Source: Alkaliphilus metalliredigens QYMF
GTDB lineage: Bacteria > Bacillota > Clostridia > Peptostreptococcales > Natronincolaceae
Assembly (NCBI RefSeq): GCF_000016985.1
Contig: NC_009633.1
Coordinates: forward strand, 3,515,539-3,579,538
Direction of reading: 5' to 3'
DNA length: 64,000 bases
In this document: positions 1 through 64,000 of the stretch, piece after piece
Position numbering within the stretch: the stretch's first letter is position 1
Layout: every line of letters begins with the position of its first letter
The notes under the pieces: model-generated
The model's database searches: none
What the model saw: the letters and a program-made list of their open reading frames with translations, nothing else
What the model was told of the DNA's origin: nothing
Made by a program: the position numbers and the translations under genes

Positions 1-137
1 GAGATGGGAATCGCTTCCCTCCGTCCCGTGGATAAATCATCAATTACATAGATGTGCTGGCTCAAGGGTAGGATTTTTCTTATCAGTTGCGAACCAATAA
101 AGCCAGCACCACCAGTTACTAATACATTGCCAAACAT
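1..137 (-). CDS. NAD-dependent sugar epimerase/dehydratase, N-terminal fragment
   Basis: Only the first 45 codons lie in the window; the gene continues past base 1. The peptide opens with VLVTGGAGFIGS, the glycine-rich Rossmann motif of extended short-chain dehydrogenases (UDP-glucose 4-epimerase and dTDP-glucose dehydratase type), then VIDDLSTGRRE, where the acidic residue after the second strand fits NAD binding. The ATG at 135-137 has a GAGGAGGGG ribosome site about 9 bases upstream on the minus strand. It is the last gene of the minus-strand sugar cluster and starts 21 bases after the CgeB-like gene stops, so it probably supplies a nucleotide sugar to it. The exact substrate cannot be told from this fragment. 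Confidence 0.85.
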   Translation of the reverse strand, partial: MFGNVLVTGGAGFIGSQLIRKILPLSQHIYVIDDLSTGRREAIPI

Positions 138-158
138 CACAGTAATCCCCTCCTCTGG

Positions 159-1160
159 TTACATATTTCCTAGCTTTTGTTCTATTATCCGCTCTAATTT
201 TGGCCAAATTTTATTGATATGCTGTTCATAAGTGTATTGCTCCATTACTTTCCGCCGAGCATTGGCCCCTATTTCATGCCTTAATTCTGGTCGATTGAGA
301 TAGTATCGAACCAAATCAATGGTTTCTTCTGGGGAACTGGTCAGGAGAACCTCTTTTTTATCTTTAAAAAGTGCTGTCATTGCTTGGGTTCGACTGGCAA
401 TCATAAAAGCACCGGAACCTAGTATCTCAAATGTACGCTGTGTCACCTGATCCATGGCATTCTGTACACCTAAAACAATCTTTGATGAGCGATAAATAGA
501 GCCAGACTTCCCATACAAAAGATGTCCTTGAAGCCAATCCCGGGGGATCTTTTTTCCAAACTCCTTTGCTATCAATGCTTCATCCTTTCGCCAACCTGTG
601 CCCCAAATATGTGCCTTTTCCCCTATTTGAACTAGAGGAAATAATAAGTGTCGAAGGCTTTCAAAACGGTAGGTTTTTTTAAAAAGATGTGTGGCACCAA
701 CAAAAGAAATATCGTATATCTCTTTTTCATTTTTTTTCTTTTCAGGAAACATACGGGGGTTAAATGCAAAATTTAAATAACTAGAAGGAATACCTAGTTT
801 CTCATATTTTTTAATACAATCTGGATGAATGGTCCACACAAAATCAGGTCTAGTCCGTTTTACATATGGAAGTGACCAGCTTGTGTGATTAATAAGATCT
901 TCTGTGGCCCAATACAGGTGAAACAAACAGTACTTTTTACATAATCCAGATATTTTATCTGCAAAAGGGGAAAAAAGCCTACGATTATAGCCTACGGTAA
1001 TGAGGATATCTGGCTTGAAATATGAAATCCCCGCTTCTATCTCTTCAGGTACCCATGAGGACTGATACATTATTTCATGGCCCATTTGGGCTAATGAATC
1101 ACCTAGTGTGTTTATACAATATGTCCGGTGATCCAGAAAAAAAATTTTATAAGTCTTCAT
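159..1160 (-). CDS. CgeB-like spore glycosyltransferase (GT-B fold)
   Basis: A 333-residue cytosolic protein. The C-terminal half (about 150-325) has the pattern of the CgeB/YkvP glycosyltransferase family: YDISFVGATH, then an IWGTGW segment, and the late block RTFEILGSGAFMIASR followed by a helix ending in YTYEQHINKI. This matches the GT-B nucleotide-sugar half, where the E of FEILGSG is expected to touch the sugar donor. CgeB in Bacillus acts in maturation of the outermost spore layer, so a role in spore-surface glycosylation is inferred. AAAGGAG precedes the ATG. It sits between wlbA and the epimerase on the same strand. Donor and acceptor are unknown. Confidence 0.8.
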   Translation of the reverse strand: MKTYKIFFLDHRTYCINTLGDSLAQMGHEIMYQSSWVPEEIEAGISYFKPDILITVGYNRRLFSPFADKISGLCKKYCLFHLYWATEDLINHTSWSLPYVKRTRPDFVWTIHPDCIKKYEKLGIPSSYLNFAFNPRMFPEKKKNEKEIYDISFVGATHLFKKTYRFESLRHLLFPLVQIGEKAHIWGTGWRKDEALIAKEFGKKIPRDWLQGHLLYGKSGSIYRSSKIVLGVQNAMDQVTQRTFEILGSGAFMIASRTQAMTALFKDKKEVLLTSSPEETIDLVRYYLNRPELRHEIGANARRKVMEQYTYEQHINKIWPKLERIIEQKLGNM

Positions 1161-1245
1161 ACATTTCTCTCCTTTAGAAGAGTCTCTCTTGATAAAAACG
1201 TAACCCTATTTTATATTTATTTATGATTTTTCCTTAGATAAAATG

Positions 1246-2256
1246 TTACAAGGTCACTGCCTTCTGATCTCGATTGGATAAATAGATGGCCTCAATCAAT
1301 GCCAAAGACTTTCTTCCAGCCCTACCATCAACTAAAGGACTTTCTCCTTTTGTAATGGCATTAATCACATTTTCATAATACGCATCATGACCAAAACCAT
1401 AAACCGAATCAGTGTGGGCAACAGGTCTACTAACAATCAACTCTATTTCTTTATCACTAAATTTCCAGTATAGTATTTCATTAACCGCAATACCACCAAC
1501 ACGAACAGTCCCTTTTTCTCCTATAATTGTGATTGAGCCTTCAAAATTCTTGGGGTAGGTCAGCATCGAAACATTAATCGTCGCAATGCATCCTGAATCA
1601 AACTTAATCATAGCAGCCCCTGTATCCTCAGCCTCTATCTTTCTTGCTAATGTGTCTGTTTGAGCCATTACCGATGTGACTGGCCCACCAAACCATTGAA
1701 CAAGGTCTACATAGTGGGAAGCTTGGTTGCAAAACGCACCTCCATCTAAAGCCCAGGTTCCCCGCCAGTCTGCCAGATCGTAATATGCTTGGGGACGTGA
1801 CCAAAATACATTGGCAACAATCATATAGAGTTTCCCGAAACGTCCATTATCAATGGCCTTCTTGACCATCTGAATTGAAGGATTTAAGCGATTTTGCAAT
1901 ACGACAAAAAGTCTAACACCATTTTCATCACAAGCTTCAATTAGTTTATCTGCATCAGTTAGCTTGACCCCCATGGGTTTTTCCGTTAGAACATGTTTTC
2001 CATGGTTGGCTGCCATGATTCCATGTTCTGGATGTAAACCCGAAGGTGTACAAATACTAATTAGATCGATCTCTTCTTGTTTTAACAATTCTTCATAATT
2101 GGTGGTCCAATAGGGAATATCATAGGTGTTTGCAGCCTCCCTAGCCCGTTCCTCAATAATATCGCAGCACCCTACTATTTTGGTATTAGGTATTTTTCTA
2201 ATGGCTTCAAAATGATTTTTAGAAATTCTGCCGCAACCAACAAGACCGATACCCAC
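1246..2256 (-). CDS. wlbA: UDP-N-acetylglucosaminuronate 3-dehydrogenase (Gfo/Idh/MocA family)
   Basis: This 336-residue NAD(P)-dependent oxidoreductase has an N-terminal Rossmann motif (GIGLVGCGRIS), the family's EKP catalytic segment (VLTEKPMG) and a C-terminal domain with YYDLADWRGTW and DGGAFCNQASHYVDL. These blocks match WlbA from memory (WbpB is the functional counterpart in Pseudomonas). WlbA oxidises the 3-hydroxyl of UDP-GlcNAcA on the way to UDP-2,3-diacetamido-2,3-dideoxy-uronic acid. The start is the GTG at 2254-2256, with GAGAGG 8 bases upstream; an in-frame GTG at 2265 lies inside that site. It begins 2 bases after wlbB stops, so translation is probably coupled. The expected aminotransferase (WlbC/WbpE) is not in the window. 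Confidence 0.85.
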   Translation of the reverse strand: MGIGLVGCGRISKNHFEAIRKIPNTKIVGCCDIIEERAREAANTYDIPYWTTNYEELLKQEEIDLISICTPSGLHPEHGIMAANHGKHVLTEKPMGVKLTDADKLIEACDENGVRLFVVLQNRLNPSIQMVKKAIDNGRFGKLYMIVANVFWSRPQAYYDLADWRGTWALDGGAFCNQASHYVDLVQWFGGPVTSVMAQTDTLARKIEAEDTGAAMIKFDSGCIATINVSMLTYPKNFEGSITIIGEKGTVRVGGIAVNEILYWKFSDKEIELIVSRPVAHTDSVYGFGHDAYYENVINAITKGESPLVDGRAGRKSLALIEAIYLSNRDQKAVTL

Positions 2257-2258
2257 GA

Positions 2259-2840
2259 TTAACACCTCTCTCTTTCTTTCACAACTGTATCACCAGTCAT
2301 TTCATATTCAGATCCGCAAGAAGTACATCTGGCCAGTTTATTCTCAAATACCAGCTTTTCTGAGCATTTACAAACCCACCCCGTTTGTTTTGCTGGCACC
2401 CCATACACAAAGCTAAAATCCGGGGTGTCTTTAGTCACAACTGACCCAGCTCCAACTAATGTATATCTGCCGATGGTGTTTCCACAAATGATCGTAGTAT
2501 TTGCTCCAATTGATGCACCTCTTTTCACTACTGTTTGTTTAAATTCATCTTTCCTTTCAATAAAACTCCTAGGATTAATCACATTGGTAAACACCATTGA
2601 AGGTCCAAGAAATACCTCATCCTCACAAATCACACCAAAATATATCGATACATTGTTTTGAACTTTAACATAATCCCCCAAAATAACACCCGATGCAATA
2701 AATACGTTCTGAGCAATAATACAGTCCTTACCAATCACTGCATTGCTCATTATATGTGAAAAGTGCCAAATTTTTGTGTTTTCCCCAATTTCGCAGGGCT
2801 GATCTATGAATGAAGATTCGTGGACAAAGTACTTAGACAT
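2259..2840 (-). CDS. wlbB: Nucleotide-sugar N-acetyltransferase, left-handed beta-helix, with C-terminal Cys4 tail
   Basis: A 193-residue hexapeptide-repeat acyltransferase. Residues 15-150 carry the isoleucine-rich hexapeptide repeats, with the characteristic NVFIASG, KVQNNVS, GPSMVFTN and NPRS.IERKDEF segments of WbpD/WlbB enzymes. These acetylate UDP-2-acetamido-3-amino-glucuronate with acetyl-CoA. The ending GVPAKQTGW is also typical. The gene then adds about 40 residues with CKC and, 13 residues later, CTSCG: a likely zinc ribbon that plain WbpD lacks. AAGGAGGGG lies 6 bases before the ATG. It is the promoter-proximal gene of the wlbB-wlbA-cgeB-epimerase set. Confidence 0.87.
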   Translation of the reverse strand: MSKYFVHESSFIDQPCEIGENTKIWHFSHIMSNAVIGKDCIIAQNVFIASGVILGDYVKVQNNVSIYFGVICEDEVFLGPSMVFTNVINPRSFIERKDEFKQTVVKRGASIGANTTIICGNTIGRYTLVGAGSVVTKDTPDFSFVYGVPAKQTGWVCKCSEKLVFENKLARCTSCGSEYEMTGDTVVKERERC

Positions 2841-2885
2841 TAAGTCCCCTCCTTCTTTCTCATTGATTTACTCTCTTTCTATCCA

Positions 2886-2915
2886 TATATTATGAGAGGT
2901 GGGTCTTAAGTGTGC
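2886..2915 (-). promoter_or_regulatory. Candidate mother-cell (SigK-like) promoter for wlbB operon
   Basis: On the minus strand GCACA (2911-2915) is followed after 16 bases by CATAATATA (2886-2894), which fits the SigK pattern of AC near -35 and CATAnnnTA at -10. It sits about 45 bases before wlbB. A short AT-rich match like this can arise by chance; the spore-gene setting is what makes it plausible. Confidence 0.35.
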
Positions 2916-3035
2916 AGTTTTGCAATAGTCCTAATTAACCTCAAAAGTGCTACTTAAGTTCATAAGACAGCACCATGTAAGTCACAGCATCTCACCTCAT
3001 GGGTAGTCACCTTTTGGGAATCAGTTTAAATTTTT

Positions 3036-4406
3036 TCAATTATAATAATTTCCTTTTACCAAGGAGCTAGCATACTCTAAGGGCAAACCATATATTTGCT
3101 CACAAGCCTCAGGGCTTGCTTCCCTGTACGCTATGCTACTGGGTCTACTATTCGCCTCAAGTAACCACAGTTTACCATCTCTATCTAATGCCACATCTAA
3201 ACCTACCTCTCCTAAACTACCAAAAGATTTTTCCATAGCATAGACTGTCTTCAGACTAAAGCTTTCTAACATATCCCAGGAAAGAGCAGCATGAAATAGT
3301 TCTTCACCAGGTGATACAAAGAGATCCCTAGCACCAGCAGAAAAGTTAGTTACGATTGCCTCAGGTTTGGCAATTCTAAAGTTCAATCCCGAGACAACCC
3401 AACGGCGATCAGGTTTTTTTTGAACTAAAATACGCATATCAAAGGGACAGTGATGGATTTTAGCCAGAAAAATCCCCTGTTGTAAGACAAGATTTGCTCC
3501 GTAGTTTATATGCAAAAATGAATGTAGTTTTTGCATATCAGTAAATTCCCAACTTTTAACTTCACTTCCACCAGTTTTGCAAATATAGAATCCTTCCCCC
3601 TTCTCTATACGCACAACTTGACGGCCACCTCTGCCATAATTATTTTTTATAAAACAGTGCTTATATTTTTCTAAAAATGACATCAGTTTCGATGAAGTAA
3701 GCAGAGCTGTTTCTGGTAGGTATTGAGACGTTTTTCTAAACAGACTTAGAGCTTGAAAAGTTTCCCACTTACCAAATGTTCGTGTGGTATTGATCCATTG
3801 AATATTATGTGCCTTTCCTTTGTGATTGAAACTTTCTACTGTTTCGGGTCCAGGATAAGACCCCCTGTCGTGGATCACCTGAGGAAGGGGTATTCTTTTT
3901 TTTACCCATTCATTGTTGGTTGGATCTAAACAGTATGCTTTAACTAAATTCGTTTCCCAGTTTACCCTATTGAGGATAAAACAATAAAACAGAATGCCTT
4001 TTTCTAAGGCTAATAGCGCTCTTTTCTTAACAGCGTGACTCTTATCAATATTTTTCCATGTATAATGAGATATCGTTAGTCCTAGGGAAGGCCCTAAAAC
4101 AAATTTGTTTTTGGAAATGAAAATTGCCTTTAAAGGCTCTCCTTGGTAATAGTACAGATCTTTCAATACGTTACTTGATAGATAAAGCATATTCATTGAA
4201 GGATTAATATATTGTGTTGCCACTTCTACTTGTAATTCTGTCATACCAACTCGTAAAATTAGATTTTCACCAGGGGTGAACTTCAAATTTTTCAATTGGA
4301 TATTGTTAAGAAAAAGCAGTGTTTTATATGATTCTTGATTCAAAACTCCCAAAGTAAAAAGTCCATAACGTTGATGGATTTTCATTAATTGATTATCTCT
4401 TGTCAT
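3036..4406 (-). CDS. YheC/YheD family spore-coat-associated ATP-grasp protein
   Basis: A 456-residue protein. An N-terminal region (about 1-170) precedes an ATP-grasp ligase-like domain. Visible landmarks are CFIKNNYGRGGRQV (nucleotide-binding lysine and glycine loop, about residue 250), DMRILVQ, and near the end EVGLDVALD and WLLEANSRPS, where acidic and Asn residues should bind magnesium-ATP. The family is named for Bacillus YheC/YheD, endospore coat-associated proteins; the ligated substrate is not established. AGAGGGG precedes the ATG. It is paralogous to the plus-strand gene at 5198-6229, and the two face away from each other around the first cysteine-rich gene. Confidence 0.82.
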   Translation of the reverse strand: MTRDNQLMKIHQRYGLFTLGVLNQESYKTLLFLNNIQLKNLKFTPGENLILRVGMTELQVEVATQYINPSMNMLYLSSNVLKDLYYYQGEPLKAIFISKNKFVLGPSLGLTISHYTWKNIDKSHAVKKRALLALEKGILFYCFILNRVNWETNLVKAYCLDPTNNEWVKKRIPLPQVIHDRGSYPGPETVESFNHKGKAHNIQWINTTRTFGKWETFQALSLFRKTSQYLPETALLTSSKLMSFLEKYKHCFIKNNYGRGGRQVVRIEKGEGFYICKTGGSEVKSWEFTDMQKLHSFLHINYGANLVLQQGIFLAKIHHCPFDMRILVQKKPDRRWVVSGLNFRIAKPEAIVTNFSAGARDLFVSPGEELFHAALSWDMLESFSLKTVYAMEKSFGSLGEVGLDVALDRDGKLWLLEANSRPSSIAYREASPEACEQIYGLPLEYASSLVKGNYYN

Positions 4407-4659
4407 ATTAAAGTCCCCTCTACTTATTTCATTAGAATAATATAACGTTTAGAGTCCATAAAATCTTTCCATAACAATCTATCTTAAGCATTAATACGAT
4501 TTGATTGTCTATGGCTAGTAATCAATGTCACAACTATTTCTCATAAGCATATTATTCAACTTCATAATCAAGGTTACTTTTAATGTATGGGGCTCTATTC
4601 CGCTATCTGTTTGGGGTTATGCTCTATTCCATTTTGAGCATAAAGCTTTTCCATTGGGC
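4407..4659. other. Intergenic region between divergent spore genes
   Basis: This AT-rich spacer contains the ribosome site of the minus-strand ATP-grasp gene next to 4406. I see no intact reading frame or clear hairpin. The part after about 4600 may be faint, more decayed homology leading into the gene remnant that follows. Confidence 0.4.
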
Positions 4660-4802
4660 CCGGTATGTAATGTGCTATAGACAGTATCACACTAAAAAAA
4701 ACTAAATCCCTGTGAGTCTAATGACTGGGATTTAGCTATGGCGAACTTTTGTTAAACATTCTTCCGGTCTTCTAGAAGTGAAACTCAATATAGAATGTAT
4801 TC
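4660..4802 (+). pseudogene. Decayed partial duplicate of the 9923-10456 gene
   Basis: Bases 4671-4733 align with about 10225-10285, including an identical stretch around TGTGAGTCTAATGACTGGGA. Bases 4741-4799 align with 10381-10439 with about 2 mismatches. About 90 bases of the intact gene are missing between the two blocks, the poly-A run differs in length, and there is no start codon. It therefore cannot encode the protein. Same strand as the intact copy, about 5.6 kb away. Confidence 0.85.
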
Positions 4803-4836
4803 CCAGCGGCTATGATCCCTATCATCTCATTTAATA

Positions 4837-4866
4837 GCACCTGTTGCGTTCTTAGCATATACTGTA
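4837..4866 (+). promoter_or_regulatory. Candidate SigK-like promoter for the small Cys-rich gene
   Basis: GCACC near 4837 and CATATACTG near 4858 are about 15 bases apart, resembling a SigK promoter with one -10 mismatch. It lies about 40 bases before the ATG at 4901. Weak on its own. Confidence 0.28.
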
Positions 4867-4900
4867 GTGCAAGTTAGACAATATAAAAGGAGGAACAAAA

Positions 4901-5116
4901 ATGGGAATTAGACTCTGCCAGTGTCCAGAGCGAATAGCTGATTTTATTAATCAGGAAGTAGTCGTCAATACCATTTGTGAAAATGAGATAGTAGGTACAC
5001 TAGAAGAAGTTACAGACGAGTATCTTGAACTCAGCGGTGTTGATCCGAACTTAGGTCCTACTATAATCATTATTCTTTGCTGTCACATATGTGCCGTTAC
5101 AGTTTTACAAGAATAA
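4901..5116 (+). CDS. Small cysteine-rich protein, stand-alone copy of a repeated domain
   Basis: A 71-residue protein of no family I can name. It has CQCPER near the start, a central Cys, GTLEEV, then ILCCHICAVTVL at the end: six cysteines. The pattern CxCPER ... C ... GTL ... EL ... ILCCxxCAxTxL recurs in the first 65 residues of the 6269-7174 protein, so this is a real domain. Alternating hydrophobic residues suggest a small all-beta barrel (LSm- or SH3-like); that is inference. AAAGGAGG lies 7 bases before the ATG. The setting between two YheC/YheD genes suggests a spore-coat component cross-linked through cysteines. Confidence 0.75.
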   Translation: MGIRLCQCPERIADFINQEVVVNTICENEIVGTLEEVTDEYLELSGVDPNLGPTIIIILCCHICAVTVLQE

Positions 5117-5197
5117 CCTTATCTATATTAATTCTAAAATGTCTAGACTTTATAAAGTACATGACAGCAATATTTTGCTTTTCAAGGGGGAACCATC

Positions 5198-6229
5198 ATG
5201 AAAAGAAAACCATTAATTGGGATTTTAGTGGGCAACAGTAAAATAAGACCCTCTTCATACTTTTTATATAATCAATCCAAAGTTAATTTATTCTGCTTTA
5301 CTCGGAGTGCAATCAACTGGTCTAACATGACAATTTCAGGGTTATTCCTAGACAACAACCAGTGGAAGCGAGGAACATTTCCATTTCCAGATGCAGTATA
5401 CAACCGTTTATATAATAAAAGTCTCAGAAATGTTATTAAAAAAATTTCAAAACAAATTGGCCAAGAAAAAGTGTTCAACACTTTTAATCATCTCGACAAA
5501 TGGTGTGTCTATGGCATTTTAAATGGTTCAAGTTTAAAGAATCAATTACCTAATACTTTTCTCTATAATGAAGTCAATTTAATTGATAGCTTACAATCAC
5601 ACCAACAAATGATTTTAAAACCCCGTTATGGAAATTTGGGCAGAAATATTTATAGCATCGAAATGAAAGACGATGGTGATTTATATCTTTATAGACAAAC
5701 AACCAGGCCACATCTAATATTTAAGGACCCAAGTGCCTTCTTGGAAAAAATAAATAGTTTGATTGATTGTAAAAAGTATATTTTACAAAAAAAAATAGAG
5801 ATAGCTAATGTCAACCAACGGATTTTTGATATCAGAACCCTAGTTCAAAAGAATAAATATGGTCAATGGCGCGTTACAGGTACATTATCTAGAATCGCAG
5901 TAAGAAATTTTTACATCACTAATGTATCCCATGACGTAAAATCAGTTGAAGAAACACTCCTACAGGCCGGAATGAATTATGAAAATGTGATAGAACAAAT
6001 TATTAAAATAAGTTTAGAAACTGCTAAATGTCTAGACGGAAAGCTGGGACTCATGGGAGAAATAGGAATTGATCTTTGCCTGGATTACGAGGAAAAGCCA
6101 TGGATTCTTGAAGTCAATGGCAAACCAATGAAAAGTTTGTTTACACAATTAAATGATGAAAAAGTAGTGGAGCGTGTATTTTCCACGCCCATAGAATATG
6201 CAACATTTTTATCGCGAATAAAAAACTAA
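5198..6229 (+). CDS. YheC/YheD family ATP-grasp protein, shorter paralogue
   Basis: A 343-residue protein, about 110 residues shorter than its paralogue at 3036-4406 because it lacks most of the N-terminal region. It starts KPLIGILVGN, then has MILKPRYGNLGRNIY (nucleotide-binding loop, about 140), FDIRTLVQ, MGEIGIDLCLD and WILEVNGKP, the magnesium-ATP acidic patch of ATP-grasp enzymes. AAGGGGG is 7 bases before the ATG. It lies between the two cysteine-rich domain genes with gaps of 81 and 39 bases, so it is probably co-transcribed with them and may act on them or on the coat they join. Substrate unknown. Confidence 0.82.
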   Translation: MKRKPLIGILVGNSKIRPSSYFLYNQSKVNLFCFTRSAINWSNMTISGLFLDNNQWKRGTFPFPDAVYNRLYNKSLRNVIKKISKQIGQEKVFNTFNHLDKWCVYGILNGSSLKNQLPNTFLYNEVNLIDSLQSHQQMILKPRYGNLGRNIYSIEMKDDGDLYLYRQTTRPHLIFKDPSAFLEKINSLIDCKKYILQKKIEIANVNQRIFDIRTLVQKNKYGQWRVTGTLSRIAVRNFYITNVSHDVKSVEETLLQAGMNYENVIEQIIKISLETAKCLDGKLGLMGEIGIDLCLDYEEKPWILEVNGKPMKSLFTQLNDEKVVERVFSTPIEYATFLSRIKN

Positions 6230-6268
6230 CTGTTTATTCTTTAAAAACTTAAAATTGGAGGTATTATA

Positions 6269-7174
6269 ATGGCTAGAGCTTGTAGATGTCCAGAACGATT
6301 AAATGATTGTCTGGGCTATAATATAACCGTAGCAACACGCTGCGACAGTTTTACGGGTACGTTAATTTCAGCCAATGAAGATACAATTGAGTTACTCTTA
6401 GAAAACAATAGCGTACAAGTCATTTTATGTTGCATGGTATGTGCCATCACGATTCTACCTATATCCGCTATCGACCAACCTTTTTTCGATGATTTTGAGG
6501 ATGAACCATTAGGAGACGTAGGTCCCGGTGCAAATGATGGCCCCTGGGCTGGAGCAGCAGATAACTTTGCCTTTGTGGTGAATATCGATGCCGAAAGCAT
6601 CCGTCCAAACACCCCTATTGACAGATTTGGTTTTCAGCTTCTTAGATTCGATAACCCATTCGCAGCAGGCAGTCCACCATCCATGACCATTGACCAAGCT
6701 AGTAGAGAGTTTAATAGTACGCCTGTAGGTTTAGACTTCGAAACCCCACTTATTCTTACTTTTGATATCCGAACAATTCAGACAGTATCCTTAAATCCTG
6801 GGATTCATGCCGAAGTAAATATAGGCCGTGCCCGTGCAGGAAGATTTGTTTTTACCACAGATCCAGCTGGTGAACTACGGGCTGTATTGTTTTCTGGTAG
6901 TCCTCCCACCCCAGTTTTTTTCTCAGAACCCTTAGTTTTTGGCCAGTGGTATCGTATTAGTTATGAATTAGATGTGGCCAATAACCGCTATAATTATATT
7001 GAAATTGACGGCATACGTTTCGATAACGATGGCGAAGGATGGGAAGCCAATGTGGGTGTATTTGGTACTGATATCCAACATGTTCTCTTAATTCAAGGAA
7101 GTAGCGATGCAGATCAGGAAGGTATTTACTTTGATAATGTTTCAATTTGGGCTCCCATTACGTGTAATGGGTAA
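6269..7174 (+). CDS. Cys-rich domain fused to a jelly-roll (LamG-like) domain
   Basis: A 301-residue protein. Residues 1-65 are the same cysteine-rich domain as the 71-residue protein at 4901 (CRCPER, GTLISA, VILCCMVCAITIL). Residues 75-300 form a beta-rich module beginning FFDDFEDEP and ending YFDNVSIWAP. It has the GQWYRISYELD block typical of concanavalin-like/LamG jelly-roll folds that bind sugars or surfaces. No signal peptide is visible, which suits a protein assembled on the spore from the mother cell. TTGGAGG precedes the ATG. I infer a spore-surface protein in which the small domain anchors and the jelly-roll is displayed. Confidence 0.75.
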   Translation: MARACRCPERLNDCLGYNITVATRCDSFTGTLISANEDTIELLLENNSVQVILCCMVCAITILPISAIDQPFFDDFEDEPLGDVGPGANDGPWAGAADNFAFVVNIDAESIRPNTPIDRFGFQLLRFDNPFAAGSPPSMTIDQASREFNSTPVGLDFETPLILTFDIRTIQTVSLNPGIHAEVNIGRARAGRFVFTTDPAGELRAVLFSGSPPTPVFFSEPLVFGQWYRISYELDVANNRYNYIEIDGIRFDNDGEGWEANVGVFGTDIQHVLLIQGSSDADQEGIYFDNVSIWAPITCNG

Positions 7175-7394
7175 TTTGCAGTCAAATTATATGCTAAATA
7201 TCAGACGCCTTAGTCCTAGGAATCCCCCTATGTGTTAGGATAGTTGTCGTATAGAATTAAAAGTATATAATAAAACTACGACAATAATCTGATGATAATT
7301 CTCTCACCACTTATCCTACTCTATTACTCATAAACGATGGTTTTAATCTATTAAAATATTGTATCCTATATATAGTAAAGGTAGGTGAACCTCT

Positions 7395-8090
7395 ATGCCA
7401 AAACTAACTGCCATGATGGTTGTGCGGAATGAGGCTGATGCTTTCTTAGATCGTTGCCTTAAATCTTTAGAAAGCTATGTAGATGAAATCATCATCTTAG
7501 ATGATGGATCTACTGATGAAACGCCTGATATCTGTCTCAGCTTCCCAACGGTAAAACTTTATCGTCACAGCACCTCACAATTTCTTATCAATGAAGCCCA
7601 GTTACGTCAAAAACTATGGCATTACACTACATCCAGGGATCCCCAGTGGATTTTAGCTATTGATGCTGATGAATTTATTGAAACAAGTTATCCAAATGAG
7701 ATCTCTCATTTATTAGAACAAAATTATTTTAATGCCATAAGCTTTCGTCTTTTCGACTGTTGGAAAAGCGAAGCATATTATCGAACTGATGGTCTTTGGA
7801 ATCCGTGGTTACGGGGGTTTTCTATCTACATGATAAAGTACCAACCACAACTGCCCTCAGATTGGCCTTCACTAAAATTTCACTGTGGTCGTATCCCCCT
7901 AGCTTATCGAAAGTTACCCTCTTATGAAAGTCACCTAAGAATCAAACACTTGGGATGGGTCAACCCAGCAAATGTTCATGCCAAGTACCAACGGACAATG
8001 GGTCAGGATCCTACCTGTAAATATATGAGTAAAGAACATTATGAAAGCATTCTTTATCCACCAGAAAAAATAGTACTTGAAAAATGGTAG
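7395..8090 (+). CDS. Glycosyltransferase family 2
   Basis: A 231-residue GT-A fold enzyme. It begins KLTAMMVVRNEADAFLDRCL, followed by IIILDDGSTDETPDI, the nucleotide-sugar binding start of GT2 enzymes. IDADEF at about 93-98 is the DxD-type metal site. A later RIKHLGW segment is shared by GT2 enzymes of the SunS/WaaE-like kind. No membrane helix is visible, so it is cytosolic. It probably adds a sugar to a coat protein or glycan primer. AGGTAGGTG is the ribosome site. Acceptor unknown. Confidence 0.85.
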   Translation: MPKLTAMMVVRNEADAFLDRCLKSLESYVDEIIILDDGSTDETPDICLSFPTVKLYRHSTSQFLINEAQLRQKLWHYTTSRDPQWILAIDADEFIETSYPNEISHLLEQNYFNAISFRLFDCWKSEAYYRTDGLWNPWLRGFSIYMIKYQPQLPSDWPSLKFHCGRIPLAYRKLPSYESHLRIKHLGWVNPANVHAKYQRTMGQDPTCKYMSKEHYESILYPPEKIVLEKW

Positions 8091-8112
8091 GGAACTATCT
8101 TAATAATGTAAT

Positions 8113-8121
8113 CATATAGTA
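8113..8121 (+). promoter_or_regulatory. Candidate SigK -10 element
   Basis: CATATAGTA fits CATAnnnTA, with an AC dinucleotide about 17 bases upstream (near 8094). It lies about 73 bases before the ATG at 8194. Suggestive only. Confidence 0.28.
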
Positions 8122-8193
8122 TACCAAAGAATGATCTCTAAAGTATATTTCAGGGGATTTCTTTTAATAAAATATCAACATGGGGGGATAAAA

Positions 8194-8655
8194 ATGCCAT
8201 TTACCATTTCAACTACCAATAGTGGCAATACTGCTGGTACTGCTAATGTCTCTATAACAGTAAGTCCTGAAGATGCTTTGTTTTCAGAAACTAGTTTGAT
8301 TCCAGGTGAATCCATTGGTTCACCGTCTTTGGAAGTTTCTAATGATGGTGATGCAGATGCATACTACTTTATTTTTGCTGATTGGAAAGCTGAGGGAGAT
8401 ACAAGCGCAGTGCAGGCACAAATTTTAGCTGATCGTCTAAATATTGCGATTGAAGATGATGCAGCAGCCGAGATTTATAATGGTTCTGTGGCTGGTCTTT
8501 ATGAGCAGCCTGCAACCGGACGTCTCTTAGATGCCACTGCAAATGAAGAGATAACATTTGTCGTTAGCCTGCCACAAGATGTTGGAAATTTAGTTCAGGA
8601 TATGGAAATTAGTGTGGACTTAGTTTTTGTTTCACAGGCTTCACCTATAAGTTAA
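8194..8655 (+). CDS. TasA/camelysin-like beta-sandwich protein without signal peptide
   Basis: A 153-residue acidic protein. The ATG at 8194 is chosen because GGGGGG lies just upstream; the 21 residues added by the ATG at 8131 look non-coding. The order FSETSLIPGES, SLEVSNDGDADAYYF and, near the end, TFVVSLPQDVGN resembles the TasA/CalY (camelysin) fold, where donor-strand beta-sandwich units form fibres. Unlike TasA it has no export signal, so it may be a mother-cell protein laid on the spore. It shares MPFT with the start of the 9923 gene. Family assignment is tentative. Confidence 0.6.
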   Translation: MPFTISTTNSGNTAGTANVSITVSPEDALFSETSLIPGESIGSPSLEVSNDGDADAYYFIFADWKAEGDTSAVQAQILADRLNIAIEDDAAAEIYNGSVAGLYEQPATGRLLDATANEEITFVVSLPQDVGNLVQDMEISVDLVFVSQASPIS

Positions 8656-8689
8656 TGGTTCTTTTTAAGTACTGTAGTCTGATGGATCT

Positions 8690-8722
8690 TATTAATAGCC
8701 CAGCTTTCTTTGGGCTATTAAT
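8690..8722 (+). terminator. Hairpin after the TasA-like gene
   Basis: TTAATAGCCCA and TGGGCTATTAA form an 11-bp perfect stem with a short loop 35 bases after the stop. The T-run after it is poor, so it could be a terminator or an mRNA-stabilising stem. Confidence 0.6.
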
Positions 8723-8770
8723 ATACTTATACAATACACGATTAACTTACTAAGGAGTGTGCTATCATAA

Positions 8771-9886
8771 ATGACAAAAAAAATAGCTTTACTCACAACG
8801 AACTTTTTTAATCCTACAGGAAGTAGAATTATTATGGGAGGTGCGGAACGCTATCAGGTGGATCTCTGTAGATTGTTAAGAAAACTGGGTCTTCATGTTG
8901 AGGTTTGGCAAATAGGTGATCAGTGGACCAAGGAGTTTGATGGGGTTAAAATTCATGGTATTGCTACAAACAAAACAGAATATAATACCTTTCCTGAACT
9001 CAATATGGCTTTTTATGAAAATTCTATGTCCTTTGATTATTCAATCTATTTTATCCTCTCTTTAGCTTATCCTATCGCTCATGAGAAAAGTATCGCCATC
9101 AGCCATGGTGCCTATTGGGATTCTCCAGGGTTTCACACAACCACAGGTCGGCAGGAAATTCAACAAGAATGGCTGAGACGTATGGGAGGTGCCCTAGCTG
9201 GACCTCAAAAACTAATTTCAGTGGACACCAATACCATTAACTATTTTAATACTACTTTGCCTAGCTTCTATCATAAATGGGAGTATCTCCCTAACTACGT
9301 AGATACCGGGATTTTTTATCCTATGGAGCATACTGAAAATAGCCATAATACTGTACGCGTTCTTTTTCCCCGTCGATTGGTACCCGTTCGGGGCATTAAT
9401 GAAACAATGAGGGCTGCTGAAATACTTACAGCACGCTATCCTGAAATAGAATTTCATTTTTGCGGTCGGGGTCATGATGACAATATAGAAATGTTGATGT
9501 CTCAATGGGCTACTTCACAAGAACGCTGCTTTTACTATTGGAAGTCCTTTGAAATGATGCCTGAAATCTATCAGCAGGCAGATATTGTCCTTGTCCCTTC
9601 CCGTTCCACAGAAGGAACAAGCTTAGCTGCTTTAGAAGCTATGGCCTGTGGTAAGCCTGTCATTGCTGGACTGGCAGGTGGTTTATCTGATATTGTTTTG
9701 CATGGGTATAATGGCTATCTTATCAAACCCTCAGTAGAAAATTTAGTAACAGCTATTGAAGAACTGGTCAAAGATAAGAAGAAAAGAAATCAAATGGGTA
9801 AACGAGGAAGAGAAATAGCCATGAGTTTTAGCAAAGAAATATGGGAGGAACGTTGGACAAATGTCATGTCTACAGTCTTCCGATGA
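8771..9886 (+). CDS. Glycosyltransferase family 4
   Basis: A 371-residue GT-B glycosyltransferase. The N-terminal acceptor half starts KIALLTTNFFNPTGSR and contains IIMGGAERYQVDLCR, the usual GGAE loop. The C-terminal donor half has VLFPRRLVPVRGI, EFHFCGRGHD and EGTSLAALEAMACGKPVIA, where the EGTSLAALEAMA stretch is the GT4 ExxxxxxxE donor-binding motif. Cytosolic, with no membrane helix. AAGGAG lies about 13 bases before the ATG, a rather long spacing. With the GT2 and CgeB-like genes it gives this locus three glycosyltransferases, which fits building an oligosaccharide on a spore-surface protein. Confidence 0.88.
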   Translation: MTKKIALLTTNFFNPTGSRIIMGGAERYQVDLCRLLRKLGLHVEVWQIGDQWTKEFDGVKIHGIATNKTEYNTFPELNMAFYENSMSFDYSIYFILSLAYPIAHEKSIAISHGAYWDSPGFHTTTGRQEIQQEWLRRMGGALAGPQKLISVDTNTINYFNTTLPSFYHKWEYLPNYVDTGIFYPMEHTENSHNTVRVLFPRRLVPVRGINETMRAAEILTARYPEIEFHFCGRGHDDNIEMLMSQWATSQERCFYYWKSFEMMPEIYQQADIVLVPSRSTEGTSLAALEAMACGKPVIAGLAGGLSDIVLHGYNGYLIKPSVENLVTAIEELVKDKKKRNQMGKRGREIAMSFSKEIWEERWTNVMSTVFR

Positions 9887-9922
9887 CTTTTTAACATTCT
9901 TTTATTAGAGAGGTTATCTACT

Positions 9923-10456
9923 ATGCCTTTTACATCTCCAAGTATTTCCAATAAAAATAACAACTTTCGCATTGGACCATTGGCTCCAGTACATGATGTG
10001 CTTATTATCGTACAAGAATGTATTGTATTTACTATTTTACAAGGGGTGTCACTGTTAGTTCCTAGCTTTCCCCTGTCTCTCGCTGAGGAGTTATCTATTG
10101 AGTCAAATCCTACGCATATCCAGTGTATTAATACTGATTTGGTGTTAGATTCTCGTTATCAAATTGACGAAAATATGCTTACCATAAGTCTACCCCACAT
10201 ACCTAAGAAAATCATTTCATGTACTATAGACAATATCACGCTAAAAGAAAAACTAAACCCCTGTGAGTCTAATGACTGGGATTTAGCGATCGCGATATAC
10301 CAATATAATGTGGTCGTAAAATATACAGATTTTTTTGAAAACCTTTTTACAATTAGTCAAAGGTCATGTTCTCGCTATCAACGAACTTTTGTTAAACATT
10401 CTTCTGGTCTTCTTGAAGTGAAACTCAATATAGAATGTATCCACTCCAAAATCTAA
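9923..10456 (+). CDS. Unknown 177-residue protein, possible spore-surface component
   Basis: I do not recognise a family. The protein starts MPFTSPSISN, has a hydrophobic stretch around 25-55 (VHDVLIIVQECIVFTILQG), and a beta-rich rest with five cysteines spread through it. AGAGAGG is the ribosome site and the gene follows the GT4 gene by 36 bases, so they probably share a message. A terminator follows. A broken copy of its 3' half survives at 4660-4802, which shows this gene was duplicated in the locus. The shared MPFT start with the TasA-like protein may be coincidence. Confidence 0.7.
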   Translation: MPFTSPSISNKNNNFRIGPLAPVHDVLIIVQECIVFTILQGVSLLVPSFPLSLAEELSIESNPTHIQCINTDLVLDSRYQIDENMLTISLPHIPKKIISCTIDNITLKEKLNPCESNDWDLAIAIYQYNVVVKYTDFFENLFTISQRSCSRYQRTFVKHSSGLLEVKLNIECIHSKI

Positions 10457-10503
10457 GAAGATCATGTTTTTTAATCAAAAATACGAAAATTATTCAACAG
10501 TCT

Positions 10504-10530
10504 GGAGTCATCTACAATGGCTCCTTTTTT
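10504..10530 (+). terminator. Intrinsic terminator ending the spore locus
   Basis: GGAGTCA and TGGCTCC pair (one G-T) around a 7-base loop and are followed by TTTTTT. It lies 48 bases after the 9923-10456 gene and overlaps the last codons of the convergent degV gene. Confidence 0.8.
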
Positions 10531-11369
10531 GTGTAATAAGCCACCCCTATTGCACCAGGTCCTACATGTAACCCAATCACAGGGCCTATATCCTGTATCA
10601 TAATCTCAACATCTACCACTTTTCTTATTTCAGTGGCTACATTTTTAGCTTCATCTGCACAATTAATATGATGAACCACAATTTCTCCTACACCAAAGTC
10701 CTCAATGTCTTTGAGCACCTGACCGATGATGGTCGAGGTAGCCTTTTTCTTTGTCCTGACTTTTTTAAAGATCGTTGTCATCCCATCTTCTACAGTTAAA
10801 ATCGGAATGATTTTAAATAAGTTTCCAATAATGGCATTTGCACGGCCAATTCGCCCACCCTGCTCTAAGTATTTTAGGTTATCGGGTATAAATAAAAACC
10901 TACTTTTTTTCATATTGTCCTCAGCTGCTTTTTTCACTTCTTCCAATGTTTTGTTTTCCTTAGCAGCCCTTGCTGCTTCTATGACAGCAAATCCTAGTTG
11001 CATACAATTTGACCTAGAATCTAAAATTTCTATATTGGCATTGGGATAACTCTGTAAAACCATGTCCTTGGCCATATGAGCCGTAGCATATGTGCCACTC
11101 ATCTCTGAAGATAAAAAGAGACATATCAATTCGTCCCCTTCCTTAACCACATTTTCCATCTCATGGCATAACTCCCCCATAGGGGGTTGCGATGATTTAG
11201 GAATCCCTTGCTCTGCCATCATTTTATAGAAGCGCTCATTATCTATCTCTGTTTCTTTAAAAGTATGCTCTGAAAATGCGACCCTTAAGGATACAACCCT
11301 TATGGCTAGCTCATCTTTTATAGACTCACTTATGTAACTTGTACTGTCAGTCAAAATTTTAACAGTCAT
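10512..11369 (-). CDS. degV: DegV family fatty-acid-binding protein
   Basis: A 285-residue protein with the DegV opening TVKILTDSTSYI, a central CLFLSSEMSGTY (fatty-acid carboxylate-binding serines), ILDSRSNCMQLG and the late GPVIGLHVGPGAIGVAYY. Family members bind long-chain fatty acids and the FakB branch presents them to the FakA kinase; no fakA is visible here. The ATG at 11367-11369, with GGGGGGAT upstream, is preferred. A longer reading from 11531 would be translated through the upstream terminator and lacks family similarity. It stands alone after the leu operon terminator. Confidence 0.9.
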   Translation of the reverse strand: MTVKILTDSTSYISESIKDELAIRVVSLRVAFSEHTFKETEIDNERFYKMMAEQGIPKSSQPPMGELCHEMENVVKEGDELICLFLSSEMSGTYATAHMAKDMVLQSYPNANIEILDSRSNCMQLGFAVIEAARAAKENKTLEEVKKAAEDNMKKSRFLFIPDNLKYLEQGGRIGRANAIIGNLFKIIPILTVEDGMTTIFKKVRTKKKATSTIIGQVLKDIEDFGVGEIVVHHINCADEAKNVATEIRKVVDVEIMIQDIGPVIGLHVGPGAIGVAYYTKKEPL

Positions 11370-11463
11370 ATATATATCCCCCCAACGATTGATTTCTATT
11401 GTAGCAATTTTTCTGATCTCAATATATATAATATACCAACGCTCAAAATCTAGCAACAACGTG

Positions 11464-11515
11464 AAAACACCCCTCAGTTTAGACCTTTTAAATGTCAACT
11501 CTGTGGGGTGTTTTT
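11464..11515 (-). terminator. Terminator downstream of leuB
   Basis: AAAACACCCC and GGGGTGTTTT form a 10-bp perfect outer stem between leuB and degV. It probably ends the leu transcript before degV. Stems with A-runs and T-runs on both arms can work in either direction. Confidence 0.7.
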
Positions 11516-11652
11516 GCTCTTCTTTTTCCAATTATCTTAATAGCCTTTTTACCATCTTCATCTTGTCTCTATATATTGTAAATCAAAGTTCTTGTCTGGA
11601 TTTTTTTCATATCAGTTTAGATATGATAATCATACCAATACCCTTTATAAAT

Positions 11653-12738
11653 TTATTCAAACGACATCGCTTGTATAATTAGGTTTCCCATTTCTGCTGT
11701 CCCAACTAACTTACATCCATCACTCATAATGTCTGGAGTCCGATACCCACCCTCAAGAACCCTTGTAACCGCTTCCTCGATTTCCTTGGCTTCATTTTCT
11801 AAATCAAAGGAAATTCTGAGCATCATTGCTGCTGATAAAATAGTGGCTATGGGATTGGCTTTATCCTGACCAGCGATGTCCGGAGCAGATCCATGAATGG
11901 GTTCATACATACCAAACTTTCCTTCCCCTAAACTAGCCGAAGGTAGCATTCCGATGGATCCCGTGATCATACTGGCTTCGTCAGAGAGAATATCCCCAAA
12001 CATGTTAGTCGTTACTAAAACATCAAACTGTCTCGGATTTCGAATGAGCTGCATGGCAGCATTGTCTACATACATATGCTCTAGAGTCACCTCTGGGTAG
12101 TCCTTTGCGATTTCTATCATAACAGAACGCCATAGCCTAGAGCTTTCTAGTACATTGGCCTTATCAACACTGGTTACTTTTCTATCTCTTTTTAATGCCA
12201 TTTCAAAGGCCAGTCGTCCAATACGCTCTACTTCACCCACACTATAGGCTTCTACATCAAAGGCCTCCTCACCCATATCATCATTATTTGTTCGACGTCC
12301 TTTTTCTCCAAAATAAATGCCTCCCATAAGCTCCCGTACGATACAAATGTCAATACCCTCTCCAACAATGTCAGACCTTAGGGGACATGCATTTTTTAAG
12401 GACTCATGTAATATAGCAGGACGAAGATTGGCATAAAGTCCTAGCCCCTTCCTTAAACCCAGTAAAGCTGCTTCAGGACGTTGATGTCCTGGGAGTCCAT
12501 CCCATTTTTCTCCCCCCACTGCTCCTAGAAGTACTGCATCACTTTTTTGACAGCTATCAAGGGATTCCCTTGGTAGGGGCTCACCGGTGGCATCATAGGC
12601 GCATCCCCCTACCAACACTTCTTCAAAGTCAAACTGATGTCCAAAAGTGTCACCCACAGTCTCCAATACCCTCACAGCTTCCTTAATTACCTCAGGTCCG
12701 ATTCCATCCCCTGGTATTAATGTAATTTGATAGGCCAT
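11653..12738 (-). CDS. leuB: 3-isopropylmalate dehydrogenase
   Basis: A 361-residue isocitrate/isopropylmalate dehydrogenase family enzyme that oxidises and decarboxylates 3-isopropylmalate to 2-oxoisocaproate with NAD+. It has [13 protein letters not shown] at the start, LLGAVGG, then [10 protein letters not shown], the [13 protein letters not shown] substrate loop, and [14 protein letters not shown] with the NAD-binding region. [15 protein letters not shown] gives the magnesium aspartates. The ATG at 12736-12738 follows GGAGGGG and starts one base after the leuD stop; the earlier in-frame ATG at 12753 lies inside leuD. It is the last gene of the leu operon. Confidence 0.96.
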
Positions 12739-12739
12739 G

Positions 12740-13255
12740 CTACTCCCCTCCACTCTTTTGTTGTGCTAAGCCTTTAGCAATATATTTGATCAATCCATCG
12801 GATTCCATGATTTTTTGTATAAATTCAGGAAAGGGCTGGGCTTCATAGAATTCCGTTTTTGTCATATTATGAATGATACCTTTTTTGAAGTTGATCTCAA
12901 TGACGTCACCATTTTCAATTTTCTCAACAGCCTCTGGACACTCTAAAATCGGCAGTCCAATATTTATTGCATTTCGATAAAATATTCTTGCGAAGCTACT
13001 GGCAATGACACAGGAGATCCCCGATGCTTTAATGGCCAAGGGGGCATGCTCTCGTGAAGAACCACATCCGAAATTTTTCTCTCCAACGATGATGTCTCCA
13101 CTTTTCACCTGACTGGAAAATGTTGAATCTAAATCCTCCATGCAGTGCTTTGCTAGTTCACCAGGGTCAAATGTACTTAAGTATCTTGCAGGGATAATGA
13201 CATCAGTATCCACATTACTTCCATATTTAAAAACCCGTCCATTTGTTTTCATCAT
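12740..13255 (-). CDS. leuD: 3-isopropylmalate dehydratase small subunit
   Basis: A 171-residue aconitase-swivel domain protein, the partner of LeuC in isomerising 2- to 3-isopropylmalate. [21 protein letters not shown]-type start, then [14 protein letters not shown], the substrate-binding serine-arginine loop, and [18 protein letters not shown]. The start at 13255 (tandem ATG-ATG) sits 8 bases after GGAGG; an ATG at 13270 overlaps that site. Length is that of the short, bacterial-archaeal LeuD type. It starts 15 bases after leuC ends. Confidence 0.95.
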
Positions 13256-13270
13256 CTCACCATCCTCCAT

Positions 13271-14533
13271 TTACACGATATCCTTGGGATTCGTAATTTT
13301 TCCAGTGATTGCAGAGGCCGCTGCCACTGCGGGACTAGCTAAATAGACCTCTGATTCTGGATGTCCCATTCTCCCTACAAAGTTTCGATTTGTGGTTGCA
13401 ATGGCTCTTTCACCCTTTGCCAACACACCCATATGTCCTCCAAGGCAAGGACCACAGGTAGGTGTACTTACCACTGCCCCTGCTTTTATAAATGTTTCCA
13501 GTAGCCCTTCCTTCATTGCATCAAGGTATATCTTCTGGGTAGCAGGGAAAACAATGACTCGAACACCCTTTGCAACCTGCTTTCCCTCCATTACCTTTGC
13601 TGCCATTCGAAGGTCTTGAATCCGACCATTTGTACAGGATCCAATCACAACTTGGTCAATTTTCACATCTCCCACCTCGTCAATGGTACGGATATTGTCA
13701 GGTATATGTGGGAAAGCCACCGTTGGTAATAAACGACTTAAGTCGATTTCATAGGTTTCTTCATAGACTGCATCTTCATCTGCTCTATACACAGTATAGG
13801 GTCTTTTGGAATGAACCCTTACATACTCCAGGGTTAGCTCATCCACTGGGAAAATACCATTCTTCCCCCCTGCTTCAATGGCCATATTTGCCATGGTAAA
13901 ACGATCATCCATGGTCAGGTGTTTTATGCCCTCCCCCACAAATTCCATGGATTTGTATAGGGCTCCATCCACACCAATTGTTCCAATGATATGAAGAATG
14001 ATATCCTTTCCGCTGACCCACTCTTGAGGTTTACCCTTTAATATAAATTTCAGGGCACCAGGTACCTTAAACCAACATTTCCCCATGGCCATTCCCGCTG
14101 CCATATCCGTGCTTCCAATTCCTGTTGAAAAGGCCCCTAGGGCGCCATAGGTACAGGTATGGGAATCCGCTCCAATGCCCACATCCCCTGGAACCACCAG
14201 CCCTTTTTCCGGGATCAGAGCATGCTCTATTCCCATCTGCCCGATTTCAAAATAGTTTTCTATCTCCATCTCATCTACAAACTCACGAATCAGTTTACAG
14301 TTCTCCGCAGTTTTAATATCCTTATTGGGTGTAAAATGATCTGGTACAATGGCTATTTTTTTCTTATCGAAAACCTGATTAACTCCGATCTTGTAAAACT
14401 CTTCCATAGCCACCGGTGTGGTAATGTCGTTGCCAAGGACTAGATCAAGATCCACTTGGATTAACTGTCCCACCTCTACTGTATCCAAGCCTGCATGAGC
14501 CGCTAGAATTTTTTGCGTCATCGTCATTCCCAT
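13271..14533 (-). CDS. leuC: 3-isopropylmalate dehydratase large subunit
   Basis: A 420-residue aconitase-family subunit carrying the 4Fe-4S cluster. Cluster cysteines are visible in VIGSCTNGR and [27 protein letters not shown] and GIGSTDMA are further family landmarks. The 420-residue size matches the clostridial/archaeal-type LeuC rather than the 465-residue enterobacterial form. AGGAGG stands 7-8 bases before the ATG. It works with LeuD next to it and lies 30 bases after leuA. Confidence 0.96.
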
Positions 14534-14563
14534 TTTTTCATCCTCCTCATACTCTCTTCTTTA

Positions 14564-16105
14564 TTACATCGCCGCCTGTTGGCCCTGTGGTATATTTTCA
14601 CTCATCATTTTATTAATGGCGTTGATATAGGCTTTAATACTCGCTTCCACAACATCTGTACTCAATCCTCTGCCATTGTATATTTCATTGTTTCGCTTTA
14701 TTTTCACCACAGCTTCTCCCAGGGCATCTTCTCCCTCTGTCACCGATTCAACAGAGTAATCTTCAAGTTTAAAGTCTCCTCCAACGATATTGTCAATTGC
14801 CTTAAATGCTGCATCTATAGGTCCAAATCCCTTGGCAACCTCTTCAAGTTCTTTACCATCCTTGATTAATTTGATATTTGCCGTAGAGGTAATTATATTC
14901 CCACAGTTAATGACAAATTCTTTTAGTTGGTAAATTTCTTCAAAGTTTTGTTTTTGATCTTGCACCAATGCCTCTAAATCTCGGTCATAAATGACTTTCT
15001 TTCTATCGGCTAGGATCTTAAATTCCTTAAATACTTCATTTAATTTTTCTTTTGAGATTTCATATCCTAATTCCTTTAGGCGATCCTCTAGGGCATGGCT
15101 ACCAGAGTGTTTCCCAAGGACTAATTGGTTTTTTGATAAACCAATTGACTCCGGTGTCATGATTTCATAGGTACTTTTGTTGGCTAACATCCCATGCTGG
15201 TGAATTCCCGACTCATGGGCAAAGGCATTTTCACCTACAATGGCTTTATTATGCTGAACCTTCATCCCAGTCACTTTACTTGTTAATCGACTGGCCGCAT
15301 AGATTTGGCCTGTGTCAATATTTGTGTACATTCCATAAAGATCCTTCCGGGTATTAATCCCCATGACAATCTCCTCTAAAGCCGCATTTCCTGCTCGTTC
15401 ACCAATTCCATTAATGGTACATTCTAGCTGGGTTGCTCCCGCAGCTGCTGCAGCTAAGGTGTTGGCCACCGCCATGCCTAGGTCATTGTGACAATGAACT
15501 GAAATTTCAGCTCGATGGATGTTGGCTACATTTTCCTTGATTCCTTTTATCAATCTATAATACTCATCTGGAGTTGTGTATCCCACAGTGTCAGGTACAT
15601 TAATGACCGTTGCCCCAGCTTTAATCACAGCCTCAAATATTCGATATAAAAACTCAGTTCGACTTCTAGAAGCATCCTCTGCTGAAAACTCAACATCATT
15701 ACAATAACCCTTTGCCCGCTTTACCATGGCAACCGCCTGTGCTAATACCTCTTCCTCTGTGCTCTTTAGCTTATACTTCATGTGTATATCTGAAGTGGCA
15801 ATAAATGTATGGATTCTTGGATTTTCAGCATACTTTACTGCTTCATAGGCTCTATCTATATCCTTTGGTAAAGCCCTTGCAAGACTAGCAACAGTGGCAT
15901 TTTTGACTATTTTAGCAATTTCCTTCACTGCATTAAAGTCTCCTGGGGAAGCAATGGCAAATCCAGCTTCAATCACATCCACTTTCATCTTCTCTAATTG
16001 CATAGCCACCTCTAGCTTTTCTCCGAGATTCATACTACACCCTGGAGATTGCTCTCCATCCCTTAATGTGGTATCAAAAATTTTAATTTGTCTTGTTGTT
16101 TCCAT
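14564..16105 (-). CDS. leuA: 2-isopropylmalate synthase
   Basis: A 513-residue enzyme that condenses acetyl-CoA with 2-oxoisovalerate, the first committed step of leucine synthesis. A TIM-barrel catalytic domain starts IKIFDTTLRDGEQSPG, with the HCHNDLG metal-binding histidines and the GIGERAGNAALEE signature. The C-terminal part (about 390-510) is the LeuA allosteric domain for leucine feedback. The ATG at 16105 lies 10 bases after GGAGG. Earlier in-frame starts up to 16240 would translate the T-box antiterminator/terminator and are rejected. First gene of leuACDB. Confidence 0.96.
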   Translation of the reverse strand: METTRQIKIFDTTLRDGEQSPGCSMNLGEKLEVAMQLEKMKVDVIEAGFAIASPGDFNAVKEIAKIVKNATVASLARALPKDIDRAYEAVKYAENPRIHTFIATSDIHMKYKLKSTEEEVLAQAVAMVKRAKGYCNDVEFSAEDASRSRTEFLYRIFEAVIKAGATVINVPDTVGYTTPDEYYRLIKGIKENVANIHRAEISVHCHNDLGMAVANTLAAAAAGATQLECTINGIGERAGNAALEEIVMGINTRKDLYGMYTNIDTGQIYAASRLTSKVTGMKVQHNKAIVGENAFAHESGIHQHGMLANKSTYEIMTPESIGLSKNQLVLGKHSGSHALEDRLKELGYEISKEKLNEVFKEFKILADRKKVIYDRDLEALVQDQKQNFEEIYQLKEFVINCGNIITSTANIKLIKDGKELEEVAKGFGPIDAAFKAIDNIVGGDFKLEDYSVESVTEGEDALGEAVVKIKRNNEIYNGRGLSTDVVEASIKAYINAINKMMSENIPQGQQAAM

Positions 16106-16140
16106 ATTGACCATTCCTCCCTCTACTCTTTTTGTACAAT

Positions 16141-16425
16141 ATAAAAAACCCCGCCTCTGCAAAATGTTGCCTTTGCAGGGACGAGGATTAATTCCACGCG
16201 TTACCACCCTAATTGTTTCTATCAATAAGAAACCTCTCATCTAGGTTCTATCAAACCCATCGTCTATAACGGGACTTCCCGTTTACCTATAATCACACGT
16301 TGAACCAACGTCTTTCCAGGTAACTGCTAAGGAGTGAGTTGCATTCTACTACAGTATCGGTTCGCACCACCCACCGACTCTCTGAAACTGCTTTGTAAAA
16401 CACTAGTCTCCCTAATCACATTTGA
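16141..16425 (-). ncRNA. T-box leader, leucine specifier CUC
   Basis: The minus strand carries the T-box core AGGGTGGTAACGCG (16196-16209), the segment that reads the NCCA end of uncharged tRNA. A terminator hairpin follows directly (CTGCAAA / TTTGCAG), then GGGGTTTTTT ending about 16143. Upstream is a long stem I containing GAACC-like and AGTA-like loops. In the specifier loop the codon CTC (16336-16338) sits in AACTCACTCC, which reads leucine. Leucine starvation should therefore allow leuACDB expression through uncharged tRNA-Leu. Confidence 0.93.
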
Positions 16426-16458
16426 TTTGTTTTTTATATGTTTTTTATATTGTTTTCA

Positions 16459-16487
16459 ATATTAACAGATAACTTCCCATACGTCAA
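16459..16487 (-). promoter_or_regulatory. Housekeeping promoter of the leu operon
   Basis: TTGACG (16482-16487) and TAATAT (16459-16464) on the minus strand are separated by 17 bases, a near-consensus SigA promoter just ahead of the T-box stem I. Transcription would start near 16452. Confidence 0.8.
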
Positions 16488-16649
16488 TAGTAAATTTAGA
16501 ATTATTTTTATTTTCTGTTAATCTCTTAGTAAATTTTACTGTTTCCATTAATTTAATCCTTTATTTATATTTTCTCTTTTAGTGGTAAAAAATATAATGC
16601 AATTATATTTTCCGATTTAAAATCCAGTCACACTGAGGAGTGCAATCAT

Positions 16650-17630
16650 ATGTATGGCGTAAATAAAATTTGGAAGCCTGAGATTTTTCAAGGGAAATAT
16701 AAAAAGCGAAACTATTTTGAAGGCTGGTACTTCAAACTAATTAACGCTCATCAAGATCAAGTTTTTGGTGTGATTCCCGGTATTTCCTATGGATCAACTC
16801 CTCAGGATGCCCATGCCTTTATACAGGTTTTAGATGGAATAGCCTGTCAATCCCATTATTTTCCCTACCCCTCTGATGCTTTTAAATTCTCTCAAAATAA
16901 ATTTGAAGTGCGCATTGGCCAGAATGCTTTCAGTAGGGATCGAATGATCCTAAGTCTAGAAAATAAAGAGACTAAGGTTGAGGGCGAACTTCATTTCTCG
17001 AATATAGTCCCTTTTCCAAGTACCCTCATCAATCCAGGGATTATGGGTCCCTTCTCATTTATTCCCTCTATGGAGTGCTATCATGGCATTGTTAACATCC
17101 ATCATGATACCATGGGGAGTTTAACTGTGGGAGATCAAAAGCTCAACTTTGATCATGGTTATGGCTATATCGAAAAGGACTGGGGTCAATCCTTCCCCGA
17201 AGCCTACATTTGGCTTCAATCCAATCACTTTTCCAGAGAAGACGTGTCTATTATGTTTTCCATAGCGAAAATCCCATGGCTAGGAAAGCATTTTATTGGA
17301 CATATTTCTTTTTTAAGAATCGGAGAAACCTTTTACCGATTTGCCACCTATACTGGAGCTAAGCTTATCAGCTTGGTTGTAACAGACCAAGGAATCGAAG
17401 TTATTTTACAGGACAAGCATCACCGACTAGTAATCACAGCTATCTCAAGTAAGTCCAGTATGCTAAAGGCCCCCCAAAAAGGACTTATGAATCGTGAAAT
17501 ATTAGAAAGTATCACTGCTCAAGTACAGGTTTTGTTGACAGATCCCAAAGGAACAGTCATCTTTCAAGGGGAGGGTGTCAATACTGGATTGGAAATGGTA
17601 GGGGATTTGTCTATTCTGTTTCTGTGTTAA
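16650..17630 (+). CDS. Tocopherol cyclase-like protein
   Basis: A 326-residue protein with the landmarks of the tocopherol cyclase-like family: NYFEGWYFKL near the start, NPGIMGPFSFIPSMECYHG in the middle, and GYGYIEKDWGQSFPEAYIWLQ, the most conserved block. Plant members cyclise chromanols, but a clostridium has no known tocopherol. Bacterial members are of unknown role and may act on another lipid or quinone. No signal peptide or membrane helix is evident. GAGGAG is 9 bases before the ATG. It is monocistronic, with a shared terminator after it. Confidence 0.8.
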   Translation: MYGVNKIWKPEIFQGKYKKRNYFEGWYFKLINAHQDQVFGVIPGISYGSTPQDAHAFIQVLDGIACQSHYFPYPSDAFKFSQNKFEVRIGQNAFSRDRMILSLENKETKVEGELHFSNIVPFPSTLINPGIMGPFSFIPSMECYHGIVNIHHDTMGSLTVGDQKLNFDHGYGYIEKDWGQSFPEAYIWLQSNHFSREDVSIMFSIAKIPWLGKHFIGHISFLRIGETFYRFATYTGAKLISLVVTDQGIEVILQDKHHRLVITAISSKSSMLKAPQKGLMNREILESITAQVQVLLTDPKGTVIFQGEGVNTGLEMVGDLSILFLC

Positions 17631-17661
17631 ATAAATTGATTCCATTAGTTAACCAAAACAA

Positions 17662-17696
17662 AACGGCTACACTCTTTTAAGAGCGTAGCCATTTTT
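17662..17696. terminator. Bidirectional terminator
   Basis: GGCTACACTCTT and AAGAGCGTAGCC form a 12-bp stem with one mismatch, followed by ATTTTTAT on the plus side and preceded by CAAAACG. It lies between two convergent genes. Confidence 0.8.
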
Positions 17697-17723
17697 ATCT
17701 ATTATTATTTAGGGGGAAGTTAA

Positions 17724-19532
17724 CTATTTATTCTTTGCAGCGTTTTCGCCAGCAATTCTTCCATAAACTGCGATGTCAGCTAAAGCGTTGCCACCTAAAC
17801 GGTTAGAACCATGGATTCCTCCTGTTACTTCACCGGCTGCATATAAACCAGGAATCACATTTCCATTTACGTCAAGAGCCTCAGCATTTGTATTGATTTC
17901 GATTCCACCCATGGTATGATGAACGGTGGGTACCCGTGCACCAGCATAAAATGGTGCAGTATCGATCTTCGTATCAAACAATGTTCTACCAAATTCGTCT
18001 GATCCACCTGCTTCTACTACTTTGTTGAACTCCTCTACTGCTTTCACTAAATTATCTGGATTGACTCCAATTTTCCCAGCTAGTTCTTCAAGGGTATCAC
18101 CTTTAAAGGCTCGATCTTGGGCAATTAACTCTTCTATTGTTTCATTAAAGTTATTTGTTGTTTCTGGTGTTGGATAGTTTTTCTGATCAAGAACCACCCA
18201 TAAGAAGGCATCTTCTTCCTCAAGCAGTGCTTTTGTCATCACATCTCGTCGAGCTCCTTCGTCAACAAAACGATTACCAGATTTATTGACAAAGATTCGA
18301 TTTTCAACACCTTGCTCAATATTTCCACTCAGACTTCCCGTATTAGGATCTCCCAATGGAAGCAATTGAAGATGTTCTAACCCAATCAGACTGGCTCCAA
18401 CAGCTTCAGCTATTGCTAGACCATCTCCTGTTGCCCCTGGGTGATTAGTGGACTTCACATTTGCAAGGGAAGGCCAGCTTTGGTTATATTTTTCTATCAT
18501 CTCAGTATTGGCACCAAAACCACCAGCTGCCATAATCACGCCATTGTTAGCATGTACAATCACATCTCCACTTAACCCAACTGCTTTAACACCAACGACT
18601 CGTCCATCTTCAACTAATAATTCTATTGCTTCAGTATCAAGTAAAATCTCAATACCTTCATTGGCATTAATATAATTTTGATAAGTATCGATAAATCCAG
18701 TTCCTAGAGGTGTAGAGGGTTTATGAGCCCTTGGCCACAGTCCACCTAATACAGTAAATACTTCATCATTAAAATTCATACCTAAGCTCTCTAGCCATTC
18801 AACGGCTGGATATGCATTCTCAACAAGAGTTTGAATTAGATCGGTATTTCCTAGTTCATCCCCACCCTCATATGTTTGTGTAAAATGTTTTTCAACTGAA
18901 TCTTCAATTCCTTGGGCAACCTGTCTTGGCGAACCCGCAGCATTTAATGCACCACCAGCAAGAATTGTATTTCCTCCTAATCTCGGCATTTTTTCAAGGA
19001 CGATTATTTGGGCACCATTTTGATGGGCTGAAACAGCCGCTGCTAAACCGGCACCACCACCACCTATAATAACAACATCAGTTGTATATTCAACAGTTTC
19101 ACCTACAACCCTTACATTCTCACCTTTAACACTTAGTGCATCAATATCTGCACCTGCCTGCTCAAGGGCATTAATAACCGCTGCAATAATTGCATCACTT
19201 GTAATTGTTGCCCCAGAAATAGCATCTACGGCTAATGTCTGTCCATCAACGATGGCGTTTGGAATTCGATCTATTGCTGGATCTGCTATTCCTTGACTTT
19301 CATTATGCTCTAAAATGTTCACACTCTGAATTTCGTTTTCATCAACAGTCACTTCCACTGTGATGTCTCCATTATGTCCTGGTGCAACACCTGTGTATGT
19401 CCCGGCTTGAAATAATGCTTCTTCTACTGTAGTCTCAGTGGTAGGTCCAGATTGGCAACCGACCATCAGGATCGCCAGTACAACACACAGGCTCATAAAT
19501 ACCACTTTTTTCAATAATGCTTTTTGCTTCAT
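17724..19532 (-). CDS. Lipoprotein FMN/FAD reductase (fumarate reductase/flavocytochrome c family)
   Basis: A 602-residue surface lipoprotein: residues 1-30 are a signal peptide ending in the lipobox LMVGC. Residues 40-125 are an FMN-binding domain with DAISGATITS, the motif to which ApbE attaches FMN through threonine. Residues 140-600 are a flavocytochrome c-type FAD domain: DVVIIGGGGAGLAAAVSA, LGGNTILAGGALNA, NHPGATGDG and a C-terminal HHTMGGI and AAGEVTGGIHGSNRLGGNA. It has no CxxCH heme sites. Relatives reduce fumarate, urocanate or acrylate-type acceptors; the substrate is not fixed. The start at 19532 follows GGAGGG. Confidence 0.85.
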   Translation of the reverse strand: MKQKALLKKVVFMSLCVVLAILMVGCQSGPTTETTVEEALFQAGTYTGVAPGHNGDITVEVTVDENEIQSVNILEHNESQGIADPAIDRIPNAIVDGQTLAVDAISGATITSDAIIAAVINALEQAGADIDALSVKGENVRVVGETVEYTTDVVIIGGGGAGLAAAVSAHQNGAQIIVLEKMPRLGGNTILAGGALNAAGSPRQVAQGIEDSVEKHFTQTYEGGDELGNTDLIQTLVENAYPAVEWLESLGMNFNDEVFTVLGGLWPRAHKPSTPLGTGFIDTYQNYINANEGIEILLDTEAIELLVEDGRVVGVKAVGLSGDVIVHANNGVIMAAGGFGANTEMIEKYNQSWPSLANVKSTNHPGATGDGLAIAEAVGASLIGLEHLQLLPLGDPNTGSLSGNIEQGVENRIFVNKSGNRFVDEGARRDVMTKALLEEEDAFLWVVLDQKNYPTPETTNNFNETIEELIAQDRAFKGDTLEELAGKIGVNPDNLVKAVEEFNKVVEAGGSDEFGRTLFDTKIDTAPFYAGARVPTVHHTMGGIEINTNAEALDVNGNVIPGLYAAGEVTGGIHGSNRLGGNALADIAVYGRIAGENAAKNK

Positions 19533-19678
19533 CAATAATCCCTCCATTATCCATTTTTAAGTACTACTTAAACAATTTTTTAAGGACTTTTTTACTTATT
19601 TGCTACTTTCAATTCATCATGGAACTTCTTTTCAATACCACAAATTTACTTACATCAATGAGCCTATTGTTCTTAGTT

Positions 19679-19706
19679 CTGTTCAGTGAATCCATTCATT
19701 GAACAG
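19679..19706 (-). promoter_or_regulatory. 28-base palindromic operator candidate
   Basis: Half-sites CTGTTCAGTGAAT and ATTCATTGAACAG are inverted around CC and match at 12 of 13 positions. It lies just downstream of the promoter at 19724-19752, the right place for repression of the reductase gene. The size and symmetry suit a TetR-type regulator; none is encoded nearby. Confidence 0.6.
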
Positions 19707-19723
19707 ATTCATTTAACAATTAC

Positions 19724-19752
19724 ATTTTATACTATTGTTATTTTGTTGTCAA
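19724..19752 (-). promoter_or_regulatory. Housekeeping promoter of the flavin reductase gene
   Basis: TTGACA (19747-19752) and TAAAAT (19724-19729) on the minus strand, spaced by 17 bases: a near-perfect SigA promoter. The leader to the ATG is about 185 bases. Confidence 0.8.
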
Positions 19753-19825
19753 TACATTTTACTACTTAATTATTATGATCGGATATATTTCACATTAAAA
19801 CATAAGTTTGCTACAATCAAATCAT

Positions 19826-19839
19826 TTGCGTTAACGCAA
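19826..19839. promoter_or_regulatory. Perfect 14-base palindrome
   Basis: TTGCGTTAACGCAA is an exact inverted repeat in the nhaC/reductase gap, about 75 bases upstream of the reductase promoter's -35 box. The form resembles a LacI/GalR-type operator. Function unproven. Confidence 0.4.
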
Positions 19840-19910
19840 CTCATAATTTGTTACGGTTCGTGGTCCTGTATACAATTGGTGCTTACATGATTCTATTGCA
19901 CATCATACAA

Positions 19911-19945
19911 GCAACCGTACTATATACATAGCACGGTTGCTTTTT
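19911..19945. terminator. Terminator downstream of nhaC
   Basis: GCAACCGT-A-CTAT and ATAG-C-ACGGTTGC form a 12-bp stem with one mismatch, 53 bases after the nhaC stop. The T-run is better on the plus strand (TTTTT), so its direction is not certain, but nhaC is the only gene pointing into it. Confidence 0.65.
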
Positions 19946-19997
19946 AATGAAGCCTTTTACTTCTTCTTAACTCACCTATATTAACAATTTGTCACTT

Positions 19998-21398
19998 CTA
20001 TGCTTCTATCTTTTTATCTACTTCAAGAGGTGTAATTGTAAATCCGATATAACCATAAATAACGGCAATGATAGGTGTTAAGATATTTAAGAATGCATAG
20101 GGACCATAAGCAACAGCACTTACTCCTAGGGTTCCGAACATGAAGGCACCACATGTATTCCATGGAATCAATACCGAAGTCAGGGTTCCTGAATCCTCCA
20201 ATGTTCTTGAAAGTACCTTTGGATGAATTCCTTTTTCTCTATAGGTATCCTTGTACATTCTACCAGGGACAACAATAGCTATATATTGCTCTGCAGCCAA
20301 TAGGTTCACAGCAATACAAGTTAAAACAGTGGCTAAGATTAAAGATCCTGTACTTTCAGCTAAGCTTAAGATCGCTCGACCAATAGCGTGGAGCATACCT
20401 GATTTCTCCATAAGCCCACCGAAGGACATGGCAATTAGGATTAAGGATACAGTCCACATCATACTATCTAGACCACCACCACTTAATAGGTCATCTACTA
20501 TTTCTACACCAGAATCCAAATAAAATCCATAATGAGCTGCATCGATGATGTCTCCAATGGCTGCGCCTTGGAAGATTGCAGCGAAGAGACCACCTAAAAG
20601 TGTACCGGCCATTAATCCAGGTAAGGCAGGTACCTTCAACACAACAATTGTAATAACAAGAATCGGTGGAATTAATAATAGTGGGGAAATCATGAAGTTA
20701 GAACTCATTGCACCAAGCATTTCATTGATACCGACCATATCTAATTCACGACCTGCATATCTTGATCCAATAATTCCATAAAGAATTAAAGAGATGATTA
20801 AAGCAGGAACCGTTGTGTAAACCATATGCTTGATGTGTTCAAACAATTCAGCGCCAGCCATGGCAGGTGCTAGATTTGTTGTGTCGGAAAGAGGAGACAT
20901 TTTATCTCCAAAGTAAGCTCCAGAAATGATTGCACCAGCCACAAGACCTGCAGGCATTCCTAGACCTAGACCGATTCCCAGTAAGGCAATACCCACTGTA
21001 CCGGCAGTTGTCCAAGAGCTTCCTGTTGCAAGGGAAACTACAGAACAAATAATTGCTGTGGCCACAAGAAAGATTCCTGGCGATAAGATCTGTAGACCAT
21101 AGTAAATCATGGTTGGGACAGTTCCACTTAGGGTCCATGTACCGATAATTGTACCAATAACCATTAAAATTAGAACAGCTTGCATTCCCATTTTAATCGT
21201 ATCGATCATACCTGCTTCCAGTTCACTCCATGTGAACCCTAGAGAAGTAACGGCAACAATAGCCGCCACAATAATAGTGGCAATCAGCGGGATATGAGGA
21301 TCAGCACCAAATACAATGATTGAGGTGGATAGTGAAACGACTAGAAACAAAATTGGGATAAACGCATGTTTCAGCGTTGCTTCTTTTTTAGTTTTCAT
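19998..21398 (-). CDS. nhaC: NhaC family Na+/H+ antiporter
   Basis: A 466-residue membrane protein with about 11-12 hydrophobic segments, of the NhaC type in the ion-transporter superfamily. Landmarks are MVIGTIIGTWTLSGTVPTMI, SLATGSSWTTAGTVGIALLGIG, GAYFGDKMSPLSDTTNLAP (the conserved DK...SDTT ion-site block) and, late, WNTCGAFMFGTLGV. It should exchange internal Na+ for external protons, useful in saline or alkaline places. AAAGGGGG precedes the ATG. It lies upstream of the reductase gene on the same strand, but that gene has its own promoter. Confidence 0.9.
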   Translation of the reverse strand: MKTKKEATLKHAFIPILFLVVSLSTSIIVFGADPHIPLIATIIVAAIVAVTSLGFTWSELEAGMIDTIKMGMQAVLILMVIGTIIGTWTLSGTVPTMIYYGLQILSPGIFLVATAIICSVVSLATGSSWTTAGTVGIALLGIGLGLGMPAGLVAGAIISGAYFGDKMSPLSDTTNLAPAMAGAELFEHIKHMVYTTVPALIISLILYGIIGSRYAGRELDMVGINEMLGAMSSNFMISPLLLIPPILVITIVVLKVPALPGLMAGTLLGGLFAAIFQGAAIGDIIDAAHYGFYLDSGVEIVDDLLSGGGLDSMMWTVSLILIAMSFGGLMEKSGMLHAIGRAILSLAESTGSLILATVLTCIAVNLLAAEQYIAIVVPGRMYKDTYREKGIHPKVLSRTLEDSGTLTSVLIPWNTCGAFMFGTLGVSAVAYGPYAFLNILTPIIAVIYGYIGFTITPLEVDKKIEA

Positions 21399-21554
21399 TG
21401 AATAAATTCCCCCTTTAAAAATATTTTTTCCAATTTAGAATGAGAAATCCAAATCCTGATGACGTAGTATACCATTCCCCGCTTACCCTAATGTTATCAA
21501 AACCACACTAAAAAAATCCTCATTTCTTGCTGTCGAACATACTAATTTCAATAA
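21399..21554. other. Upstream region of nhaC
   Basis: AT-rich spacer that should hold the nhaC promoter on the minus strand. I could not pick out a convincing promoter or hairpin by eye. Confidence 0.3.
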
Positions 21555-21760
21555 AAATTTCGTGTTCATTCATCAACAAAGTCCAGTAAAGGAATCTGGT
21601 AAGTTTAAGGCCACCAAAGTTTCTATGTCTAAGCGTGGATCTAGACTAGCTAGAAGGGTCCTTTTCACCATTGCTATTAGTTCTGTTATACATGAAGTCT
21701 CTTACATTATTTTTGCTGTATTTAGAAATAACAAACATTTTACTTTGGCTTATTTGCTGT
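21555..21760 (+). pseudogene. Fragment of an IS110-type transposase
   Basis: An isolated frame of about 66 residues reads SPVKESGKFKATKVSMSKRG and then SRLARRVLF. This resembles the C-terminal transposase_20 block of IS110-family enzymes, where a serine before ESGKF and the MSKRGS...R pattern are typical. About 40 residues fit; the rest does not, and no upstream catalytic DEDD part or flanking ends are visible. It is most likely a relic of an old insertion. Confidence 0.6.
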
Positions 21761-21973
21761 GAATTTTTTATACCTTCTATTTTAAACTTTCTTTAAGAAT
21801 TCTCTTGACTATTGCTAACTGGTCTATATTTATTGGCTCTTAATACCTTATTGACTCATTATAGAGCTCAATGAATATCACCTTTAAAGATTCATTGTAC
21901 TATTTTAACTTGTTTTTTGTGGGTTACTATGCCTATAATATTGGTAACTATTATTGAAATGGAGTGATAAAGT

Positions 21974-22468
21974 ATGGCTGCAAAAGATAACTCTTTCGAT
22001 GTTGTTTCTGAGGTGGATATGAATGAGGTTACCAATGCAATGTCCCAAACAGAAAAAGAAATTGCCCAGAGATTTGACTTAAAAGACAGTAAAACCATTA
22101 TTACAAAAAGTGAAAATGAGATTAGCATTGTTACATCTGATGAATTTAAACTTCAAAATGTAATTGATATCCTACAAACAAAACTTGTCAAACGAAATGT
22201 ATCTATCAAATCCTTAGAGTATGAAAAAATCGAAAAATCCTTAGGTGGAAAAGTAAAGCAAGTCATTAAAGTGAAACAGGGAATTACCAAAGAAGAAGCA
22301 AAAAAAATCACCACTTTAATCAAGGATTCAAAGCTAAAGGTACAGGCTTCAGTGCAAGGAGATGTTGTCAGAGTCTCCGGTAAAAACAGAAATGATCTAC
22401 AAGATGTAATGCAAGCCTTAAGAGATGCCGATCTAGCCTTTAGTGTACAATTTACTAACTATCGATAA
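21974..22468 (+). CDS. yajQ: YajQ family nucleotide-binding protein
   Basis: A 164-residue cytosolic protein matching YajQ along its length: DNSFDVVSEVDMNEV at the start, AQRFDLKDSKT, and the C-terminal VRVSGKNRNDLQDVMQ with QFTNYR as the end. YajQ has two ferredoxin-like folds and binds nucleotides. Some members bind c-di-GMP and alter transcription in Xanthomonas and Pseudomonas, but whether this one does is unknown. ATGGAGTG provides the ribosome site. Single gene with its own terminator. Confidence 0.93.
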   Translation: MAAKDNSFDVVSEVDMNEVTNAMSQTEKEIAQRFDLKDSKTIITKSENEISIVTSDEFKLQNVIDILQTKLVKRNVSIKSLEYEKIEKSLGGKVKQVIKVKQGITKEEAKKITTLIKDSKLKVQASVQGDVVRVSGKNRNDLQDVMQALRDADLAFSVQFTNYR

Positions 22469-22479
22469 ATTTACATACT

Positions 22480-22520
22480 AAAAAGGAGTCGATTTTCTTA
22501 AAAAATCGACTCCTTTTTTA
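22480..22520 (+). terminator. Intrinsic terminator of yajQ
   Basis: AAAAAGGAGTCGATTTT and AAAATCGACTCCTTTTT pair perfectly, followed by further T residues. Strong hairpin 12 bases after the stop. Confidence 0.9.
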
Positions 22521-22580
22521 ACCATTTTTCAGACCCCATGCAAATCATTACAGGTAGTCCCTTGTAAGTTTGATCCCAGT

Positions 22581-22811
22581 CTATACAAAAATCCACCATT
22601 CTTCCCCTTCATTAAATAACTCAATCAGTCTTCCATCAATATTGCATTTATATCTGATGGCATTATTGAAAAGCTTCATGCTTCTCACTGGATCTATTAT
22701 TTCAAACTTTTCATCATTGTAAGTCAATTCAACAGGGATATTCCATTCGTTATCATCAAGTTTACCTTCAACCTTGACAAACATCTTATCAACTTTATTT
22801 CCCCAAGCCAT
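22581..22811 (-). CDS. Hypothetical 76-residue protein
   Basis: Small acidic protein, MAWGNKVDKMFVKVEGKL at the start and EGEEWWIFV at the end, with alternating charged and hydrophobic residues that suggest an all-beta fold. I do not know the family. GGAGG lies 9-10 bases before the ATG. It follows the YehS-like gene by 30 bases on the same strand, so they are probably co-transcribed. Confidence 0.7.
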   Translation of the reverse strand: MAWGNKVDKMFVKVEGKLDDNEWNIPVELTYNDEKFEIIDPVRSMKLFNNAIRYKCNIDGRLIELFNEGEEWWIFV

Positions 22812-22841
22812 ATTTAATAACCTCCTCCATCAATTCTTCAA

Positions 22842-23369
22842 CTAGTCTCTATTTTCTATCTCTAATCCCTTTAAGAACCCCCTGGCATACTTATCAGAAC
22901 ACTCTTTGTAATGCTTATGCCCTTCCTTTCTAAATAGATCACTTAATTCTCCCTTTGATACAATGACCCCTGCTTCTTCAAATATATCAAGCATATCGGC
23001 ACTTGAGAATGATAGGGCTATTTTTAATTTCTTAAGCATTATGTTATTAACCTTTTCATTATTCTTTATGGCCAGTACTGGCCTTTCAGGTTGTCCTGGT
23101 TTTGGATCTTGTTTGCCTCTTCTAAATACAATAAAGCCATTTAAAAATGACTCTAGGGTACTATTGTCGCATTTTATATTCTCTTCTTTTTCTTCTGCTT
23201 CCTCTTGATCCTCAACTTCATCAGGGAAACTGTCTTTTGATTTTATGAGCATCTTCCTCACTTCTTCTTCCGTTAATTCAGCCCCACCAAGTTTAAATAT
23301 CTCTACCATAGCTGTGTTTTTTATATCCAAGGCATCTGATAATCTAATTAATATCTCATTATTATTCAT
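22842..23369 (-). CDS. YehS-like protein (DUF1456)
   Basis: A 175-residue protein with two related helical repeats. The first, NNEILIRLSDALDI to EEEVRKML, covers residues 2-42. The second, MLKKLKIALSFSSADMLDIF to GELSDLFRKEGHKHY, covers about 108-160. An acidic linker (EVEDQEEAEEKEEN) and FLNGFIVFRRGKQ separate them. This is the layout of the YehS/DUF1456 family, whose function is not established; the linker is longer than usual. AGGAGG is seen before the ATG. Confidence 0.85.
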   Translation of the reverse strand: MNNNEILIRLSDALDIKNTAMVEIFKLGGAELTEEEVRKMLIKSKDSFPDEVEDQEEAEEKEENIKCDNSTLESFLNGFIVFRRGKQDPKPGQPERPVLAIKNNEKVNNIMLKKLKIALSFSSADMLDIFEEAGVIVSKGELSDLFRKEGHKHYKECSDKYARGFLKGLEIENRD

Positions 23370-23446
23370 TTATAATCCTCCTATGCTAAAGCTTTTTCTA
23401 ATTATACCTCTATTATAGCATAATATACCTTTTATTTTTGACATGG

Positions 23447-23477
23447 GAAGAGCCAACCCATTAAGATTGACTCTCTG
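23447..23477 (-). terminator. Weak terminator after the 100-residue hypothetical gene
   Basis: On the minus strand GAGTCAA and TTGGCTC form a 7-bp stem (one G-T) with a 10-base loop; only a short T-run follows. The same arms recur in the stronger zwf terminator at 27027-27057. Confidence 0.45.
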
Positions 23478-23537
23478 CCTTAACTAATTTATGAAACTAA
23501 GTATCTGGAATGATACAGTTCATTATTTACAATATTA

Positions 23538-23840
23538 TTATGTTATACTAATAATTCTTGTTTTACCTGTATTAAGAAACACTGCCCAAGCTTTATTGGC
23601 ATGGCTCATGATATTACCAATGTTTTTTTTATCATCTGCTGTTTTACCACCTATATATCCATTTCCTTCATCAGAAGTCCCCCATCGAGTAACATAATTC
23701 ATCTTTTCAAACTCAATAGGATCTTCTTCATCATGATATTTAACGATTTCAAAAATCCCATCGGTATTTAAAATTAGATGTTGTTCTTCATTACCCTTTA
23801 CTGATGCAATTACATCTAGCAGTTGTTGTTTGTTTAGCAT
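23538..23840 (-). CDS. Hypothetical 100-residue protein
   Basis: Starts MLNKQQLLDVIASVKG and contains YVTRWGTSDEGNGYIGGKTA. I do not recognise it. A short helix followed by a beta-rich part is the likely fold, and there are no membrane segments. A good GGAG-type ribosome site (GGAGCGTG region) lies upstream. It has its own weak hairpin downstream. Reading-frame length and composition favour a real gene. Confidence 0.6.
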   Translation of the reverse strand: MLNKQQLLDVIASVKGNEEQHLILNTDGIFEIVKYHDEEDPIEFEKMNYVTRWGTSDEGNGYIGGKTADDKKNIGNIMSHANKAWAVFLNTGKTRIISIT

Positions 23841-24216
23841 TTTGCACGCTCCTTTATTTTTCCTAGTTTTATTATATAGGCAAATATCTTCTTTGTAAAT
23901 AGCTTAACTCATTGAAATAACTTGATTTTAGGATCATGGCAGACTACGATGTCCTAGTTCCTTTCCCTATGGGTCCGTCATAGCCAAGAACATAGTCATC
24001 GTCATCATCCTTGTAGAGTAGGTACTATGAGGAAATGATCCGCATAATGTGGTGATAAAAATCCCATAATATAGAAGATGTATTCTAGATTTTCCATAGA
24101 TTAAAGTCGAATGAAAGAAAAATTGAAATTAACAAGGAACCTATGTTTTAAAAGCAAGACCCTGGGTAATAATGGAATAGATATAATTTAAAATGAAATT
24201 AACGAGGAGGATTTAC
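23841..24216. other. Intergenic region with a possible gene relic
   Basis: On the minus strand near 23945-24025 a frame of about 26 codons reads an acidic run (five Asp), then YVLGYDGPIGKGTRTS and a stop, with an in-frame stop just upstream. It looks like the end of a lost gene, but is too short to prove. The plus strand near 24170-24200 should hold the dps promoter. No other structure seen. Confidence 0.25.
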
Positions 24217-24651
24217 ATGAAAAATTACACAAAATTAAATGAATACTTATCAAATTTAGCTGTTTTAAATGTAAAACTACATAATATGCATTGGAATGTT
24301 GTGGGCATGCAATTTGTTCAAGTCCATGAATTCACTGAGTCAATGTATGATGATTTCTTTGCAAAGTATGATGATGTAGCAGAGCTTATGAAGATGAGGG
24401 GCGAAAAGCCTTTAGCTAAAATGGCGGATTATTTAGAAAATGCATCTATCAAAGAATTAGATAAAGATAAATTTTCCAGCACTGAAGTTCTTGAAATAGT
24501 TTTAGCTGATTTAAATAAAATGATGGCTTTAGCAACTGAAATCAGAAGTGCAGCAGATGAAGCTGGTGATTTTGGAATAGTAGCTGAATTTGAAGATCAT
24601 ATTGCTGGTTACAGTAAGAATTTGTGGTTCATCAATTCAATGCTTGCATAG
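24217..24651 (+). CDS. dps: Dps/ferritin-like DNA-protection protein
   Basis: A 144-residue four-helix protein. The ferroxidase-site residues typical of Dps are visible: HNMHWNV, then VHEFTESMYDDFFAKYDDVAE, with His, Asp and Glu in the usual spacing. Dps proteins form 12-subunit shells that oxidise and store iron with peroxide, protecting DNA. There is no long basic N-terminal tail, so DNA binding may be weak. The ATG at 24217 follows GAGGAGG; the ATG at 24193 lies before that site and is rejected. Monocistronic. Confidence 0.92.
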   Translation: MKNYTKLNEYLSNLAVLNVKLHNMHWNVVGMQFVQVHEFTESMYDDFFAKYDDVAELMKMRGEKPLAKMADYLENASIKELDKDKFSSTEVLEIVLADLNKMMALATEIRSAADEAGDFGIVAEFEDHIAGYSKNLWFINSMLA

Positions 24652-24685
24652 CACCTACTTTACATTAACTAAATGTGTTTATTTT

Positions 24686-24724
24686 AAAGACTAACTTCTA
24701 TATTTTAAGAAGTTAGTCTTTTTT
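24686..24724 (+). terminator. Intrinsic terminator of dps
   Basis: AAAGACTAACTTCT and AGAAGTTAGTCTTT form a perfect 14-bp stem around an 8-base loop, continuing into a T-run. Confidence 0.9.
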
Positions 24725-24807
24725 AATTTACAAAATACTTCTTTTTAATTAATCATAAATTTTTATATGCCAACCACAGGAATTGTCCCCTTGGCTGCCA
24801 GCCTTAT

Positions 24808-26613
24808 TTAATTTTGCTTGTTCTCGTCTTCATCAACTAGGGCATCATCAAGAACGACTGCAGAGATGACTTCATTGATTACATGGTCTTCCCTTACAGA
24901 TATTAATTTCTTCCTAACAATTTCTTCAACTTCAAATTCTTGTTTCAGTCCTGCATAAAGAGAATAAATAATGAGTAATAGAATAATCGCAAAAGGCAAA
25001 CCAGTAATGATAGAAGCCGTTTGTAAAGCGCCAAGTCCACCACCAAGCAATAAAGTAGCCGCAACAACGCCTTCCATAATAGCCCAAAATACTCTCTGAG
25101 GTACTGGTGAATCTAATTTTCCTCCAGAAGTCAAGTGATCGACAACTAAGGATCCAGAATCCGAGGAAGTAACAAAAAATACAGTAACCAACATAATCCC
25201 TATGAAAGACGTTACACTGGATAAAGGTAGATTTTCTAGCATTGCAAACAATGCAATTGAAACATCCTCATCAACCACAGTGGCAATATCTGCAATGCCA
25301 CTTGTTTCAAGAAAGATTGCAGTTCCACCAAATACTGACATCCAAAAGAAAGATAATAGAGTTGGGATAATCATAACACCTAAAACAAACTCTTTAACTG
25401 TACGGCCTTTGGATATTCTTGCAATAAACATCCCAACAAATGGTGACCAAGAAATCCACCAAGCCCAATAAAAAATCGTCCATCCACCTTGCCAACCGGT
25501 ATCTCTAAAGGTTTCTGTCCACATACTCATTTCAGTAAAGTTAGATAAATAATAACCGATGTTCTGAGTAAAGCCTCCGAGAATATATACAGTAGGCCCT
25601 ACAATGAGAACAAAAAGTAAAAACACACCTGCCATCACCATATTGATCTCACTTAATCGCTTTACGCCACCATCAAGACCCATGACAACTGATCCTGTAG
25701 CAAGAGCTGTAATCCCAGCTATTAGTAGCACTTGTACTGTGATGCTTATATTAATACCAAACAAATAATTGAGTCCTGCATTGACTTGTGCTACGCCAAA
25801 CCCCAGGGAAGTAGCAAGACCCGTTAGTGTAGCTAATACAGATAAGGTATCGATTAGATTACCCCAAAAGCCATAGATTTTATTTCCGATAATTGGATAA
25901 AATATCGAGCGAATGGTTAGAGGTAGTCCCCTATTAAAAGAGAAAAAAGCCAAACCTAACCCAACTAAAGCATAAATAGCCCAAGGGTGAATTCCCCAGT
26001 GGAAAAATGTTGTTGCCATTGCCGCTTGGGCTGCTCTTGGTGAACCTGCGAGTAAATTTCCAAACATGGGTGATGGCGTATTTAAATGTGTAATAGGCTC
26101 GGCAACACTCCAAAATAGCAAGCCAATGCCCATACCAGCACTCAAGAGCATAGAATACCAAGCAAATTTACTGAACTCCGGCTGGGCTTTGCTTCCACCA
26201 ATTCTTATATTGCCGAACTTTCCGAAAGCAAAGGTAAGAGCCGCAATAATAAAGAGGTTGGCTACTAATATAAAGAACCATCCTGCATTTTTGGATATAA
26301 TAGTCATTGTATTGTCAAAAAACACTTCTGATGCCTCAGTAAAAATTAGCGTTAAGCTTATAAAGGCAGCTAGAAACACAACTGAGAACATGGTCACTTG
26401 AGGATGAATATCGAAACCAAAGCCTTCCCAATTGTTCTCTCCAGGTTCTTGTTTCCCAGCTTCATCAAACAGTGAAACCGTCGGACGAATTTGAAGACCT
26501 TTAAAAGGTTTTCTTGCCTTAATTGCCTTTTTCCTTGCTTCTATTTCAGCGTTCTTTAGCTTTTTTGCCAGTGCTTTCCGTGGGTCGATTTTTTTATCTT
26601 TATCCTGATCCAT
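24808..26613 (-). CDS. BCCT family betaine/carnitine/choline transporter
   Basis: A 601-residue membrane protein with about 12 hydrophobic segments. BCCT landmarks are SAGMGIGLLFWSVAEPITH, HWGIHPWAIYALVGL and TIFYWAWWISWSPFVGMF with ARISKGRT, the aromatic betaine-binding box. MGIG-type glycine loops in segment 3 are seen in Na+-coupled members. It has a long charged cytosolic N-tail of about 70 residues and a C-tail rich in Glu and Asp, both common osmosensing parts. It likely imports glycine betaine or a relative for osmoprotection or as an amine source. AAAGGGG precedes the ATG. Confidence 0.92.
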   Translation of the reverse strand: MDQDKDKKIDPRKALAKKLKNAEIEARKKAIKARKPFKGLQIRPTVSLFDEAGKQEPGENNWEGFGFDIHPQVTMFSVVFLAAFISLTLIFTEASEVFFDNTMTIISKNAGWFFILVANLFIIAALTFAFGKFGNIRIGGSKAQPEFSKFAWYSMLLSAGMGIGLLFWSVAEPITHLNTPSPMFGNLLAGSPRAAQAAMATTFFHWGIHPWAIYALVGLGLAFFSFNRGLPLTIRSIFYPIIGNKIYGFWGNLIDTLSVLATLTGLATSLGFGVAQVNAGLNYLFGINISITVQVLLIAGITALATGSVVMGLDGGVKRLSEINMVMAGVFLLFVLIVGPTVYILGGFTQNIGYYLSNFTEMSMWTETFRDTGWQGGWTIFYWAWWISWSPFVGMFIARISKGRTVKEFVLGVMIIPTLLSFFWMSVFGGTAIFLETSGIADIATVVDEDVSIALFAMLENLPLSSVTSFIGIMLVTVFFVTSSDSGSLVVDHLTSGGKLDSPVPQRVFWAIMEGVVAATLLLGGGLGALQTASIITGLPFAIILLLIIYSLYAGLKQEFEVEEIVRKKLISVREDHVINEVISAVVLDDALVDEDENKQN

Positions 26614-27026
26614 TTAGATTAATACCCCTTTCTTCTTCATCACTTAGATTCACTTCAATTCAATTCCATTATTTTCTTAAATACATTCATTTAATATCAC
26701 CTTGATTTATAGCTAACTTGCAAGGAATTTAGAATTCACAAAATACCTTCTATATTGTACCATTTTCGTCACATATTTTCTATACATCTGGTAATTCTTT
26801 TGTATATGCCCTGACATTCATATATTCAAATGTAAATATATAGAAACCTATCTCCATCATCAACACCCTTATATTCTCCATACTCATTGTCTAGTATACC
26901 CACCAATTGGCTTATTGTATTACTACTACCTGCTTAGGTTGGCAGGTTATCAGTATGCTCTTTCCTGCTCTTTCTAGCTTCCCAGCTTCAAGTCTCCACC
27001 TTCTTTTTGTTTATTCTTTTTAGTAC
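26614..27026. other. Intergenic region between zwf and the BCCT gene
   Basis: AT-rich spacer with no reading frame of note. It should contain the BCCT gene's promoter on the minus strand. The stretch CTGCTCTTTCTAGCTTCC near 26964 resembles CTGTTCTTTCTAGTTCTC near 30408, so the two gaps share some repeated sequence. Confidence 0.35.
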
Positions 27027-27057
27027 ACAAAAAGAGCCAATCGGCTAAGATTGACCC
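27027..27057 (-). terminator. Intrinsic terminator of the pgl-gnd-zwf operon
   Basis: On the minus strand GGGTCAATC, loop TTAGCC, GATTGGCTC and then TTTTTG: a 9-bp stem (with G-T pairs) 28 bases after the zwf stop. Confidence 0.85.
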
Positions 27058-27064
27058 ACTAATA

Positions 27065-27089
27065 TGTTAAGTGCCTGGCTTGATTCATT
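27065..27089. repeat. Dispersed repeat, copy A
   Basis: Contains TGTTAAGTGCCTGGCT then TGATTCAT. It differs from the copy at 30551-30574 at about 3 of 24 positions and shares AAGTGCCTGGC with the copy at 40472-40495. It overlaps the last codon of zwf. Confidence 0.6.
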
Positions 27090-28449
27090 TGATTACTTTT
27101 TTCCTTAATTCTTCAAAGTTGGTATACTCAATAGGGGTTGTATCACCTAAATAAGCCTTCACCTGGTCAATAAACTGCCAGGAATGTTCAATCTCATCCC
27201 ATCTAGGAAAAAGAGTGGTATCTCCTAATACAATGTCTAAAAGCAACTTTTCATAGGCCTCTGGTAAGTTTCCTATGGCCTGACATCCATGACAATAGTC
27301 CAAAACCACAGGCTTAACATCGGAACTTAATCCCGGTATTTTTGTATTGATTTGAAAGGTGATGCCATCTTCAGGATCCACTCTGATAATCAATCGATTT
27401 GACTGGATACTGTCCTTTGGCCACTTTTTATGACTATGACTGTTTTCTAAAAATTCAATGATGATTTCAGACTTCTTTTCGTCAAGTTGCTTACCCGTAA
27501 GAATATAGAAGGGAACACCCTTCCATCTCTCCGTATCGATTTCTGCCTTTAAGAAAACAAAGGTTTCTGTTTTTGAATCAGGATCTACACCTTTTTCTTT
27601 TTTATAACCTTTATATTGTCCAACCAAAAGATTTTCAGCATTAAAATTTGCTTTTAGTTTTTGAATCACCTGAACCTTCCTTTGACGGATATCATCAGTA
27701 TCAAAATCCTCTGGAGGTTCCATAGCGATAAGACTCAACATTTGCATCAGATGATTTTGAACCATATCCTTCAATGCCCCTGATCCATCATAGTAGCCTC
27801 CTCGATTCATAACCCCTCCTGTTTCCTTAGCTAAAATTGTTACACTTTTGATTCCCTTATTGTTCCATATATCTTCAAAAATCTTGTTGGAAAATCGAAC
27901 AACCAAAATATTCTGGATCATTTCCTTCCCTAAGTAATGATCAATTCGATAGATCTGATTTTCATCGAAGTAATCTCTCACCATCTGATTATATTTTTTT
28001 GCCGAATCCAAATCTTCACCAAAGGGCTTTTCAAATACCACTCTTCCCTTAAGGTCTTCTTTACTTACTAAATTCCCCTCACTAATCCCCCTTGCAATTA
28101 TTGGGAACAAACCTGGTGCAGTGGCCAGGTAAAAAATACTATTGTCTGTGTACATTTGACAGTTGTTTTCAATAAAGGTTTTTAATGCTATGTAATCCGG
28201 CATTGATTCAATATCCATTTGATAATAGAACAAAGATTTTTTGAACACTGACCAATTGATTTCTTCTTTGACTTGAGTTAGGGCATCTTCGATGTAGGAT
28301 TTCGTTGTAAAATTTTTTCTTCCAATGCAAATGATTTTAGTGGCACTGGAAATTAAGTTTTGATCCATTAGGCGATAGAGGGCAGGAAGGAGTTTCTTAT
28401 AAGTTAAATTTCCAGTTGCACCGAAAATGACAAATAAATTGTTCTTCAT
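27085..28449 (-). CDS. zwf: Glucose-6-phosphate 1-dehydrogenase
   Basis: A 454-residue enzyme oxidising glucose-6-phosphate to 6-phosphogluconolactone with NADP+. The N-terminal Rossmann motif is FVIFGATGNLTYKKLLPALY. RIDHYLGKEM is the substrate and catalytic-histidine signature. VFEKPFGEDL and GGYYDGSGALKDMVQNHLMQ are further family blocks. Slightly shorter than the usual 480-500 residues. It is the last gene of pgl-gnd-zwf, 8 bases after gnd, so the three steps of the oxidative pentose phosphate branch are made together, giving NADPH and ribulose-5-phosphate. Confidence 0.96.
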   Translation of the reverse strand: MKNNLFVIFGATGNLTYKKLLPALYRLMDQNLISSATKIICIGRKNFTTKSYIEDALTQVKEEINWSVFKKSLFYYQMDIESMPDYIALKTFIENNCQMYTDNSIFYLATAPGLFPIIARGISEGNLVSKEDLKGRVVFEKPFGEDLDSAKKYNQMVRDYFDENQIYRIDHYLGKEMIQNILVVRFSNKIFEDIWNNKGIKSVTILAKETGGVMNRGGYYDGSGALKDMVQNHLMQMLSLIAMEPPEDFDTDDIRQRKVQVIQKLKANFNAENLLVGQYKGYKKEKGVDPDSKTETFVFLKAEIDTERWKGVPFYILTGKQLDEKKSEIIIEFLENSHSHKKWPKDSIQSNRLIIRVDPEDGITFQINTKIPGLSSDVKPVVLDYCHGCQAIGNLPEAYEKLLLDIVLGDTTLFPRWDEIEHSWQFIDQVKAYLGDTTPIEYTNFEELRKKVIK

Positions 28450-28457
28450 TTATTCAC

Positions 28458-29354
28458 CTATTTTTGATGGATCGCATGACCACCAAATTCCTTTCTCATG
28501 GCAGCAACCACCTTCTCTGAAAACTTGGTTGAATCTGTAGACTTATATCGAGCGAAGAGTGCATTGGAAATAACCGGCATGGATACCTTTAGTCTTAAGG
28601 CTTCTTCTACTGCCCATTGACCTTCACCCGAAGCATCTACAATCCCTTGTATTTCCTCTAATTTTTCGCTTTTTTCAAAGGAACTTAAAACGCATCGCAT
28701 GAGCAAACCTTCAATAATAGAACCATGGCTCCAAACCTTTGCTACATTCTCAAAGTCTAAGCTAAAGGGTCCAGCATTTAACAACTCAAAACCCTCTCCA
28801 ATTGCCTGCATCATCCCATACTCAATGGCATTGTGAACCATTTTCACATAGTGACCGCTCCCCGGTGTTCCCATGAAGGAATATCCATTTTCAATAGATA
28901 TATCCTGAAATAGAGAGCTAATTTGCTCTACAACATGGGGTTCCCCGCCAACCATCATGCATGCCCCTGTTCTAGCTCCTTCAATTCCACCACTGGTGCC
29001 CACATCTATGTAATCAATTCCAATATCTTTCAGCTTTTCATATCGTCTAAGGGTATCTTGATAAAAAGAGTTACCACCATCAATCAAAATATCTCCGGAT
29101 CTTAAGAAGGTTAGCAATTCATCAATCATATTGTCCACTGCCTCACCCGAAGGAATCATCATCCATAAAATCCGTTTCCCCTCCAAAGAATCATAAAGAG
29201 CTTCAAGACTATAGACTCCTTTAATTCCTTCTTTTTCAATCATCTGTGTTTTATCTGGAGTTCTATTATAGGCAACAACTCTGTGTCCATGATCCCTCAT
29301 ATTTAAAGCAAGATTGTAACCCATTTTCCCCAAACCAATCAATCCTATTTCCAT
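28458..29354 (-). CDS. gnd: 6-phosphogluconate dehydrogenase, short (decarboxylating) type
   Basis: A 298-residue enzyme, much shorter than the 470-residue classical form, as in the YqeC/GntZ-like branch. GLIGLGKMGYNLALNM is the dinucleotide fold, NRTPDK follows the second strand, and DGGNSFYQDT plus DVGTSGGIEGARTGACMM are the 6-phosphogluconate-binding blocks. It converts 6-phosphogluconate to ribulose-5-phosphate and CO2. GGAGG precedes the ATG. Short forms are often NAD-dependent; the NRT triplet would rather favour NADP, so the cofactor is open. Confidence 0.93.
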   Translation of the reverse strand: MEIGLIGLGKMGYNLALNMRDHGHRVVAYNRTPDKTQMIEKEGIKGVYSLEALYDSLEGKRILWMMIPSGEAVDNMIDELLTFLRSGDILIDGGNSFYQDTLRRYEKLKDIGIDYIDVGTSGGIEGARTGACMMVGGEPHVVEQISSLFQDISIENGYSFMGTPGSGHYVKMVHNAIEYGMMQAIGEGFELLNAGPFSLDFENVAKVWSHGSIIEGLLMRCVLSSFEKSEKLEEIQGIVDASGEGQWAVEEALRLKVSMPVISNALFARYKSTDSTKFSEKVVAAMRKEFGGHAIHQK

Positions 29355-29408
29355 TGTAAACGCCTCCTATTTATTAATTTAATAACTTATTACCCTCATA
29401 AGACTCTT

Positions 29409-30176
29409 TCATTCAGGATGATGATTTTGATTCTTCAACAAACCCAGATCTTTGTAAGCGTCATGATCAACAAACCATTGTGTTTTTCCCTCAATGGGAG
29501 AAACCAACTGGGCAGGGATCATCTGGGAAGGGTTGCTTAAGAATACCCTCTCCAGAATAGAGGATTTCCCTGCTCCTAAGGCAATATAAGCCACATGACG
29601 GGTTCTGTTAAGGAGGGGCAAAGTGAAGGTCATCCGTTCTGGAGGTGCTTTAGGGGCGTCCATAAGAGAAGAAACCCAGTGCTTTTCTTCCTTTAAAAGG
29701 GGATGCTGTGGGAATAGGGAGGCCGTATGCCCATCTTCTCCTAAACCTAAAAGAATTAAATCAAATTGAGGAATTTCTTCCGATCCCGTTGTAAAGACCC
29801 TAGATAGCATATTTTCATAAGCCCTAGCAGCCTCATCAGGCTTAAGACCAGTGTCATAGGGATGTATCTGATTTTTGGGAATGTCCACATGGTCTAAAAA
29901 AAGTTCCTTTGATTTACAATAATTACTGTCTGTACTGGTTAGGGGTACCCAACGCTCATCTACCCAAAAAACCTGCCATTTAGACCAGTCTATTGAAGCC
30001 TTAATTTCCTTATTCAGTATGCCCTTTGCAAAAACATCCATGGATGAACCACCGGACAATCCTATGGTAAAGCCACCATGCTTCCTGATGGAATCCATGG
30101 CCAAAGCAGTTACATATACCCCTAGCTTCTTGGCAACCTCCTGGGGGGTACCCAGGACAATATTTCCTTTATGCAT
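29409..30176 (-). CDS. pgl: 6-phosphogluconolactonase
   Basis: A 255-residue DevB-type lactonase, hydrolysing 6-phosphogluconolactone. Landmarks are TIGLSGGSSM, VFWVDERWVPLTSTDSNY and LLGLGEDGHTASLFP, the last carrying catalytic residues of the NagB/DevB fold. The start at 30176 follows GGAGG by 8 bases; the ATG at 30191 is too close upstream. It is the first gene of the operon with gnd and zwf. Confidence 0.95.
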   Translation of the reverse strand: MHKGNIVLGTPQEVAKKLGVYVTALAMDSIRKHGGFTIGLSGGSSMDVFAKGILNKEIKASIDWSKWQVFWVDERWVPLTSTDSNYCKSKELFLDHVDIPKNQIHPYDTGLKPDEAARAYENMLSRVFTTGSEEIPQFDLILLGLGEDGHTASLFPQHPLLKEEKHWVSSLMDAPKAPPERMTFTLPLLNRTRHVAYIALGAGKSSILERVFLSNPSQMIPAQLVSPIEGKTQWFVDHDAYKDLGLLKNQNHHPE

Positions 30177-30469
30177 ATTAATTTCCTCCATTTCAGGCTA
30201 TTTTATAGGTCTATAACTATTGATAAATGATTTAAGTGTAAATCCTTTTAGTAATTATTCTATCTTAGCATATCCATATCCTTCACCCTAGAATCAATTT
30301 TCCTAGGAAATATATAATCATAATTCCCATACAATGTTAGATGACAATTTCTTGACTTTGAAACTTATCTACCATTGTAATATGTTAATTACCTGGCACG
30401 ACACTCCCTGTTCTTTCTAGTTCTCAAACCTTTAACTCATTATATCCTTATCATATGATTTAGAGCATG
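30177..30469. other. Intergenic region upstream of pgl
   Basis: AT-rich spacer expected to hold the pgl operon promoter on the minus strand. It includes a diverged copy of the dispersed repeat at 30383-30405 (TGTTAATTACCTGGCACGAC). No reading frame. Confidence 0.35.
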
Positions 30470-30498
30470 AAAAAAAAGGCAAACTATTTAGTTTGCCT
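30470..30498 (-). terminator. Intrinsic terminator of the SLH-protein gene
   Basis: On the minus strand AGGCAAACTA and TAGTTTGCCT form a 10-bp perfect stem followed by TTTTTTT. It lies about 80 bases after the SLH gene and probably ends the pilus operon transcript. Confidence 0.88.
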
Positions 30499-30515
30499 GT
30501 GAATTTTCTAATGAA

Positions 30516-30576
30516 CTGGTTACAAAGAGAACCGTCCCCATTGTATTTTTTGTTAAGTAGCTGGCTCGATTCATCC
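30516..30576. repeat. Dispersed repeat, copy B with GAGAACCGTCCCC element
   Basis: AGAGAACCGTCCCCATTG is followed by TGTTAAGTAGCTGGCTC and GATTCAT. The second half matches copy A. The GAACCGTCCC box with a nearby CCTGGC box looks like a degenerate REP-type element of the kind spread by REP-associated transposases in clostridia; that link is inference. Confidence 0.5.
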
Positions 30577-30579
30577 CTA

Positions 30580-32295
30580 TTAATTTAATCTCCCGGCTTG
30601 CTGAAGCTCATGAAGCATGTATACAGCTTCCCCCCGGGTAACATAGTTTTCCTTAGAGCGAGTGTACTTTTCATACATCATTTTGTCTGCTATTTCGCTC
30701 CAGCTGAAGTTTGAATCACGTAAAACCTTTTGCATAATCAACTCAACTTCTTCATGGGATACTACCCCATTTAAATCTGCTTGATCTGTTAACTCATCTG
30801 AACTAGATTTTCTAACGGTACTCAACAAGTTTAGAAAATCTCCTTTCGATATGTTATTATTTGGCTTAAAGGTACGGTCGCTATATCCTTGAATATATCC
30901 TCTTCTTAAATAAGCATAGAGCTCCTTTCCTGCCCAGTGAGTTACAATATCACTTAACTCTACATAGTTATCATCAATGAGGACTGCATATTTACCCCCA
31001 GTGTACATCATTGCTGGAATTTTTGTGATAATTTTACCTTCCTCTAAGGTACTATATTGATAAATCCATTCATTATTGATCAATCTATAGATTCCCGCTC
31101 GATCGGAACCATAATACTCAAAGTTTAGGTTTACAGGTTTTCTAAACTGGGTCTGATTCAAATCATTAAATATTCTCACTTCAAATACCTTTGATGCAGG
31201 TTCATAGCTTCCATAAAGCTGATTAAAAGAACCTTCTTCTTTTAAAAGTCCAATGTATGTATCTCTATAGACAGTACCTGATTCAAATAAGAGCTCTACG
31301 AGCTTAACTGTATTATTTGATTGACTCCCACTCACAAAATTAACAACAGTTTCAGAATACGCTATGGTTTCTTCAAACATATTTACCCGTTTCCAATTTA
31401 CATTCTCATTGGCAACTCTCATGTTTAGATCTTGATAGGATTCTGAAAAACTAGATCTGAATCCATCCTTAAAGCCCTCAAGAAACCCTAGTCGATACTG
31501 AGGAGTTTCACGTAATAAAAGAAATCGACTAGATAGCTGTTGTTGACTTTCATATTCACTCAATGCACTTTGCCAGCTATTTCCGTTGCCCTGAACATAG
31601 TAGCTGATTCCCATAGCAGATCCGACTTGCTCCCCAGCCTCGATCCCATGCTCAATTCCCATTTCTTTAGTAACTCTTTGAACATCATAATTAACTGTTC
31701 TGTATGAAAAAAGGTATTCTTCTTCGTACCCTAATTTATAACCGTCTATAAAAGCATCTAAGTATACTTTAGAGTCATTTTTTAGATGGTATTCTTGGAT
31801 AATGGCACTTTCTGCTGGTAGGTTTCGTTGCCAATCACTTTTCAACCCTTTACTATAATCTTGTCGTCCCTGTTTTTCACCCAACATTCGTCCGAAAAAT
31901 TCTCCATGCTCCAAACCAATACTAGTTGCACTCATGGCACTGTCAAAGGTTGTATTCCGATAACCTTTTTCATACCCACTTTCAAATCCGACTTCAAAAG
32001 CTTCTTGAAAACGACTGCGATATGGATAGGATTGACTACTAAGATTGTATTCTGACACAACTTTTGTTTTAACTTCTTTATAACTTCTTTCCCAGTTACT
32101 TCTTTCTTTATTTACCTTGTCTCTGTATCCATAAATAGAGCCCGTAGCATCTCCCCATTTTAATCCATCTTCATAACCTATTTCTCGATCTTCTGCATCT
32201 TGCTTTGCATCCGCATAAACAAGAGAAAAGTTTACAAGAAACATACTTATAATGATACAAAGTACTACAATACGTGGCCTAGTTCTTTTTGTCAA
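30580..32295 (-). CDS. Exported protein with GxxxG-type repeats and C-terminal SLH region
   Basis: A 571-residue exported protein. Residues 1-28 are a signal peptide (VVLCIIISMFLVNFSLVYA). Residues 35-300 are a repeated pattern in which glycine recurs every 3-4 residues next to aromatics: GYEDGLKWGDATGSIYGY, VGFESGYEKGYR, DGYKLGYEEEY, LGFLEGFKDGFR. The C-terminus (about 440-571) has one clear SLH repeat with YIQGYSDRTFKPNNNISKGDF and two poorer ones, so it should bind cell-wall polymer. It is the last gene after pilO, 89 bases away, and may anchor or guide the pilus at the wall. The repeat region has no family I know. Confidence 0.75.
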   Translation of the reverse strand: MTKRTRPRIVVLCIIISMFLVNFSLVYADAKQDAEDREIGYEDGLKWGDATGSIYGYRDKVNKERSNWERSYKEVKTKVVSEYNLSSQSYPYRSRFQEAFEVGFESGYEKGYRNTTFDSAMSATSIGLEHGEFFGRMLGEKQGRQDYSKGLKSDWQRNLPAESAIIQEYHLKNDSKVYLDAFIDGYKLGYEEEYLFSYRTVNYDVQRVTKEMGIEHGIEAGEQVGSAMGISYYVQGNGNSWQSALSEYESQQQLSSRFLLLRETPQYRLGFLEGFKDGFRSSFSESYQDLNMRVANENVNWKRVNMFEETIAYSETVVNFVSGSQSNNTVKLVELLFESGTVYRDTYIGLLKEEGSFNQLYGSYEPASKVFEVRIFNDLNQTQFRKPVNLNFEYYGSDRAGIYRLINNEWIYQYSTLEEGKIITKIPAMMYTGGKYAVLIDDNYVELSDIVTHWAGKELYAYLRRGYIQGYSDRTFKPNNNISKGDFLNLLSTVRKSSSDELTDQADLNGVVSHEEVELIMQKVLRDSNFSWSEIADKMMYEKYTRSKENYVTRGEAVYMLHELQQAGRLN

Positions 32296-32384
32296 AACAA
32301 GTCACCTCTTTTCTACATAATATGATTTTAATTTGAAATATACATCAGATTCATTAGATTACTTAAAGAAGTACTCATACCTAT

Positions 32385-33608
32385 TTAATTAGAAAAAGGA
32401 AGTATATCTCGATATAGTACTTCTAGTTTATCAAATAAGAAGTGTCCCTTTGACTTATCTGAAAAACCGGTGCTCTCAACATAGAGTCTTTGAACAGTGG
32501 CTGGATATGTTATTTCAATAGGGAGGCTTACTTCTATATTATTCCAACCCGTCCAATCTACATTATTAACTAAGGATACTTTAAATTCACGACCCTTAGA
32601 ATCTATAAGCACAGCACCTATGCTATGATTATTTGTTTCAAAGCTATAAGCCCATAGGCCAAAGGTTTCTGGCTGTCTGTCAATGGTAATCGGTTCACCT
32701 TCAAAAACTAAATTGGCAACACTGTACTCTCTACTTCTAATAAAATCATATTCTAGTTTTGTAGCATATCTTCCTTCCATACTATTTGTGTTTTGAGAAA
32801 CACTTCCGATTATATCCCTTGGGTTCCCAACAAAAAAAGTATTTTGAGCTTCAAAACCGTAAATTGTATCCTTTTTCCACGAGTCATTATATTCGTCGTA
32901 TTCTAAATAAACTTCTTCCGATTCCCTTTCTATTAGATAAAATCCATCAAAGGGATTAGGCTGATTTTCAGCCTCTATATCATCAGTTGAAAAATAGGTT
33001 AATACACTGGGTTTTTTTGGGAAATACTTACTGACCTGCGGTACTGCATAAAAATCAATCGTCATATTTCCTGACAATAAACCATTCATATCATTGGTTA
33101 TATTCAAACTATTCACAATAATCTTTTTATCATATTCACCAATTTCTTTTAAAAAGCTGATTAATCCTTCATAATTTGTTTGGTAATTAAATTGAATGGA
33201 AGTAACTTCAATAGATGCACTGTCTAAGTAAGTATTTTCATTATCCTCTTCTCCTTGTATTATTTCATTTCGCGGTTGTGTAAAATTAATCTCTGGAATT
33301 TTTATGGTCTCATATAACAGAAATTCGTTTAAAATGAGTATTGTATCCTCCTGTTCTAATTCACCAAAATAGTTTTTAGCAATATCAAGAAAGTCACTGT
33401 TTAGATTTTTGAAATCCTCATCTATGTTTATTTCCGATTGAAACGACTGATTCATCGTTATGTATCCTTGCTGCTTTAATTCCTTATCAATTCTCAACTG
33501 ACCAAGGGCTTCAACTTGGGGTACAATTAAAAATTTATAATAGCTTCCTAACAATACCGTGCCCATTAATAAAAAAGCAAGGATTTTTTCTCTTTTATTC
33601 AGTATCAT
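32385..33608 (-). CDS. pilO: PilO-like pilus protein with extra C-terminal beta domain
   Basis: A 407-residue protein, about twice the usual PilO length. Residues 1-30 hold an N-terminal membrane helix (LAFLLMGTVLLGSYYKFLIV). Residues 30-200 have the coiled and ferredoxin-like arrangement of PilO, ending in GNMTIDFYAVPQ. The extra part (about 225-405) has NLVFEGEPITI, FGLWAYSF and WTGWNNIEVSLP, a jelly-roll carbohydrate-binding type pattern. PilM, PilN and PilO form the inner alignment complex of type IV pili. The start at 33608 follows GGAGG by 9 bases and overlaps pilN by 14 bases. Confidence 0.75.
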   Translation of the reverse strand: MILNKREKILAFLLMGTVLLGSYYKFLIVPQVEALGQLRIDKELKQQGYITMNQSFQSEINIDEDFKNLNSDFLDIAKNYFGELEQEDTILILNEFLLYETIKIPEINFTQPRNEIIQGEEDNENTYLDSASIEVTSIQFNYQTNYEGLISFLKEIGEYDKKIIVNSLNITNDMNGLLSGNMTIDFYAVPQVSKYFPKKPSVLTYFSTDDIEAENQPNPFDGFYLIERESEEVYLEYDEYNDSWKKDTIYGFEAQNTFFVGNPRDIIGSVSQNTNSMEGRYATKLEYDFIRSREYSVANLVFEGEPITIDRQPETFGLWAYSFETNNHSIGAVLIDSKGREFKVSLVNNVDWTGWNNIEVSLPIEITYPATVQRLYVESTGFSDKSKGHFLFDKLEVLYRDILPFSN

Positions 33609-34158
33609 GATCATGCACCTCCCTTACTTTAAAAGTAATGGAAAAGCTATAAAATCCATCATTTTCCGTAATGGAAGGAATAAATATTTCATAAAAATCC
33701 CCATTATAACGCAAATTATGCTCCATTTGAGCAATGTCTAATTTAAGGTATGCATTCCCTTGAATGTGAACCTGTTCTCCATTAATGCTCATAGATTCAA
33801 AAAAAATGTCATTAGGAATTTGTTTTGAAATTTGCAACATCAATTCATCATTAATAACATCTCGGTTTTTTATTTGATGATCTAACTGGAGTAATATATC
33901 AAATTCAGATTTGAAAGCTTCCAGACTTTGTTTTTTGTTTTGAATTGTATCTAATTTCTTCTGATTCTCCAATGAATTTAGGGATTCATTTATAAAAGTG
34001 ATCTCATTCTTAATTGACTTTATTTCAAAAAAATTAAGGATTGGGTAAAAAATCAGTACAAAGATAAGAATCGTTGTTAATGCTATCAAAATTAATCGCT
34101 TTGAACTTGTTTTTTCTGGCTCTACGATATAAGGTTCAAAAAAATTCAGATCTCTCAT
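33595..34158 (-). CDS. pilN: PilN-like pilus assembly protein
   Basis: A 187-residue bitopic protein. MRDLNFFEPY at the start is the conserved PilN cytosolic peptide that docks on PilM. A single membrane helix follows (residues 26-45), then a coiled coil of about 50 residues and a small ferredoxin-like domain. Start at 34158 is preferred to the ATG at 34179, because the peptide then begins with the PilN motif and GGGGGG lies upstream (spacing 12, a little long). It lies between pilM and pilO. Confidence 0.82.
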   Translation of the reverse strand: MRDLNFFEPYIVEPEKTSSKRLILIALTTILIFVLIFYPILNFFEIKSIKNEITFINESLNSLENQKKLDTIQNKKQSLEAFKSEFDILLQLDHQIKNRDVINDELMLQISKQIPNDIFFESMSINGEQVHIQGNAYLKLDIAQMEHNLRYNGDFYEIFIPSITENDGFYSFSITFKVREVHDHDTE

Positions 34159-34180
34159 ATTTCTAATAATCCCCCCCATG

Positions 34181-35353
34181 TTATCTTCTGATTATTGCTC
34201 CAATAGCATTAAGATATATTGGTAATTGACCTGCAACAGAATGATCTAAAATTTCTATTCCATTTAATTCATAGATTGTATCCGTAGGTATATTTAGTAA
34301 AGAATCCATATGAGATGCGATTTGATCAAGCTGTGCACTTCCTCCGTATAAATAGATATTATCGATGGTATTCTCGGAAAATCTACTGGTATAATACTTG
34401 AAAACTTTGTTAATTTCATCAACCCATGTATTCATAGTAGATCTGATCGCATCTACAGTCATGCTATTCATACCTGAATCCTCATATGAAAAGTCACCTA
34501 GCCTATCATCAGAAAGATCTGCTGACTTATATAAAGAAATTGCATCCTCAGCTACTGCTACTTCTTCTTGAAACGCTATACCTAAACCTGTAATTTCATG
34601 CTTCATCTCCCGAGCTTCAGCTAAGTTTATATTTAAGTAAGACGCAATGATTGTGTCTATTTCAGTTGCTCCGGTAGATATAATCCGATTAAATTTGTAT
34701 TCTCCTCTATCAATAATAATCACATTAATATGACTGTGCCCAATATCCAATACAGCAACGGTTTTGTCGTAGATAGCAACCTTATTATTAATTAGCGTAT
34801 CTTTGTGAAATAGTTTGCTAATCACATTAGAGTGAATATCTAATGCAACAGGATTTAAACCTAAAAAGTCAATAAGTTCAAAGTGATTTAAAGCAATTTC
34901 TGCGGGCACTGCTGCCACAAGAATTTTCTGTTTTGTTACATCTTCTTCAATAAATTCTTCAATTACTTTAAATTGCACGACATATTTATCTAATTCAATA
35001 GGTAGATACTCACCAATTTCATAGTTAATCATTTCTTTCATGTCCTCTGGACTCACCGATGGCAAAACGATTTCTCTAGTAAGTATCTGAGTGCTCTCTA
35101 TACTAGAGATAGTAGATTTGATATCTATTTTATTTTCTTCCAATGCTCTTTTTAATACTTCTTTTAATTCCAGCATATTAATAATTTTCCCATCCTCAAA
35201 GCAATCTTGAGGCGTAAGTATGGTGACAGCTTTATCAATACTTACTTTACTATCAGCAAATTTTCCAGTGACTAGCTTAATACTGTAGTTACCAATATCC
35301 ATGGATAAATAATCAGTGTTTTTTGATAAAAAGCTCAATCGATTAAATTTCAA
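34181..35353 (-). CDS. pilM: PilM, actin-like pilus assembly ATPase
   Basis: A 390-residue cytosolic protein of the actin/FtsA fold. It has LSMDIGNYSIKLVTGKF (phosphate loop 1), AVLDIGHSHINVIIIDRGEYKFNR split across the second loop, and IYLYGGSAQLD (adenosine-binding loop). PilM binds the tail of PilN and links the pilus motor to the membrane complex. Length is slightly above the usual 350. GGAGG precedes the ATG. Confidence 0.92.
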   Translation of the reverse strand: MKFNRLSFLSKNTDYLSMDIGNYSIKLVTGKFADSKVSIDKAVTILTPQDCFEDGKIINMLELKEVLKRALEENKIDIKSTISSIESTQILTREIVLPSVSPEDMKEMINYEIGEYLPIELDKYVVQFKVIEEFIEEDVTKQKILVAAVPAEIALNHFELIDFLGLNPVALDIHSNVISKLFHKDTLINNKVAIYDKTVAVLDIGHSHINVIIIDRGEYKFNRIISTGATEIDTIIASYLNINLAEAREMKHEITGLGIAFQEEVAVAEDAISLYKSADLSDDRLGDFSYEDSGMNSMTVDAIRSTMNTWVDEINKVFKYYTSRFSENTIDNIYLYGGSAQLDQIASHMDSLLNIPTDTIYELNGIEILDHSVAGQLPIYLNAIGAIIRR

Positions 35354-35455
35354 TGTATCCCTCCTCCTATGTTCACGATATAAAGTTAAACCTTCTGATA
35401 GGCTAACCTTTGAATCAGTTGATATTAGTGAATAGAATTATATTGCAAAAGCATT

Positions 35456-36229
35456 TTATTGTATCAGTAAATTAAAATACCACAGTACAATTTCCTCATA
35501 AAAAAACATGTTTATAAATGTTGATATAGCGATAAATGGTCCAAAGGGAATTGGATCTTTTCGTGTCTTTAGTTTTGTTCCTAACAAGAAAATAGAAATT
35601 ATACTTCCTATGATAAAAGACAAAAAAGAGATAAGAAGTATGCCCCTCCAACCAAACCAGAAACCCAGCATCCCCATTAATTTAATATCGCCTCCACCCA
35701 TACCACCATTTGAAATAATTGCAATGAGTAAGAATAATCCACCACCTACTAATAATCCTGTAATGCTACTTAAAATCTCAACTGATTGGTTTAAAAGTAT
35801 GAGTGCTGTTAACTTATAGGCTAGTCCAAAAGCAAAACCTAATAATACAATTCCATCAGGAATAATTTGATGATCATAATCAATAAAGGTAATACAAATC
35901 AATAAACTTGTTAATAATAAATAAAAAAGCAAATGAATACTCAAACCATATTTAGAAAATAAAGCCATAAACATAATACCTGTCAACACCTCTACTAGCG
36001 GATACCGGACAGAAAATTTCTCAGCACAATACCTACATCTTCCTCTTAATATCAAATAACTGAAAATAGGAATCAAATCTATAGGTTTTAATAATGTGTT
36101 GCAATTTGAACAATGTGAAGATGGGAAAGCAATAGATTCATTTTTAGGTATTCTAAAGATACATACGTTTAGAAATGAGCCTATAAGTAGACCTAGTATA
36201 AGGATAAGGATAATAATATAAAAGTACAA
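35456..36229 (-). CDS. pilD: Type IV prepilin peptidase/N-methylase
   Basis: A 257-residue membrane protein with about 7-8 helices. It contains GSFLNVCIFRIP, the paired cysteines SHCSNCNTLL and RCRYCAEKF (zinc-binding cytosolic loop of the methylase part), TFIDYDHQIIPDG with the first catalytic Asp, and GGGDIKLMGMLG with the GxGD-type second Asp. It cleaves and methylates the pilin leader peptides encoded upstream. Confidence 0.95.
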   Translation of the reverse strand: MYFYIIILILILGLLIGSFLNVCIFRIPKNESIAFPSSHCSNCNTLLKPIDLIPIFSYLILRGRCRYCAEKFSVRYPLVEVLTGIMFMALFSKYGLSIHLLFYLLLTSLLICITFIDYDHQIIPDGIVLLGFAFGLAYKLTALILLNQSVEILSSITGLLVGGGLFLLIAIISNGGMGGGDIKLMGMLGFWFGWRGILLISFLSFIIGSIISIFLLGTKLKTRKDPIPFGPFIAISTFINMFFYEEIVLWYFNLLIQ

Positions 36230-36248
36230 TTTAGATCAAAACCTTTCT

Positions 36249-37823
36249 CTACATTTCTTTCCAATCTCGCACTTCCCATCCTGAATTCACGGGCTCGAGT
36301 ATGTGAGGGGGATAATGATAAAACATGCGTGGATCATGAACATATTGCTTGCCATAACCCCGAGTTCCCACACGAACAGCATAACGTTTATTTTGAGTCA
36401 TATTTCCCCACAAATAAATCGTATCTTTTCCTGCTCCTTGATCGTAATCTTCAAACCCAAAACCTTCATTTAATGCAAACATTGCCGCATGAATATGGAT
36501 ATTTGTGGGTGCCACATCATATGTCCTATTGTTACGTGACGTTCGACGCCAATTCTGAAAAGTTGACCACCAGCCCCAGCCAGTGGTTCTTTTTTCCCAC
36601 TGATAGTTCCAAAAATGGCCATTACCATCTGAACCATCCCGTGGCCAACCATAATGCATCACATAGACATTGTTATTTGCCACAAGTCCCAGCATATCCT
36701 TTCCTTCTCCTGTAATGGTTACTTCGCCCGTTGCGGGATTCAAGCTAAACTGTGTGTTTTGGTAATAAATACCACCGTTTACAGAGAATCCAGGGGGGGA
36801 TGGAGGCACTTCCGATTCGTTAGAATAATTTAACTCACCGCTATTCCAATCATGGTCGTCATAAAATTCTGTTGGATTGCTATGAGTGATATATATATTG
36901 TTTTTTGCCGCAATGGTTAACTCTCCTGATAATGTACCGGCTATAAATAGATTTCCAGTTTCAGGCTCCCACTTACCAACACCATCTCCACCGTCAATGT
37001 AAATAACACCATTAGGAGGTATGTCGATAACATCTTCTGTATAACCAGTTAACACATTAGACGCGTTGAATTCCGGATATTTTATTCGGATTTCATCCCC
37101 TTCTAGATGAACAGATGTACGTCCATAGTAGACTGCATCATCCAATTCAGCCCACTGTTTTAATTCTGCATTAGTTTCCTGCATTGTTAGTTCTTCAACT
37201 TTTTGAGGCACTCCCCTACGGTAGGTAGGGTTCCCAGTATTTATATAACCACTAACATACGTTACTGTGTTAAAAAACTCCGGATTATCCATTGTTCTCA
37301 AAATACCGTTAGTATGAACAGGACCGTAGAGTTTGTCTGATCTCCCAAAAGAAATATTAGTCCCTTCCGATTGACTAACATAGACTTGATGAACAAACTG
37401 TTTTTTCTGTAACTGAACCTCAATCGTTCTCTTTGTCTCTGGTGACTCCTTGGACCAACCAGTAGAGGTAATCGTAACATAGCGATCTAAATCTGATGGC
37501 CATGTGACCTCAAGTTGATAATATCCATTGTCATATTCAATCGGTATTCCCAACATGTCGTCACTTTCTTGGGTTAAGTAAAAGGTCACATGGTCATTGA
37601 GTTTCCATAAATATTTACTGTATCCAGCCTCTGCATATTGAAGGGCTTTTTCCTGTGCAATAAGACCTACTTTGGAGCCACTTTCTGTTGTACCAAGTGA
37701 ACCCGTTATTATTCCTTGGTTATCAACCAAAGAAAGAAGAGATACAGCAAAAATCATAACGACTAAAAATACAATCATCGTAAGCGGCAACATGAATCCA
37801 TTATTGTTTTTGAGTCTTTTCAT
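36249..37823 (-). CDS. Large PilX-like pilus accessory protein
   Basis: A 524-residue protein with NNNGFMLPLTMIVFLVVMIF near the start. This resembles a prepilin-type signal and helix, but with Leu-Pro in place of the usual T-L-x-E, as in PilX_N proteins. The rest is a large beta-rich exterior domain with YGPVHTNGILRTMDN and several GxIYY and WGNMTQNK-like segments. It resembles clostridial PilX/DUF4900-type proteins, but the family is not certain. The last 60 residues are rich in Trp, His and Tyr. It probably works at the pilus base or tip. Confidence 0.65.
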   Translation of the reverse strand: MKRLKNNNGFMLPLTMIVFLVVMIFAVSLLSLVDNQGIITGSLGTTESGSKVGLIAQEKALQYAEAGYSKYLWKLNDHVTFYLTQESDDMLGIPIEYDNGYYQLEVTWPSDLDRYVTITSTGWSKESPETKRTIEVQLQKKQFVHQVYVSQSEGTNISFGRSDKLYGPVHTNGILRTMDNPEFFNTVTYVSGYINTGNPTYRRGVPQKVEELTMQETNAELKQWAELDDAVYYGRTSVHLEGDEIRIKYPEFNASNVLTGYTEDVIDIPPNGVIYIDGGDGVGKWEPETGNLFIAGTLSGELTIAAKNNIYITHSNPTEFYDDHDWNSGELNYSNESEVPPSPPGFSVNGGIYYQNTQFSLNPATGEVTITGEGKDMLGLVANNNVYVMHYGWPRDGSDGNGHFWNYQWEKRTTGWGWWSTFQNWRRTSRNNRTYDVAPTNIHIHAAMFALNEGFGFEDYDQGAGKDTIYLWGNMTQNKRYAVRVGTRGYGKQYVHDPRMFYHYPPHILEPVNSGWEVRDWKEM

Positions 37824-37870
37824 ATAACCCCTCCTGACACCTATATACTTCTGTACTTCCTTTGCTTTAA

Positions 37871-38491
37871 TCAGTCTGCCTCTACCCGACTCCTTGACAT
37901 TAAAAATTTTTCGATTTCAAGGCTTCCCCCACGGATATCCAGACTATCTATGACAATCTTTAAACTTAACTTCCGTCTATAATCTGGGGGGCTATAGGTA
38001 TGTTCAGGTATTGTCACTTCCTCTGGTTCTGAAAAAATGTCATTATTTGAGATATTTATTATTAGTCTTCTTTCATTTCCGTAGCTACCGCTATATGTGT
38101 AGGGATACTCAGCATTTGAACTACTACGATAACTTCTTTTAAACACTCCCCCATCCACCAAGTATCTAATTTGCTCAGGCTTGCCATCTTGAGTAATATC
38201 TGTATAAATAATTAACTCTTGAGAGTTTATGCGAACAACTGGATCTTGATCGTCATTGGGCTTTCTAGCCTGTCTAACATCACGTTCAATTTGAGCGATA
38301 ACTAGTTGGATTTCCATGGCAACGAGACTATCTTCACTAATCTTCTCATAAGCAAACAAACCGAGAAACAATATATTATAAACAGCCATTAACACAATCA
38401 ACAAAAGAGCAATCACTAAAATGAGTTCTATTAATGTAAATCCTGATTTTTTGCGTATCCTATTCAATCCTTTGTAAGAGTGTAACGACAT
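37871..38491 (-). CDS. Minor pseudopilin, PilW/GspJ-like
   Basis: A 206-residue protein with a type III prepilin signal KKSGFTLIELILVIALLLIV, glutamate at position +5 after the Gly-Phe cleavage site, and a single membrane helix. The globular domain has YTDITQDGKPEQIRYLVDGG, a pattern of PilW/GspJ pseudopilins. PilD should cut before the Phe. It is in the minor-pilin set that primes pilus assembly. AGGTGA-type ribosome site. Confidence 0.82.
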   Translation of the reverse strand: MSLHSYKGLNRIRKKSGFTLIELILVIALLLIVLMAVYNILFLGLFAYEKISEDSLVAMEIQLVIAQIERDVRQARKPNDDQDPVVRINSQELIIYTDITQDGKPEQIRYLVDGGVFKRSYRSSSNAEYPYTYSGSYGNERRLIINISNNDIFSEPEEVTIPEHTYSPPDYRRKLSLKIVIDSLDIRGGSLEIEKFLMSRSRVEAD

Positions 38492-38548
38492 AAATAATCA
38501 CCTCTCAATAATGTCTTTTATCCCATGAAACTCTCTGGAACCATTTCG

Positions 38549-40273
38549 TCAATTTTCGTCAATTAACAAAATTCCATTTGTCATGCTATCCTCCATACGT
38601 GAATACCCCCAAAGCGGTACAGCTGATGTACTTTTCAGCGCATCATCAAAATCATCAGAATTGGGAATGTTAATATATAGCTGTCCACCTTTATTGTTAC
38701 TTGCATATTTGAACAGGTTAGAGAATTTATTGTTTTCTTTCTGATAACGTGTATCTACAATTGTGAGAATCATTTTTTGGGGATCATAACCATCACGTTC
38801 TATGCTATATCCAATCTTGTCAATGTTGGAATAGAGATGATCTGAAATAATGTTTTTCATTTCAGAATTATTTTGATTGAGTAGCGACTCTTTGCTTGCA
38901 AAATAATAAATCTGATCAGCATGAGAATCAAGTTCATACGTCCAGCGATTCTCAGCATCCACAAAATTATTGCTGCTAAATTGAATTGGGAGGGTTTTCT
39001 CTCTATCGAGATCACTTCCATCTAAAACAGCAGTAAAAGAGATTTCAATAACTACATAGCCTATTGAAAAATCAATTTCTTGGTCAGGATCATCAGGATC
39101 TTCGATAGTAATTTCACGGGTACCAAACTTAAACCCGCCTTCCTTTATTGACTTATCCACTTGCTCGTCAATAAAGTCAAACCCAAAGTGAAGCAAAACT
39201 CCCTTGATTGAAGGTGAATTATTTGGAGGAGTAAATTTACCCTCCCATTCAGACCATTCATCCTCGACCTCTTCTGCAATATAAAAGTTTTCGTTGCCTT
39301 TATTGATGGTGTATTCATAGGTCCAAACAGGCCAAAAGTTTAGCTTTTCTACATTGTTCAACGAAACTGTAATCGGGTGGATTCCTTCTATATCTCCTGT
39401 GTCTGACTCAATGGTAATATTAGTTGAATCAGGAAAACCGTCATCGTTATAAAAATCAAGGCGAGCAGGAGAATCGACAACAAAACTAATTTGATTAGGC
39501 ACTTCTGTAACTGTAAGGTGTTGAACCCAACGCTGATCAGTTGGTCCCGATACATTTTCAACATCATTTGGTCTTACCATAATTTCACCATAATCCCATA
39601 ATTTTGGAATAATAGTATATGTGTTTGTTGTACCTTGGGGTAAATTTGGAAAAATTGCCCTTCCATCATAGTCTGTAAAAGTGGATGCAAAAGCTGCACC
39701 CGACTTTTCAATAAGTACTCTCTGAGCTCGGTTCTCATCATCAAGAACTCGTTTATATGTAACCACACGAATACCTGGCAAAGTAGGACCTCCCTGTCCT
39801 TCAAATGTAAACATGGTACCAAGAAGCGAAAACTCCCTTTCAGTTTTAGTGAAGGGATTATAGGCATATACAACAATATCAGCCTTTTTACGGGCATCAT
39901 CTACCTGTCGTCCAGTTATACTAGTATCATCATCCCATGCTATTCTTGTTCGAACACGATACTCCATCCCATCAATTATGTACGGATCCGAATCAGGTCT
40001 ATTTTGAAATAAGTTCTCATCTACAATTCCATCAGGTGTATATCCCCCGACTAAACCAAGTTCATCCTCATAATCTAAAGTCCTTAACCATTCCAATTGA
40101 TTGCTGGCGATTTGAGCAGCAGACATTGATTGACGATGAAAAACACTGCTCTGTATTGCAAAGTTGAAAACTGGCAAAACTAAAATGGCAATGATCCCTA
40201 ACAATGCTAATGAGAAAATCACCTCCACCAGTGTAAACCCCTTATTATCATGTTCAGACACATTTCTATCCAT
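38549..40273 (-). CDS. Giant PilV-like minor pilin with possible adhesin domains
   Basis: A 574-residue prepilin-type protein, more than three times the normal size. NKGFTLVEVIFSLALLGIIA is the prepilin signal and helix (residues 10-35). NQLEWLRTLDYEDE is typical of PilV/GspI. Then comes a carboxypeptidase-regulatory-like segment (FTDYDGRAIFPNLPQGTT, about 200-240) and further beta-rich domains up to the end. Such tips can be adhesins. The ATG at 40271-40273 follows AGGAGG; the ORF extended to 40330 adds residues that do not fit a prepilin signal. Confidence 0.78.
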   Translation of the reverse strand: MDRNVSEHDNKGFTLVEVIFSLALLGIIAILVLPVFNFAIQSSVFHRQSMSAAQIASNQLEWLRTLDYEDELGLVGGYTPDGIVDENLFQNRPDSDPYIIDGMEYRVRTRIAWDDDTSITGRQVDDARKKADIVVYAYNPFTKTEREFSLLGTMFTFEGQGGPTLPGIRVVTYKRVLDDENRAQRVLIEKSGAAFASTFTDYDGRAIFPNLPQGTTNTYTIIPKLWDYGEIMVRPNDVENVSGPTDQRWVQHLTVTEVPNQISFVVDSPARLDFYNDDGFPDSTNITIESDTGDIEGIHPITVSLNNVEKLNFWPVWTYEYTINKGNENFYIAEEVEDEWSEWEGKFTPPNNSPSIKGVLLHFGFDFIDEQVDKSIKEGGFKFGTREITIEDPDDPDQEIDFSIGYVVIEISFTAVLDGSDLDREKTLPIQFSSNNFVDAENRWTYELDSHADQIYYFASKESLLNQNNSEMKNIISDHLYSNIDKIGYSIERDGYDPQKMILTIVDTRYQKENNKFSNLFKYASNNKGGQLYINIPNSDDFDDALKSTSAVPLWGYSRMEDSMTNGILLIDEN

Positions 40274-40355
40274 TTCTATTCCTCCTGATACCAGTATGAA
40301 ATTGGTAAAATAACAGTGTTGACACTGCACTATAATTCCTATAATTCAAGCACCT

Positions 40356-40410
40356 GGGAAAACTCTGAAAAACTTCTTGTTAGCTCTTTTCAATTTTTCA
40401 GAGCTTTCCC
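40356..40410 (-). other. Large hairpin between pilA and the PilV-like gene
   Basis: GGGAAAACTCTGAAAAA and TTTTTCAGAGCTTTCCC match at 16 of 17 positions around a 21-base loop. It lies about 80 bases before the PilV-like start. It may block read-through or protect the pilA end of a cut mRNA. Confidence 0.75.
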
Positions 40411-40430
40411 TGATACTAAGCTTGAATTTT

Positions 40431-40456
40431 AAAGGGACAAGTAATTTTGCCCCTTT
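40431..40456 (-). terminator. Second hairpin after pilA
   Basis: AAAGGGACAA and TTGCCCCTTT pair with one mismatch around a 6-base loop; on the minus strand the stem continues into TTTAAAATT. It is a plausible partial terminator that would give more pilA than downstream mRNA. Confidence 0.6.
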
Positions 40457-40471
40457 AAGATTCCATTTGAT

Positions 40472-40495
40472 AAGTTAAGTGCCTGGCACTACTCA
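40472..40495. repeat. Dispersed repeat, copy C
   Basis: AAGTTAAGTGCCTGGCACT contains the palindrome AGTGCC-T-GGCACT. It shares its first half with copy A (27065). Another CCTGGCACTA lies at 40604-40613. Confidence 0.55.
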
Positions 40496-40509
40496 CTCTT
40501 GAAATATGA

Positions 40510-40540
40510 AGGGTTTAAGGAATTATTTTTCTCAAACCCT
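40510..40540 (-). other. Third hairpin in the pilA 3' region
   Basis: AGGGTTT (40510-40516) and AAACCCT (40534-40540) pair perfectly around a 17-base loop, about 95 bases after the pilA stop. Confidence 0.45.
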
Positions 40541-40633
40541 CACCTGTGAATATTCATTTACAGTTATCATATTTATTTATTGCTTATAGTTTTTCGGAGG
40601 TTCCCTGGCACTAATCAGTCTCCTTCTCAGGCA

Positions 40634-40972
40634 CTATTCTATTAATCCAGGAGATACGACACCATTAACAATTGTGTAAGCATCGCCACCAGTAGGATTA
40701 GCAGGTACTGCTTGTAAATAGTCTGGCGTAAGTACATCAATATCGTCCATAGCATCTAATGCAGTATTTGTGTTAGCCATATAAACCGATACCGCACTTT
40801 CTATTGTTCTGACGTTTGCATTATGAGCTTTATTCTTTGCATTATCTTGAGTTGATGCAAACCTAGGCACAGCAATCCCAGCCAAAATCCCCAAAATAGC
40901 AATAACAACAATCAATTCAATCAATGTAAAACCCTTCTTATTTCTAATCTTCTTACTAAAAATTTGTATCAT
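40634..40972 (-). CDS. pilA: Major type IV pilin
   Basis: A 112-residue prepilin with leader IRNKKG, cleavage before FTLIELIVVIAILGILAGIA, glutamate at +5, and then a short globular domain of about 65 residues. This is small, as in Geobacter and some clostridial pilins. The end PANPTGGDAYTIVNGVVSPG is hydrophilic, with no disulfide pair. It has the strongest ribosome site of the operon (AAAGGGGG) and is followed by three hairpins, fitting high expression. Confidence 0.93.
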   Translation of the reverse strand: MIQIFSKKIRNKKGFTLIELIVVIAILGILAGIAVPRFASTQDNAKNKAHNANVRTIESAVSVYMANTNTALDAMDDIDVLTPDYLQAVPANPTGGDAYTIVNGVVSPGLIE

Positions 40973-41008
40973 TTCTTCTTCCCCCTTTAATTTTTCATAA
41001 TGTTTTAT

Positions 41009-42226
41009 TTAGCCAATGGTCTGCATCATGTCAAACATCGGCATCATCATTGCAATGACAATAAATCCAATAATCACAGCCATCACCACAATCATCAACG
41101 GTTCAAGCATGGAAACCATTTGTTGAATAGCTGCTTCTAGTTCCTCATCATAAAAATCTGCTGTTTTTGAAAGCATATCATCCAGAGAACCTGATTCTTC
41201 TCCAATACTCACCATGGAGACCATCATTGGTGGAAATACATTCATTTTCTTGAACAATACGGCTAAGCTTACCCCCTTTCGAATATCATCTACCACCATT
41301 TCAATGCCATCAGACACGACTTTGTTGTTGGTTACATTGGCTGAGGCTTCTAGTGCAGAAATGATGGGAATTCCACTGGTTAGTAAAGTGGAGAGTGTTC
41401 TAGTAAATCTTGCAGTAACTATTTTGGTAATAGAGCCCTTCACTATAGGAATTCTAAACTTCAATCGATCATAGGCTCTTTTACCATCATCTGTACTGAG
41501 CATTCTATTCAATAGAACGACAATACCAGAAATACCAATAACAAATAGATACCAAAACCTTGTAAGTACATTACTAAGGGCAAGTAGTATTCTTGTAGGT
41601 AAAGGTAGCTGAACCCCTGAAGATGTAAACATAGTCAAAAACGTTGGCATAATAAATACCAGGAGAAAAATAACGACAAGGATGGCTACGATGCTTAGAA
41701 TAAGTGGATAGATCATGGCACCCTTTATTTTTGAGTTGATTTTATTCTCCTTTTCAAAATGCACACTCATTTTTTCTAAAACATCGTCTAATGTTCCTGT
41801 CATTTCGCCAGCTTCTACCATGTTAAGTAAAATTGGTGGAAACACTTTCTTGTGTTTTTTCATAGCATCTGACAGTATATCGCCTTTTTGAACTTGGGTA
41901 AAAAGATCTTCAATTACAGCCTTCAATGTTTTGTTTTCAGTCTGATCCATCAACACCTCTAGGCTACTGGTTAATGACATCCCTGCATTCAACATGGTAT
42001 AGAATTGCTTGCAAAAAACTGTGAGATCCTTGGTTTTTACTTTTTGTTTAAAAAGGTTAAGGTCTTTTACCTCTTTTGATTTGTCCTTAGTTTCTTCTAC
42101 CTTGACAGGAATCTGCTGTTTTTGGCGAATCATTCGGATCACTTCATTTTTTGATTCTGCAGTAAATGTTCCCTCTACACTCCCCCCTTCACTAGTAACT
42201 GACTTATATTTAAAGGTACTCGCCAA
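41009..42226 (-). CDS. pilC: PilC, inner-membrane platform protein
   Basis: A 405-residue member of the GspF/PilC family with two homologous halves of about 120 residues, each ending in membrane helices (about 170-195, 220-240 and 375-400). Family landmarks are FCKQFYTMLNAGMSL in the first half, FTRTLSTLLTSGIPI in the second, and MVEAGEMTGTLDDVLEK with MVSIGEESGSLDDMLSK in corresponding positions. It connects the PilB/PilT motors to pilin polymerisation. It precedes pilA. Confidence 0.95.
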   Translation of the reverse strand: MASTFKYKSVTSEGGSVEGTFTAESKNEVIRMIRQKQQIPVKVEETKDKSKEVKDLNLFKQKVKTKDLTVFCKQFYTMLNAGMSLTSSLEVLMDQTENKTLKAVIEDLFTQVQKGDILSDAMKKHKKVFPPILLNMVEAGEMTGTLDDVLEKMSVHFEKENKINSKIKGAMIYPLILSIVAILVVIFLLVFIMPTFLTMFTSSGVQLPLPTRILLALSNVLTRFWYLFVIGISGIVVLLNRMLSTDDGKRAYDRLKFRIPIVKGSITKIVTARFTRTLSTLLTSGIPIISALEASANVTNNKVVSDGIEMVVDDIRKGVSLAVLFKKMNVFPPMMVSMVSIGEESGSLDDMLSKTADFYDEELEAAIQQMVSMLEPLMIVVMAVIIGFIVIAMMMPMFDMMQTIG

Positions 42227-42268
42227 TGAATCACCACCTTTCCTTATCTTTAATATTAAGGTTATCCT

Positions 42269-43324
42269 TTAAATACCTAATTGACGGTTGACCATATCTA
42301 AGTCTACTGCATGCTTTTGTAGGGCTTCTCTAGTAATTATTCCTTTATGATACAGTTCCATTAATGAAGCATCCATTGTCTTCATTCCTAGCTTTGATTT
42401 TGTCTGAATCACAGTTTGCATCTGGTGGGTTTTTCCTTCTCGAATTAAGTTTCTTATGGCAGGATTGCTAACCATGACTTCAAAAGCTGCAACTCTTCCA
42501 GATTCATCTGCTTTTGGTAGGAGCTGTTGGGAAATCACCCCTTCCATTACAGATGACAGTTGCACTTTAATCTGCTGCTGTTGATGGGGAGGAAATACGT
42601 CGATGATTCTGTCTATTGTTTTAGCAGCACCGATTGTATGTAAAGTGGATAATACTAAATGTCCAGTTTCCGCAGCGGTAATGGCAATGGCAATGGTCTC
42701 TAAATCCCTCATCTCTCCCACTAAAACAACGTCTGGATCTTGCCTTAGTGCTGCTCTTAATGCATTAGAAAAGCTGTAAGAGTCATTTCCTATTTCTCTT
42801 TGATTGACAATACTCTTGTTATGCTTATGTAAATACTCAATGGGGTCTTCAAGGGTTAAAATATGTTCACTTCTATTTTCATTCATATAGTTAATCATCG
42901 CTGCCAAGGTCGTGGACTTTCCACTACCTGTTGGACCTGTCACTAATATCAGTCCTCGTTTTTTCTTCGACAGTTCCGTTATTATCGGAGGTAGATCCAG
43001 TTCCTCCATTGTTGGTATTATCAAAGACACAACACGAAGTGCCATAGAATAGCTTCCTCTTTGTTTATATGCATTGACTCTAAACCTACCTAAACCTGGA
43101 TTTGAATATGAAAAATCAAGTTCACCTTTTTCATGAAAGAGGATTATCTGCTCTGGGCTCATCATCTTCTCTACGATTCTTTTAGTATCTTCTGGCATCA
43201 GTTTAACTTCTCCCATTTTAACTAATTTGCCATTGATTCTAACAATAGGTGGCGAAGCTACTGTAATATGTAGATCTGAAGCTTTTGCTTCTACTGTTTT
43301 AGTTAATAGCTCTAATATATCCAA
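42269..43324 (-). CDS. pilT: PilT, pilus retraction ATPase
   Basis: A 351-residue hexameric secretion ATPase. The N-terminal PAS-like part starts MDILELLTKTVEAKASDLHI. Walker A is VTGPTGSGKSTTLAAM (about 130), the Asp box is ALRQDPDVVLVGEMRD, and the His box is AAETGHLVLSTLHT. It lacks the tetracysteine zinc motif of PilB, which identifies it as PilT. It drives pilus depolymerisation and hence twitching. It follows pilB by 32 bases. Confidence 0.95.
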   Translation of the reverse strand: MDILELLTKTVEAKASDLHITVASPPIVRINGKLVKMGEVKLMPEDTKRIVEKMMSPEQIILFHEKGELDFSYSNPGLGRFRVNAYKQRGSYSMALRVVSLIIPTMEELDLPPIITELSKKKRGLILVTGPTGSGKSTTLAAMINYMNENRSEHILTLEDPIEYLHKHNKSIVNQREIGNDSYSFSNALRAALRQDPDVVLVGEMRDLETIAIAITAAETGHLVLSTLHTIGAAKTIDRIIDVFPPHQQQQIKVQLSSVMEGVISQQLLPKADESGRVAAFEVMVSNPAIRNLIREGKTHQMQTVIQTKSKLGMKTMDASLMELYHKGIITREALQKHAVDLDMVNRQLGI

Positions 43325-43356
43325 GATTGTTCACCTCATTTAAAATTTGTATTTTT

Positions 43357-45042
43357 CTATATGTCGATGCCATAGGTTATTTTTAATAACTCATCAATGG
43401 TAGTTGTCCCATTGATGACAAGCAATTTACAGGACTCATGAAGTGTTTGCATACCATTTTTTATGGCGTTATCCTTAATGACATCAATGTCAGCCCTATG
43501 ATTGATTAAATTGCGAATTTCTCTATTCACTGCCATAACCTCATGGATGGCAGTTCTTCCTGAGTAGCCTGTATTTCCACAGGAGTTGCACCCCTTCCCT
43601 TTAAATAAATTTAGAGGTTCATTTATACCTAGTAACTTTTTATCCTTGTCAGTAGCTTCATACTGTATTTTACAATGTGGGCAAATTTTCTTTATCAATC
43701 GTTGAGCAATTATTCCTACAACAGCAGATGAAACCATGTAGGGTTCAATTCCCATATCAATTAATCTAGAAATGGAGCTTGCCGTATCATTGGTATGTAA
43801 AGTACTTAAAACCAAATGCCCTGTAATCGCAGCTCTAGTAGCAATTTGTGCAGTTTCAGCATCTCTTATTTCACCTACCAATACAATGTCAGGGTCCTGT
43901 CTCAGTATTGAGCGAAGGCCTGTTACAAATGTTAAACCTGCCTTTATATTTACCTGAACTTGATTAATGCCATCAAGTCTGTACTCCACAGGATCTTCTA
44001 CAGTAATGATATTTTTATTTATTTGGTTCAGATCCTTTAATACCGTATAGAGGGTTGTGGTTTTGCCACTTCCAGTTGGCCCTGTCACTAGAATAATCCC
44101 CTCTGGGCTTTTAATAATTCTATCAAATAATTCCAGGTTTCTTTCAGTAAAACCTAGCTGTTCTTTTGTTACGATAATATTGTTTCTATCTAATATTCTG
44201 ATCACTACCTTTTCTCCATATACAGTTGGTAGCACTGATATTCTCATGTCTATCGTTCTATTTTCAATAATAGTCTCTACTCTGCCATCCTGAGGAATTC
44301 TTTTTTCTGATATGTCTAATTTACCTATGATTTTTATTCTTGTGATAATTGCCGAGTGTGTAGATTTTGCAGGAGACATAATCTCCTTTAGTTCTCCATC
44401 AATCCGAACACGAATTCTTACTCTTTCCTCAAATGGCTCAATATGAACATCACTGGCTCCTAGTTTCACCGCTTGGCTAATAACTTGATTAACGAGTCTT
44501 ACCATGGGTGCATTATTAACATCCTCCATTAACTGACTATCAGACTCATCTATATCTTCTAACTCATGTTGCGTTTTAAACTCTTCAACGGCTTTATCCG
44601 CATACTCCTTACCATCATAATATTTATTGACAGCATTTAATATCTCCTTTTTCGTAGCAATGACTACTTCAATGTCAATTCCCGTAATGATCTTCACGTC
44701 ATCTATAGCAATCAAGTTTAAAGGGTCTGCCATGGCAACCATAAGCTTACCTCTAGTCATACTGATTGGAATCAAATTATGTTTTCTAGCAATATTTTCA
44801 TTAATCATCTTAACTGCCTTAGGATTAATATGATATTTATTTAAATCAATATGTGGTATGCCCAATTGAAATTCTAAAACCTCTAGAATCTGACTTTCTT
44901 TTAAAATCCCTTCATCAACGATAAGCTCTCCTAATTTTTTTCCCTTTATTTTTTGAAGCTTCAGTATCTCATTAAGTTGATCTTTTGTTATCAAACCTCC
45001 TTCAATCAGGATGTCCCCTAAACGCATATTTTTTTGCATCAT
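43357..45042 (-). CDS. pilB: PilB, pilus extension ATPase
   Basis: A 561-residue hexameric ATPase. Residues 1-150 are a GspE-N domain (MRLGDILIEGGLITKDQL). Walker A is LVTGPTGSGKTTTLYTVL, the Asp box LRQDPDIVLVGEIRD and the His box AAITGHLVLSTLHTNDT. The C-terminal tetracysteine KKICPHCKIQY with CNSCGNTGYSGR binds zinc, as in PilB. First gene of the pilus operon, downstream of a leader with a terminator. CTGAGGAG precedes the ATG. It powers pilin polymerisation. Confidence 0.96.
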   Translation of the reverse strand: MMQKNMRLGDILIEGGLITKDQLNEILKLQKIKGKKLGELIVDEGILKESQILEVLEFQLGIPHIDLNKYHINPKAVKMINENIARKHNLIPISMTRGKLMVAMADPLNLIAIDDVKIITGIDIEVVIATKKEILNAVNKYYDGKEYADKAVEEFKTQHELEDIDESDSQLMEDVNNAPMVRLVNQVISQAVKLGASDVHIEPFEERVRIRVRIDGELKEIMSPAKSTHSAIITRIKIIGKLDISEKRIPQDGRVETIIENRTIDMRISVLPTVYGEKVVIRILDRNNIIVTKEQLGFTERNLELFDRIIKSPEGIILVTGPTGSGKTTTLYTVLKDLNQINKNIITVEDPVEYRLDGINQVQVNIKAGLTFVTGLRSILRQDPDIVLVGEIRDAETAQIATRAAITGHLVLSTLHTNDTASSISRLIDMGIEPYMVSSAVVGIIAQRLIKKICPHCKIQYEATDKDKKLLGINEPLNLFKGKGCNSCGNTGYSGRTAIHEVMAVNREIRNLINHRADIDVIKDNAIKNGMQTLHESCKLLVINGTTTIDELLKITYGIDI

Positions 45043-45079
45043 TTTATTCTCCTCAGTTCATGAAATCGATTTATATTCA

Positions 45080-45119
45080 AAAAAATAGAGACTAACAATC
45101 TAATTGAATATTGTTAGTC
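45080..45119 (-). terminator. Intrinsic terminator in the pilB leader
   Basis: On the minus strand GACTAACAAT and ATTGTTAGTC make a perfect 10-bp stem, then CTCTATTTTTTT. It lies only 37 bases before the pilB ATG, on the coding strand, so transcription must get past it to reach the pilus genes. This is the layout of an attenuator. Confidence 0.85.
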
Positions 45120-45263
45120 GGTTACGCCACTACATCCCTGCAGTTTAAGGCGTCCATGTATACCTGCAGTTCATTTGCTCTACATTTTTCGCTTTAATGC
45201 TTCACTTGATCAAACTATTAACAATATCCAACACTTATTACTATTACACAGTTCTACATTATA
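45120..45263 (-). promoter_or_regulatory. pilB leader RNA, possible riboswitch-type regulator
   Basis: A TATAAT (45258-45263) on the minus strand could start a leader of about 130 bases that runs into the terminator above. The leader holds two CTGCAGG boxes, complementary ACGCC and GGCGT arms, and the end GTAGTGGCGTAACCG with GGACGC upstream. This partly resembles the P2/P3 end of c-di-GMP-I (GEMM) riboswitches, but the AAAGC tract is missing, so I do not name a class. The -35 box is poor. Confidence 0.4.
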
Positions 45264-45610
45264 CAACGAAACCCTCTTTTCTACACGAAAAAAATCGGCA
45301 AAAAGTCCTATTGACCTAGCCAAGTATTTTTCGTACATTTTTAGTAAAAGCACTGATGCTTTTTCACTGAAAGCGGCGTAAATCAAACCTTATCTTGAAC
45401 TATATCCAATATATTCCTCTTAAAATCAACATATTGCCTATACTTTATCACGACATATACCGTCAAAAGTTTCCCATATTCATATTTATTTATTTGTATA
45501 CTGGTTTCACTGTCTAAGGCTGGGTATTAATTAACTAAAATTTCCATTATTTATTGACGGGGAAATATTTTAGGATACCGTCTCCTGTACTACACTATTT
45601 TTCTGTGTCA
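45264..45610. other. Intergenic region between pilB leader and the GGDEF gene
   Basis: AT-rich, no credible gene. On the minus strand TGTAGAA occurs twice, 24 bases apart, flanking a GGGTTTCGT segment around the suspected pilB promoter, and may be a regulator site. Confidence 0.3.
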
Positions 45611-45646
45611 AAAACCCACAAGTTCTTTAAAACTCGTGGGTTTTTT
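45611..45646 (-). terminator. Terminator of the GGDEF/HD-GYP gene
   Basis: AAAACCCAC-A-AGTT and AACT-C-GTGGGTTTT form a stem of 13 pairs with one mismatch; T-runs lie at both ends, so it can work both ways. It touches the stop codon of the gene. Confidence 0.85.
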
Positions 45647-47973
45647 CACTTAAAAAGTCGAATAAATTTGTTAACGATTGTGGGATCAAATTGGCTGCCA
45701 GAGCATCTTATAAGCTCTTGGATTGCTTCCTGGTGAGAAATGGCTTCTTTATACACCCTGGCATTTGTCATGACATCGTATACATCCACCACAGCAATAA
45801 TACGAGAGAGCAGAGGGATTTCGTCACCCTTTAAGCCCTGGGGGTATCCTGCACCATCCCATCTTTCATGATGATATAAAATATACTTAGAGATATGGAT
45901 TAATTCTGGAGATGTTTCTGCAATCCGATAGCCAATTTCACTATGTCTTTTCATTTGTTCCCATTCCTGTGACGTAAGTGGCCCTGGTTTTTGCAGTATA
46001 GCATCAGAAATAGCCATTTTTCCAATATCATGAAGTATGGCCAATAAACCCAATTCATTTATTTTATCATTATCAAGATTTAGACTTTTACCTAATACAA
46101 TACTCAGTTCCTTCATGCGCTGGGCGTGTTCTTCTGTTTCATGACTACGCTCATATAATGACTTTTGCAAAGAATTGATAATATGACTTCTATTACTCTT
46201 GCTTTCCAGTAATTTATTTCGATACATTTGTTCTTCTGCTTCTTTCATCACATCTATCATGGGTTCGATCTCTTTATATTTAATACCATAGCCAAGTGCA
46301 ATACTGATTTGTATGGGTGTATCCATTGATTCTTCACATAGATGATAGATTCTCTTACAGATCTTTTTAATCCCTTCTTTGTCTATATGAGGTAAGAGGA
46401 TTGCAAATTCATCTCCTCCCCATCTACAGACAATATCTTCCTTACGACAGGCTTTTTTAAGGATCTGTGCAGTATTGGCTAAAAGTTGATCCCCTGATAG
46501 GTGGCCGAAAACATCATTTGTTAGTTTCAACCCATTGACATCACCAATGATGATGCCCAGGGGAAGCTGTCTCTTGGTGTCAAGACGTTTCAGTTCTTCT
46601 TCAAAAAAAGCGCGATTATATAGGCCCGTTAATTTATCATAATAGCTTAAGTACTTTATTTGGTCTTCAGCTTCTTTTCTGGCTCGAATATCTGTATAAA
46701 TAGCATGATCCCCAGTCACTTGACCATCAATAATGATAGGGCCTCCCCTAATACAAACATCCACTAAGGTGCCATCCTTAGTTCTTCTCACGGTATCCAC
46801 TTCTATTTTTTCATTTCGGGAAGCTAGGTCATTAATCACTTGAGCTTCTTCAAAATACTCTTGGCTGGTAATTAATTCATCGATGGTTTTTCCAATGCAT
46901 TCATCGGATGTATAGCCAAATATATCTATAAAGGCCTTGTTGATTTTTTGGATCTTACAATTCATATCAAGATGTACGATCCCATCTGGAGAATACTTGA
47001 AAAGAGATTCCAGTATTTTTTGTTGTGTTGTAATCTGTTTTTTTGCTTCTTTTATAAATCTGACATCAGTATAAATGGCATAGCCTCCAACAGTTCTTTT
47101 GTTGATGACAATGGGTACGCCTTTAACAAAAACATGAATTGGATTTCCAGATCTATCAAATCGCACAGTCTCTCGAAATTGACAATCTCCCTTTTTCAAA
47201 GCCTCGTAGGTAAGATGCCCCTCTATTTTTTGGAAGGGATCAACAATGTCATTAATATGCTTGCCTTTAACCGCTTCTATTTTATAGCCAAATAACTGCA
47301 TAAATTCTGTATTCACATCTATAATACGTTCTTTTTCATCAAAATGAACAATGGCATCTAATGAATTATTAAAGAGACATTCATAGGATTCTTTCATGGC
47401 TTCTTTCTCTTTTAGCTCTTCATAATTTGCACGCAATTCTTCTTCATTTGCAGCTAATTGATGTAGGGTCGCTTCTAGCTCTTCGTTTAATTCCTGAAGC
47501 ATTTGTTCGTTTTCTTCAAGTCTTTTTTCTTTTTCCTTTAGGGATGTCACATCAGTGATAAAACCTTCAAGATACAATTCATTACCCTCTATATCCTTTA
47601 TGATCTGCATATTTAATAGGGCATTTACAATACTCCCATCTTTACATTGATATTTTACTTCGTGGTTCGTCACCTTACCTGTTCGTCTTATCTGCTCCAC
47701 TATTTCTGCACGATTATATTCTTTTGCAAGAAGCTGGGTATCTATACTTTCAATGGAAGAAATGACTTCCTCTGGTGAGTCATATTTGAATATGGTGGAG
47801 AGTGCTTTATTGGCATACGTAAACTTTCCGTCAAAGGTACTATGAAAAATACCGATTAGTGCATCATCAAATAGGGTCATATAAGTATTGGTATTGGTAT
47901 TGGTATTGGTATTAGTATTTACATTTAACACCCTAAGCACCTCCGAGTTTAAAAGCAATTTTATGCCTTGCAT
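45646..47973 (-). CDS. PAS-PAS-PAS-GGDEF-HD-GYP c-di-GMP enzyme
   Basis: A 775-residue cytosolic protein. Three PAS domains (about 30-140, 205-315 and 325-430; first and second joined by a coiled coil) should sense a signal. GGDEF, about 455-600, is intact (RWGGDEF near 517-521) and has an RxxD product-inhibition site 5 residues before it (RKED), so it should make c-di-GMP. HD-GYP, about 610-775, has HDIGKMA near 647 and HHERWDGAGYP, so it should degrade c-di-GMP. Near the N-terminus is a run of Asn-Thr pairs encoded by a hexanucleotide repeat. The start codon lacks a good ribosome site; the start is not certain. Confidence 0.9.
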   Translation of the reverse strand: MQGIKLLLNSEVLRVLNVNTNTNTNTNTNTYMTLFDDALIGIFHSTFDGKFTYANKALSTIFKYDSPEEVISSIESIDTQLLAKEYNRAEIVEQIRRTGKVTNHEVKYQCKDGSIVNALLNMQIIKDIEGNELYLEGFITDVTSLKEKEKRLEENEQMLQELNEELEATLHQLAANEEELRANYEELKEKEAMKESYECLFNNSLDAIVHFDEKERIIDVNTEFMQLFGYKIEAVKGKHINDIVDPFQKIEGHLTYEALKKGDCQFRETVRFDRSGNPIHVFVKGVPIVINKRTVGGYAIYTDVRFIKEAKKQITTQQKILESLFKYSPDGIVHLDMNCKIQKINKAFIDIFGYTSDECIGKTIDELITSQEYFEEAQVINDLASRNEKIEVDTVRRTKDGTLVDVCIRGGPIIIDGQVTGDHAIYTDIRARKEAEDQIKYLSYYDKLTGLYNRAFFEEELKRLDTKRQLPLGIIIGDVNGLKLTNDVFGHLSGDQLLANTAQILKKACRKEDIVCRWGGDEFAILLPHIDKEGIKKICKRIYHLCEESMDTPIQISIALGYGIKYKEIEPMIDVMKEAEEQMYRNKLLESKSNRSHIINSLQKSLYERSHETEEHAQRMKELSIVLGKSLNLDNDKINELGLLAILHDIGKMAISDAILQKPGPLTSQEWEQMKRHSEIGYRIAETSPELIHISKYILYHHERWDGAGYPQGLKGDEIPLLSRIIAVVDVYDVMTNARVYKEAISHQEAIQELIRCSGSQFDPTIVNKFIRLFK
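47885..47920 (-). repeat. Hexanucleotide repeat GTATTG in the coding sequence
   Basis: Four perfect GTATTG units and two near-perfect ones in tandem on the plus strand; on the coding strand they encode alternating Asn and Thr (residues about 18-30) just before PAS1. Loss or gain of a unit changes length by two residues and keeps the frame. Confidence 0.95.
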
Positions 47974-48094
47974 TCTCTACTTCTATTCTATAACTATTTA
48001 CCATAAAATTCTATCTTTTTCTTTTTTAATAACAATTCTCTCTGATTAATGATCGAATTTATCATTATTCGTCAATTTTTTCAACAAGTTATTT

Positions 48095-49411
48095 TTAAAT
48101 AATATTTGGTGTAATTTTTCGCTTTATTTGATATCGATAAAACAAATTCACCATTACGTAAAAAAAAGCGCGATCCATTCTCTTGAAGAACCCTTTTTGC
48201 CATAGGGTTCTTTTTACGATGGATTTGTAAGAAAAAACCTCATTGTATAGCTCCCAATAGGCTGTAGTCAGCTCTTGGGGTGTCATGTTTTGTGGAATAT
48301 GAACTGCTTCACTTCCATTATAGGAATATATGTCCTCTTTATAAATTCGCCCGGCAGACTTCATTTCATCAAAATATTTAGTTCCAGGGATGGGGGTCAG
48401 GATATAAAACCTAGGTACCACAATTTTATTGTCCTCAATAAATTGGGCTGTGGCGGCAATGGACCCTAGGGTATCTCCATCTGCCCCTACTACCATTTCC
48501 GTTGAGACATCGATGCCTGCCTCTTGAATGGTCTTAATGAGATGAGGATAATGGCTTGGATTGGCCCAGGATTTATCCATATCGTTCAGGCTTTCCTGGG
48601 TGATACTCTCTAGACCAAAGCTCAAGGCAATACAACCACTATCGGCCACAGCTTTCAGTAGCTCAAGATCCTCTCCAATGGTAATGGCGCATTGGGAAAT
48701 CCACTTCATCTTAAGCTTTTTAATTTCACCACAAAGGGTCATGAGGTAATCCCGGTCTGCAATAATGTTATCATCTAAAAGCAAGAACTTTTTAAAACCT
48801 AATTCTTTTATCTGAGCAATATCCCGTAGCACATCTGGTATGGCCCTTTTCAAGTACTTGTTTTTATATAAGCAATGAACAGAGCAAAAGCTACAGCTGT
48901 TGGGACAGCCTCTTCCGGCTTGCACTGGCAGAAAATCCCCAATGTTTTTCCCCATGATTAAATCAAATCGAGGCAGGGGTGTGGACAACTCATTTAATTC
49001 TTCTTTATAAAAATCCTTCAATTGGCCACTTTCATAATCCTCCAGTAGCTGACCCCAGACTCCTTCTGCATCTCCAATCACGACACTATCGCAATATTTT
49101 TTCGCTTCTTCCCCCATGAGGCTGGCCATATAGCCTCCCATGATGACGGTTTTACCCCTCTTTTTAAATTCAGTGGCAATGTCTATGGATCGAATAATGG
49201 CATGACCCATACTACCAATGGCAACCACATCTGCATCGCTTTCAAAGGGGATCTCCTCTATGGTCTCTAAAACAATTTCCACCTGCCAATCCTCTGGTGT
49301 CAGGGCTGCCAGTAGGGGGAGTCCTAATCCTACGAAGTACAGTTTATTCTTTTTAATGGGTCGTCTTTGGGAGTCATAGGGGGTGGATTGAATTAACAAT
49401 AGTTTTTTCAT
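48095..49411 (-). CDS. B12-binding radical SAM enzyme
   Basis: A 438-residue protein. The N-terminal part (about 1-140) is a Rossmann-like cobalamin-binding domain (VVAIGSMGHAIIRS, VIMGGYMAS). The radical SAM domain has AGRGCPNSCSFCSV, with the CxxxCxxC that binds the 4Fe-4S cluster, LLLDDNIIADRDYL, and LSFGLESITQESL. A C-terminal region after 360 is of class B (BchE-like) type. Typical reactions are methylation of unreactive carbons or ring chemistry. It is the last of six overlapping genes, starting 1 base after the previous one. Substrate unknown. Confidence 0.88.
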   Translation of the reverse strand: MKKLLLIQSTPYDSQRRPIKKNKLYFVGLGLPLLAALTPEDWQVEIVLETIEEIPFESDADVVAIGSMGHAIIRSIDIATEFKKRGKTVIMGGYMASLMGEEAKKYCDSVVIGDAEGVWGQLLEDYESGQLKDFYKEELNELSTPLPRFDLIMGKNIGDFLPVQAGRGCPNSCSFCSVHCLYKNKYLKRAIPDVLRDIAQIKELGFKKFLLLDDNIIADRDYLMTLCGEIKKLKMKWISQCAITIGEDLELLKAVADSGCIALSFGLESITQESLNDMDKSWANPSHYPHLIKTIQEAGIDVSTEMVVGADGDTLGSIAATAQFIEDNKIVVPRFYILTPIPGTKYFDEMKSAGRIYKEDIYSYNGSEAVHIPQNMTPQELTTAYWELYNEVFSYKSIVKRTLWQKGFFKRMDRAFFYVMVNLFYRYQIKRKITPNII

Positions 49412-49412
49412 A

Positions 49413-50762
49413 TTATTTACCCCTTACTATCTTTCCGATATATTGTTGGGTGACCCGACTACTGCCTATGGAGAGCTTTAGGACATCCTTAAACCCATAT
49501 TTTCTAATTAATTTTACAACACTTTTGGGATCCATGGTGATTTTGTAATACAGTTTGATCATTTCAAAATAATAGCGTCGTACTGACATTTTTGTTGGAG
49601 CCAGCACCAAATGGGCTAAATCCCATTTCTCATATTCCTGCTTTTGGATGATAAAATGTTTTTCATAGGATTCATAGATTTCTGTTCCTGGTAACGGGGT
49701 CAAGGGCTGTAGGTTCACAAATGTGAGATCTAACTTTTTAATCCAGCCATAGAGATCTTTAAAGTCCTCTTTAGAAAAATCCATGTCTAATATAAAGGTG
49801 CCATAGATCTCGATATCATGCCTTTTCAGAATTTTCACAGCCTCTTCATTTTCTATGATATTTGTACCCTTATTGTATTTATCTAAATCTGCTTTTTTGA
49901 AGGATTCTAATCCCACAATGACAGCCCTAAGGCCGGCTTCTTTAAATGTTTTCATCACCGATTCATTTTTGTATATAAAATCTGCCCTACCATAGACCAG
50001 GAAGCGTTTGTGAATATTCTCCTCCTGTAGTCTTTGACAAAACTCCAATATCCGTTGGCTTGAGAATAAAAAGTCGTCATCTACAATGTATATTTCCTGT
50101 TCAGGAATCCCCTTAAGCTCTTGGATGACAGAATCAATACTTCTTGTGTAATATTTTCCGTCGGTGATTTCCTTGCAAAAGCAAAAGCTACAATTGTAAG
50201 GGCATCCAAATGATGTCTTAATTAGACTACAGGGATTATGAAACATATAGTAATATTGATTTCGATATTTTGCTACTTTGTTTCTAGCGGGAAATTTGTA
50301 GGAAAATGTGGTCTCCTTTACATTTGTTTTACCTGGTTGATAGGTCCCCTGGATGTCCTTTTCCCCCGGATGATTGATGATCTGGTTAAATGTTTTAATG
50401 GGATTTGCCTCTACGATATAATCAATAAAGTCACTGACAAAATCCTGGGGTACCACCTCTGCATGGACGCCACCCACCACCACTGTTGTATCGGGTTTAA
50501 TTTTTTTAATCCTTTCTCCATAACCCTTGATGACTTCCACATGGGTTATATAGCCACTCAAACCTACAATATTCGGCTGATGCTTTTGGATAAAGTACTC
50601 CAATGGCTTTTTCTCTAAAATCATATCTATAATTTCAACACTTGCCTCTTTGTCCTCGATGTTGGCAGCGATATATTCCAGCTCTAGGGGCTCACAGATC
50701 ATCACATGCTGTAGCCCAATTGTTTCTTTATGTGGTTTAGGTCTAATCAATAAAATTTTCAT
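49413..50762 (-). CDS. B12-binding radical SAM enzyme
   Basis: A 449-residue protein with a cobalamin-binding N-terminus (MKILLIRPKPHKETIG, VVVGGVHAEVVPQDF) and a radical SAM core KTSFGCPYNCSFCFCKE, where CxxxCxxC is followed by an extra CK, then YIVDDDFLFSSQR and VIVGLESFKKADL. It shares the FCxCK pattern and VVGGVHAE segment with the 51416 gene, so the two are paralogues. Start at 50762, 7 bases after AAAGGAG, overlaps the methyltransferase gene by 20 bases. Specific reaction unknown. Confidence 0.88.
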   Translation of the reverse strand: MKILLIRPKPHKETIGLQHVMICEPLELEYIAANIEDKEASVEIIDMILEKKPLEYFIQKHQPNIVGLSGYITHVEVIKGYGERIKKIKPDTTVVVGGVHAEVVPQDFVSDFIDYIVEANPIKTFNQIINHPGEKDIQGTYQPGKTNVKETTFSYKFPARNKVAKYRNQYYYMFHNPCSLIKTSFGCPYNCSFCFCKEITDGKYYTRSIDSVIQELKGIPEQEIYIVDDDFLFSSQRILEFCQRLQEENIHKRFLVYGRADFIYKNESVMKTFKEAGLRAVIVGLESFKKADLDKYNKGTNIIENEEAVKILKRHDIEIYGTFILDMDFSKEDFKDLYGWIKKLDLTFVNLQPLTPLPGTEIYESYEKHFIIQKQEYEKWDLAHLVLAPTKMSVRRYYFEMIKLYYKITMDPKSVVKLIRKYGFKDVLKLSIGSSRVTQQYIGKIVRGK

Positions 50763-51423
50763 GATTTTCTCCTTTGTCCTGTCTTTCTTCACTTTCTACT
50801 TTCAATACAAAAAAGATAATAGAAGGCATAAAAAATCCCTTCTTTATCTTCATCATGTCCAACACTTGAAAAAGTCCCTGGGCCATGTTTACAATGGCTT
50901 CTACACTTGGGTAATGAGCCCTTCCCACCGTCAGCTTCACAAAGGACATGACCACTTGATCATATAAATTATTTTGGGAGGCCTGGGCAAGGAGTAGATG
51001 TCCATTGGTTTTTAAGTTCTCTTTAAATAATTCAAGAACAGCCCTTTGATCCTCATAATAAGGAAATGAATGGCTACAAATGATAATGTCAAATTGGCCT
51101 TCTAGTGAGGTGAGCTCCTTGACATTTAATTGCTCATACTCAATACTTCCTCCCATTTCCTTGGCTCTTTTTATCATGTTTTGAGAAAAATCAATACCGG
51201 ATAATTGTAAATCATAATCATCCCTTGAAAAGGTCTTAGCCATTTCCCTAAGGAGTTCTCCTGTGCCACAGCCTACATCTACAATACGATATGTCTTACC
51301 CTTCTCTAAAAGCCCCTCTAGATACAGAAGTATTTTCTCTCTTGTGGGTGCCAGTGAGTTTTTCTGTACCCATAGGCCTTCGTAATGCTGGGCCCAAAAG
51401 TCCCATATTTTTTGATTATTCAT
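50743..51423 (-). CDS. Class I SAM-dependent methyltransferase
   Basis: A 226-residue soluble enzyme. Motif I is IVDVGCGTGELLREM (about 45-60), post-I SGIDFSQNMIKRAKE, and motif IV-like DIIICSHSFPYYED. The C-terminal region has a hydrophobic patch (GFFMPSIIFFVLKVESE) that may contact membrane or a lipid substrate. It overlaps its neighbours by 20 bases downstream and 8 bases upstream, hence translational coupling. It may methylate a carboxyl, hydroxyl or amine on the cluster's product. Confidence 0.88.
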   Translation of the reverse strand: MNNQKIWDFWAQHYEGLWVQKNSLAPTREKILLYLEGLLEKGKTYRIVDVGCGTGELLREMAKTFSRDDYDLQLSGIDFSQNMIKRAKEMGGSIEYEQLNVKELTSLEGQFDIIICSHSFPYYEDQRAVLELFKENLKTNGHLLLAQASQNNLYDQVVMSFVKLTVGRAHYPSVEAIVNMAQGLFQVLDMMKIKKGFFMPSIIFFVLKVESEERQDKGENHENFID

Positions 51424-52741
51424 GATAGCCTCCAGGTTTTAGAATGTGTTTCAGGTTTTTAAATAGATATTGTCTCACGGATTTGCTTTGGAAAAACAGT
51501 TGTCCATAAATCAAATAGAATTGAATATAAAAAGAAAACTTCGACATGTAGTAGGGTTTCATTGTTAAATGTAGAAAATCAAATTTACTAAAATCAGTCT
51601 CCTGAATTTTCTCTTCATAATCACCGTAGCCCTGGGTCCCCTTCATGGGAGTAAAGATGGAGACCGTAAAGCTTTGCAATTTTCTCCTTCGTATCCAGTG
51701 ACGCATTTTTTTGAAATCCCCTACTTTGAAGTCAATTCCAACAATAAATAAAGCCGTTAGTTTAATGTCATATTTTTTTAAAAGTGTTACAGTGCGACTG
51801 TTTTCATCAACAGTGGCTGCTTTATTGAAGTCCTTCAACATACTGTCATCCACGGCCTCCATGCCGATGATCAACTCTATGAATCCAATTTCCTTCAACT
51901 GTTGAAGGATGTCCTCATTGTTGACCACAAAATCCACCCTAGAATAGGCAATGAATTTTTTTCTGATCCCGCTTATTTTAATTGCCTCTATAAATTGTCG
52001 TGTTCGCTGTCTATCTAGTAAAAAACTATCATCCACAATCCAGATATACGGAGCTCCAATGCCACTTATTTCTTCTACAACTTCATTGATTTCCCTTGTG
52101 GCATACAATCCTGTATTTAAGAGCTTGCAGTAGCAAAAATGACAGCCGTGGGGGCAGGATAGGGCTGTCTTGACAATGGCCACAGGACTGTAGGACATAT
52201 ATTTTGTTCGATGCTGATGTTTTTCAAAATAATCTCTATTGGGAAGGGGCATTTGGGTCAATGCCGTGGGGACACTTTCATTGACAGTCCATTGGTCACC
52301 ATGCCGAAGGGCGATTCCCTTTAGGCCTCTCATGATTTCTAGGTGAAAGTCATGCTGTAGTAATTCATTTAATGTCGAGAGTCCGTTGGAATGAACAATG
52401 ATATCGATGGTATCCACAAAGAAGTCCTCATAATTGATCTCCGCATGGACGCCCCCCACAATGACCTTTATCTGCCTGTGACTTTTTTTTGCATATTGAG
52501 AATAGGCTATGATTTTGCCCACGGCGGTGATATATCCCGTCAGTAACAGTACATCAGGTTCATAGGCCTCAAATACTGCTCTAAATGATCCTTTCTCTAA
52601 AAGGCCGTCATAAACCCTATGTTGTATTTCTAAGTTTTCAAGTAATGCCGATAAATACTCTAGTTCTAAGGGCTCTGTCACAATGGGCTCTATTTTCGAA
52701 AAAATAGTTTTTTTATGACATTTTACCAGTAGGATCTTCAT
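51416..52741 (-). CDS. B12-binding radical SAM enzyme
   Basis: A 441-residue protein with N-terminal B12-binding features (VLLTGYITAVGKIIAYS, VIVGGVHAEINYEDF) and a radical SAM core KTALSCPHGCHFCYCKLL, then YIWIVDDSFLLDR, VEEISGIG and LIIGMEAVDDSML. Paralogue of the 49413 gene. The start at 52741 sits 5 bases after a GGGGGAG run. It overlaps the FemAB-like gene by 29 bases. A C-terminal membrane-binding region, SVRQYLFKNLKHIL, is similar in the paralogue. Confidence 0.88.
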   Translation of the reverse strand: MKILLVKCHKKTIFSKIEPIVTEPLELEYLSALLENLEIQHRVYDGLLEKGSFRAVFEAYEPDVLLLTGYITAVGKIIAYSQYAKKSHRQIKVIVGGVHAEINYEDFFVDTIDIIVHSNGLSTLNELLQHDFHLEIMRGLKGIALRHGDQWTVNESVPTALTQMPLPNRDYFEKHQHRTKYMSYSPVAIVKTALSCPHGCHFCYCKLLNTGLYATREINEVVEEISGIGAPYIWIVDDSFLLDRQRTRQFIEAIKISGIRKKFIAYSRVDFVVNNEDILQQLKEIGFIELIIGMEAVDDSMLKDFNKAATVDENSRTVTLLKKYDIKLTALFIVGIDFKVGDFKKMRHWIRRRKLQSFTVSIFTPMKGTQGYGDYEEKIQETDFSKFDFLHLTMKPYYMSKFSFYIQFYLIYGQLFFQSKSVRQYLFKNLKHILKPGGYHE

Positions 52742-53723
52742 GATTCTCCCCCTTGAAAATATGATGGGTAACCCGATACTGTCCATAGGAGAACTTAGGT
52801 GCCAGCCTATGGAGTATCCTTTTCACAACAGGATTGTGATGATGTAAATACATTCTTTTTTCATGGGGTATGGCGCCAATTTTTGTTTTGGTTTCCTCCG
52901 CGGTTTGTCCAAAATCAATAGATTGGAAGCCATTTTTTATGCCATAATCCACGATATACAGTAACATATTCATATACAAGTCATATTTGTGATTTAGAGA
53001 ATGCTTAAATCCACCAAAAATAAATAAAAGAGACTCCTGCCGAACCACCAATTGCACAAAACCTATGGTCTCTTCATTGGCTGTAAATGTAATTATTTTC
53101 GATGGAAAGTCTCTAAAAAATTCAATGGGTAGCTTTTCTAGTTTCTCTTTCGAGTTTTCATATACCGCCTCATATAGACTGTATAGCTCTTCATCAAAGA
53201 GACTCTGATCCTCTAATTCTGCTACTACAACAGTCTCAAAACGCTTCATGGCCTTTTTAATTCGATATCGATAATGGCTCCTCATGTCAAGGAGATATTC
53301 ATGAAATGTGCTCCATTTTATCTGCATTTGATAGGTAGGAAGGGTGTGGCCCTTTGGGAATTTAAAATGATCCTGGGAATTGAGCATAATATAAAAACCC
53401 CTGAGGGTGGTGATATATTGAACTAAGTCCTCCCTATGGCCTTCCTCTTTAATGGCATAACCACAGCTTGAGACCGACATGGGAACACCAATCATATTCA
53501 CAGGGATCCTCCAAGATAAGCGCCTGGAAAATGTAAATAAATCCAGCTTTAGTTCATAGGACACCAAGGCCATGCCCTTTTCCTTGTTAAAATGATAAAG
53601 CTGCTTACAAGGATTAACCTCCTGAAGACATTTTAGGACACTTCTTTTTAAAAAAGGATGATCCCCCACGACTTCATCCCATGATGCTGGTAAATCCTCC
53701 ACCCGATGATAGATATGAAACAT
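52713..53723 (-). CDS. GNAT/FemAB-like acyltransferase
   Basis: A 336-residue protein with the double GNAT-like pattern of FemAB/peptidogalycan-type enzymes: FHEYLLDMRSHYRYRIKKAMK near residue 145, KIITFTANEETIGFVQLVV, and the C-terminal LYMNMLLYIVDYGIKNGFQS with IDFGQTAEETKTKIGA. Such enzymes transfer amino acids or acyl groups to amines. No membrane helix is seen, but the N-terminus has patches that could bind membrane. Stop overlaps the start of the next gene. Second gene of the operon. Confidence 0.72.
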   Translation of the reverse strand: MFHIYHRVEDLPASWDEVVGDHPFLKRSVLKCLQEVNPCKQLYHFNKEKGMALVSYELKLDLFTFSRRLSWRIPVNMIGVPMSVSSCGYAIKEEGHREDLVQYITTLRGFYIMLNSQDHFKFPKGHTLPTYQMQIKWSTFHEYLLDMRSHYRYRIKKAMKRFETVVVAELEDQSLFDEELYSLYEAVYENSKEKLEKLPIEFFRDFPSKIITFTANEETIGFVQLVVRQESLLFIFGGFKHSLNHKYDLYMNMLLYIVDYGIKNGFQSIDFGQTAEETKTKIGAIPHEKRMYLHHHNPVVKRILHRLAPKFSYGQYRVTHHIFKGENHEDPTGKMS

Positions 53724-53738
53724 ATGCCTCTTCCCCTT

Positions 53739-54815
53739 TTACAAATTGATAACAAATGCTTTATAGTGCTTATGAACCTGATCGCCCCATCGAAGCCCCA
53801 GTCCTGTGGAGGCATAATTCTCCTCTAGGATCCATCCCGACTCGCAGAGTTCATATCGATCCTTTACAATTTCCCAGCATCCATGAAAGAGGGCCACAAC
53901 GGCTCCATTTCTTTGAAAGCCAGGCAATATCCCTATTTCTACAATCTTGAACTTTTTAATTTTATGGGAAAATAATTTGTTTTTAATCACAGTCTTTACA
54001 CCCAGTTGCTCTCCTGGTTTCATCAGTTCATTAAAATCAGGATACCAAAGCATAAACCCAATGGGTGTCCCTTTGTATTCAATGAAAAGCAGGTTTTCTT
54101 CCTTGAGTAATATTTTGAACTCATTTAAAAGCTCTAAATCTTCCTGTATTCTTCTTTCATAGTAAAACTTATGATTGATAAAGGCCTTGTTGTTCAGATG
54201 GGTATAAATGGCTGCGTCCTTCTCAATATTCTTAAAATCCGCAGCTCTCACCCTATATTTTTCCTTCACCCGTTGAATGAGTCTAGGACTCATACCAAAA
54301 TCAAATTCTTTCATCTTGGTCAAGTAACTGGCAAGATTGATTTCTTCGTGGGCATATTCTTTGAAATAGTCAATATAATAGGGAGGATTGTAGGCACTAC
54401 CAAAACTGTAGGGCTCATGAAAGCCATCTACCAGCAACCCCAGTCCATAATTTACATGAAGGTTTAGTCCTACCAGTATCTTCTTAATACCATGCTCCTT
54501 GGCTAGATTTTTTCCATAGGCCATCATCATTTTGATGGCCGGTTCTTGATGGGCTAATGCTTCAAAATAAGCCAGCTGAAGGGTATCCTTCATTCGATCT
54601 ACAATTGCAAATGTGCATACGGCTACAATACTACCTCTGTCCATCACCATGATGGGTCTCAGGACAGTCCCATTACATATTTCTGCCCTTCCCATCAGAA
54701 TTCCTTTCATAGAGGTGCTCAGGATATCTCGGTATTCATTATTATTTTTATAGACCTCCTTACAAAAGCCTATATATTCCTTGACGTAGGCATGATCAAC
54801 CACTTTAATTTCCAT
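53739..54815 (-). CDS. GNAT-like N-acyltransferase
   Basis: A 358-residue protein. The first half has ILMGRAEICN and IKMMMAYGKNLAKEHGIKKILVGLNLHVNYGLGLL. The second half has LFIEYKGTPIGFMLWYPDFN, then IVEIGILPGFQRNGAVVALFHGCWE, where the GILPGFQRNG segment is a GNAT-like acetyl/acyl-CoA-binding loop. It resembles the YghO-type acyltransferases. It probably attaches an acyl or amino-acyl group at an early step. First gene of the six-gene operon; GAGGTGA precedes the ATG. Confidence 0.7.
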   Translation of the reverse strand: MEIKVVDHAYVKEYIGFCKEVYKNNNEYRDILSTSMKGILMGRAEICNGTVLRPIMVMDRGSIVAVCTFAIVDRMKDTLQLAYFEALAHQEPAIKMMMAYGKNLAKEHGIKKILVGLNLHVNYGLGLLVDGFHEPYSFGSAYNPPYYIDYFKEYAHEEINLASYLTKMKEFDFGMSPRLIQRVKEKYRVRAADFKNIEKDAAIYTHLNNKAFINHKFYYERRIQEDLELLNEFKILLKEENLLFIEYKGTPIGFMLWYPDFNELMKPGEQLGVKTVIKNKLFSHKIKKFKIVEIGILPGFQRNGAVVALFHGCWEIVKDRYELCESGWILEENYASTGLGLRWGDQVHKHYKAFVINL

Positions 54816-54918
54816 AATTCACCTCAATAAATTCCGCTGTTATTCAGTGATTGCTAACACTGCCCTGAATTAAGCTTTATTTTCTTTTTATCATATCATA
54901 ATTTTTGTTAAACAGAAA

Positions 54919-54966
54919 AAAATCCCTGCAGACTGTTGAATTACCAACAATCTTAGCAGAGATTTT
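54919..54966 (-). terminator. Terminator in the leader of the acyltransferase/rSAM operon
   Basis: On the minus strand a long hairpin (outer AAAATC-CTGC arms with bulges, inner TGTTG/CAACA) leads into GGGATTTTTTT. It lies about 100 bases before the first gene. No gene ends upstream of it on this strand, so it must act within the operon's own leader. Confidence 0.75.
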
Positions 54967-54977
54967 CATGGGTACAA

Positions 54978-55052
54978 TCATGGAGATTTCAACACATTAC
55001 GATGATGTAAATAACCCATTATCGAAAACATGGCCCAGATGATAATCTCCAT
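54978..55052 (-). CDS. Possible leader peptide (24 residues)
   Basis: ATG to TGA gives MEIIIWAMF and then SIMGYLHHRNVLKSP, ending in the leader just before the terminator. Its ATG falls inside one arm of the CATGGAGATT stem (55044-55053 with 54979-54988), so translation would break that stem. No good ribosome site is visible (only AAAGAAG, very close). A second 16-codon frame (55019-55069) overlaps it. Status unproven. Confidence 0.35.
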   Translation of the reverse strand: MEIIIWAMFSIMGYLHHRNVLKSP

Positions 55053-55053
55053 G
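54979..55053 (-). promoter_or_regulatory. Competing stems of a probable attenuator
   Basis: CATGGAGATT and AATCTCCATG pair perfectly (10 bp). ATGGGT and ACCCAT nearby form another possible stem that excludes the first. With the downstream terminator this gives mutually exclusive structures. Confidence 0.55.
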
Positions 55054-55094
55054 CTTCTTTATGAGACATTGGCTATATAAATGTCCTCGTTTTT

Positions 55095-55125
55095 ATTATA
55101 CCTCCTTTCTCTAGAAAATAATCAA
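55095..55125 (-). promoter_or_regulatory. Candidate promoter of the acyltransferase/rSAM operon
   Basis: Minus-strand TATAAT (55095-55100) with TTGATT (55120-55125) 19 bases upstream; the spacing is a little long. Transcription would start close to a GAGGACATT/AATGTCTC hairpin and then the attenuator. Confidence 0.5.
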
Positions 55126-55199
55126 ATGATTATACTTTATCTTAATTCCTGTGGGTTTCCTAGATTTGCTTTGAAAATTATCTGAATATTAGAATTATG

Positions 55200-55229
55200 T
55201 TGATTGTTTTTTTTATAGCATGATATAAT
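55200..55229 (+). promoter_or_regulatory. Promoter of the aminotransferase gene
   Basis: TTGATT (55200-55205) and TATAAT (55224-55229) are 18 bases apart. It points toward the aminotransferase and diverges from the promoter at 55095-55125. Confidence 0.75.
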
Positions 55230-55236
55230 GAATCCA

Positions 55237-55281
55237 TTGAAACACAGTACGCCATTCTACATTGTAGAACAATCGTTTCAA
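55237..55281 (+). promoter_or_regulatory. Nested inverted repeats at the transcript start
   Basis: TTCTAC-ATT-GTAGAA (55255-55269) lies inside TTGAAAC (55237-55243) and GTTTCAA (55275-55281). Placed where transcription should begin, it could be a repressor site or a 5' mRNA hairpin. Confidence 0.5.
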
Positions 55282-55355
55282 AGACAACTACATATGCTTT
55301 TATGCTAAAGAAGAATTACTTTTAAATCATGTTGATACAAAAAGGGGGCCATAAA

Positions 55356-56528
55356 ATGGATTTATCTTTATTATCAAAAAGAATGTTCAATTTAGGGAGT
55401 GAATCTGCTTTTGAAGTGCTTGAAAAGGCAAAGAAACTAGAGGCAGAGGGTAAAAATATTATTCACTTTGAAATTGGAGAACCAGACTTTGACACACCTC
55501 GTAATATTATTGAGGCAGGAAAAACGGCATTGGACGAAGGATATACCCACTATACTGCAGCCCAAGGATATCTTCCATTAAGAGAAGCCGTTACCCAGTA
55601 TGCTTTGGAATATAAAAATATCAAAACAAATCCCGAGGAAGTTGTCATTGTTCCCGGTGGAAAGCCTATCATGTTCTATACCATGACGGCATTGATTAAT
55701 CCTGGAGATGAAGTGATTTATCCTTCTCCTGGTTTTCCAATCTATGAATCACTCATTCGTTTCTATGGGGGGATCCCTGTTCCCTTAGCAATAAGAGAAG
55801 AAAATGATTTTCGATTAGATGTAGAGGAGTTAAAATCAAAACTAACGACTAAAACAAAGCTTTTACTCATTAACTCTCCTGCCAATCCAACTGGTGGTGT
55901 GCTTTCTGAAGAGGATATTGATGAAATTGCTAATGTCCTTATAGGAAAAAATATTTTTGTTCTATCTGATGAGATTTATGATCGAATGATCTATGACGGG
56001 TCTACTAAGTCAATTGCATCCATTCCAGAAATGAAAGAGTGGACAATTGTACTTGACGGATTTTCAAAGACCTATGCCATGACAGGCTGGCGGTTAGGCT
56101 ACGGGATTATGAATAAAACACTGGCTCAGAAAGTGACGGATTTAATGATTAATACTAATTCTTGTACAGCAGCCTTTGCACAGGTTGCAGGGATTGAAGC
56201 ATTAACAGGTCCTCAACATGCCGTAGATGAAATGAAATCAGAATTTTTTAATCGTAGGGAAATCATTGTTGATGGACTCAACGGCATCAAAGGCTTTAAA
56301 TGCATAAAATCCCCCGGCGCCTTTTACGCATTTCCAAACATTAAGGATACAGGCATGAGAAGCTCTGAATTATCCGATTATTTGATGAACCATGCAGGTG
56401 TGGCTGTACTAAGCGGCTCATCCTTTGGTGCATTTGGAGAAGGCTATTTACGGTTTTCCTATGCCACCTCTACTGAAAATATCAAGATTGCCCTTAAACG
56501 TATTGATGAGGCAATGAAAAAGCTGTAA
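55356..56528 (+). CDS. PLP-dependent class I/II aminotransferase
   Basis: A 390-residue fold-type I aminotransferase of the aspartate/aromatic aminotransferase-like group. NIIHFEIGEPDFDTP at the start, INSPANPTGGVLSEED, SDEIYDRMIYDG and the PLP lysine in LDGFSKTYAMTGWRLGYG, followed by the late LRFSYATS arginine segment. Start at 55356 follows AGGGGG by 7 bases; 55329 is less likely. Substrate cannot be fixed; an aspartate or branched/aromatic amino acid is likely. Confidence 0.9.
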   Translation: MDLSLLSKRMFNLGSESAFEVLEKAKKLEAEGKNIIHFEIGEPDFDTPRNIIEAGKTALDEGYTHYTAAQGYLPLREAVTQYALEYKNIKTNPEEVVIVPGGKPIMFYTMTALINPGDEVIYPSPGFPIYESLIRFYGGIPVPLAIREENDFRLDVEELKSKLTTKTKLLLINSPANPTGGVLSEEDIDEIANVLIGKNIFVLSDEIYDRMIYDGSTKSIASIPEMKEWTIVLDGFSKTYAMTGWRLGYGIMNKTLAQKVTDLMINTNSCTAAFAQVAGIEALTGPQHAVDEMKSEFFNRREIIVDGLNGIKGFKCIKSPGAFYAFPNIKDTGMRSSELSDYLMNHAGVAVLSGSSFGAFGEGYLRFSYATSTENIKIALKRIDEAMKKL

Positions 56529-56597
56529 GTATACGGATTTTTCTGTGTGTTATAATATAATGGATTTCCAATACTACTCAAAGATAGGATGAACGAA

Positions 56598-57791
56598 ATG
56601 AAAAATGAAATTACGTTAAAAATCAAATCAAACTTTATTGATAAATACAAAAATGGCTATCCCCTTATTTTTCAGGAATCCATACTGAACTTGGCTAGCC
56701 TCAGAGAGGAAGGTGCCATTGTTACACTTGTGGATGAAAAGAATCACTTTATTGCCAGGGGATATTACGGACGACAGAATAAGGGATATGGATGGGTTCT
56801 GAGCAGAAAGATTAATGAAGAAATTGATGAGGCTTTTTTTCAAAGCAGTATCGCATCGGCCTTAAACCAGCGAAAATCCCTGTACCAGGATACAGAAACC
56901 ACAGCCTTTAGAGCGTTCAATGGTGAAGGGGATGGTATCGGTGGTTTTACCATTGATTATTTTGATGGCTATTACTTAATCAATTGGTACAGTGAAGGCA
57001 TTTATCGGTTTAAGGACATGATCCTGGGTGCATTGACCTCCTTGGTTGATCCCAAGGCAATTTATCAAAAAAAACGTTTTGATAGCTCCGGTCAATACAT
57101 AGAAGCCGATGATTTTGTTTTAGGTGAAAGGCCTGAGTTTCCCCTTATTGTAAAGGAAAATGGTGTCAACTTTGCAATTTACTTAAATGACGGTGCCATG
57201 GTGGGTGTGTTTTTAGACCAAAGAGATGTGCGGAAGAAAATTCGGGATCAATATGCAAAGAATAGAAGTGTTTTGAATACATTCTCCTATACAGGAGCCT
57301 TCTCAGTATTTGCTGCCCTAGGTGGGGCCACAAATACCACCAGTGTTGATCTGGCCAATCGAAGTCTACCTAAAACCATTGAACAGTTTAATATCAATGG
57401 AATCGATGAAAAAGACCAGACCATTATTGTACAGGATGTTTTTCAGTATTTTAAATATGCCAATCGAAAGAATTTACAATTTGATATGGTTATCCTCGAT
57501 CCACCGAGCTTTGCCAGATCAAAAAAACATACATTTAGTGCATCAAAGGACTATACAGATCTATTGAAGCAGACCATCTCAATTACTGCAGATAAGGGTA
57601 TTATTGTGGCTTCCACGAACTGTAGCACTTTTAATATGAATACATTTAAGGGTTTCATTGATAAAGCATTCAAAGAGATGAAGGCTAACTACAGATTGGT
57701 AGAGGAATTTTCCCTTCCCGAGGATTTCAAAACAATTAAGGCCTTTACCCAGGGTAATTATTTAAAGGTTTTGTTTATTGAAAAAGTATAG
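56598..57791 (+). CDS. PUA-domain rRNA cytosine C5-methyltransferase (RlmI/YwbD-like)
   Basis: A 397-residue enzyme. Residues 1-75 are a PUA RNA-binding domain (ending RGYYGRQNKGYGWVLS). The middle has AFNGEGDGIGGFTIDYFDG. The SAM domain has FLDQRDVRKKIRD, VLNTFSYTGAFSVFAALGG (motif I) and VILDPPSFARSKK (motif IV). These are typical of class I RlmI/RlmK-type enzymes that act on 23S rRNA. Start at 56598 is chosen for its spacing after AGATAGG; the ATG at 56589 overlaps that site. Not coupled to neighbours by overlap. Confidence 0.88.
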   Translation: MKNEITLKIKSNFIDKYKNGYPLIFQESILNLASLREEGAIVTLVDEKNHFIARGYYGRQNKGYGWVLSRKINEEIDEAFFQSSIASALNQRKSLYQDTETTAFRAFNGEGDGIGGFTIDYFDGYYLINWYSEGIYRFKDMILGALTSLVDPKAIYQKKRFDSSGQYIEADDFVLGERPEFPLIVKENGVNFAIYLNDGAMVGVFLDQRDVRKKIRDQYAKNRSVLNTFSYTGAFSVFAALGGATNTTSVDLANRSLPKTIEQFNINGIDEKDQTIIVQDVFQYFKYANRKNLQFDMVILDPPSFARSKKHTFSASKDYTDLLKQTISITADKGIIVASTNCSTFNMNTFKGFIDKAFKEMKANYRLVEEFSLPEDFKTIKAFTQGNYLKVLFIEKV

Positions 57792-57798
57792 TTCATAG

Positions 57799-57838
57799 TA
57801 GAAAACCATCTATTAAATTAATAGATGGTTTTCTACTT
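57799..57838 (+). terminator. Terminator after the rRNA methyltransferase gene
   Basis: GTAGAAAACCATCTATTAA and TTAATAGATGGTTTTCTAC form an exceptionally long perfect stem with almost no loop. It can serve both convergent genes. Confidence 0.85.
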
Positions 57839-57856
57839 CATTATTTTTAATTTTTT

Positions 57857-57889
57857 ATATAGATAAGCAATTTTGAGTTGCTTATCTAT
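57857..57889 (-). terminator. Terminator of the sulfate operon
   Basis: ATAGATAAGCAA and TTGCTTATCTAT form a perfect 12-bp stem with a 7-base loop that includes the cysN stop codon; on the minus strand an AT-rich tail follows. Confidence 0.75.
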
Positions 57890-59733
57890 ATTGCCTCCGG
57901 CTGAAAAATGATTTTAGTATCTATCATCAACTTTTTAACTTTTTGATAGATCATTTCTCTCTTTTCATTTCCCTCAACATGAATATGGATTGGTAAATGA
58001 TCATCCTTTACATTTCCTATCCATACCAACTTAATATTTTCAGAACTCACCATCGTATTGATAATGTTGATATCTTTTTCTTCTATCTCATTTATAGTTG
58101 CTATCACGATATTCCCTGAATCTAGCAGGAAATTAGATGCCTTGGCGAATTCTTTAAATTGTTTTTCTCTATTTTCCATAGCATTTCCTTCTTTTACTTC
58201 TGCATCCGCTTCAGAAAACACACTTTCGGTATCCATATAATACACATTTCTCCCCTCTGTAAAAAGTCCTCTTTCAATATAGGATGCAATTTCCTTCTTA
58301 TTGATACCTTTTTCACCAGAGATCACAACCATTGTGGGTCTTTGTACAAACCGACCGGCTCTTTCTTTTCTTGTAACAGCATTTTCACTCCACCTTATGT
58401 TTCTTTCATTATTTTTTTCGTTTAACCAAAGCTCCTCATTCTCTAGGTTATCTACGATAATACCTCCACCGGATATTTCATAATTGTCAACAAGTACAAA
58501 CCTTGAGGTCTCTGTTGAATTTTCTGCCTTATCGAAGGCAATGGCTTTTTCTAATTTGAAAATCACTTCTGCTACTTCATGTCTTTGTACATACTGTCTT
58601 TCTGTTTTCGTTAAAGTGGAAGCATCGAGAACAGTTATGACTTCTTCAAGGGCAGCCTTTACCTTTTGTGTTCCCATCTTCAAATAATAATCTCTGGTGT
58701 TATTTAAATCTTCTTTTCCCAACCAAAATAGTTTTGTTTTGATCTGTGTGGAAACTTCTGGCTGCCTCTCTCCTATTATGCAGGCTAATTCCCCTCTGGT
58801 AATATAAATCTGATCTTCAAGAGTAAATCCAGTTGCACTACCAGATACATCTTCATCGGTCTTCGGGGCATTAAATCGCTCAATGGATTTCACCTTGGAT
58901 TTTTTCCCACTAGGGTAAAAGACCATCTCATGGCCAACTTTCACTTTACCTGTATCAATTGTTCCTGCTACAATTCTTCTATCGTCTCCCCCAGCAGTAA
59001 ATTTATATATGCCCTGTACAGGCATTCTAAATGCTTGGTTTTTGATATCCTCTATATTTTTTAACCCATCTAACTTTTCTAATACCGTCATACCACTATA
59101 CCATGGCATTTTGTCAGAACCCGAGGCAACGTTTTCTCCTTTAAAACCACTAATGGGAATAAAGGATTCTGCTTCTACATCAATTTCCGAAAGAAAGGCT
59201 TTATATTCTGCTAAAATTTCTTCGTATCTTTCTTTGCTATAATCCACAAGGTCCATTTTATTAATCAGCACAACAACTTGTTTGATCCCCAGCATAGAGA
59301 GTAGATATCCATGTCTTTTGGAGTTTTCCTTTACCCCTTCTTTTGCATCGATTACCAATAAAGCCACTTCTGCCCTTGCTGCACCGGTAACCATATTTTT
59401 CAGGAATTCAATATGTCCAGGTGCATCTATAATAATATATTTTCTTTCCTGTGTTTTAAAAAATACCCTAGCCGAATCGATTGTAATTCCCTGTGATTGC
59501 TCATCCTTTAGGGCATCTAATAAAAAAGCATATTCAAATGGTTTTGCATTTTTTCTACAGGTTTCCTTTACTTGCTCTAATTTTCCTTCTGGTAATGAAC
59601 CTGTATCAGCTAAAAGCCTTCCAATAATCGTACTTTTCCCATGATCTACATGGCCTACGATCACAATGTTCATATTTGACTGTTGAGATTCTATCACTGA
59701 CAATTGATTTTCGTCTAAATTATTATTCATCAT
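57886..59733 (-). CDS. cysN: Sulfate adenylyltransferase subunit 1 (GTPase) with C-terminal degenerate kinase-like domain
   Basis: A 615-residue protein. The N-terminal GTPase part has [15 protein letters not shown] (about 27-34), DAPGH and NKMDLV, as in CysN/EF-Tu. It drives ATP sulfurylase with CysD. Residues 240-430 are the beta-barrel domains 2 and 3. Residues about 455-615 look like a CysC domain: [19 protein letters not shown] matches the APS kinase P-loop position, and [11 protein letters not shown] the following LDGD region, but the Walker A Gly-Lys-Ser/Thr is lost. The start at 59733 follows AAGGG by 9 bases; an earlier ATG at 59742 overlaps it. Last gene of the operon. Confidence 0.9.
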
Positions 59734-59817
59734 CAATCCCATCCCTTGCTATTATTAAGGCATCTTCCAAAAAATAACGAGTCAGTATGACGGTCTATTT
59801 TATTTACGATGCCTGAT

Positions 59818-60699
59818 TTACATGTATCCAGCTTTTCTTAGTTCCTCTAATCCGCCGCCATCTTCTTGATCCTGGGCTCTTCCACTTCTCTCAGCAACAT
59901 TGGAAAACTTTCCAGTTCTTAATTCTTCTACAATTTCTTCCACTGTGGTGGCGCTTGATTCTACCGGTTGCGTACATGGACCACATCCTAATGACCTGTA
60001 TCGTTTCCCTTCTCCTTGATCAAAATACAAGGAAACCATTGGGATGTTTTCCCGTTGAATATATTCCCAAAGATCCAATTCCGTCCAATCAAGAAGGGGA
60101 TGTACTCTTACATGTGTATCCCGTGCAAAGTCTGTTTTATATTGATTCCAAAACTCAGGTGGCTGTTCCCCAATGTTCCAGTCATTTTTTTGATTTCTAG
60201 GTGAAAAATATCTCTCTTTAGACCTTGACCCTTCTTCATCAGAGCGCACACCCACAATGATCCCTGTAAAAGCTGTTGGATTCTTTTCAAGTTCGTATCC
60301 ACCTGTTTCATGATTTAATCTAAATCTTGGACCAGTTCCATTTAATGTGACTTGTAGGGCTTCGGTTTTTAATAATTTACAACACTCTAATCGGCTACAC
60401 CTCCCATCAGGAAAAGTGTTTTTGGCTGCCAATGCTTCAATGTTTTGTCCATAAATCATATCAAGGTTCCATTCCTTTGCATAATTGTTTCTATGGGCAA
60501 TCATCTCTGGAATCTTGTAATTCGTATCTATATGAACTAGTGGAAATGGAACATGACCCAAAAAAGCCTTTCTTGCTAAATGTACCAGTACTGTACTATC
60601 TTTACCTATAGACCACAACATACCTAAATCTTTAAAATTTGCATAAGCTTCTCTTAAAATATGGATGGACTTATTTTCAAGTTTCGTTAAATGATCCAT
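59818..60699 (-). CDS. cysD: Sulfate adenylyltransferase subunit 2
   Basis: A 293-residue PAPS reductase/PP-loop family ATP pyrophosphatase. [18 protein letters not shown] contains the PP-loop (SxGKDS). [14 protein letters not shown] and [14 protein letters not shown] are further blocks, with RFRLNHETG and the late [17 protein letters not shown] containing a CxxC. With CysN it makes APS and pyrophosphate from sulfate and ATP. The start at 60699 follows GAGGGGG by 6 bases. It follows aprB closely. Confidence 0.95.
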
Positions 60700-60711
60700 T
60701 TTCATCCCCCT

Positions 60712-61026
60712 CTAATACGCATTAGACACTTTCTTGTTGATTTTGATACAATACTTCTTATGATCAGCGCTTACAATATACCAATCCATGTACTCTCCAT
60801 GATTTTTGCTATACATATAACCACCTTTACCACCGATATCCGCTGCTAAATAATATTTAATGGCTTCTACTGGACACTCCTTCAGACAAGCAGTACATCC
60901 CCAGCATTCTTCTGGAAGCCTTATAAAAGCTTTATTTTCATCATCTTTGTCAATTAAGTTTCCAGGACAAATATCGCAACATTTACCACATGAGATACAC
61001 TTATTTTTATCAATTTGTATGCTCAT
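60712..61026 (-). CDS. aprB: AprB-like 2x[4Fe-4S] ferredoxin, adenylylsulfate reductase beta subunit
   Basis: A 104-residue protein with two 4Fe-4S motifs: CISCGKCCDICPGN and CWGCTACLKECPVE. It has the AprB tail DWYIVSADHKKYCIKINKK in short form; it lacks the long C-terminal extension of dissimilatory AprB (about 150 residues). It should pass electrons to the flavin in AprA. Start at 61026 follows GGGAGGG; the 18 bases upstream overlap aprA. It lies next to aprA and cysD. Confidence 0.85.
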   Translation of the reverse strand: MSIQIDKNKCISCGKCCDICPGNLIDKDDENKAFIRLPEECWGCTACLKECPVEAIKYYLAADIGGKGGYMYSKNHGEYMDWYIVSADHKKYCIKINKKVSNAY

Positions 61027-62704
61027 AAAATTTGTCCCTCCCAACTAATTGTCTAAATAGAATGTTTACATCACCATCTCGATATACTGAATTAATATAT
61101 TTCATCCAGTTTTCATCGTCCTTTTCAGGAAAATCAGTGTTCTCTTGGTAACATCTCCATCTCGTTTCTTTTCTAGCTTCCAAGTGTTTAATCAATACTT
61201 TACATACATATAGCCGATCGATAATTTCAAATATAGATAGCAAATCGTATAAATCATTGGCCTTTACTTTATCTATTAAGCTTAAAAGCTCATCTATCCC
61301 TTTAGCTGCAATGTCTAGCTTTACTTTGTTATACATATAGGCCTTGGATATGCCTCCTGCATATTCATCCATGATCTTTTGCATGGCTATTTCAATTTCC
61401 TGAATACTGTGTCGAGATGAAGGGGTATCAAAAAAGTAAGAGATATATTGAATTTTTTCATTAATTGCTTCATTGTCCAGCTTAGGAATTGTTCCATCCT
61501 CTATTGTGTTTATAATGGACATAGCAGCGATCTCACCTTCTACCAGGCATCCACTTACATATTTTTTAGGACTTCCACCGGCTACATCTCCCACTGCATA
61601 GAGGTTTTTTAGGGTGGTTCTTCTATGGCAATCTACCCAATAACCACTGGCGGTATGACCTCCTACAATATAGGGTTCAGTTCCTTCTATTTCCACATTT
61701 TCATGTGATGGACCCGTATTTCCCTCCAACCATTTCAATGTTTGAGCTGGAGCCATATTTAAATAGGCTTTGAAGAACTCCTTTTGTTGCTCATCTGTAA
61801 TCCCTTCTGTTCTTAAAAAACAAGGACCATTGCCTTTAAGATTTTCCATCACCGTAGAATAAAGTCTCATATGGGTTGTGGGCTTGCCATATCTCTCTAC
61901 ATACGCTTCACCTTTTCCATTAATTTGTACTGTCTTGATCCCTTGGGCAATGGTGCCCGTGGGTGCGATGGTATCTTTACACCTCAATGCGATAAATCTC
62001 ATTTCAAATGAGGTCATTTCAGCACCTGCTCTGATCCCCATGGCATATCCAGCACCTGTATTAAATGGACTGTACCACATTTTGTGTCTAGAAAAAATAG
62101 GATTGTTGGGTTTATAGAGTCCTGACGCTCCTCCGGTTGCACATAGGATTTTTTTCGCATAGATCTCATAAATTTTATTTTCCTTTAGAGAAAAACCAAT
62201 GGCACCAATCACACAATCCTCTTTGACTAGATAATCGACAATATTGACATTATTTAAAATCGCAATATTATCTTTGTCTGTTACAGCTCCTGCAAGAATA
62301 GGCTTTATATTTTCACCATTGATTTTGATACTTCTTTTTCCCCTTTGTACATATTCACCGTTTTCATCTTTTAAGATTGGTATCCCTAGATCTTCAAGTC
62401 GCTTGGTTACTTGATTAAGCCCCTTGGCGATGCTATAGACCAAATCCTCACGAATGATTCCTTCAGCATCTCTTTTCACATAGTCTACAAAGGATTCGGC
62501 AGTTTCACCCTTACCAATATAGGCATTTATTGCATTCACCCCAGCTGCTAGACAACCACTTCTTTTTATATTTGCTTTATCTGTAATGATAACCTTTAGA
62601 TTCGAACTTTCACTGATGGTCAGTGCACTAAAGCATCCAGCGGTTCCTCCACCGATAATCAGTACATCTGTTTCCATCCTATTTATATCAAGCTTCAAGT
62701 CCAT
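61010..62704 (-). CDS. aprA: AprA-like adenylylsulfate (APS) reductase alpha subunit
   Basis: A 564-residue FAD enzyme of the fumarate reductase/succinate dehydrogenase superfamily. DVLIIGGGTAGCFSALTI, then a KRSGCLAAGVNAIN loop, ILCATGGASGLYKPN, SPFNTGAGYAMGIRAGAEMTSFEMRF and YAVGDVAGGSPKKYVSGCL, as in AprA. It reduces APS to sulfite and AMP. ATG at 62704 is listed, but AAGGGG overlaps it closely; a TTG at 62698 with 8-base spacing is also credible. It overlaps aprB by 17 bases. Confidence 0.88.
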   Translation of the reverse strand: MDLKLDINRMETDVLIIGGGTAGCFSALTISESSNLKVIITDKANIKRSGCLAAGVNAINAYIGKGETAESFVDYVKRDAEGIIREDLVYSIAKGLNQVTKRLEDLGIPILKDENGEYVQRGKRSIKINGENIKPILAGAVTDKDNIAILNNVNIVDYLVKEDCVIGAIGFSLKENKIYEIYAKKILCATGGASGLYKPNNPIFSRHKMWYSPFNTGAGYAMGIRAGAEMTSFEMRFIALRCKDTIAPTGTIAQGIKTVQINGKGEAYVERYGKPTTHMRLYSTVMENLKGNGPCFLRTEGITDEQQKEFFKAYLNMAPAQTLKWLEGNTGPSHENVEIEGTEPYIVGGHTASGYWVDCHRRTTLKNLYAVGDVAGGSPKKYVSGCLVEGEIAAMSIINTIEDGTIPKLDNEAINEKIQYISYFFDTPSSRHSIQEIEIAMQKIMDEYAGGISKAYMYNKVKLDIAAKGIDELLSLIDKVKANDLYDLLSIFEIIDRLYVCKVLIKHLEARKETRWRCYQENTDFPEKDDENWMKYINSVYRDGDVNILFRQLVGRDKFYEHTN

Positions 62705-62714
62705 CACCCCTTAA

Positions 62715-63311
62715 TTAGATAAATCCATTTGTATTTAAATATTGAAGGATTTGATTGGCACATTCATCTACGCTTTTAATATCCGTCTGAACAATGATTT
62801 CAGGACTGACTGGTTTTTCATAGGGAGAATCGATTCCAGTAAAATTCTTTATTTCTCCAGCTCTGGCTTTTTGATAGAGTCCTTTCGGATCTCTTCCTTC
62901 ACAGGCCTCTAGGGAACAATCCACAAATATTTCGATAAATCGATCTCCCAGTAACCCTCTAACATCATTTCTTTCCTTGATAAAGGGAGAGATAAAGGCA
63001 GTAAGCGTGATGATACCAGCATCGACAAAGAGTTTACTTACCTCTGCAATTCTTCTAATATTTTCGATACGGTCCTTTGTGTCGAAGCCCAAGCCCTTGT
63101 TCAAACCGTGCCTTATATTATCACCATCTAGTAAATAGGTGGCTCTACTGGCTTCATATAATTTTTTTTCTACGGCATTGGCTACTGTGGATTTACCCGA
63201 GCCGGATAAACCAGTAAACCACAGTACCGCCCCCTTTTGTTTCAATAAAGCCTCTCGGTCTTCTCTTTTTATATTGGTATCATGCCAAACAATATTGTTG
63301 TTATCACTCAT
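62715..63311 (-). CDS. cysC: Adenylylsulfate kinase
   Basis: A 198-residue APS kinase. The P-loop is [17 protein letters not shown], then [37 protein letters not shown] and TLTAFISPF, all conserved CysC blocks. It phosphorylates APS to PAPS with ATP. The ATG at 63311 follows AGGAGG by 7 bases (the neighbouring one at 63314 by 4). It is 8-11 bases after the transporter gene. Confidence 0.96.
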
Positions 63312-63322
63312 CATTCAACCTC

Positions 63323-64000
63323 CTAATAGATCCCAATTATTCGCCAGTAGGTTAAGGCAAATACTGTAATCACTGCTATGGATAGCATATTTAAAATAAA
63401 CCCTATTTTAAGGCTATCACTGGTTTTGATATACCCCGAAGAAAATGCGATGGCATTAGGTGGTGAACTCATAGGAAACATAAAAGCTAATCCTGAGGGT
63501 ACTGCCACTAAATATACCGCTAAAGTAGAAGGAAGTCCTAAGGCAATTGTTGTTCTGATCACTACTGGAAGTAGGATTACCACAACAGCTGCATTGGAAA
63601 CGCCTTCAGTAAGAAATACACTGATAGAAAAAACCACAAGTATAAGTCCTAAAGTAGAAAAATTCATATTAGAAATATAATGTTGGTTGATATATTCTAA
63701 TAATCCCGTCTCTTCTAAAGCTTTTCCTAGGGCAATGGCACCACCATACATAAAAATTGCACCCCAGTTGATTTCCTTTTTTGCATCTTCCCAATCGATG
63801 ACATTTAATACGAAAAACAGCGCTGCACTAATCAGGGCTACATTAGCAATTCCAAATCTTTTACTCTGAAAAATCCACATATAAATTGTACCCACTAGGA
63901 TCAATAATGCCTTGATCTCTTTTAGCTGAATTTTACTCATTCTTTCCCCAGCTTCCGAAAACAATTCTTTTAAAATTTCCGTATCTCTTGTGGAAGCACT
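63323..64000 (-). CDS. DASS (SLC13-type) sodium/anion transporter, C-terminal fragment
   Basis: The visible 225 residues run off the window edge with no stop, so the gene is cut at its 5' end. Several hydrophobic helices are present with FLTEGVSNAAVVVILLPVVI and LAVYLVAVPSGLAFMFPMSSPPNAIAFSSG. The SNxA and SxPPNA segments are the sodium- and anion-binding hairpin motifs of the divalent anion/sodium symporter family. Adjacent cysC and aprAB make sulfate the likely substrate. Seems to head the operon, or at least precede cysC. Confidence 0.9.
   Translation of the reverse strand, partial: SASTRDTEILKELFSEAGERMSKIQLKEIKALLILVGTIYMWIFQSKRFGIANVALISAALFFVLNVIDWEDAKKEINWGAIFMYGGAIALGKALEETGLLEYINQHYISNMNFSTLGLILVVFSISVFLTEGVSNAAVVVILLPVVIRTTIALGLPSTLAVYLVAVPSGLAFMFPMSSPPNAIAFSSGYIKTSDSLKIGFILNMLSIAVITVFALTYWRIIGIY

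Follow-up and report, generated by a model that had tools for sequence, protein, structure and literature searches.

A modular cassette of B12 radical SAM and GNAT genes in Bacillota that may make radical-modified acylated amines or aminoacyl lipids

We found that six adjacent genes of Alkaliphilus metalliredigens belong to a set of seven (GNAT1, GNAT2, rSAM1, MT, rSAM2, rSAM3 and rSAM4) that recurs in 44 loci. These include the window, by which we mean the whole stretch of 64,000 nucleotides of the A. metalliredigens QYMF genome analyzed here. We hold, with middling confidence, that the set is a modular biosynthetic cassette making an acylated amine or an aminoacyl lipid that is modified by B12 radical chemistry. 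The product is probably one not yet described, either a modified amino-lipid or an acylated amine. The pathway is widespread, apparently transferred and strongly conserved, and it is unusually rich in B12 radical enzymes, of which it has as many as four; the cassette contains neither an assembly-line gene nor a common peptide precursor. If the product is a lipid, bacterial membranes would gain a new chemical class, and B12 radical chemistry a new use. The compact core of GNAT1, GNAT2, rSAM2 and rSAM3 makes this product tractable by gene deletion and lipidomics. We found no description of the gene set in the literature searched, whose coverage mostly excluded subscription papers.

All six ORFs of the window operon lie on the minus strand between 48095 and 54815 (Table 1). 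An earlier note on this DNA had described neighbouring genes as overlapping by 29, 8 and 20 bases and as separated by 1 and 15, and these values are exact when the in-frame ATGs at 52741 (rSAM1) and 50762 (rSAM2) are taken as starts. The FCxCK pattern that it described was found in both window paralogues, and the SAM methyltransferase that it placed beside the radical SAM genes has a clear Pfam assignment. The six-gene set itself proved incomplete: a seventh gene, rSAM4, encoding a fourth B12 radical SAM enzyme, had been missed and lies away from the operon, elsewhere on the chromosome. Promoter and terminator scans were uninformative. Promoter-like sites numbered 41, where 26.0 (sd 5.9) were expected, and they fell on either strand, also within genes; terminator-like sites numbered 3, where 6.4 were expected, and one of these lies within rSAM3, on the minus strand.

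Table 1. Positions and predicted products of the six cassette genes in the window.
Gene	Position	Strand	Predicted product	Pfam
GNAT1	53739..54815	-	tandem-GNAT-like N-acyltransferase, 358 aa	
GNAT2	52713..53723	-	FemX/FemAB-like transferase, 336 aa	PF13480
rSAM1	51416..52741	-	B12-binding radical SAM enzyme, 441 aa; start at second in-frame ATG	PF02310 + PF04055
MT	50743..51423	-	SAM-dependent methyltransferase, 226 aa	PF13847/PF13649
rSAM2	49413..50762	-	B12-binding radical SAM enzyme, 449 aa; start at second in-frame ATG	PF02310 + PF04055
rSAM3	48095..49411	-	B12-type radical SAM enzyme, 438 aa	PF04055

The earlier note had named conservation of the gene set across clostridia as support for its reading, and lack of co-occurrence elsewhere as evidence against it. 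Rather than failing to co-occur, the genes are strongly conserved as a set that reaches beyond the window's own class, and since this set recurs in 44 loci, its arrangement in the window is not due to chance. Each gene was present in 28-43 of the 44 loci (MT in 36), counts that are depressed by loci cut at contig ends (e.g. L011, L122, L123 and L127). The smallest version, GNAT1-GNAT2-rSAM2-rSAM3, was seen in L066 and L128, and across loci rSAM1, rSAM4 and MT behave as add-ons to this four-gene core. Occurrence is patchy over many Bacillota families, and the flanks vary. When 148 genomes of the order were scanned, rSAM3 was detected in 19 and GNAT2 in 20, with 19 common to both; the twentieth GNAT2 genome contributed a 46-residue match with a stop. 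At the class level, 9 of 245 genomes had GNAT2, and the identical 9 had high-scoring GNAT1. More distant GNAT1 relatives (25 of the 245 genomes, at most 103 bits) had different neighbours in the eight regions inspected and gave no lead. Divergence was correlated between the families (pairwise-distance correlation r 0.65-0.92). The most conserved member and best cassette marker is rSAM3, with 50-80% identity to 26 others. Plasmid-borne spread was considered and rejected: the sole orthologue (62.6%) in 72,556 plasmid records lay in a 2.63 Mb, chromosome-like Acetoanaerobium record, and the other eight records were 30-35% relatives.

Before counting, we dropped L106 and G121, which lie on the contig of L009 and in the record of L010, respectively, along with L049 (without the cassette) and the contig fragments G375 and G494, the former with rSAM3, GNAT1 and GNAT2 on one contig. 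The joined frame of L041 was counted as rSAM3 only. L043, which shares its flanks with L105, was excluded from the flank, tree and small-ORF runs. The flank run thus covered 35 of the 44 loci (without L122-L128 and the window) and the small-ORF run 42 (L112 also excluded); A5 omitted the rSAM3 frames of L041 and L048 (>480 residues).

Judged by domain and motif, rSAM1, rSAM2 and rSAM3 are predicted to be B12-dependent radical SAM enzymes. The earlier claim of three such enzymes in a row held directly for rSAM1 and rSAM2, which carry both domains, but for window rSAM3 (P0001) only Radical_SAM was above the Pfam cut-off. The B12-binding domain PF02310 was matched at E 0.01 by 24 of 27 aligned rSAM3 proteins, the window copy being one of the three misses, and the claim is therefore valid at the family level. 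Alignment by hhalign of the rSAM3 N-terminal domain with those of rSAM2, rSAM1 and rSAM4 was weak (probability 27, 32 and 75, respectively), and the Pfam member count settled the question. In each of the four rSAM families (19, 29, 29 and 34 aligned sequences), at least 95% of the members keep the three cysteines of the CxxxCxxC motif, and rSAM2 has an extra cysteine, C196, besides the conserved motif. In a quick tree built from ORFs of 380-560 residues only, from which HpnR and BchE were absent, rSAM1, rSAM2 and rSAM4 formed three separate groups; rSAM1 made up one of the two sides of a branch (44 rows, SH-aLRT 99), and the rSAM2 group comprised 40 rows (SH-aLRT 98).

The remaining two proteins had been called GNAT/FemAB-type. 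For GNAT2 this agrees with a PF13480 match (E 1.4e-7 in the window; 25 of 30 aligned family members), with PF04339 found in 3 of the 30. None of these 30 matched the FemAB family itself (PF02388) at E 0.01. Window GNAT1 taken alone fell below the cut-off for PF00583 (E 0.026), and the assignment is supported by its family, in which 22 of 30 aligned proteins matched at E 0.01. In the PDB, phmmer detected no relative of GNAT1 at E values up to 5. The profile of the GNAT1 family reached just a brief segment of other GNATs, with E 0.016 as the best value, and gave two weak matches to unrelated proteins. Its low-confidence structure model (pLDDT 51.7) matches, across both halves, the tandem GNATs 2wpw/2wpx of the clavulanic-acid pathway and the glucosamine N-acetyltransferase 5kf1.

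The GNAT2 model was also of low confidence (pLDDT 58.2). In it, residues ~126-277 match FemX (Z 14.3), and further matches were the streptothricin enzymes Sba18/Sbb17, which are aminoacyl-tRNA-dependent synthases (Z 13.4-13.7), and the lipid-aminoacylating MprF/A-PGS (Z 12.5-12.9). Matches to aminoacyl-tRNA-dependent transferases spanned Z 12.4-14.3 over 130-143 residues of the catalytic part only, at 10-15% identity, and the lead over ordinary acetyltransferases was small (Z 12.4 vs 12.2 at the boundary). In this low-confidence model, the catalytic part of GNAT2 appears to resemble aminoacyl-tRNA-dependent transferases, though a GNAT fold in common is not proof of aminoacyl-tRNA use.

The interpretation given in the earlier note is supported in part. 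Its suggestion that the operon N-acylates an amine or amino acid gained independent support, from this FemX-like fold and from four related cassettes in two genera (L110, L111, L112 and L123), inside which lie genes for a FeeM-type N-acyl amino acid synthase and a phosphatidylserine decarboxylase. All four FeeM-type genes are above the Pfam cut-off. Among eight genomes checked, seven of them from the two families concerned, FeeM and a second decarboxylase occurred only in the four genomes that carry these cassettes, and three relatives without the cassette had one decarboxylase each and no FeeM. The FeeM-type gene that links these four cassettes to known FeeM systems was not found in the A. 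metalliredigens genome, and neither gene was seen in the fetched stretches, some ended by contig ends, of the remaining 40 of 44 loci. The lipid link may therefore hold for one cassette variant only. We know of no FeeM cluster with a comparable radical SAM set. A pyruvoyl decarboxylase requires a free amine on its substrate and so cannot work after that amine is N-acylated. An acyl-CoA ligase gene also lies upstream in L111 and L112, but its distance of ~600 bp and, in L111, an intervening cold-shock-type small ORF make its link to the cassette weak.

We propose a route in which the donor, the acceptor, the order of steps, the choice between methylation and coupling and the lipid nature of the product are what we infer. 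The FemX-like GNAT2 would transfer an acyl or aminoacyl group, with aminoacyl-tRNA as its most likely source, to an amine or hydroxyl acceptor, probably a lipid, forming an amide or ester, and GNAT1 would N-acylate an amine from acyl-CoA. By B12 radical chemistry at unactivated carbons, rSAM2 and rSAM3 would perform either C-methylation or the formation of C-C bonds or rings, and rSAM1, rSAM4 and MT may supply further, optional modifications. The end product would be an aminoacyl lipid or an acylated amine. Two points count against this route: not all B12 radical SAM enzymes methylate, some such as BchE forming rings instead (PMC13331322), and no conserved carrier-protein gene was seen in the flanks of the 35 loci. 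More tentatively, the cassette could make a hitherto undescribed class of Bacillota membrane lipids, namely aminoacyl or N-acyl lipids carrying radical modifications. Here a FemX/MprF-like GNAT would load an amino acid or acyl group on a lipid, B12 radical SAM enzymes, four at most, would methylate, cyclize or cross-link unactivated carbons of the chain, and the whole unit would be transferred horizontally between families and classes.

The alternative that survives best is a secreted, water-soluble natural product of the peptidyl-amine type, for which GNAT2 would aminoacylate a small amine from aminoacyl-tRNA, GNAT1 would acetylate it, and the radical SAM enzymes and MT would tailor it. Such logic is known from blasticidin and streptothricin, and Sba18/Sbb17 are among the top structural neighbours of GNAT2. 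The patchy, modular distribution and the optional tailoring genes also fit, as do ABC-exporter-like genes (named by reading) that adjoin the displaced rSAM4, lie directly upstream of GNAT1 in L124 and follow the cassette in L111 and L112. However, exporter-like genes are not consistently linked, since ABC-ATPase-like ORFs of one BLAST cluster occurred within 9 kb, on either strand, in 7 of 35 loci. Further, no candidate resistance or scaffold gene family is widely recurrent in the flanks, and the decarboxylase and FeeM genes suggest lipids for the variant that contains them. We consider a secreted product unlikely, if worth keeping in mind beside the acylated amine or lipid.

B12 radical SAM enzymes elsewhere modify proteins and RiPPs, and weak superfamily-level matches to RiPP families were seen here. 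The cassette might accordingly act on a peptide or a host protein, with the radical SAM enzymes methylating residues and the GNATs acylating lysines or N-termini. This is quite improbable given that the RiPP radical SAM methyltransferase model TIGR03975 gave 24.7-33.6 bits, far under its cut-off of 281.85. Moreover, among 1129 small ORFs within 1 kb or in gaps of 42 loci, none was common to more than two loci, although a fast-evolving precursor could evade such a comparison, and in the 35 loci no flanking family other than ABC-ATPase-like and chemoreceptor-like ones recurred in more than three.

A cofactor or tetrapyrrole pathway with BchE-like oxidative cyclization is very unlikely. Over ~400 residues, rSAM1 and rSAM2 are indeed closest, among NCBIfam models, to HpnR (hopanoid C-3 methylase) and BchE, which have the same order of a B12-binding and then a radical SAM domain. 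Neither cut-off was reached: rSAM2 and rSAM1 scored 176.6 and 139.9 bits against 650 for HpnR (TIGR04367), and 120.0 and 131.4 against 481.35 for BchE (TIGR02026). The variable gene content across loci is also atypical for a cofactor, and the GNATs, FeeM and phosphatidylserine decarboxylase would be out of place. A phosphonate or phosphinate pathway with PhpK-like P-methylation is suggested by the best NCBIfam match of rSAM3, the P-methyltransferase family TIGR04479, but is the least credible: the score of 85.4 bits is far under the 600-bit cut-off, and phosphonate genes were not recognized by eye among the recurrent flanking families.

No B12 riboswitch or T-box was found leading the cassette in the window stretch and 37 other loci (the scan ran without L011, L043, L123 and L125-L127), which also counts against the proposed route. 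The T-boxes in L010 and L034 stand ahead of a gene on the opposite strand and were rejected as cassette control; the majority of the other matches sit in neighbours. Between the core genes there was no ORF of assembly-line (NRPS/PKS) size, the inserted ORFs having been domain-scanned in part. Separately, PKS genes lie directly downstream of the cassette in L033.

A neighbourhood search was made for the six-gene set of the earlier note, consisting of two acyltransferase-like proteins (GNAT1 and the FemX-like GNAT2), three B12-type radical SAM enzymes (rSAM1 to rSAM3) and a SAM-dependent methyltransferase (MT). The block was conserved, with 44 loci counted including the window, but the full set has seven genes, the seventh being a further B12-type radical SAM enzyme, rSAM4. 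Packing in one direction was confirmed for the six ORFs in the window, with overlaps of 29, 8 and 20 bases and gaps of 1 and 15. Coordinates are listed in the table, where L-numbers denote fetched stretches, mostly cassette loci of other genomes.

Coordinates of the cassette, of rSAM4 copies and of features at individual loci
Feature	Location	Strand	Remark
GNAT1, GNAT2, rSAM1, MT, rSAM2, rSAM3 (transcription order)	window 48095-54815	-	
Type IV pilus/type II secretion-like genes	window 33595-45042	-	names by reading
rSAM4, own genome	634291-635649		70% identical to Geosporobacter copy; not in window
Displaced rSAM4 and preceding genes	L075:3793-10153 (own genome C1:629292-635652)		
Short rSAM4 remnants	L110:10500-10800; L123:4700-4960		decayed; between rSAM2 and rSAM3
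Truncated rSAM4 frame	L034:7327-7875		182 residues, all that is left
rSAM2-rSAM3 frame	L041:14592-17354		920 residues
Two ORFs	L033:1-7711		~1280 aa each; immediately 3' of cassette
Early-stopping rSAM3	L112:7850-9082		410 aa
Inserted gene	L037:7639-9642	opposite	667 aa; between GNAT2 and rSAM1
RT-5 RNA and ORF	L063:7765-9152; L068:12284-13680		ORF 405-448 aa
TwoAYGGAY RNA match	L108:5987-6143	opposite	rSAM1-MT gap

Scanning a genome collection with GNAT2 led to three named loci, one in Geosporobacter ferrireducens and two in MAGs, assigned to Bacillota and to Tissierellales. Gene order was kept in all three, and rSAM4 follows rSAM3 in two, the contig of the remaining one stopping after rSAM2. 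The 44 loci were pooled from searches of the order (GNAT2, 20 matches in 148 genomes), the class (rSAM3, 13 of 391), the phylum (rSAM3 profile, 8 clear matches in 398) and the orders of two distant carriers (2/10 and 8/73), plus one plasmid-collection record; they are not fully independent, since L112 is almost the same as L111, and the flanks of L043 recur at L105. GNAT1 was present at 42 loci, GNAT2 at 43, rSAM1 at 40, MT at 36, rSAM2 and rSAM3 at 43 each, and rSAM4 at 28, counting the window genome's displaced copy; several absences are contig ends. Of 158 adjacent gene pairs counted over the first 29 loci, 85% overlap or lie ≤60 bp apart. Among 358 flanking ORFs at 35 loci, only ABC-ATPase-like (7) and chemoreceptor-like (6) clusters reached more than three loci, so the cassette behaves as a unit amid varying neighbourhoods. 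It is a real and widespread biosynthetic cassette, apparently uncharacterised; no paper on this gene set was found in the open-access literature, subscription papers being mostly outside coverage. L105 (NZ_CP154629.1) carries the full set in a 2.63 Mb record labelled Acetoanaerobium noterae plasmid, which is chromosome-like in look.

The genes also co-occur. In the order, rSAM3 orthologues (E 1e-100 or better) were found in 19/148 genomes and GNAT2 (E 0.001) in 20/148, with 19 common to both; the 20th GNAT2 genome has a 46-residue match with a stop. Among 245 class genomes, GNAT2 and high-scoring GNAT1 (315-560 bits) occur in the identical nine, and a further 25 have distant GNAT1 relatives alone (≤103 bits). 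These nine are all among the 13 rSAM3 carriers, of which the other four may fall outside the 245-genome sample. In the phylum, eight carriers including the own genome scored 700-838 bits, while the genome ranked after them reached 323. Pairwise distances within the seven families correlate from family to family (r 0.65-0.92), to which common species ancestry in itself contributes. Three families outside the window's class (f129, f138, f182) include window-like copies, with rSAM3 76-78% identical to the window's and so closer than at seven same-order loci (59-65%), which suggests that the cassette was transferred between lineages.

Across loci, rSAM1, rSAM4 and MT are the variable members, and L066 and L128 hold GNAT1-GNAT2-rSAM2-rSAM3 alone, with unrelated genes on either side. 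At L110, L111, L112 and L123 (two genera, two families), the cassette is extended by two genes, one for an N-acyl amino acid synthase of FeeM type and one for a phosphatidylserine decarboxylase, identified by Pfam in the first two and by similarity in the others, the L123 decarboxylase being cut by the contig end. Each of these four genomes has one FeeM along with two decarboxylase matches; four others checked, the window genome and three relatives without a detected rSAM3 orthologue, have one decarboxylase match and no FeeM. Both L111 and L112 have an acyl-CoA ligase ~600 bp upstream of GNAT1; in L111 a cold-shock-type small ORF intervenes. For this variant at least, the added genes are indicative of acyl-amine or lipid chemistry. 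Since a pyruvoyl decarboxylase requires a free amine, the variant's decarboxylase must precede acylation of that amine.

In the likeliest scheme, a scaffold containing an amide would be assembled by GNAT2 and GNAT1, unactivated carbons would be functionalised by rSAM2 and rSAM3, and rSAM1, rSAM4 and MT would add further decoration. The earlier proposal, N-acylation followed by several radical methylations or rearrangements, is partly supported. Methylation is not assured, because B12 radical SAM enzymes elsewhere methylate but also include some ring-forming, ring-contracting or thioether-making members (PMC13331322).

Of the three B12-radical SAM enzymes claimed, rSAM1 and rSAM2 have both domains; in the window's rSAM3 the radical SAM domain alone exceeded the cut-off, and the B12-binding domain holds at family level, matched by 24/27 aligned members, the window's being one of the three non-matching. 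The nearest NCBIfam models of rSAM1 and rSAM2 are HpnR and BchE, with scores far under those cut-offs, and PDB sequence relatives of rSAM1 to rSAM3 are all remote. GNAT1 and GNAT2 had no NCBIfam match; they fall in PF00583 (22/30 members) and PF13480 (25/30), respectively. Their AlphaFold models rest on four sequences and are poor (pLDDT 51.7 and 58.2). In this low-confidence model, GNAT2 residues ~126-277 resemble FemX (Z 14.3, rmsd 3.0, 143 aligned), the streptothricin synthases Sba18/Sbb17 (Z 13.4-13.7), MprF/A-PGS (12.5-12.9), and FemA and ATE1 (12.4). The top 19 matches are aminoacyl-tRNA-dependent enzymes or putative relatives, and the lower end of this lead is narrow, since other acetyltransferases follow from 12.2 down. 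The GNAT1 model matches tandem GNATs.

In a quick 110-row tree, rSAM1, rSAM2 and rSAM4 were each split from all other rows by a single branch (SH-aLRT 99, 98 and 100), and the displaced rSAM4 clustered with the operonic copy of a same-family genome (SH-aLRT 99). The remnants and the truncated frame indicate that rSAM4 has been lost at times. The displaced copy starts 57 bp after genes resembling a TetR regulator, ABC ATPase, permease and membrane-fusion protein, named by reading; this exporter-like operon is possibly tied to the pathway. Similar genes sit immediately upstream of GNAT1 in L124.

Upstream of the window's cassette, a 513-bp gap leads to a divergent aminotransferase-like gene; 121 bp downstream lies a same-strand PAS-GGDEF-HD-type gene (both named by sequence reading), and past it the pilus-like genes. 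The pattern scan found no terminator-like site in the 121-bp gap, with one minus-strand site falling within rSAM3. It carries no weight on operon control, because terminator-like sites were fewer (3 vs 6.4) and promoter-like sites more numerous (41 vs 26.0) than in shuffles.

Several loci are peculiar. The single rSAM2-rSAM3 frame of L041 is possibly a natural fusion, and if so would suggest joint action of the two enzymes. One of the large L033 ORFs, when scanned, had AMP-ligase, carrier and ketosynthase (PKS) domains. The L112 rSAM3 is cut short, with stops inside its match, and may be broken or mis-sequenced, and the L037 insertion clusters with chemoreceptor-like ORFs. Two genomes from a single family have the RT-5 RNA (Rfam) and ORF beside or within the cassette, probably a reverse transcriptase element; L108 has the TwoAYGGAY match (Rfam).
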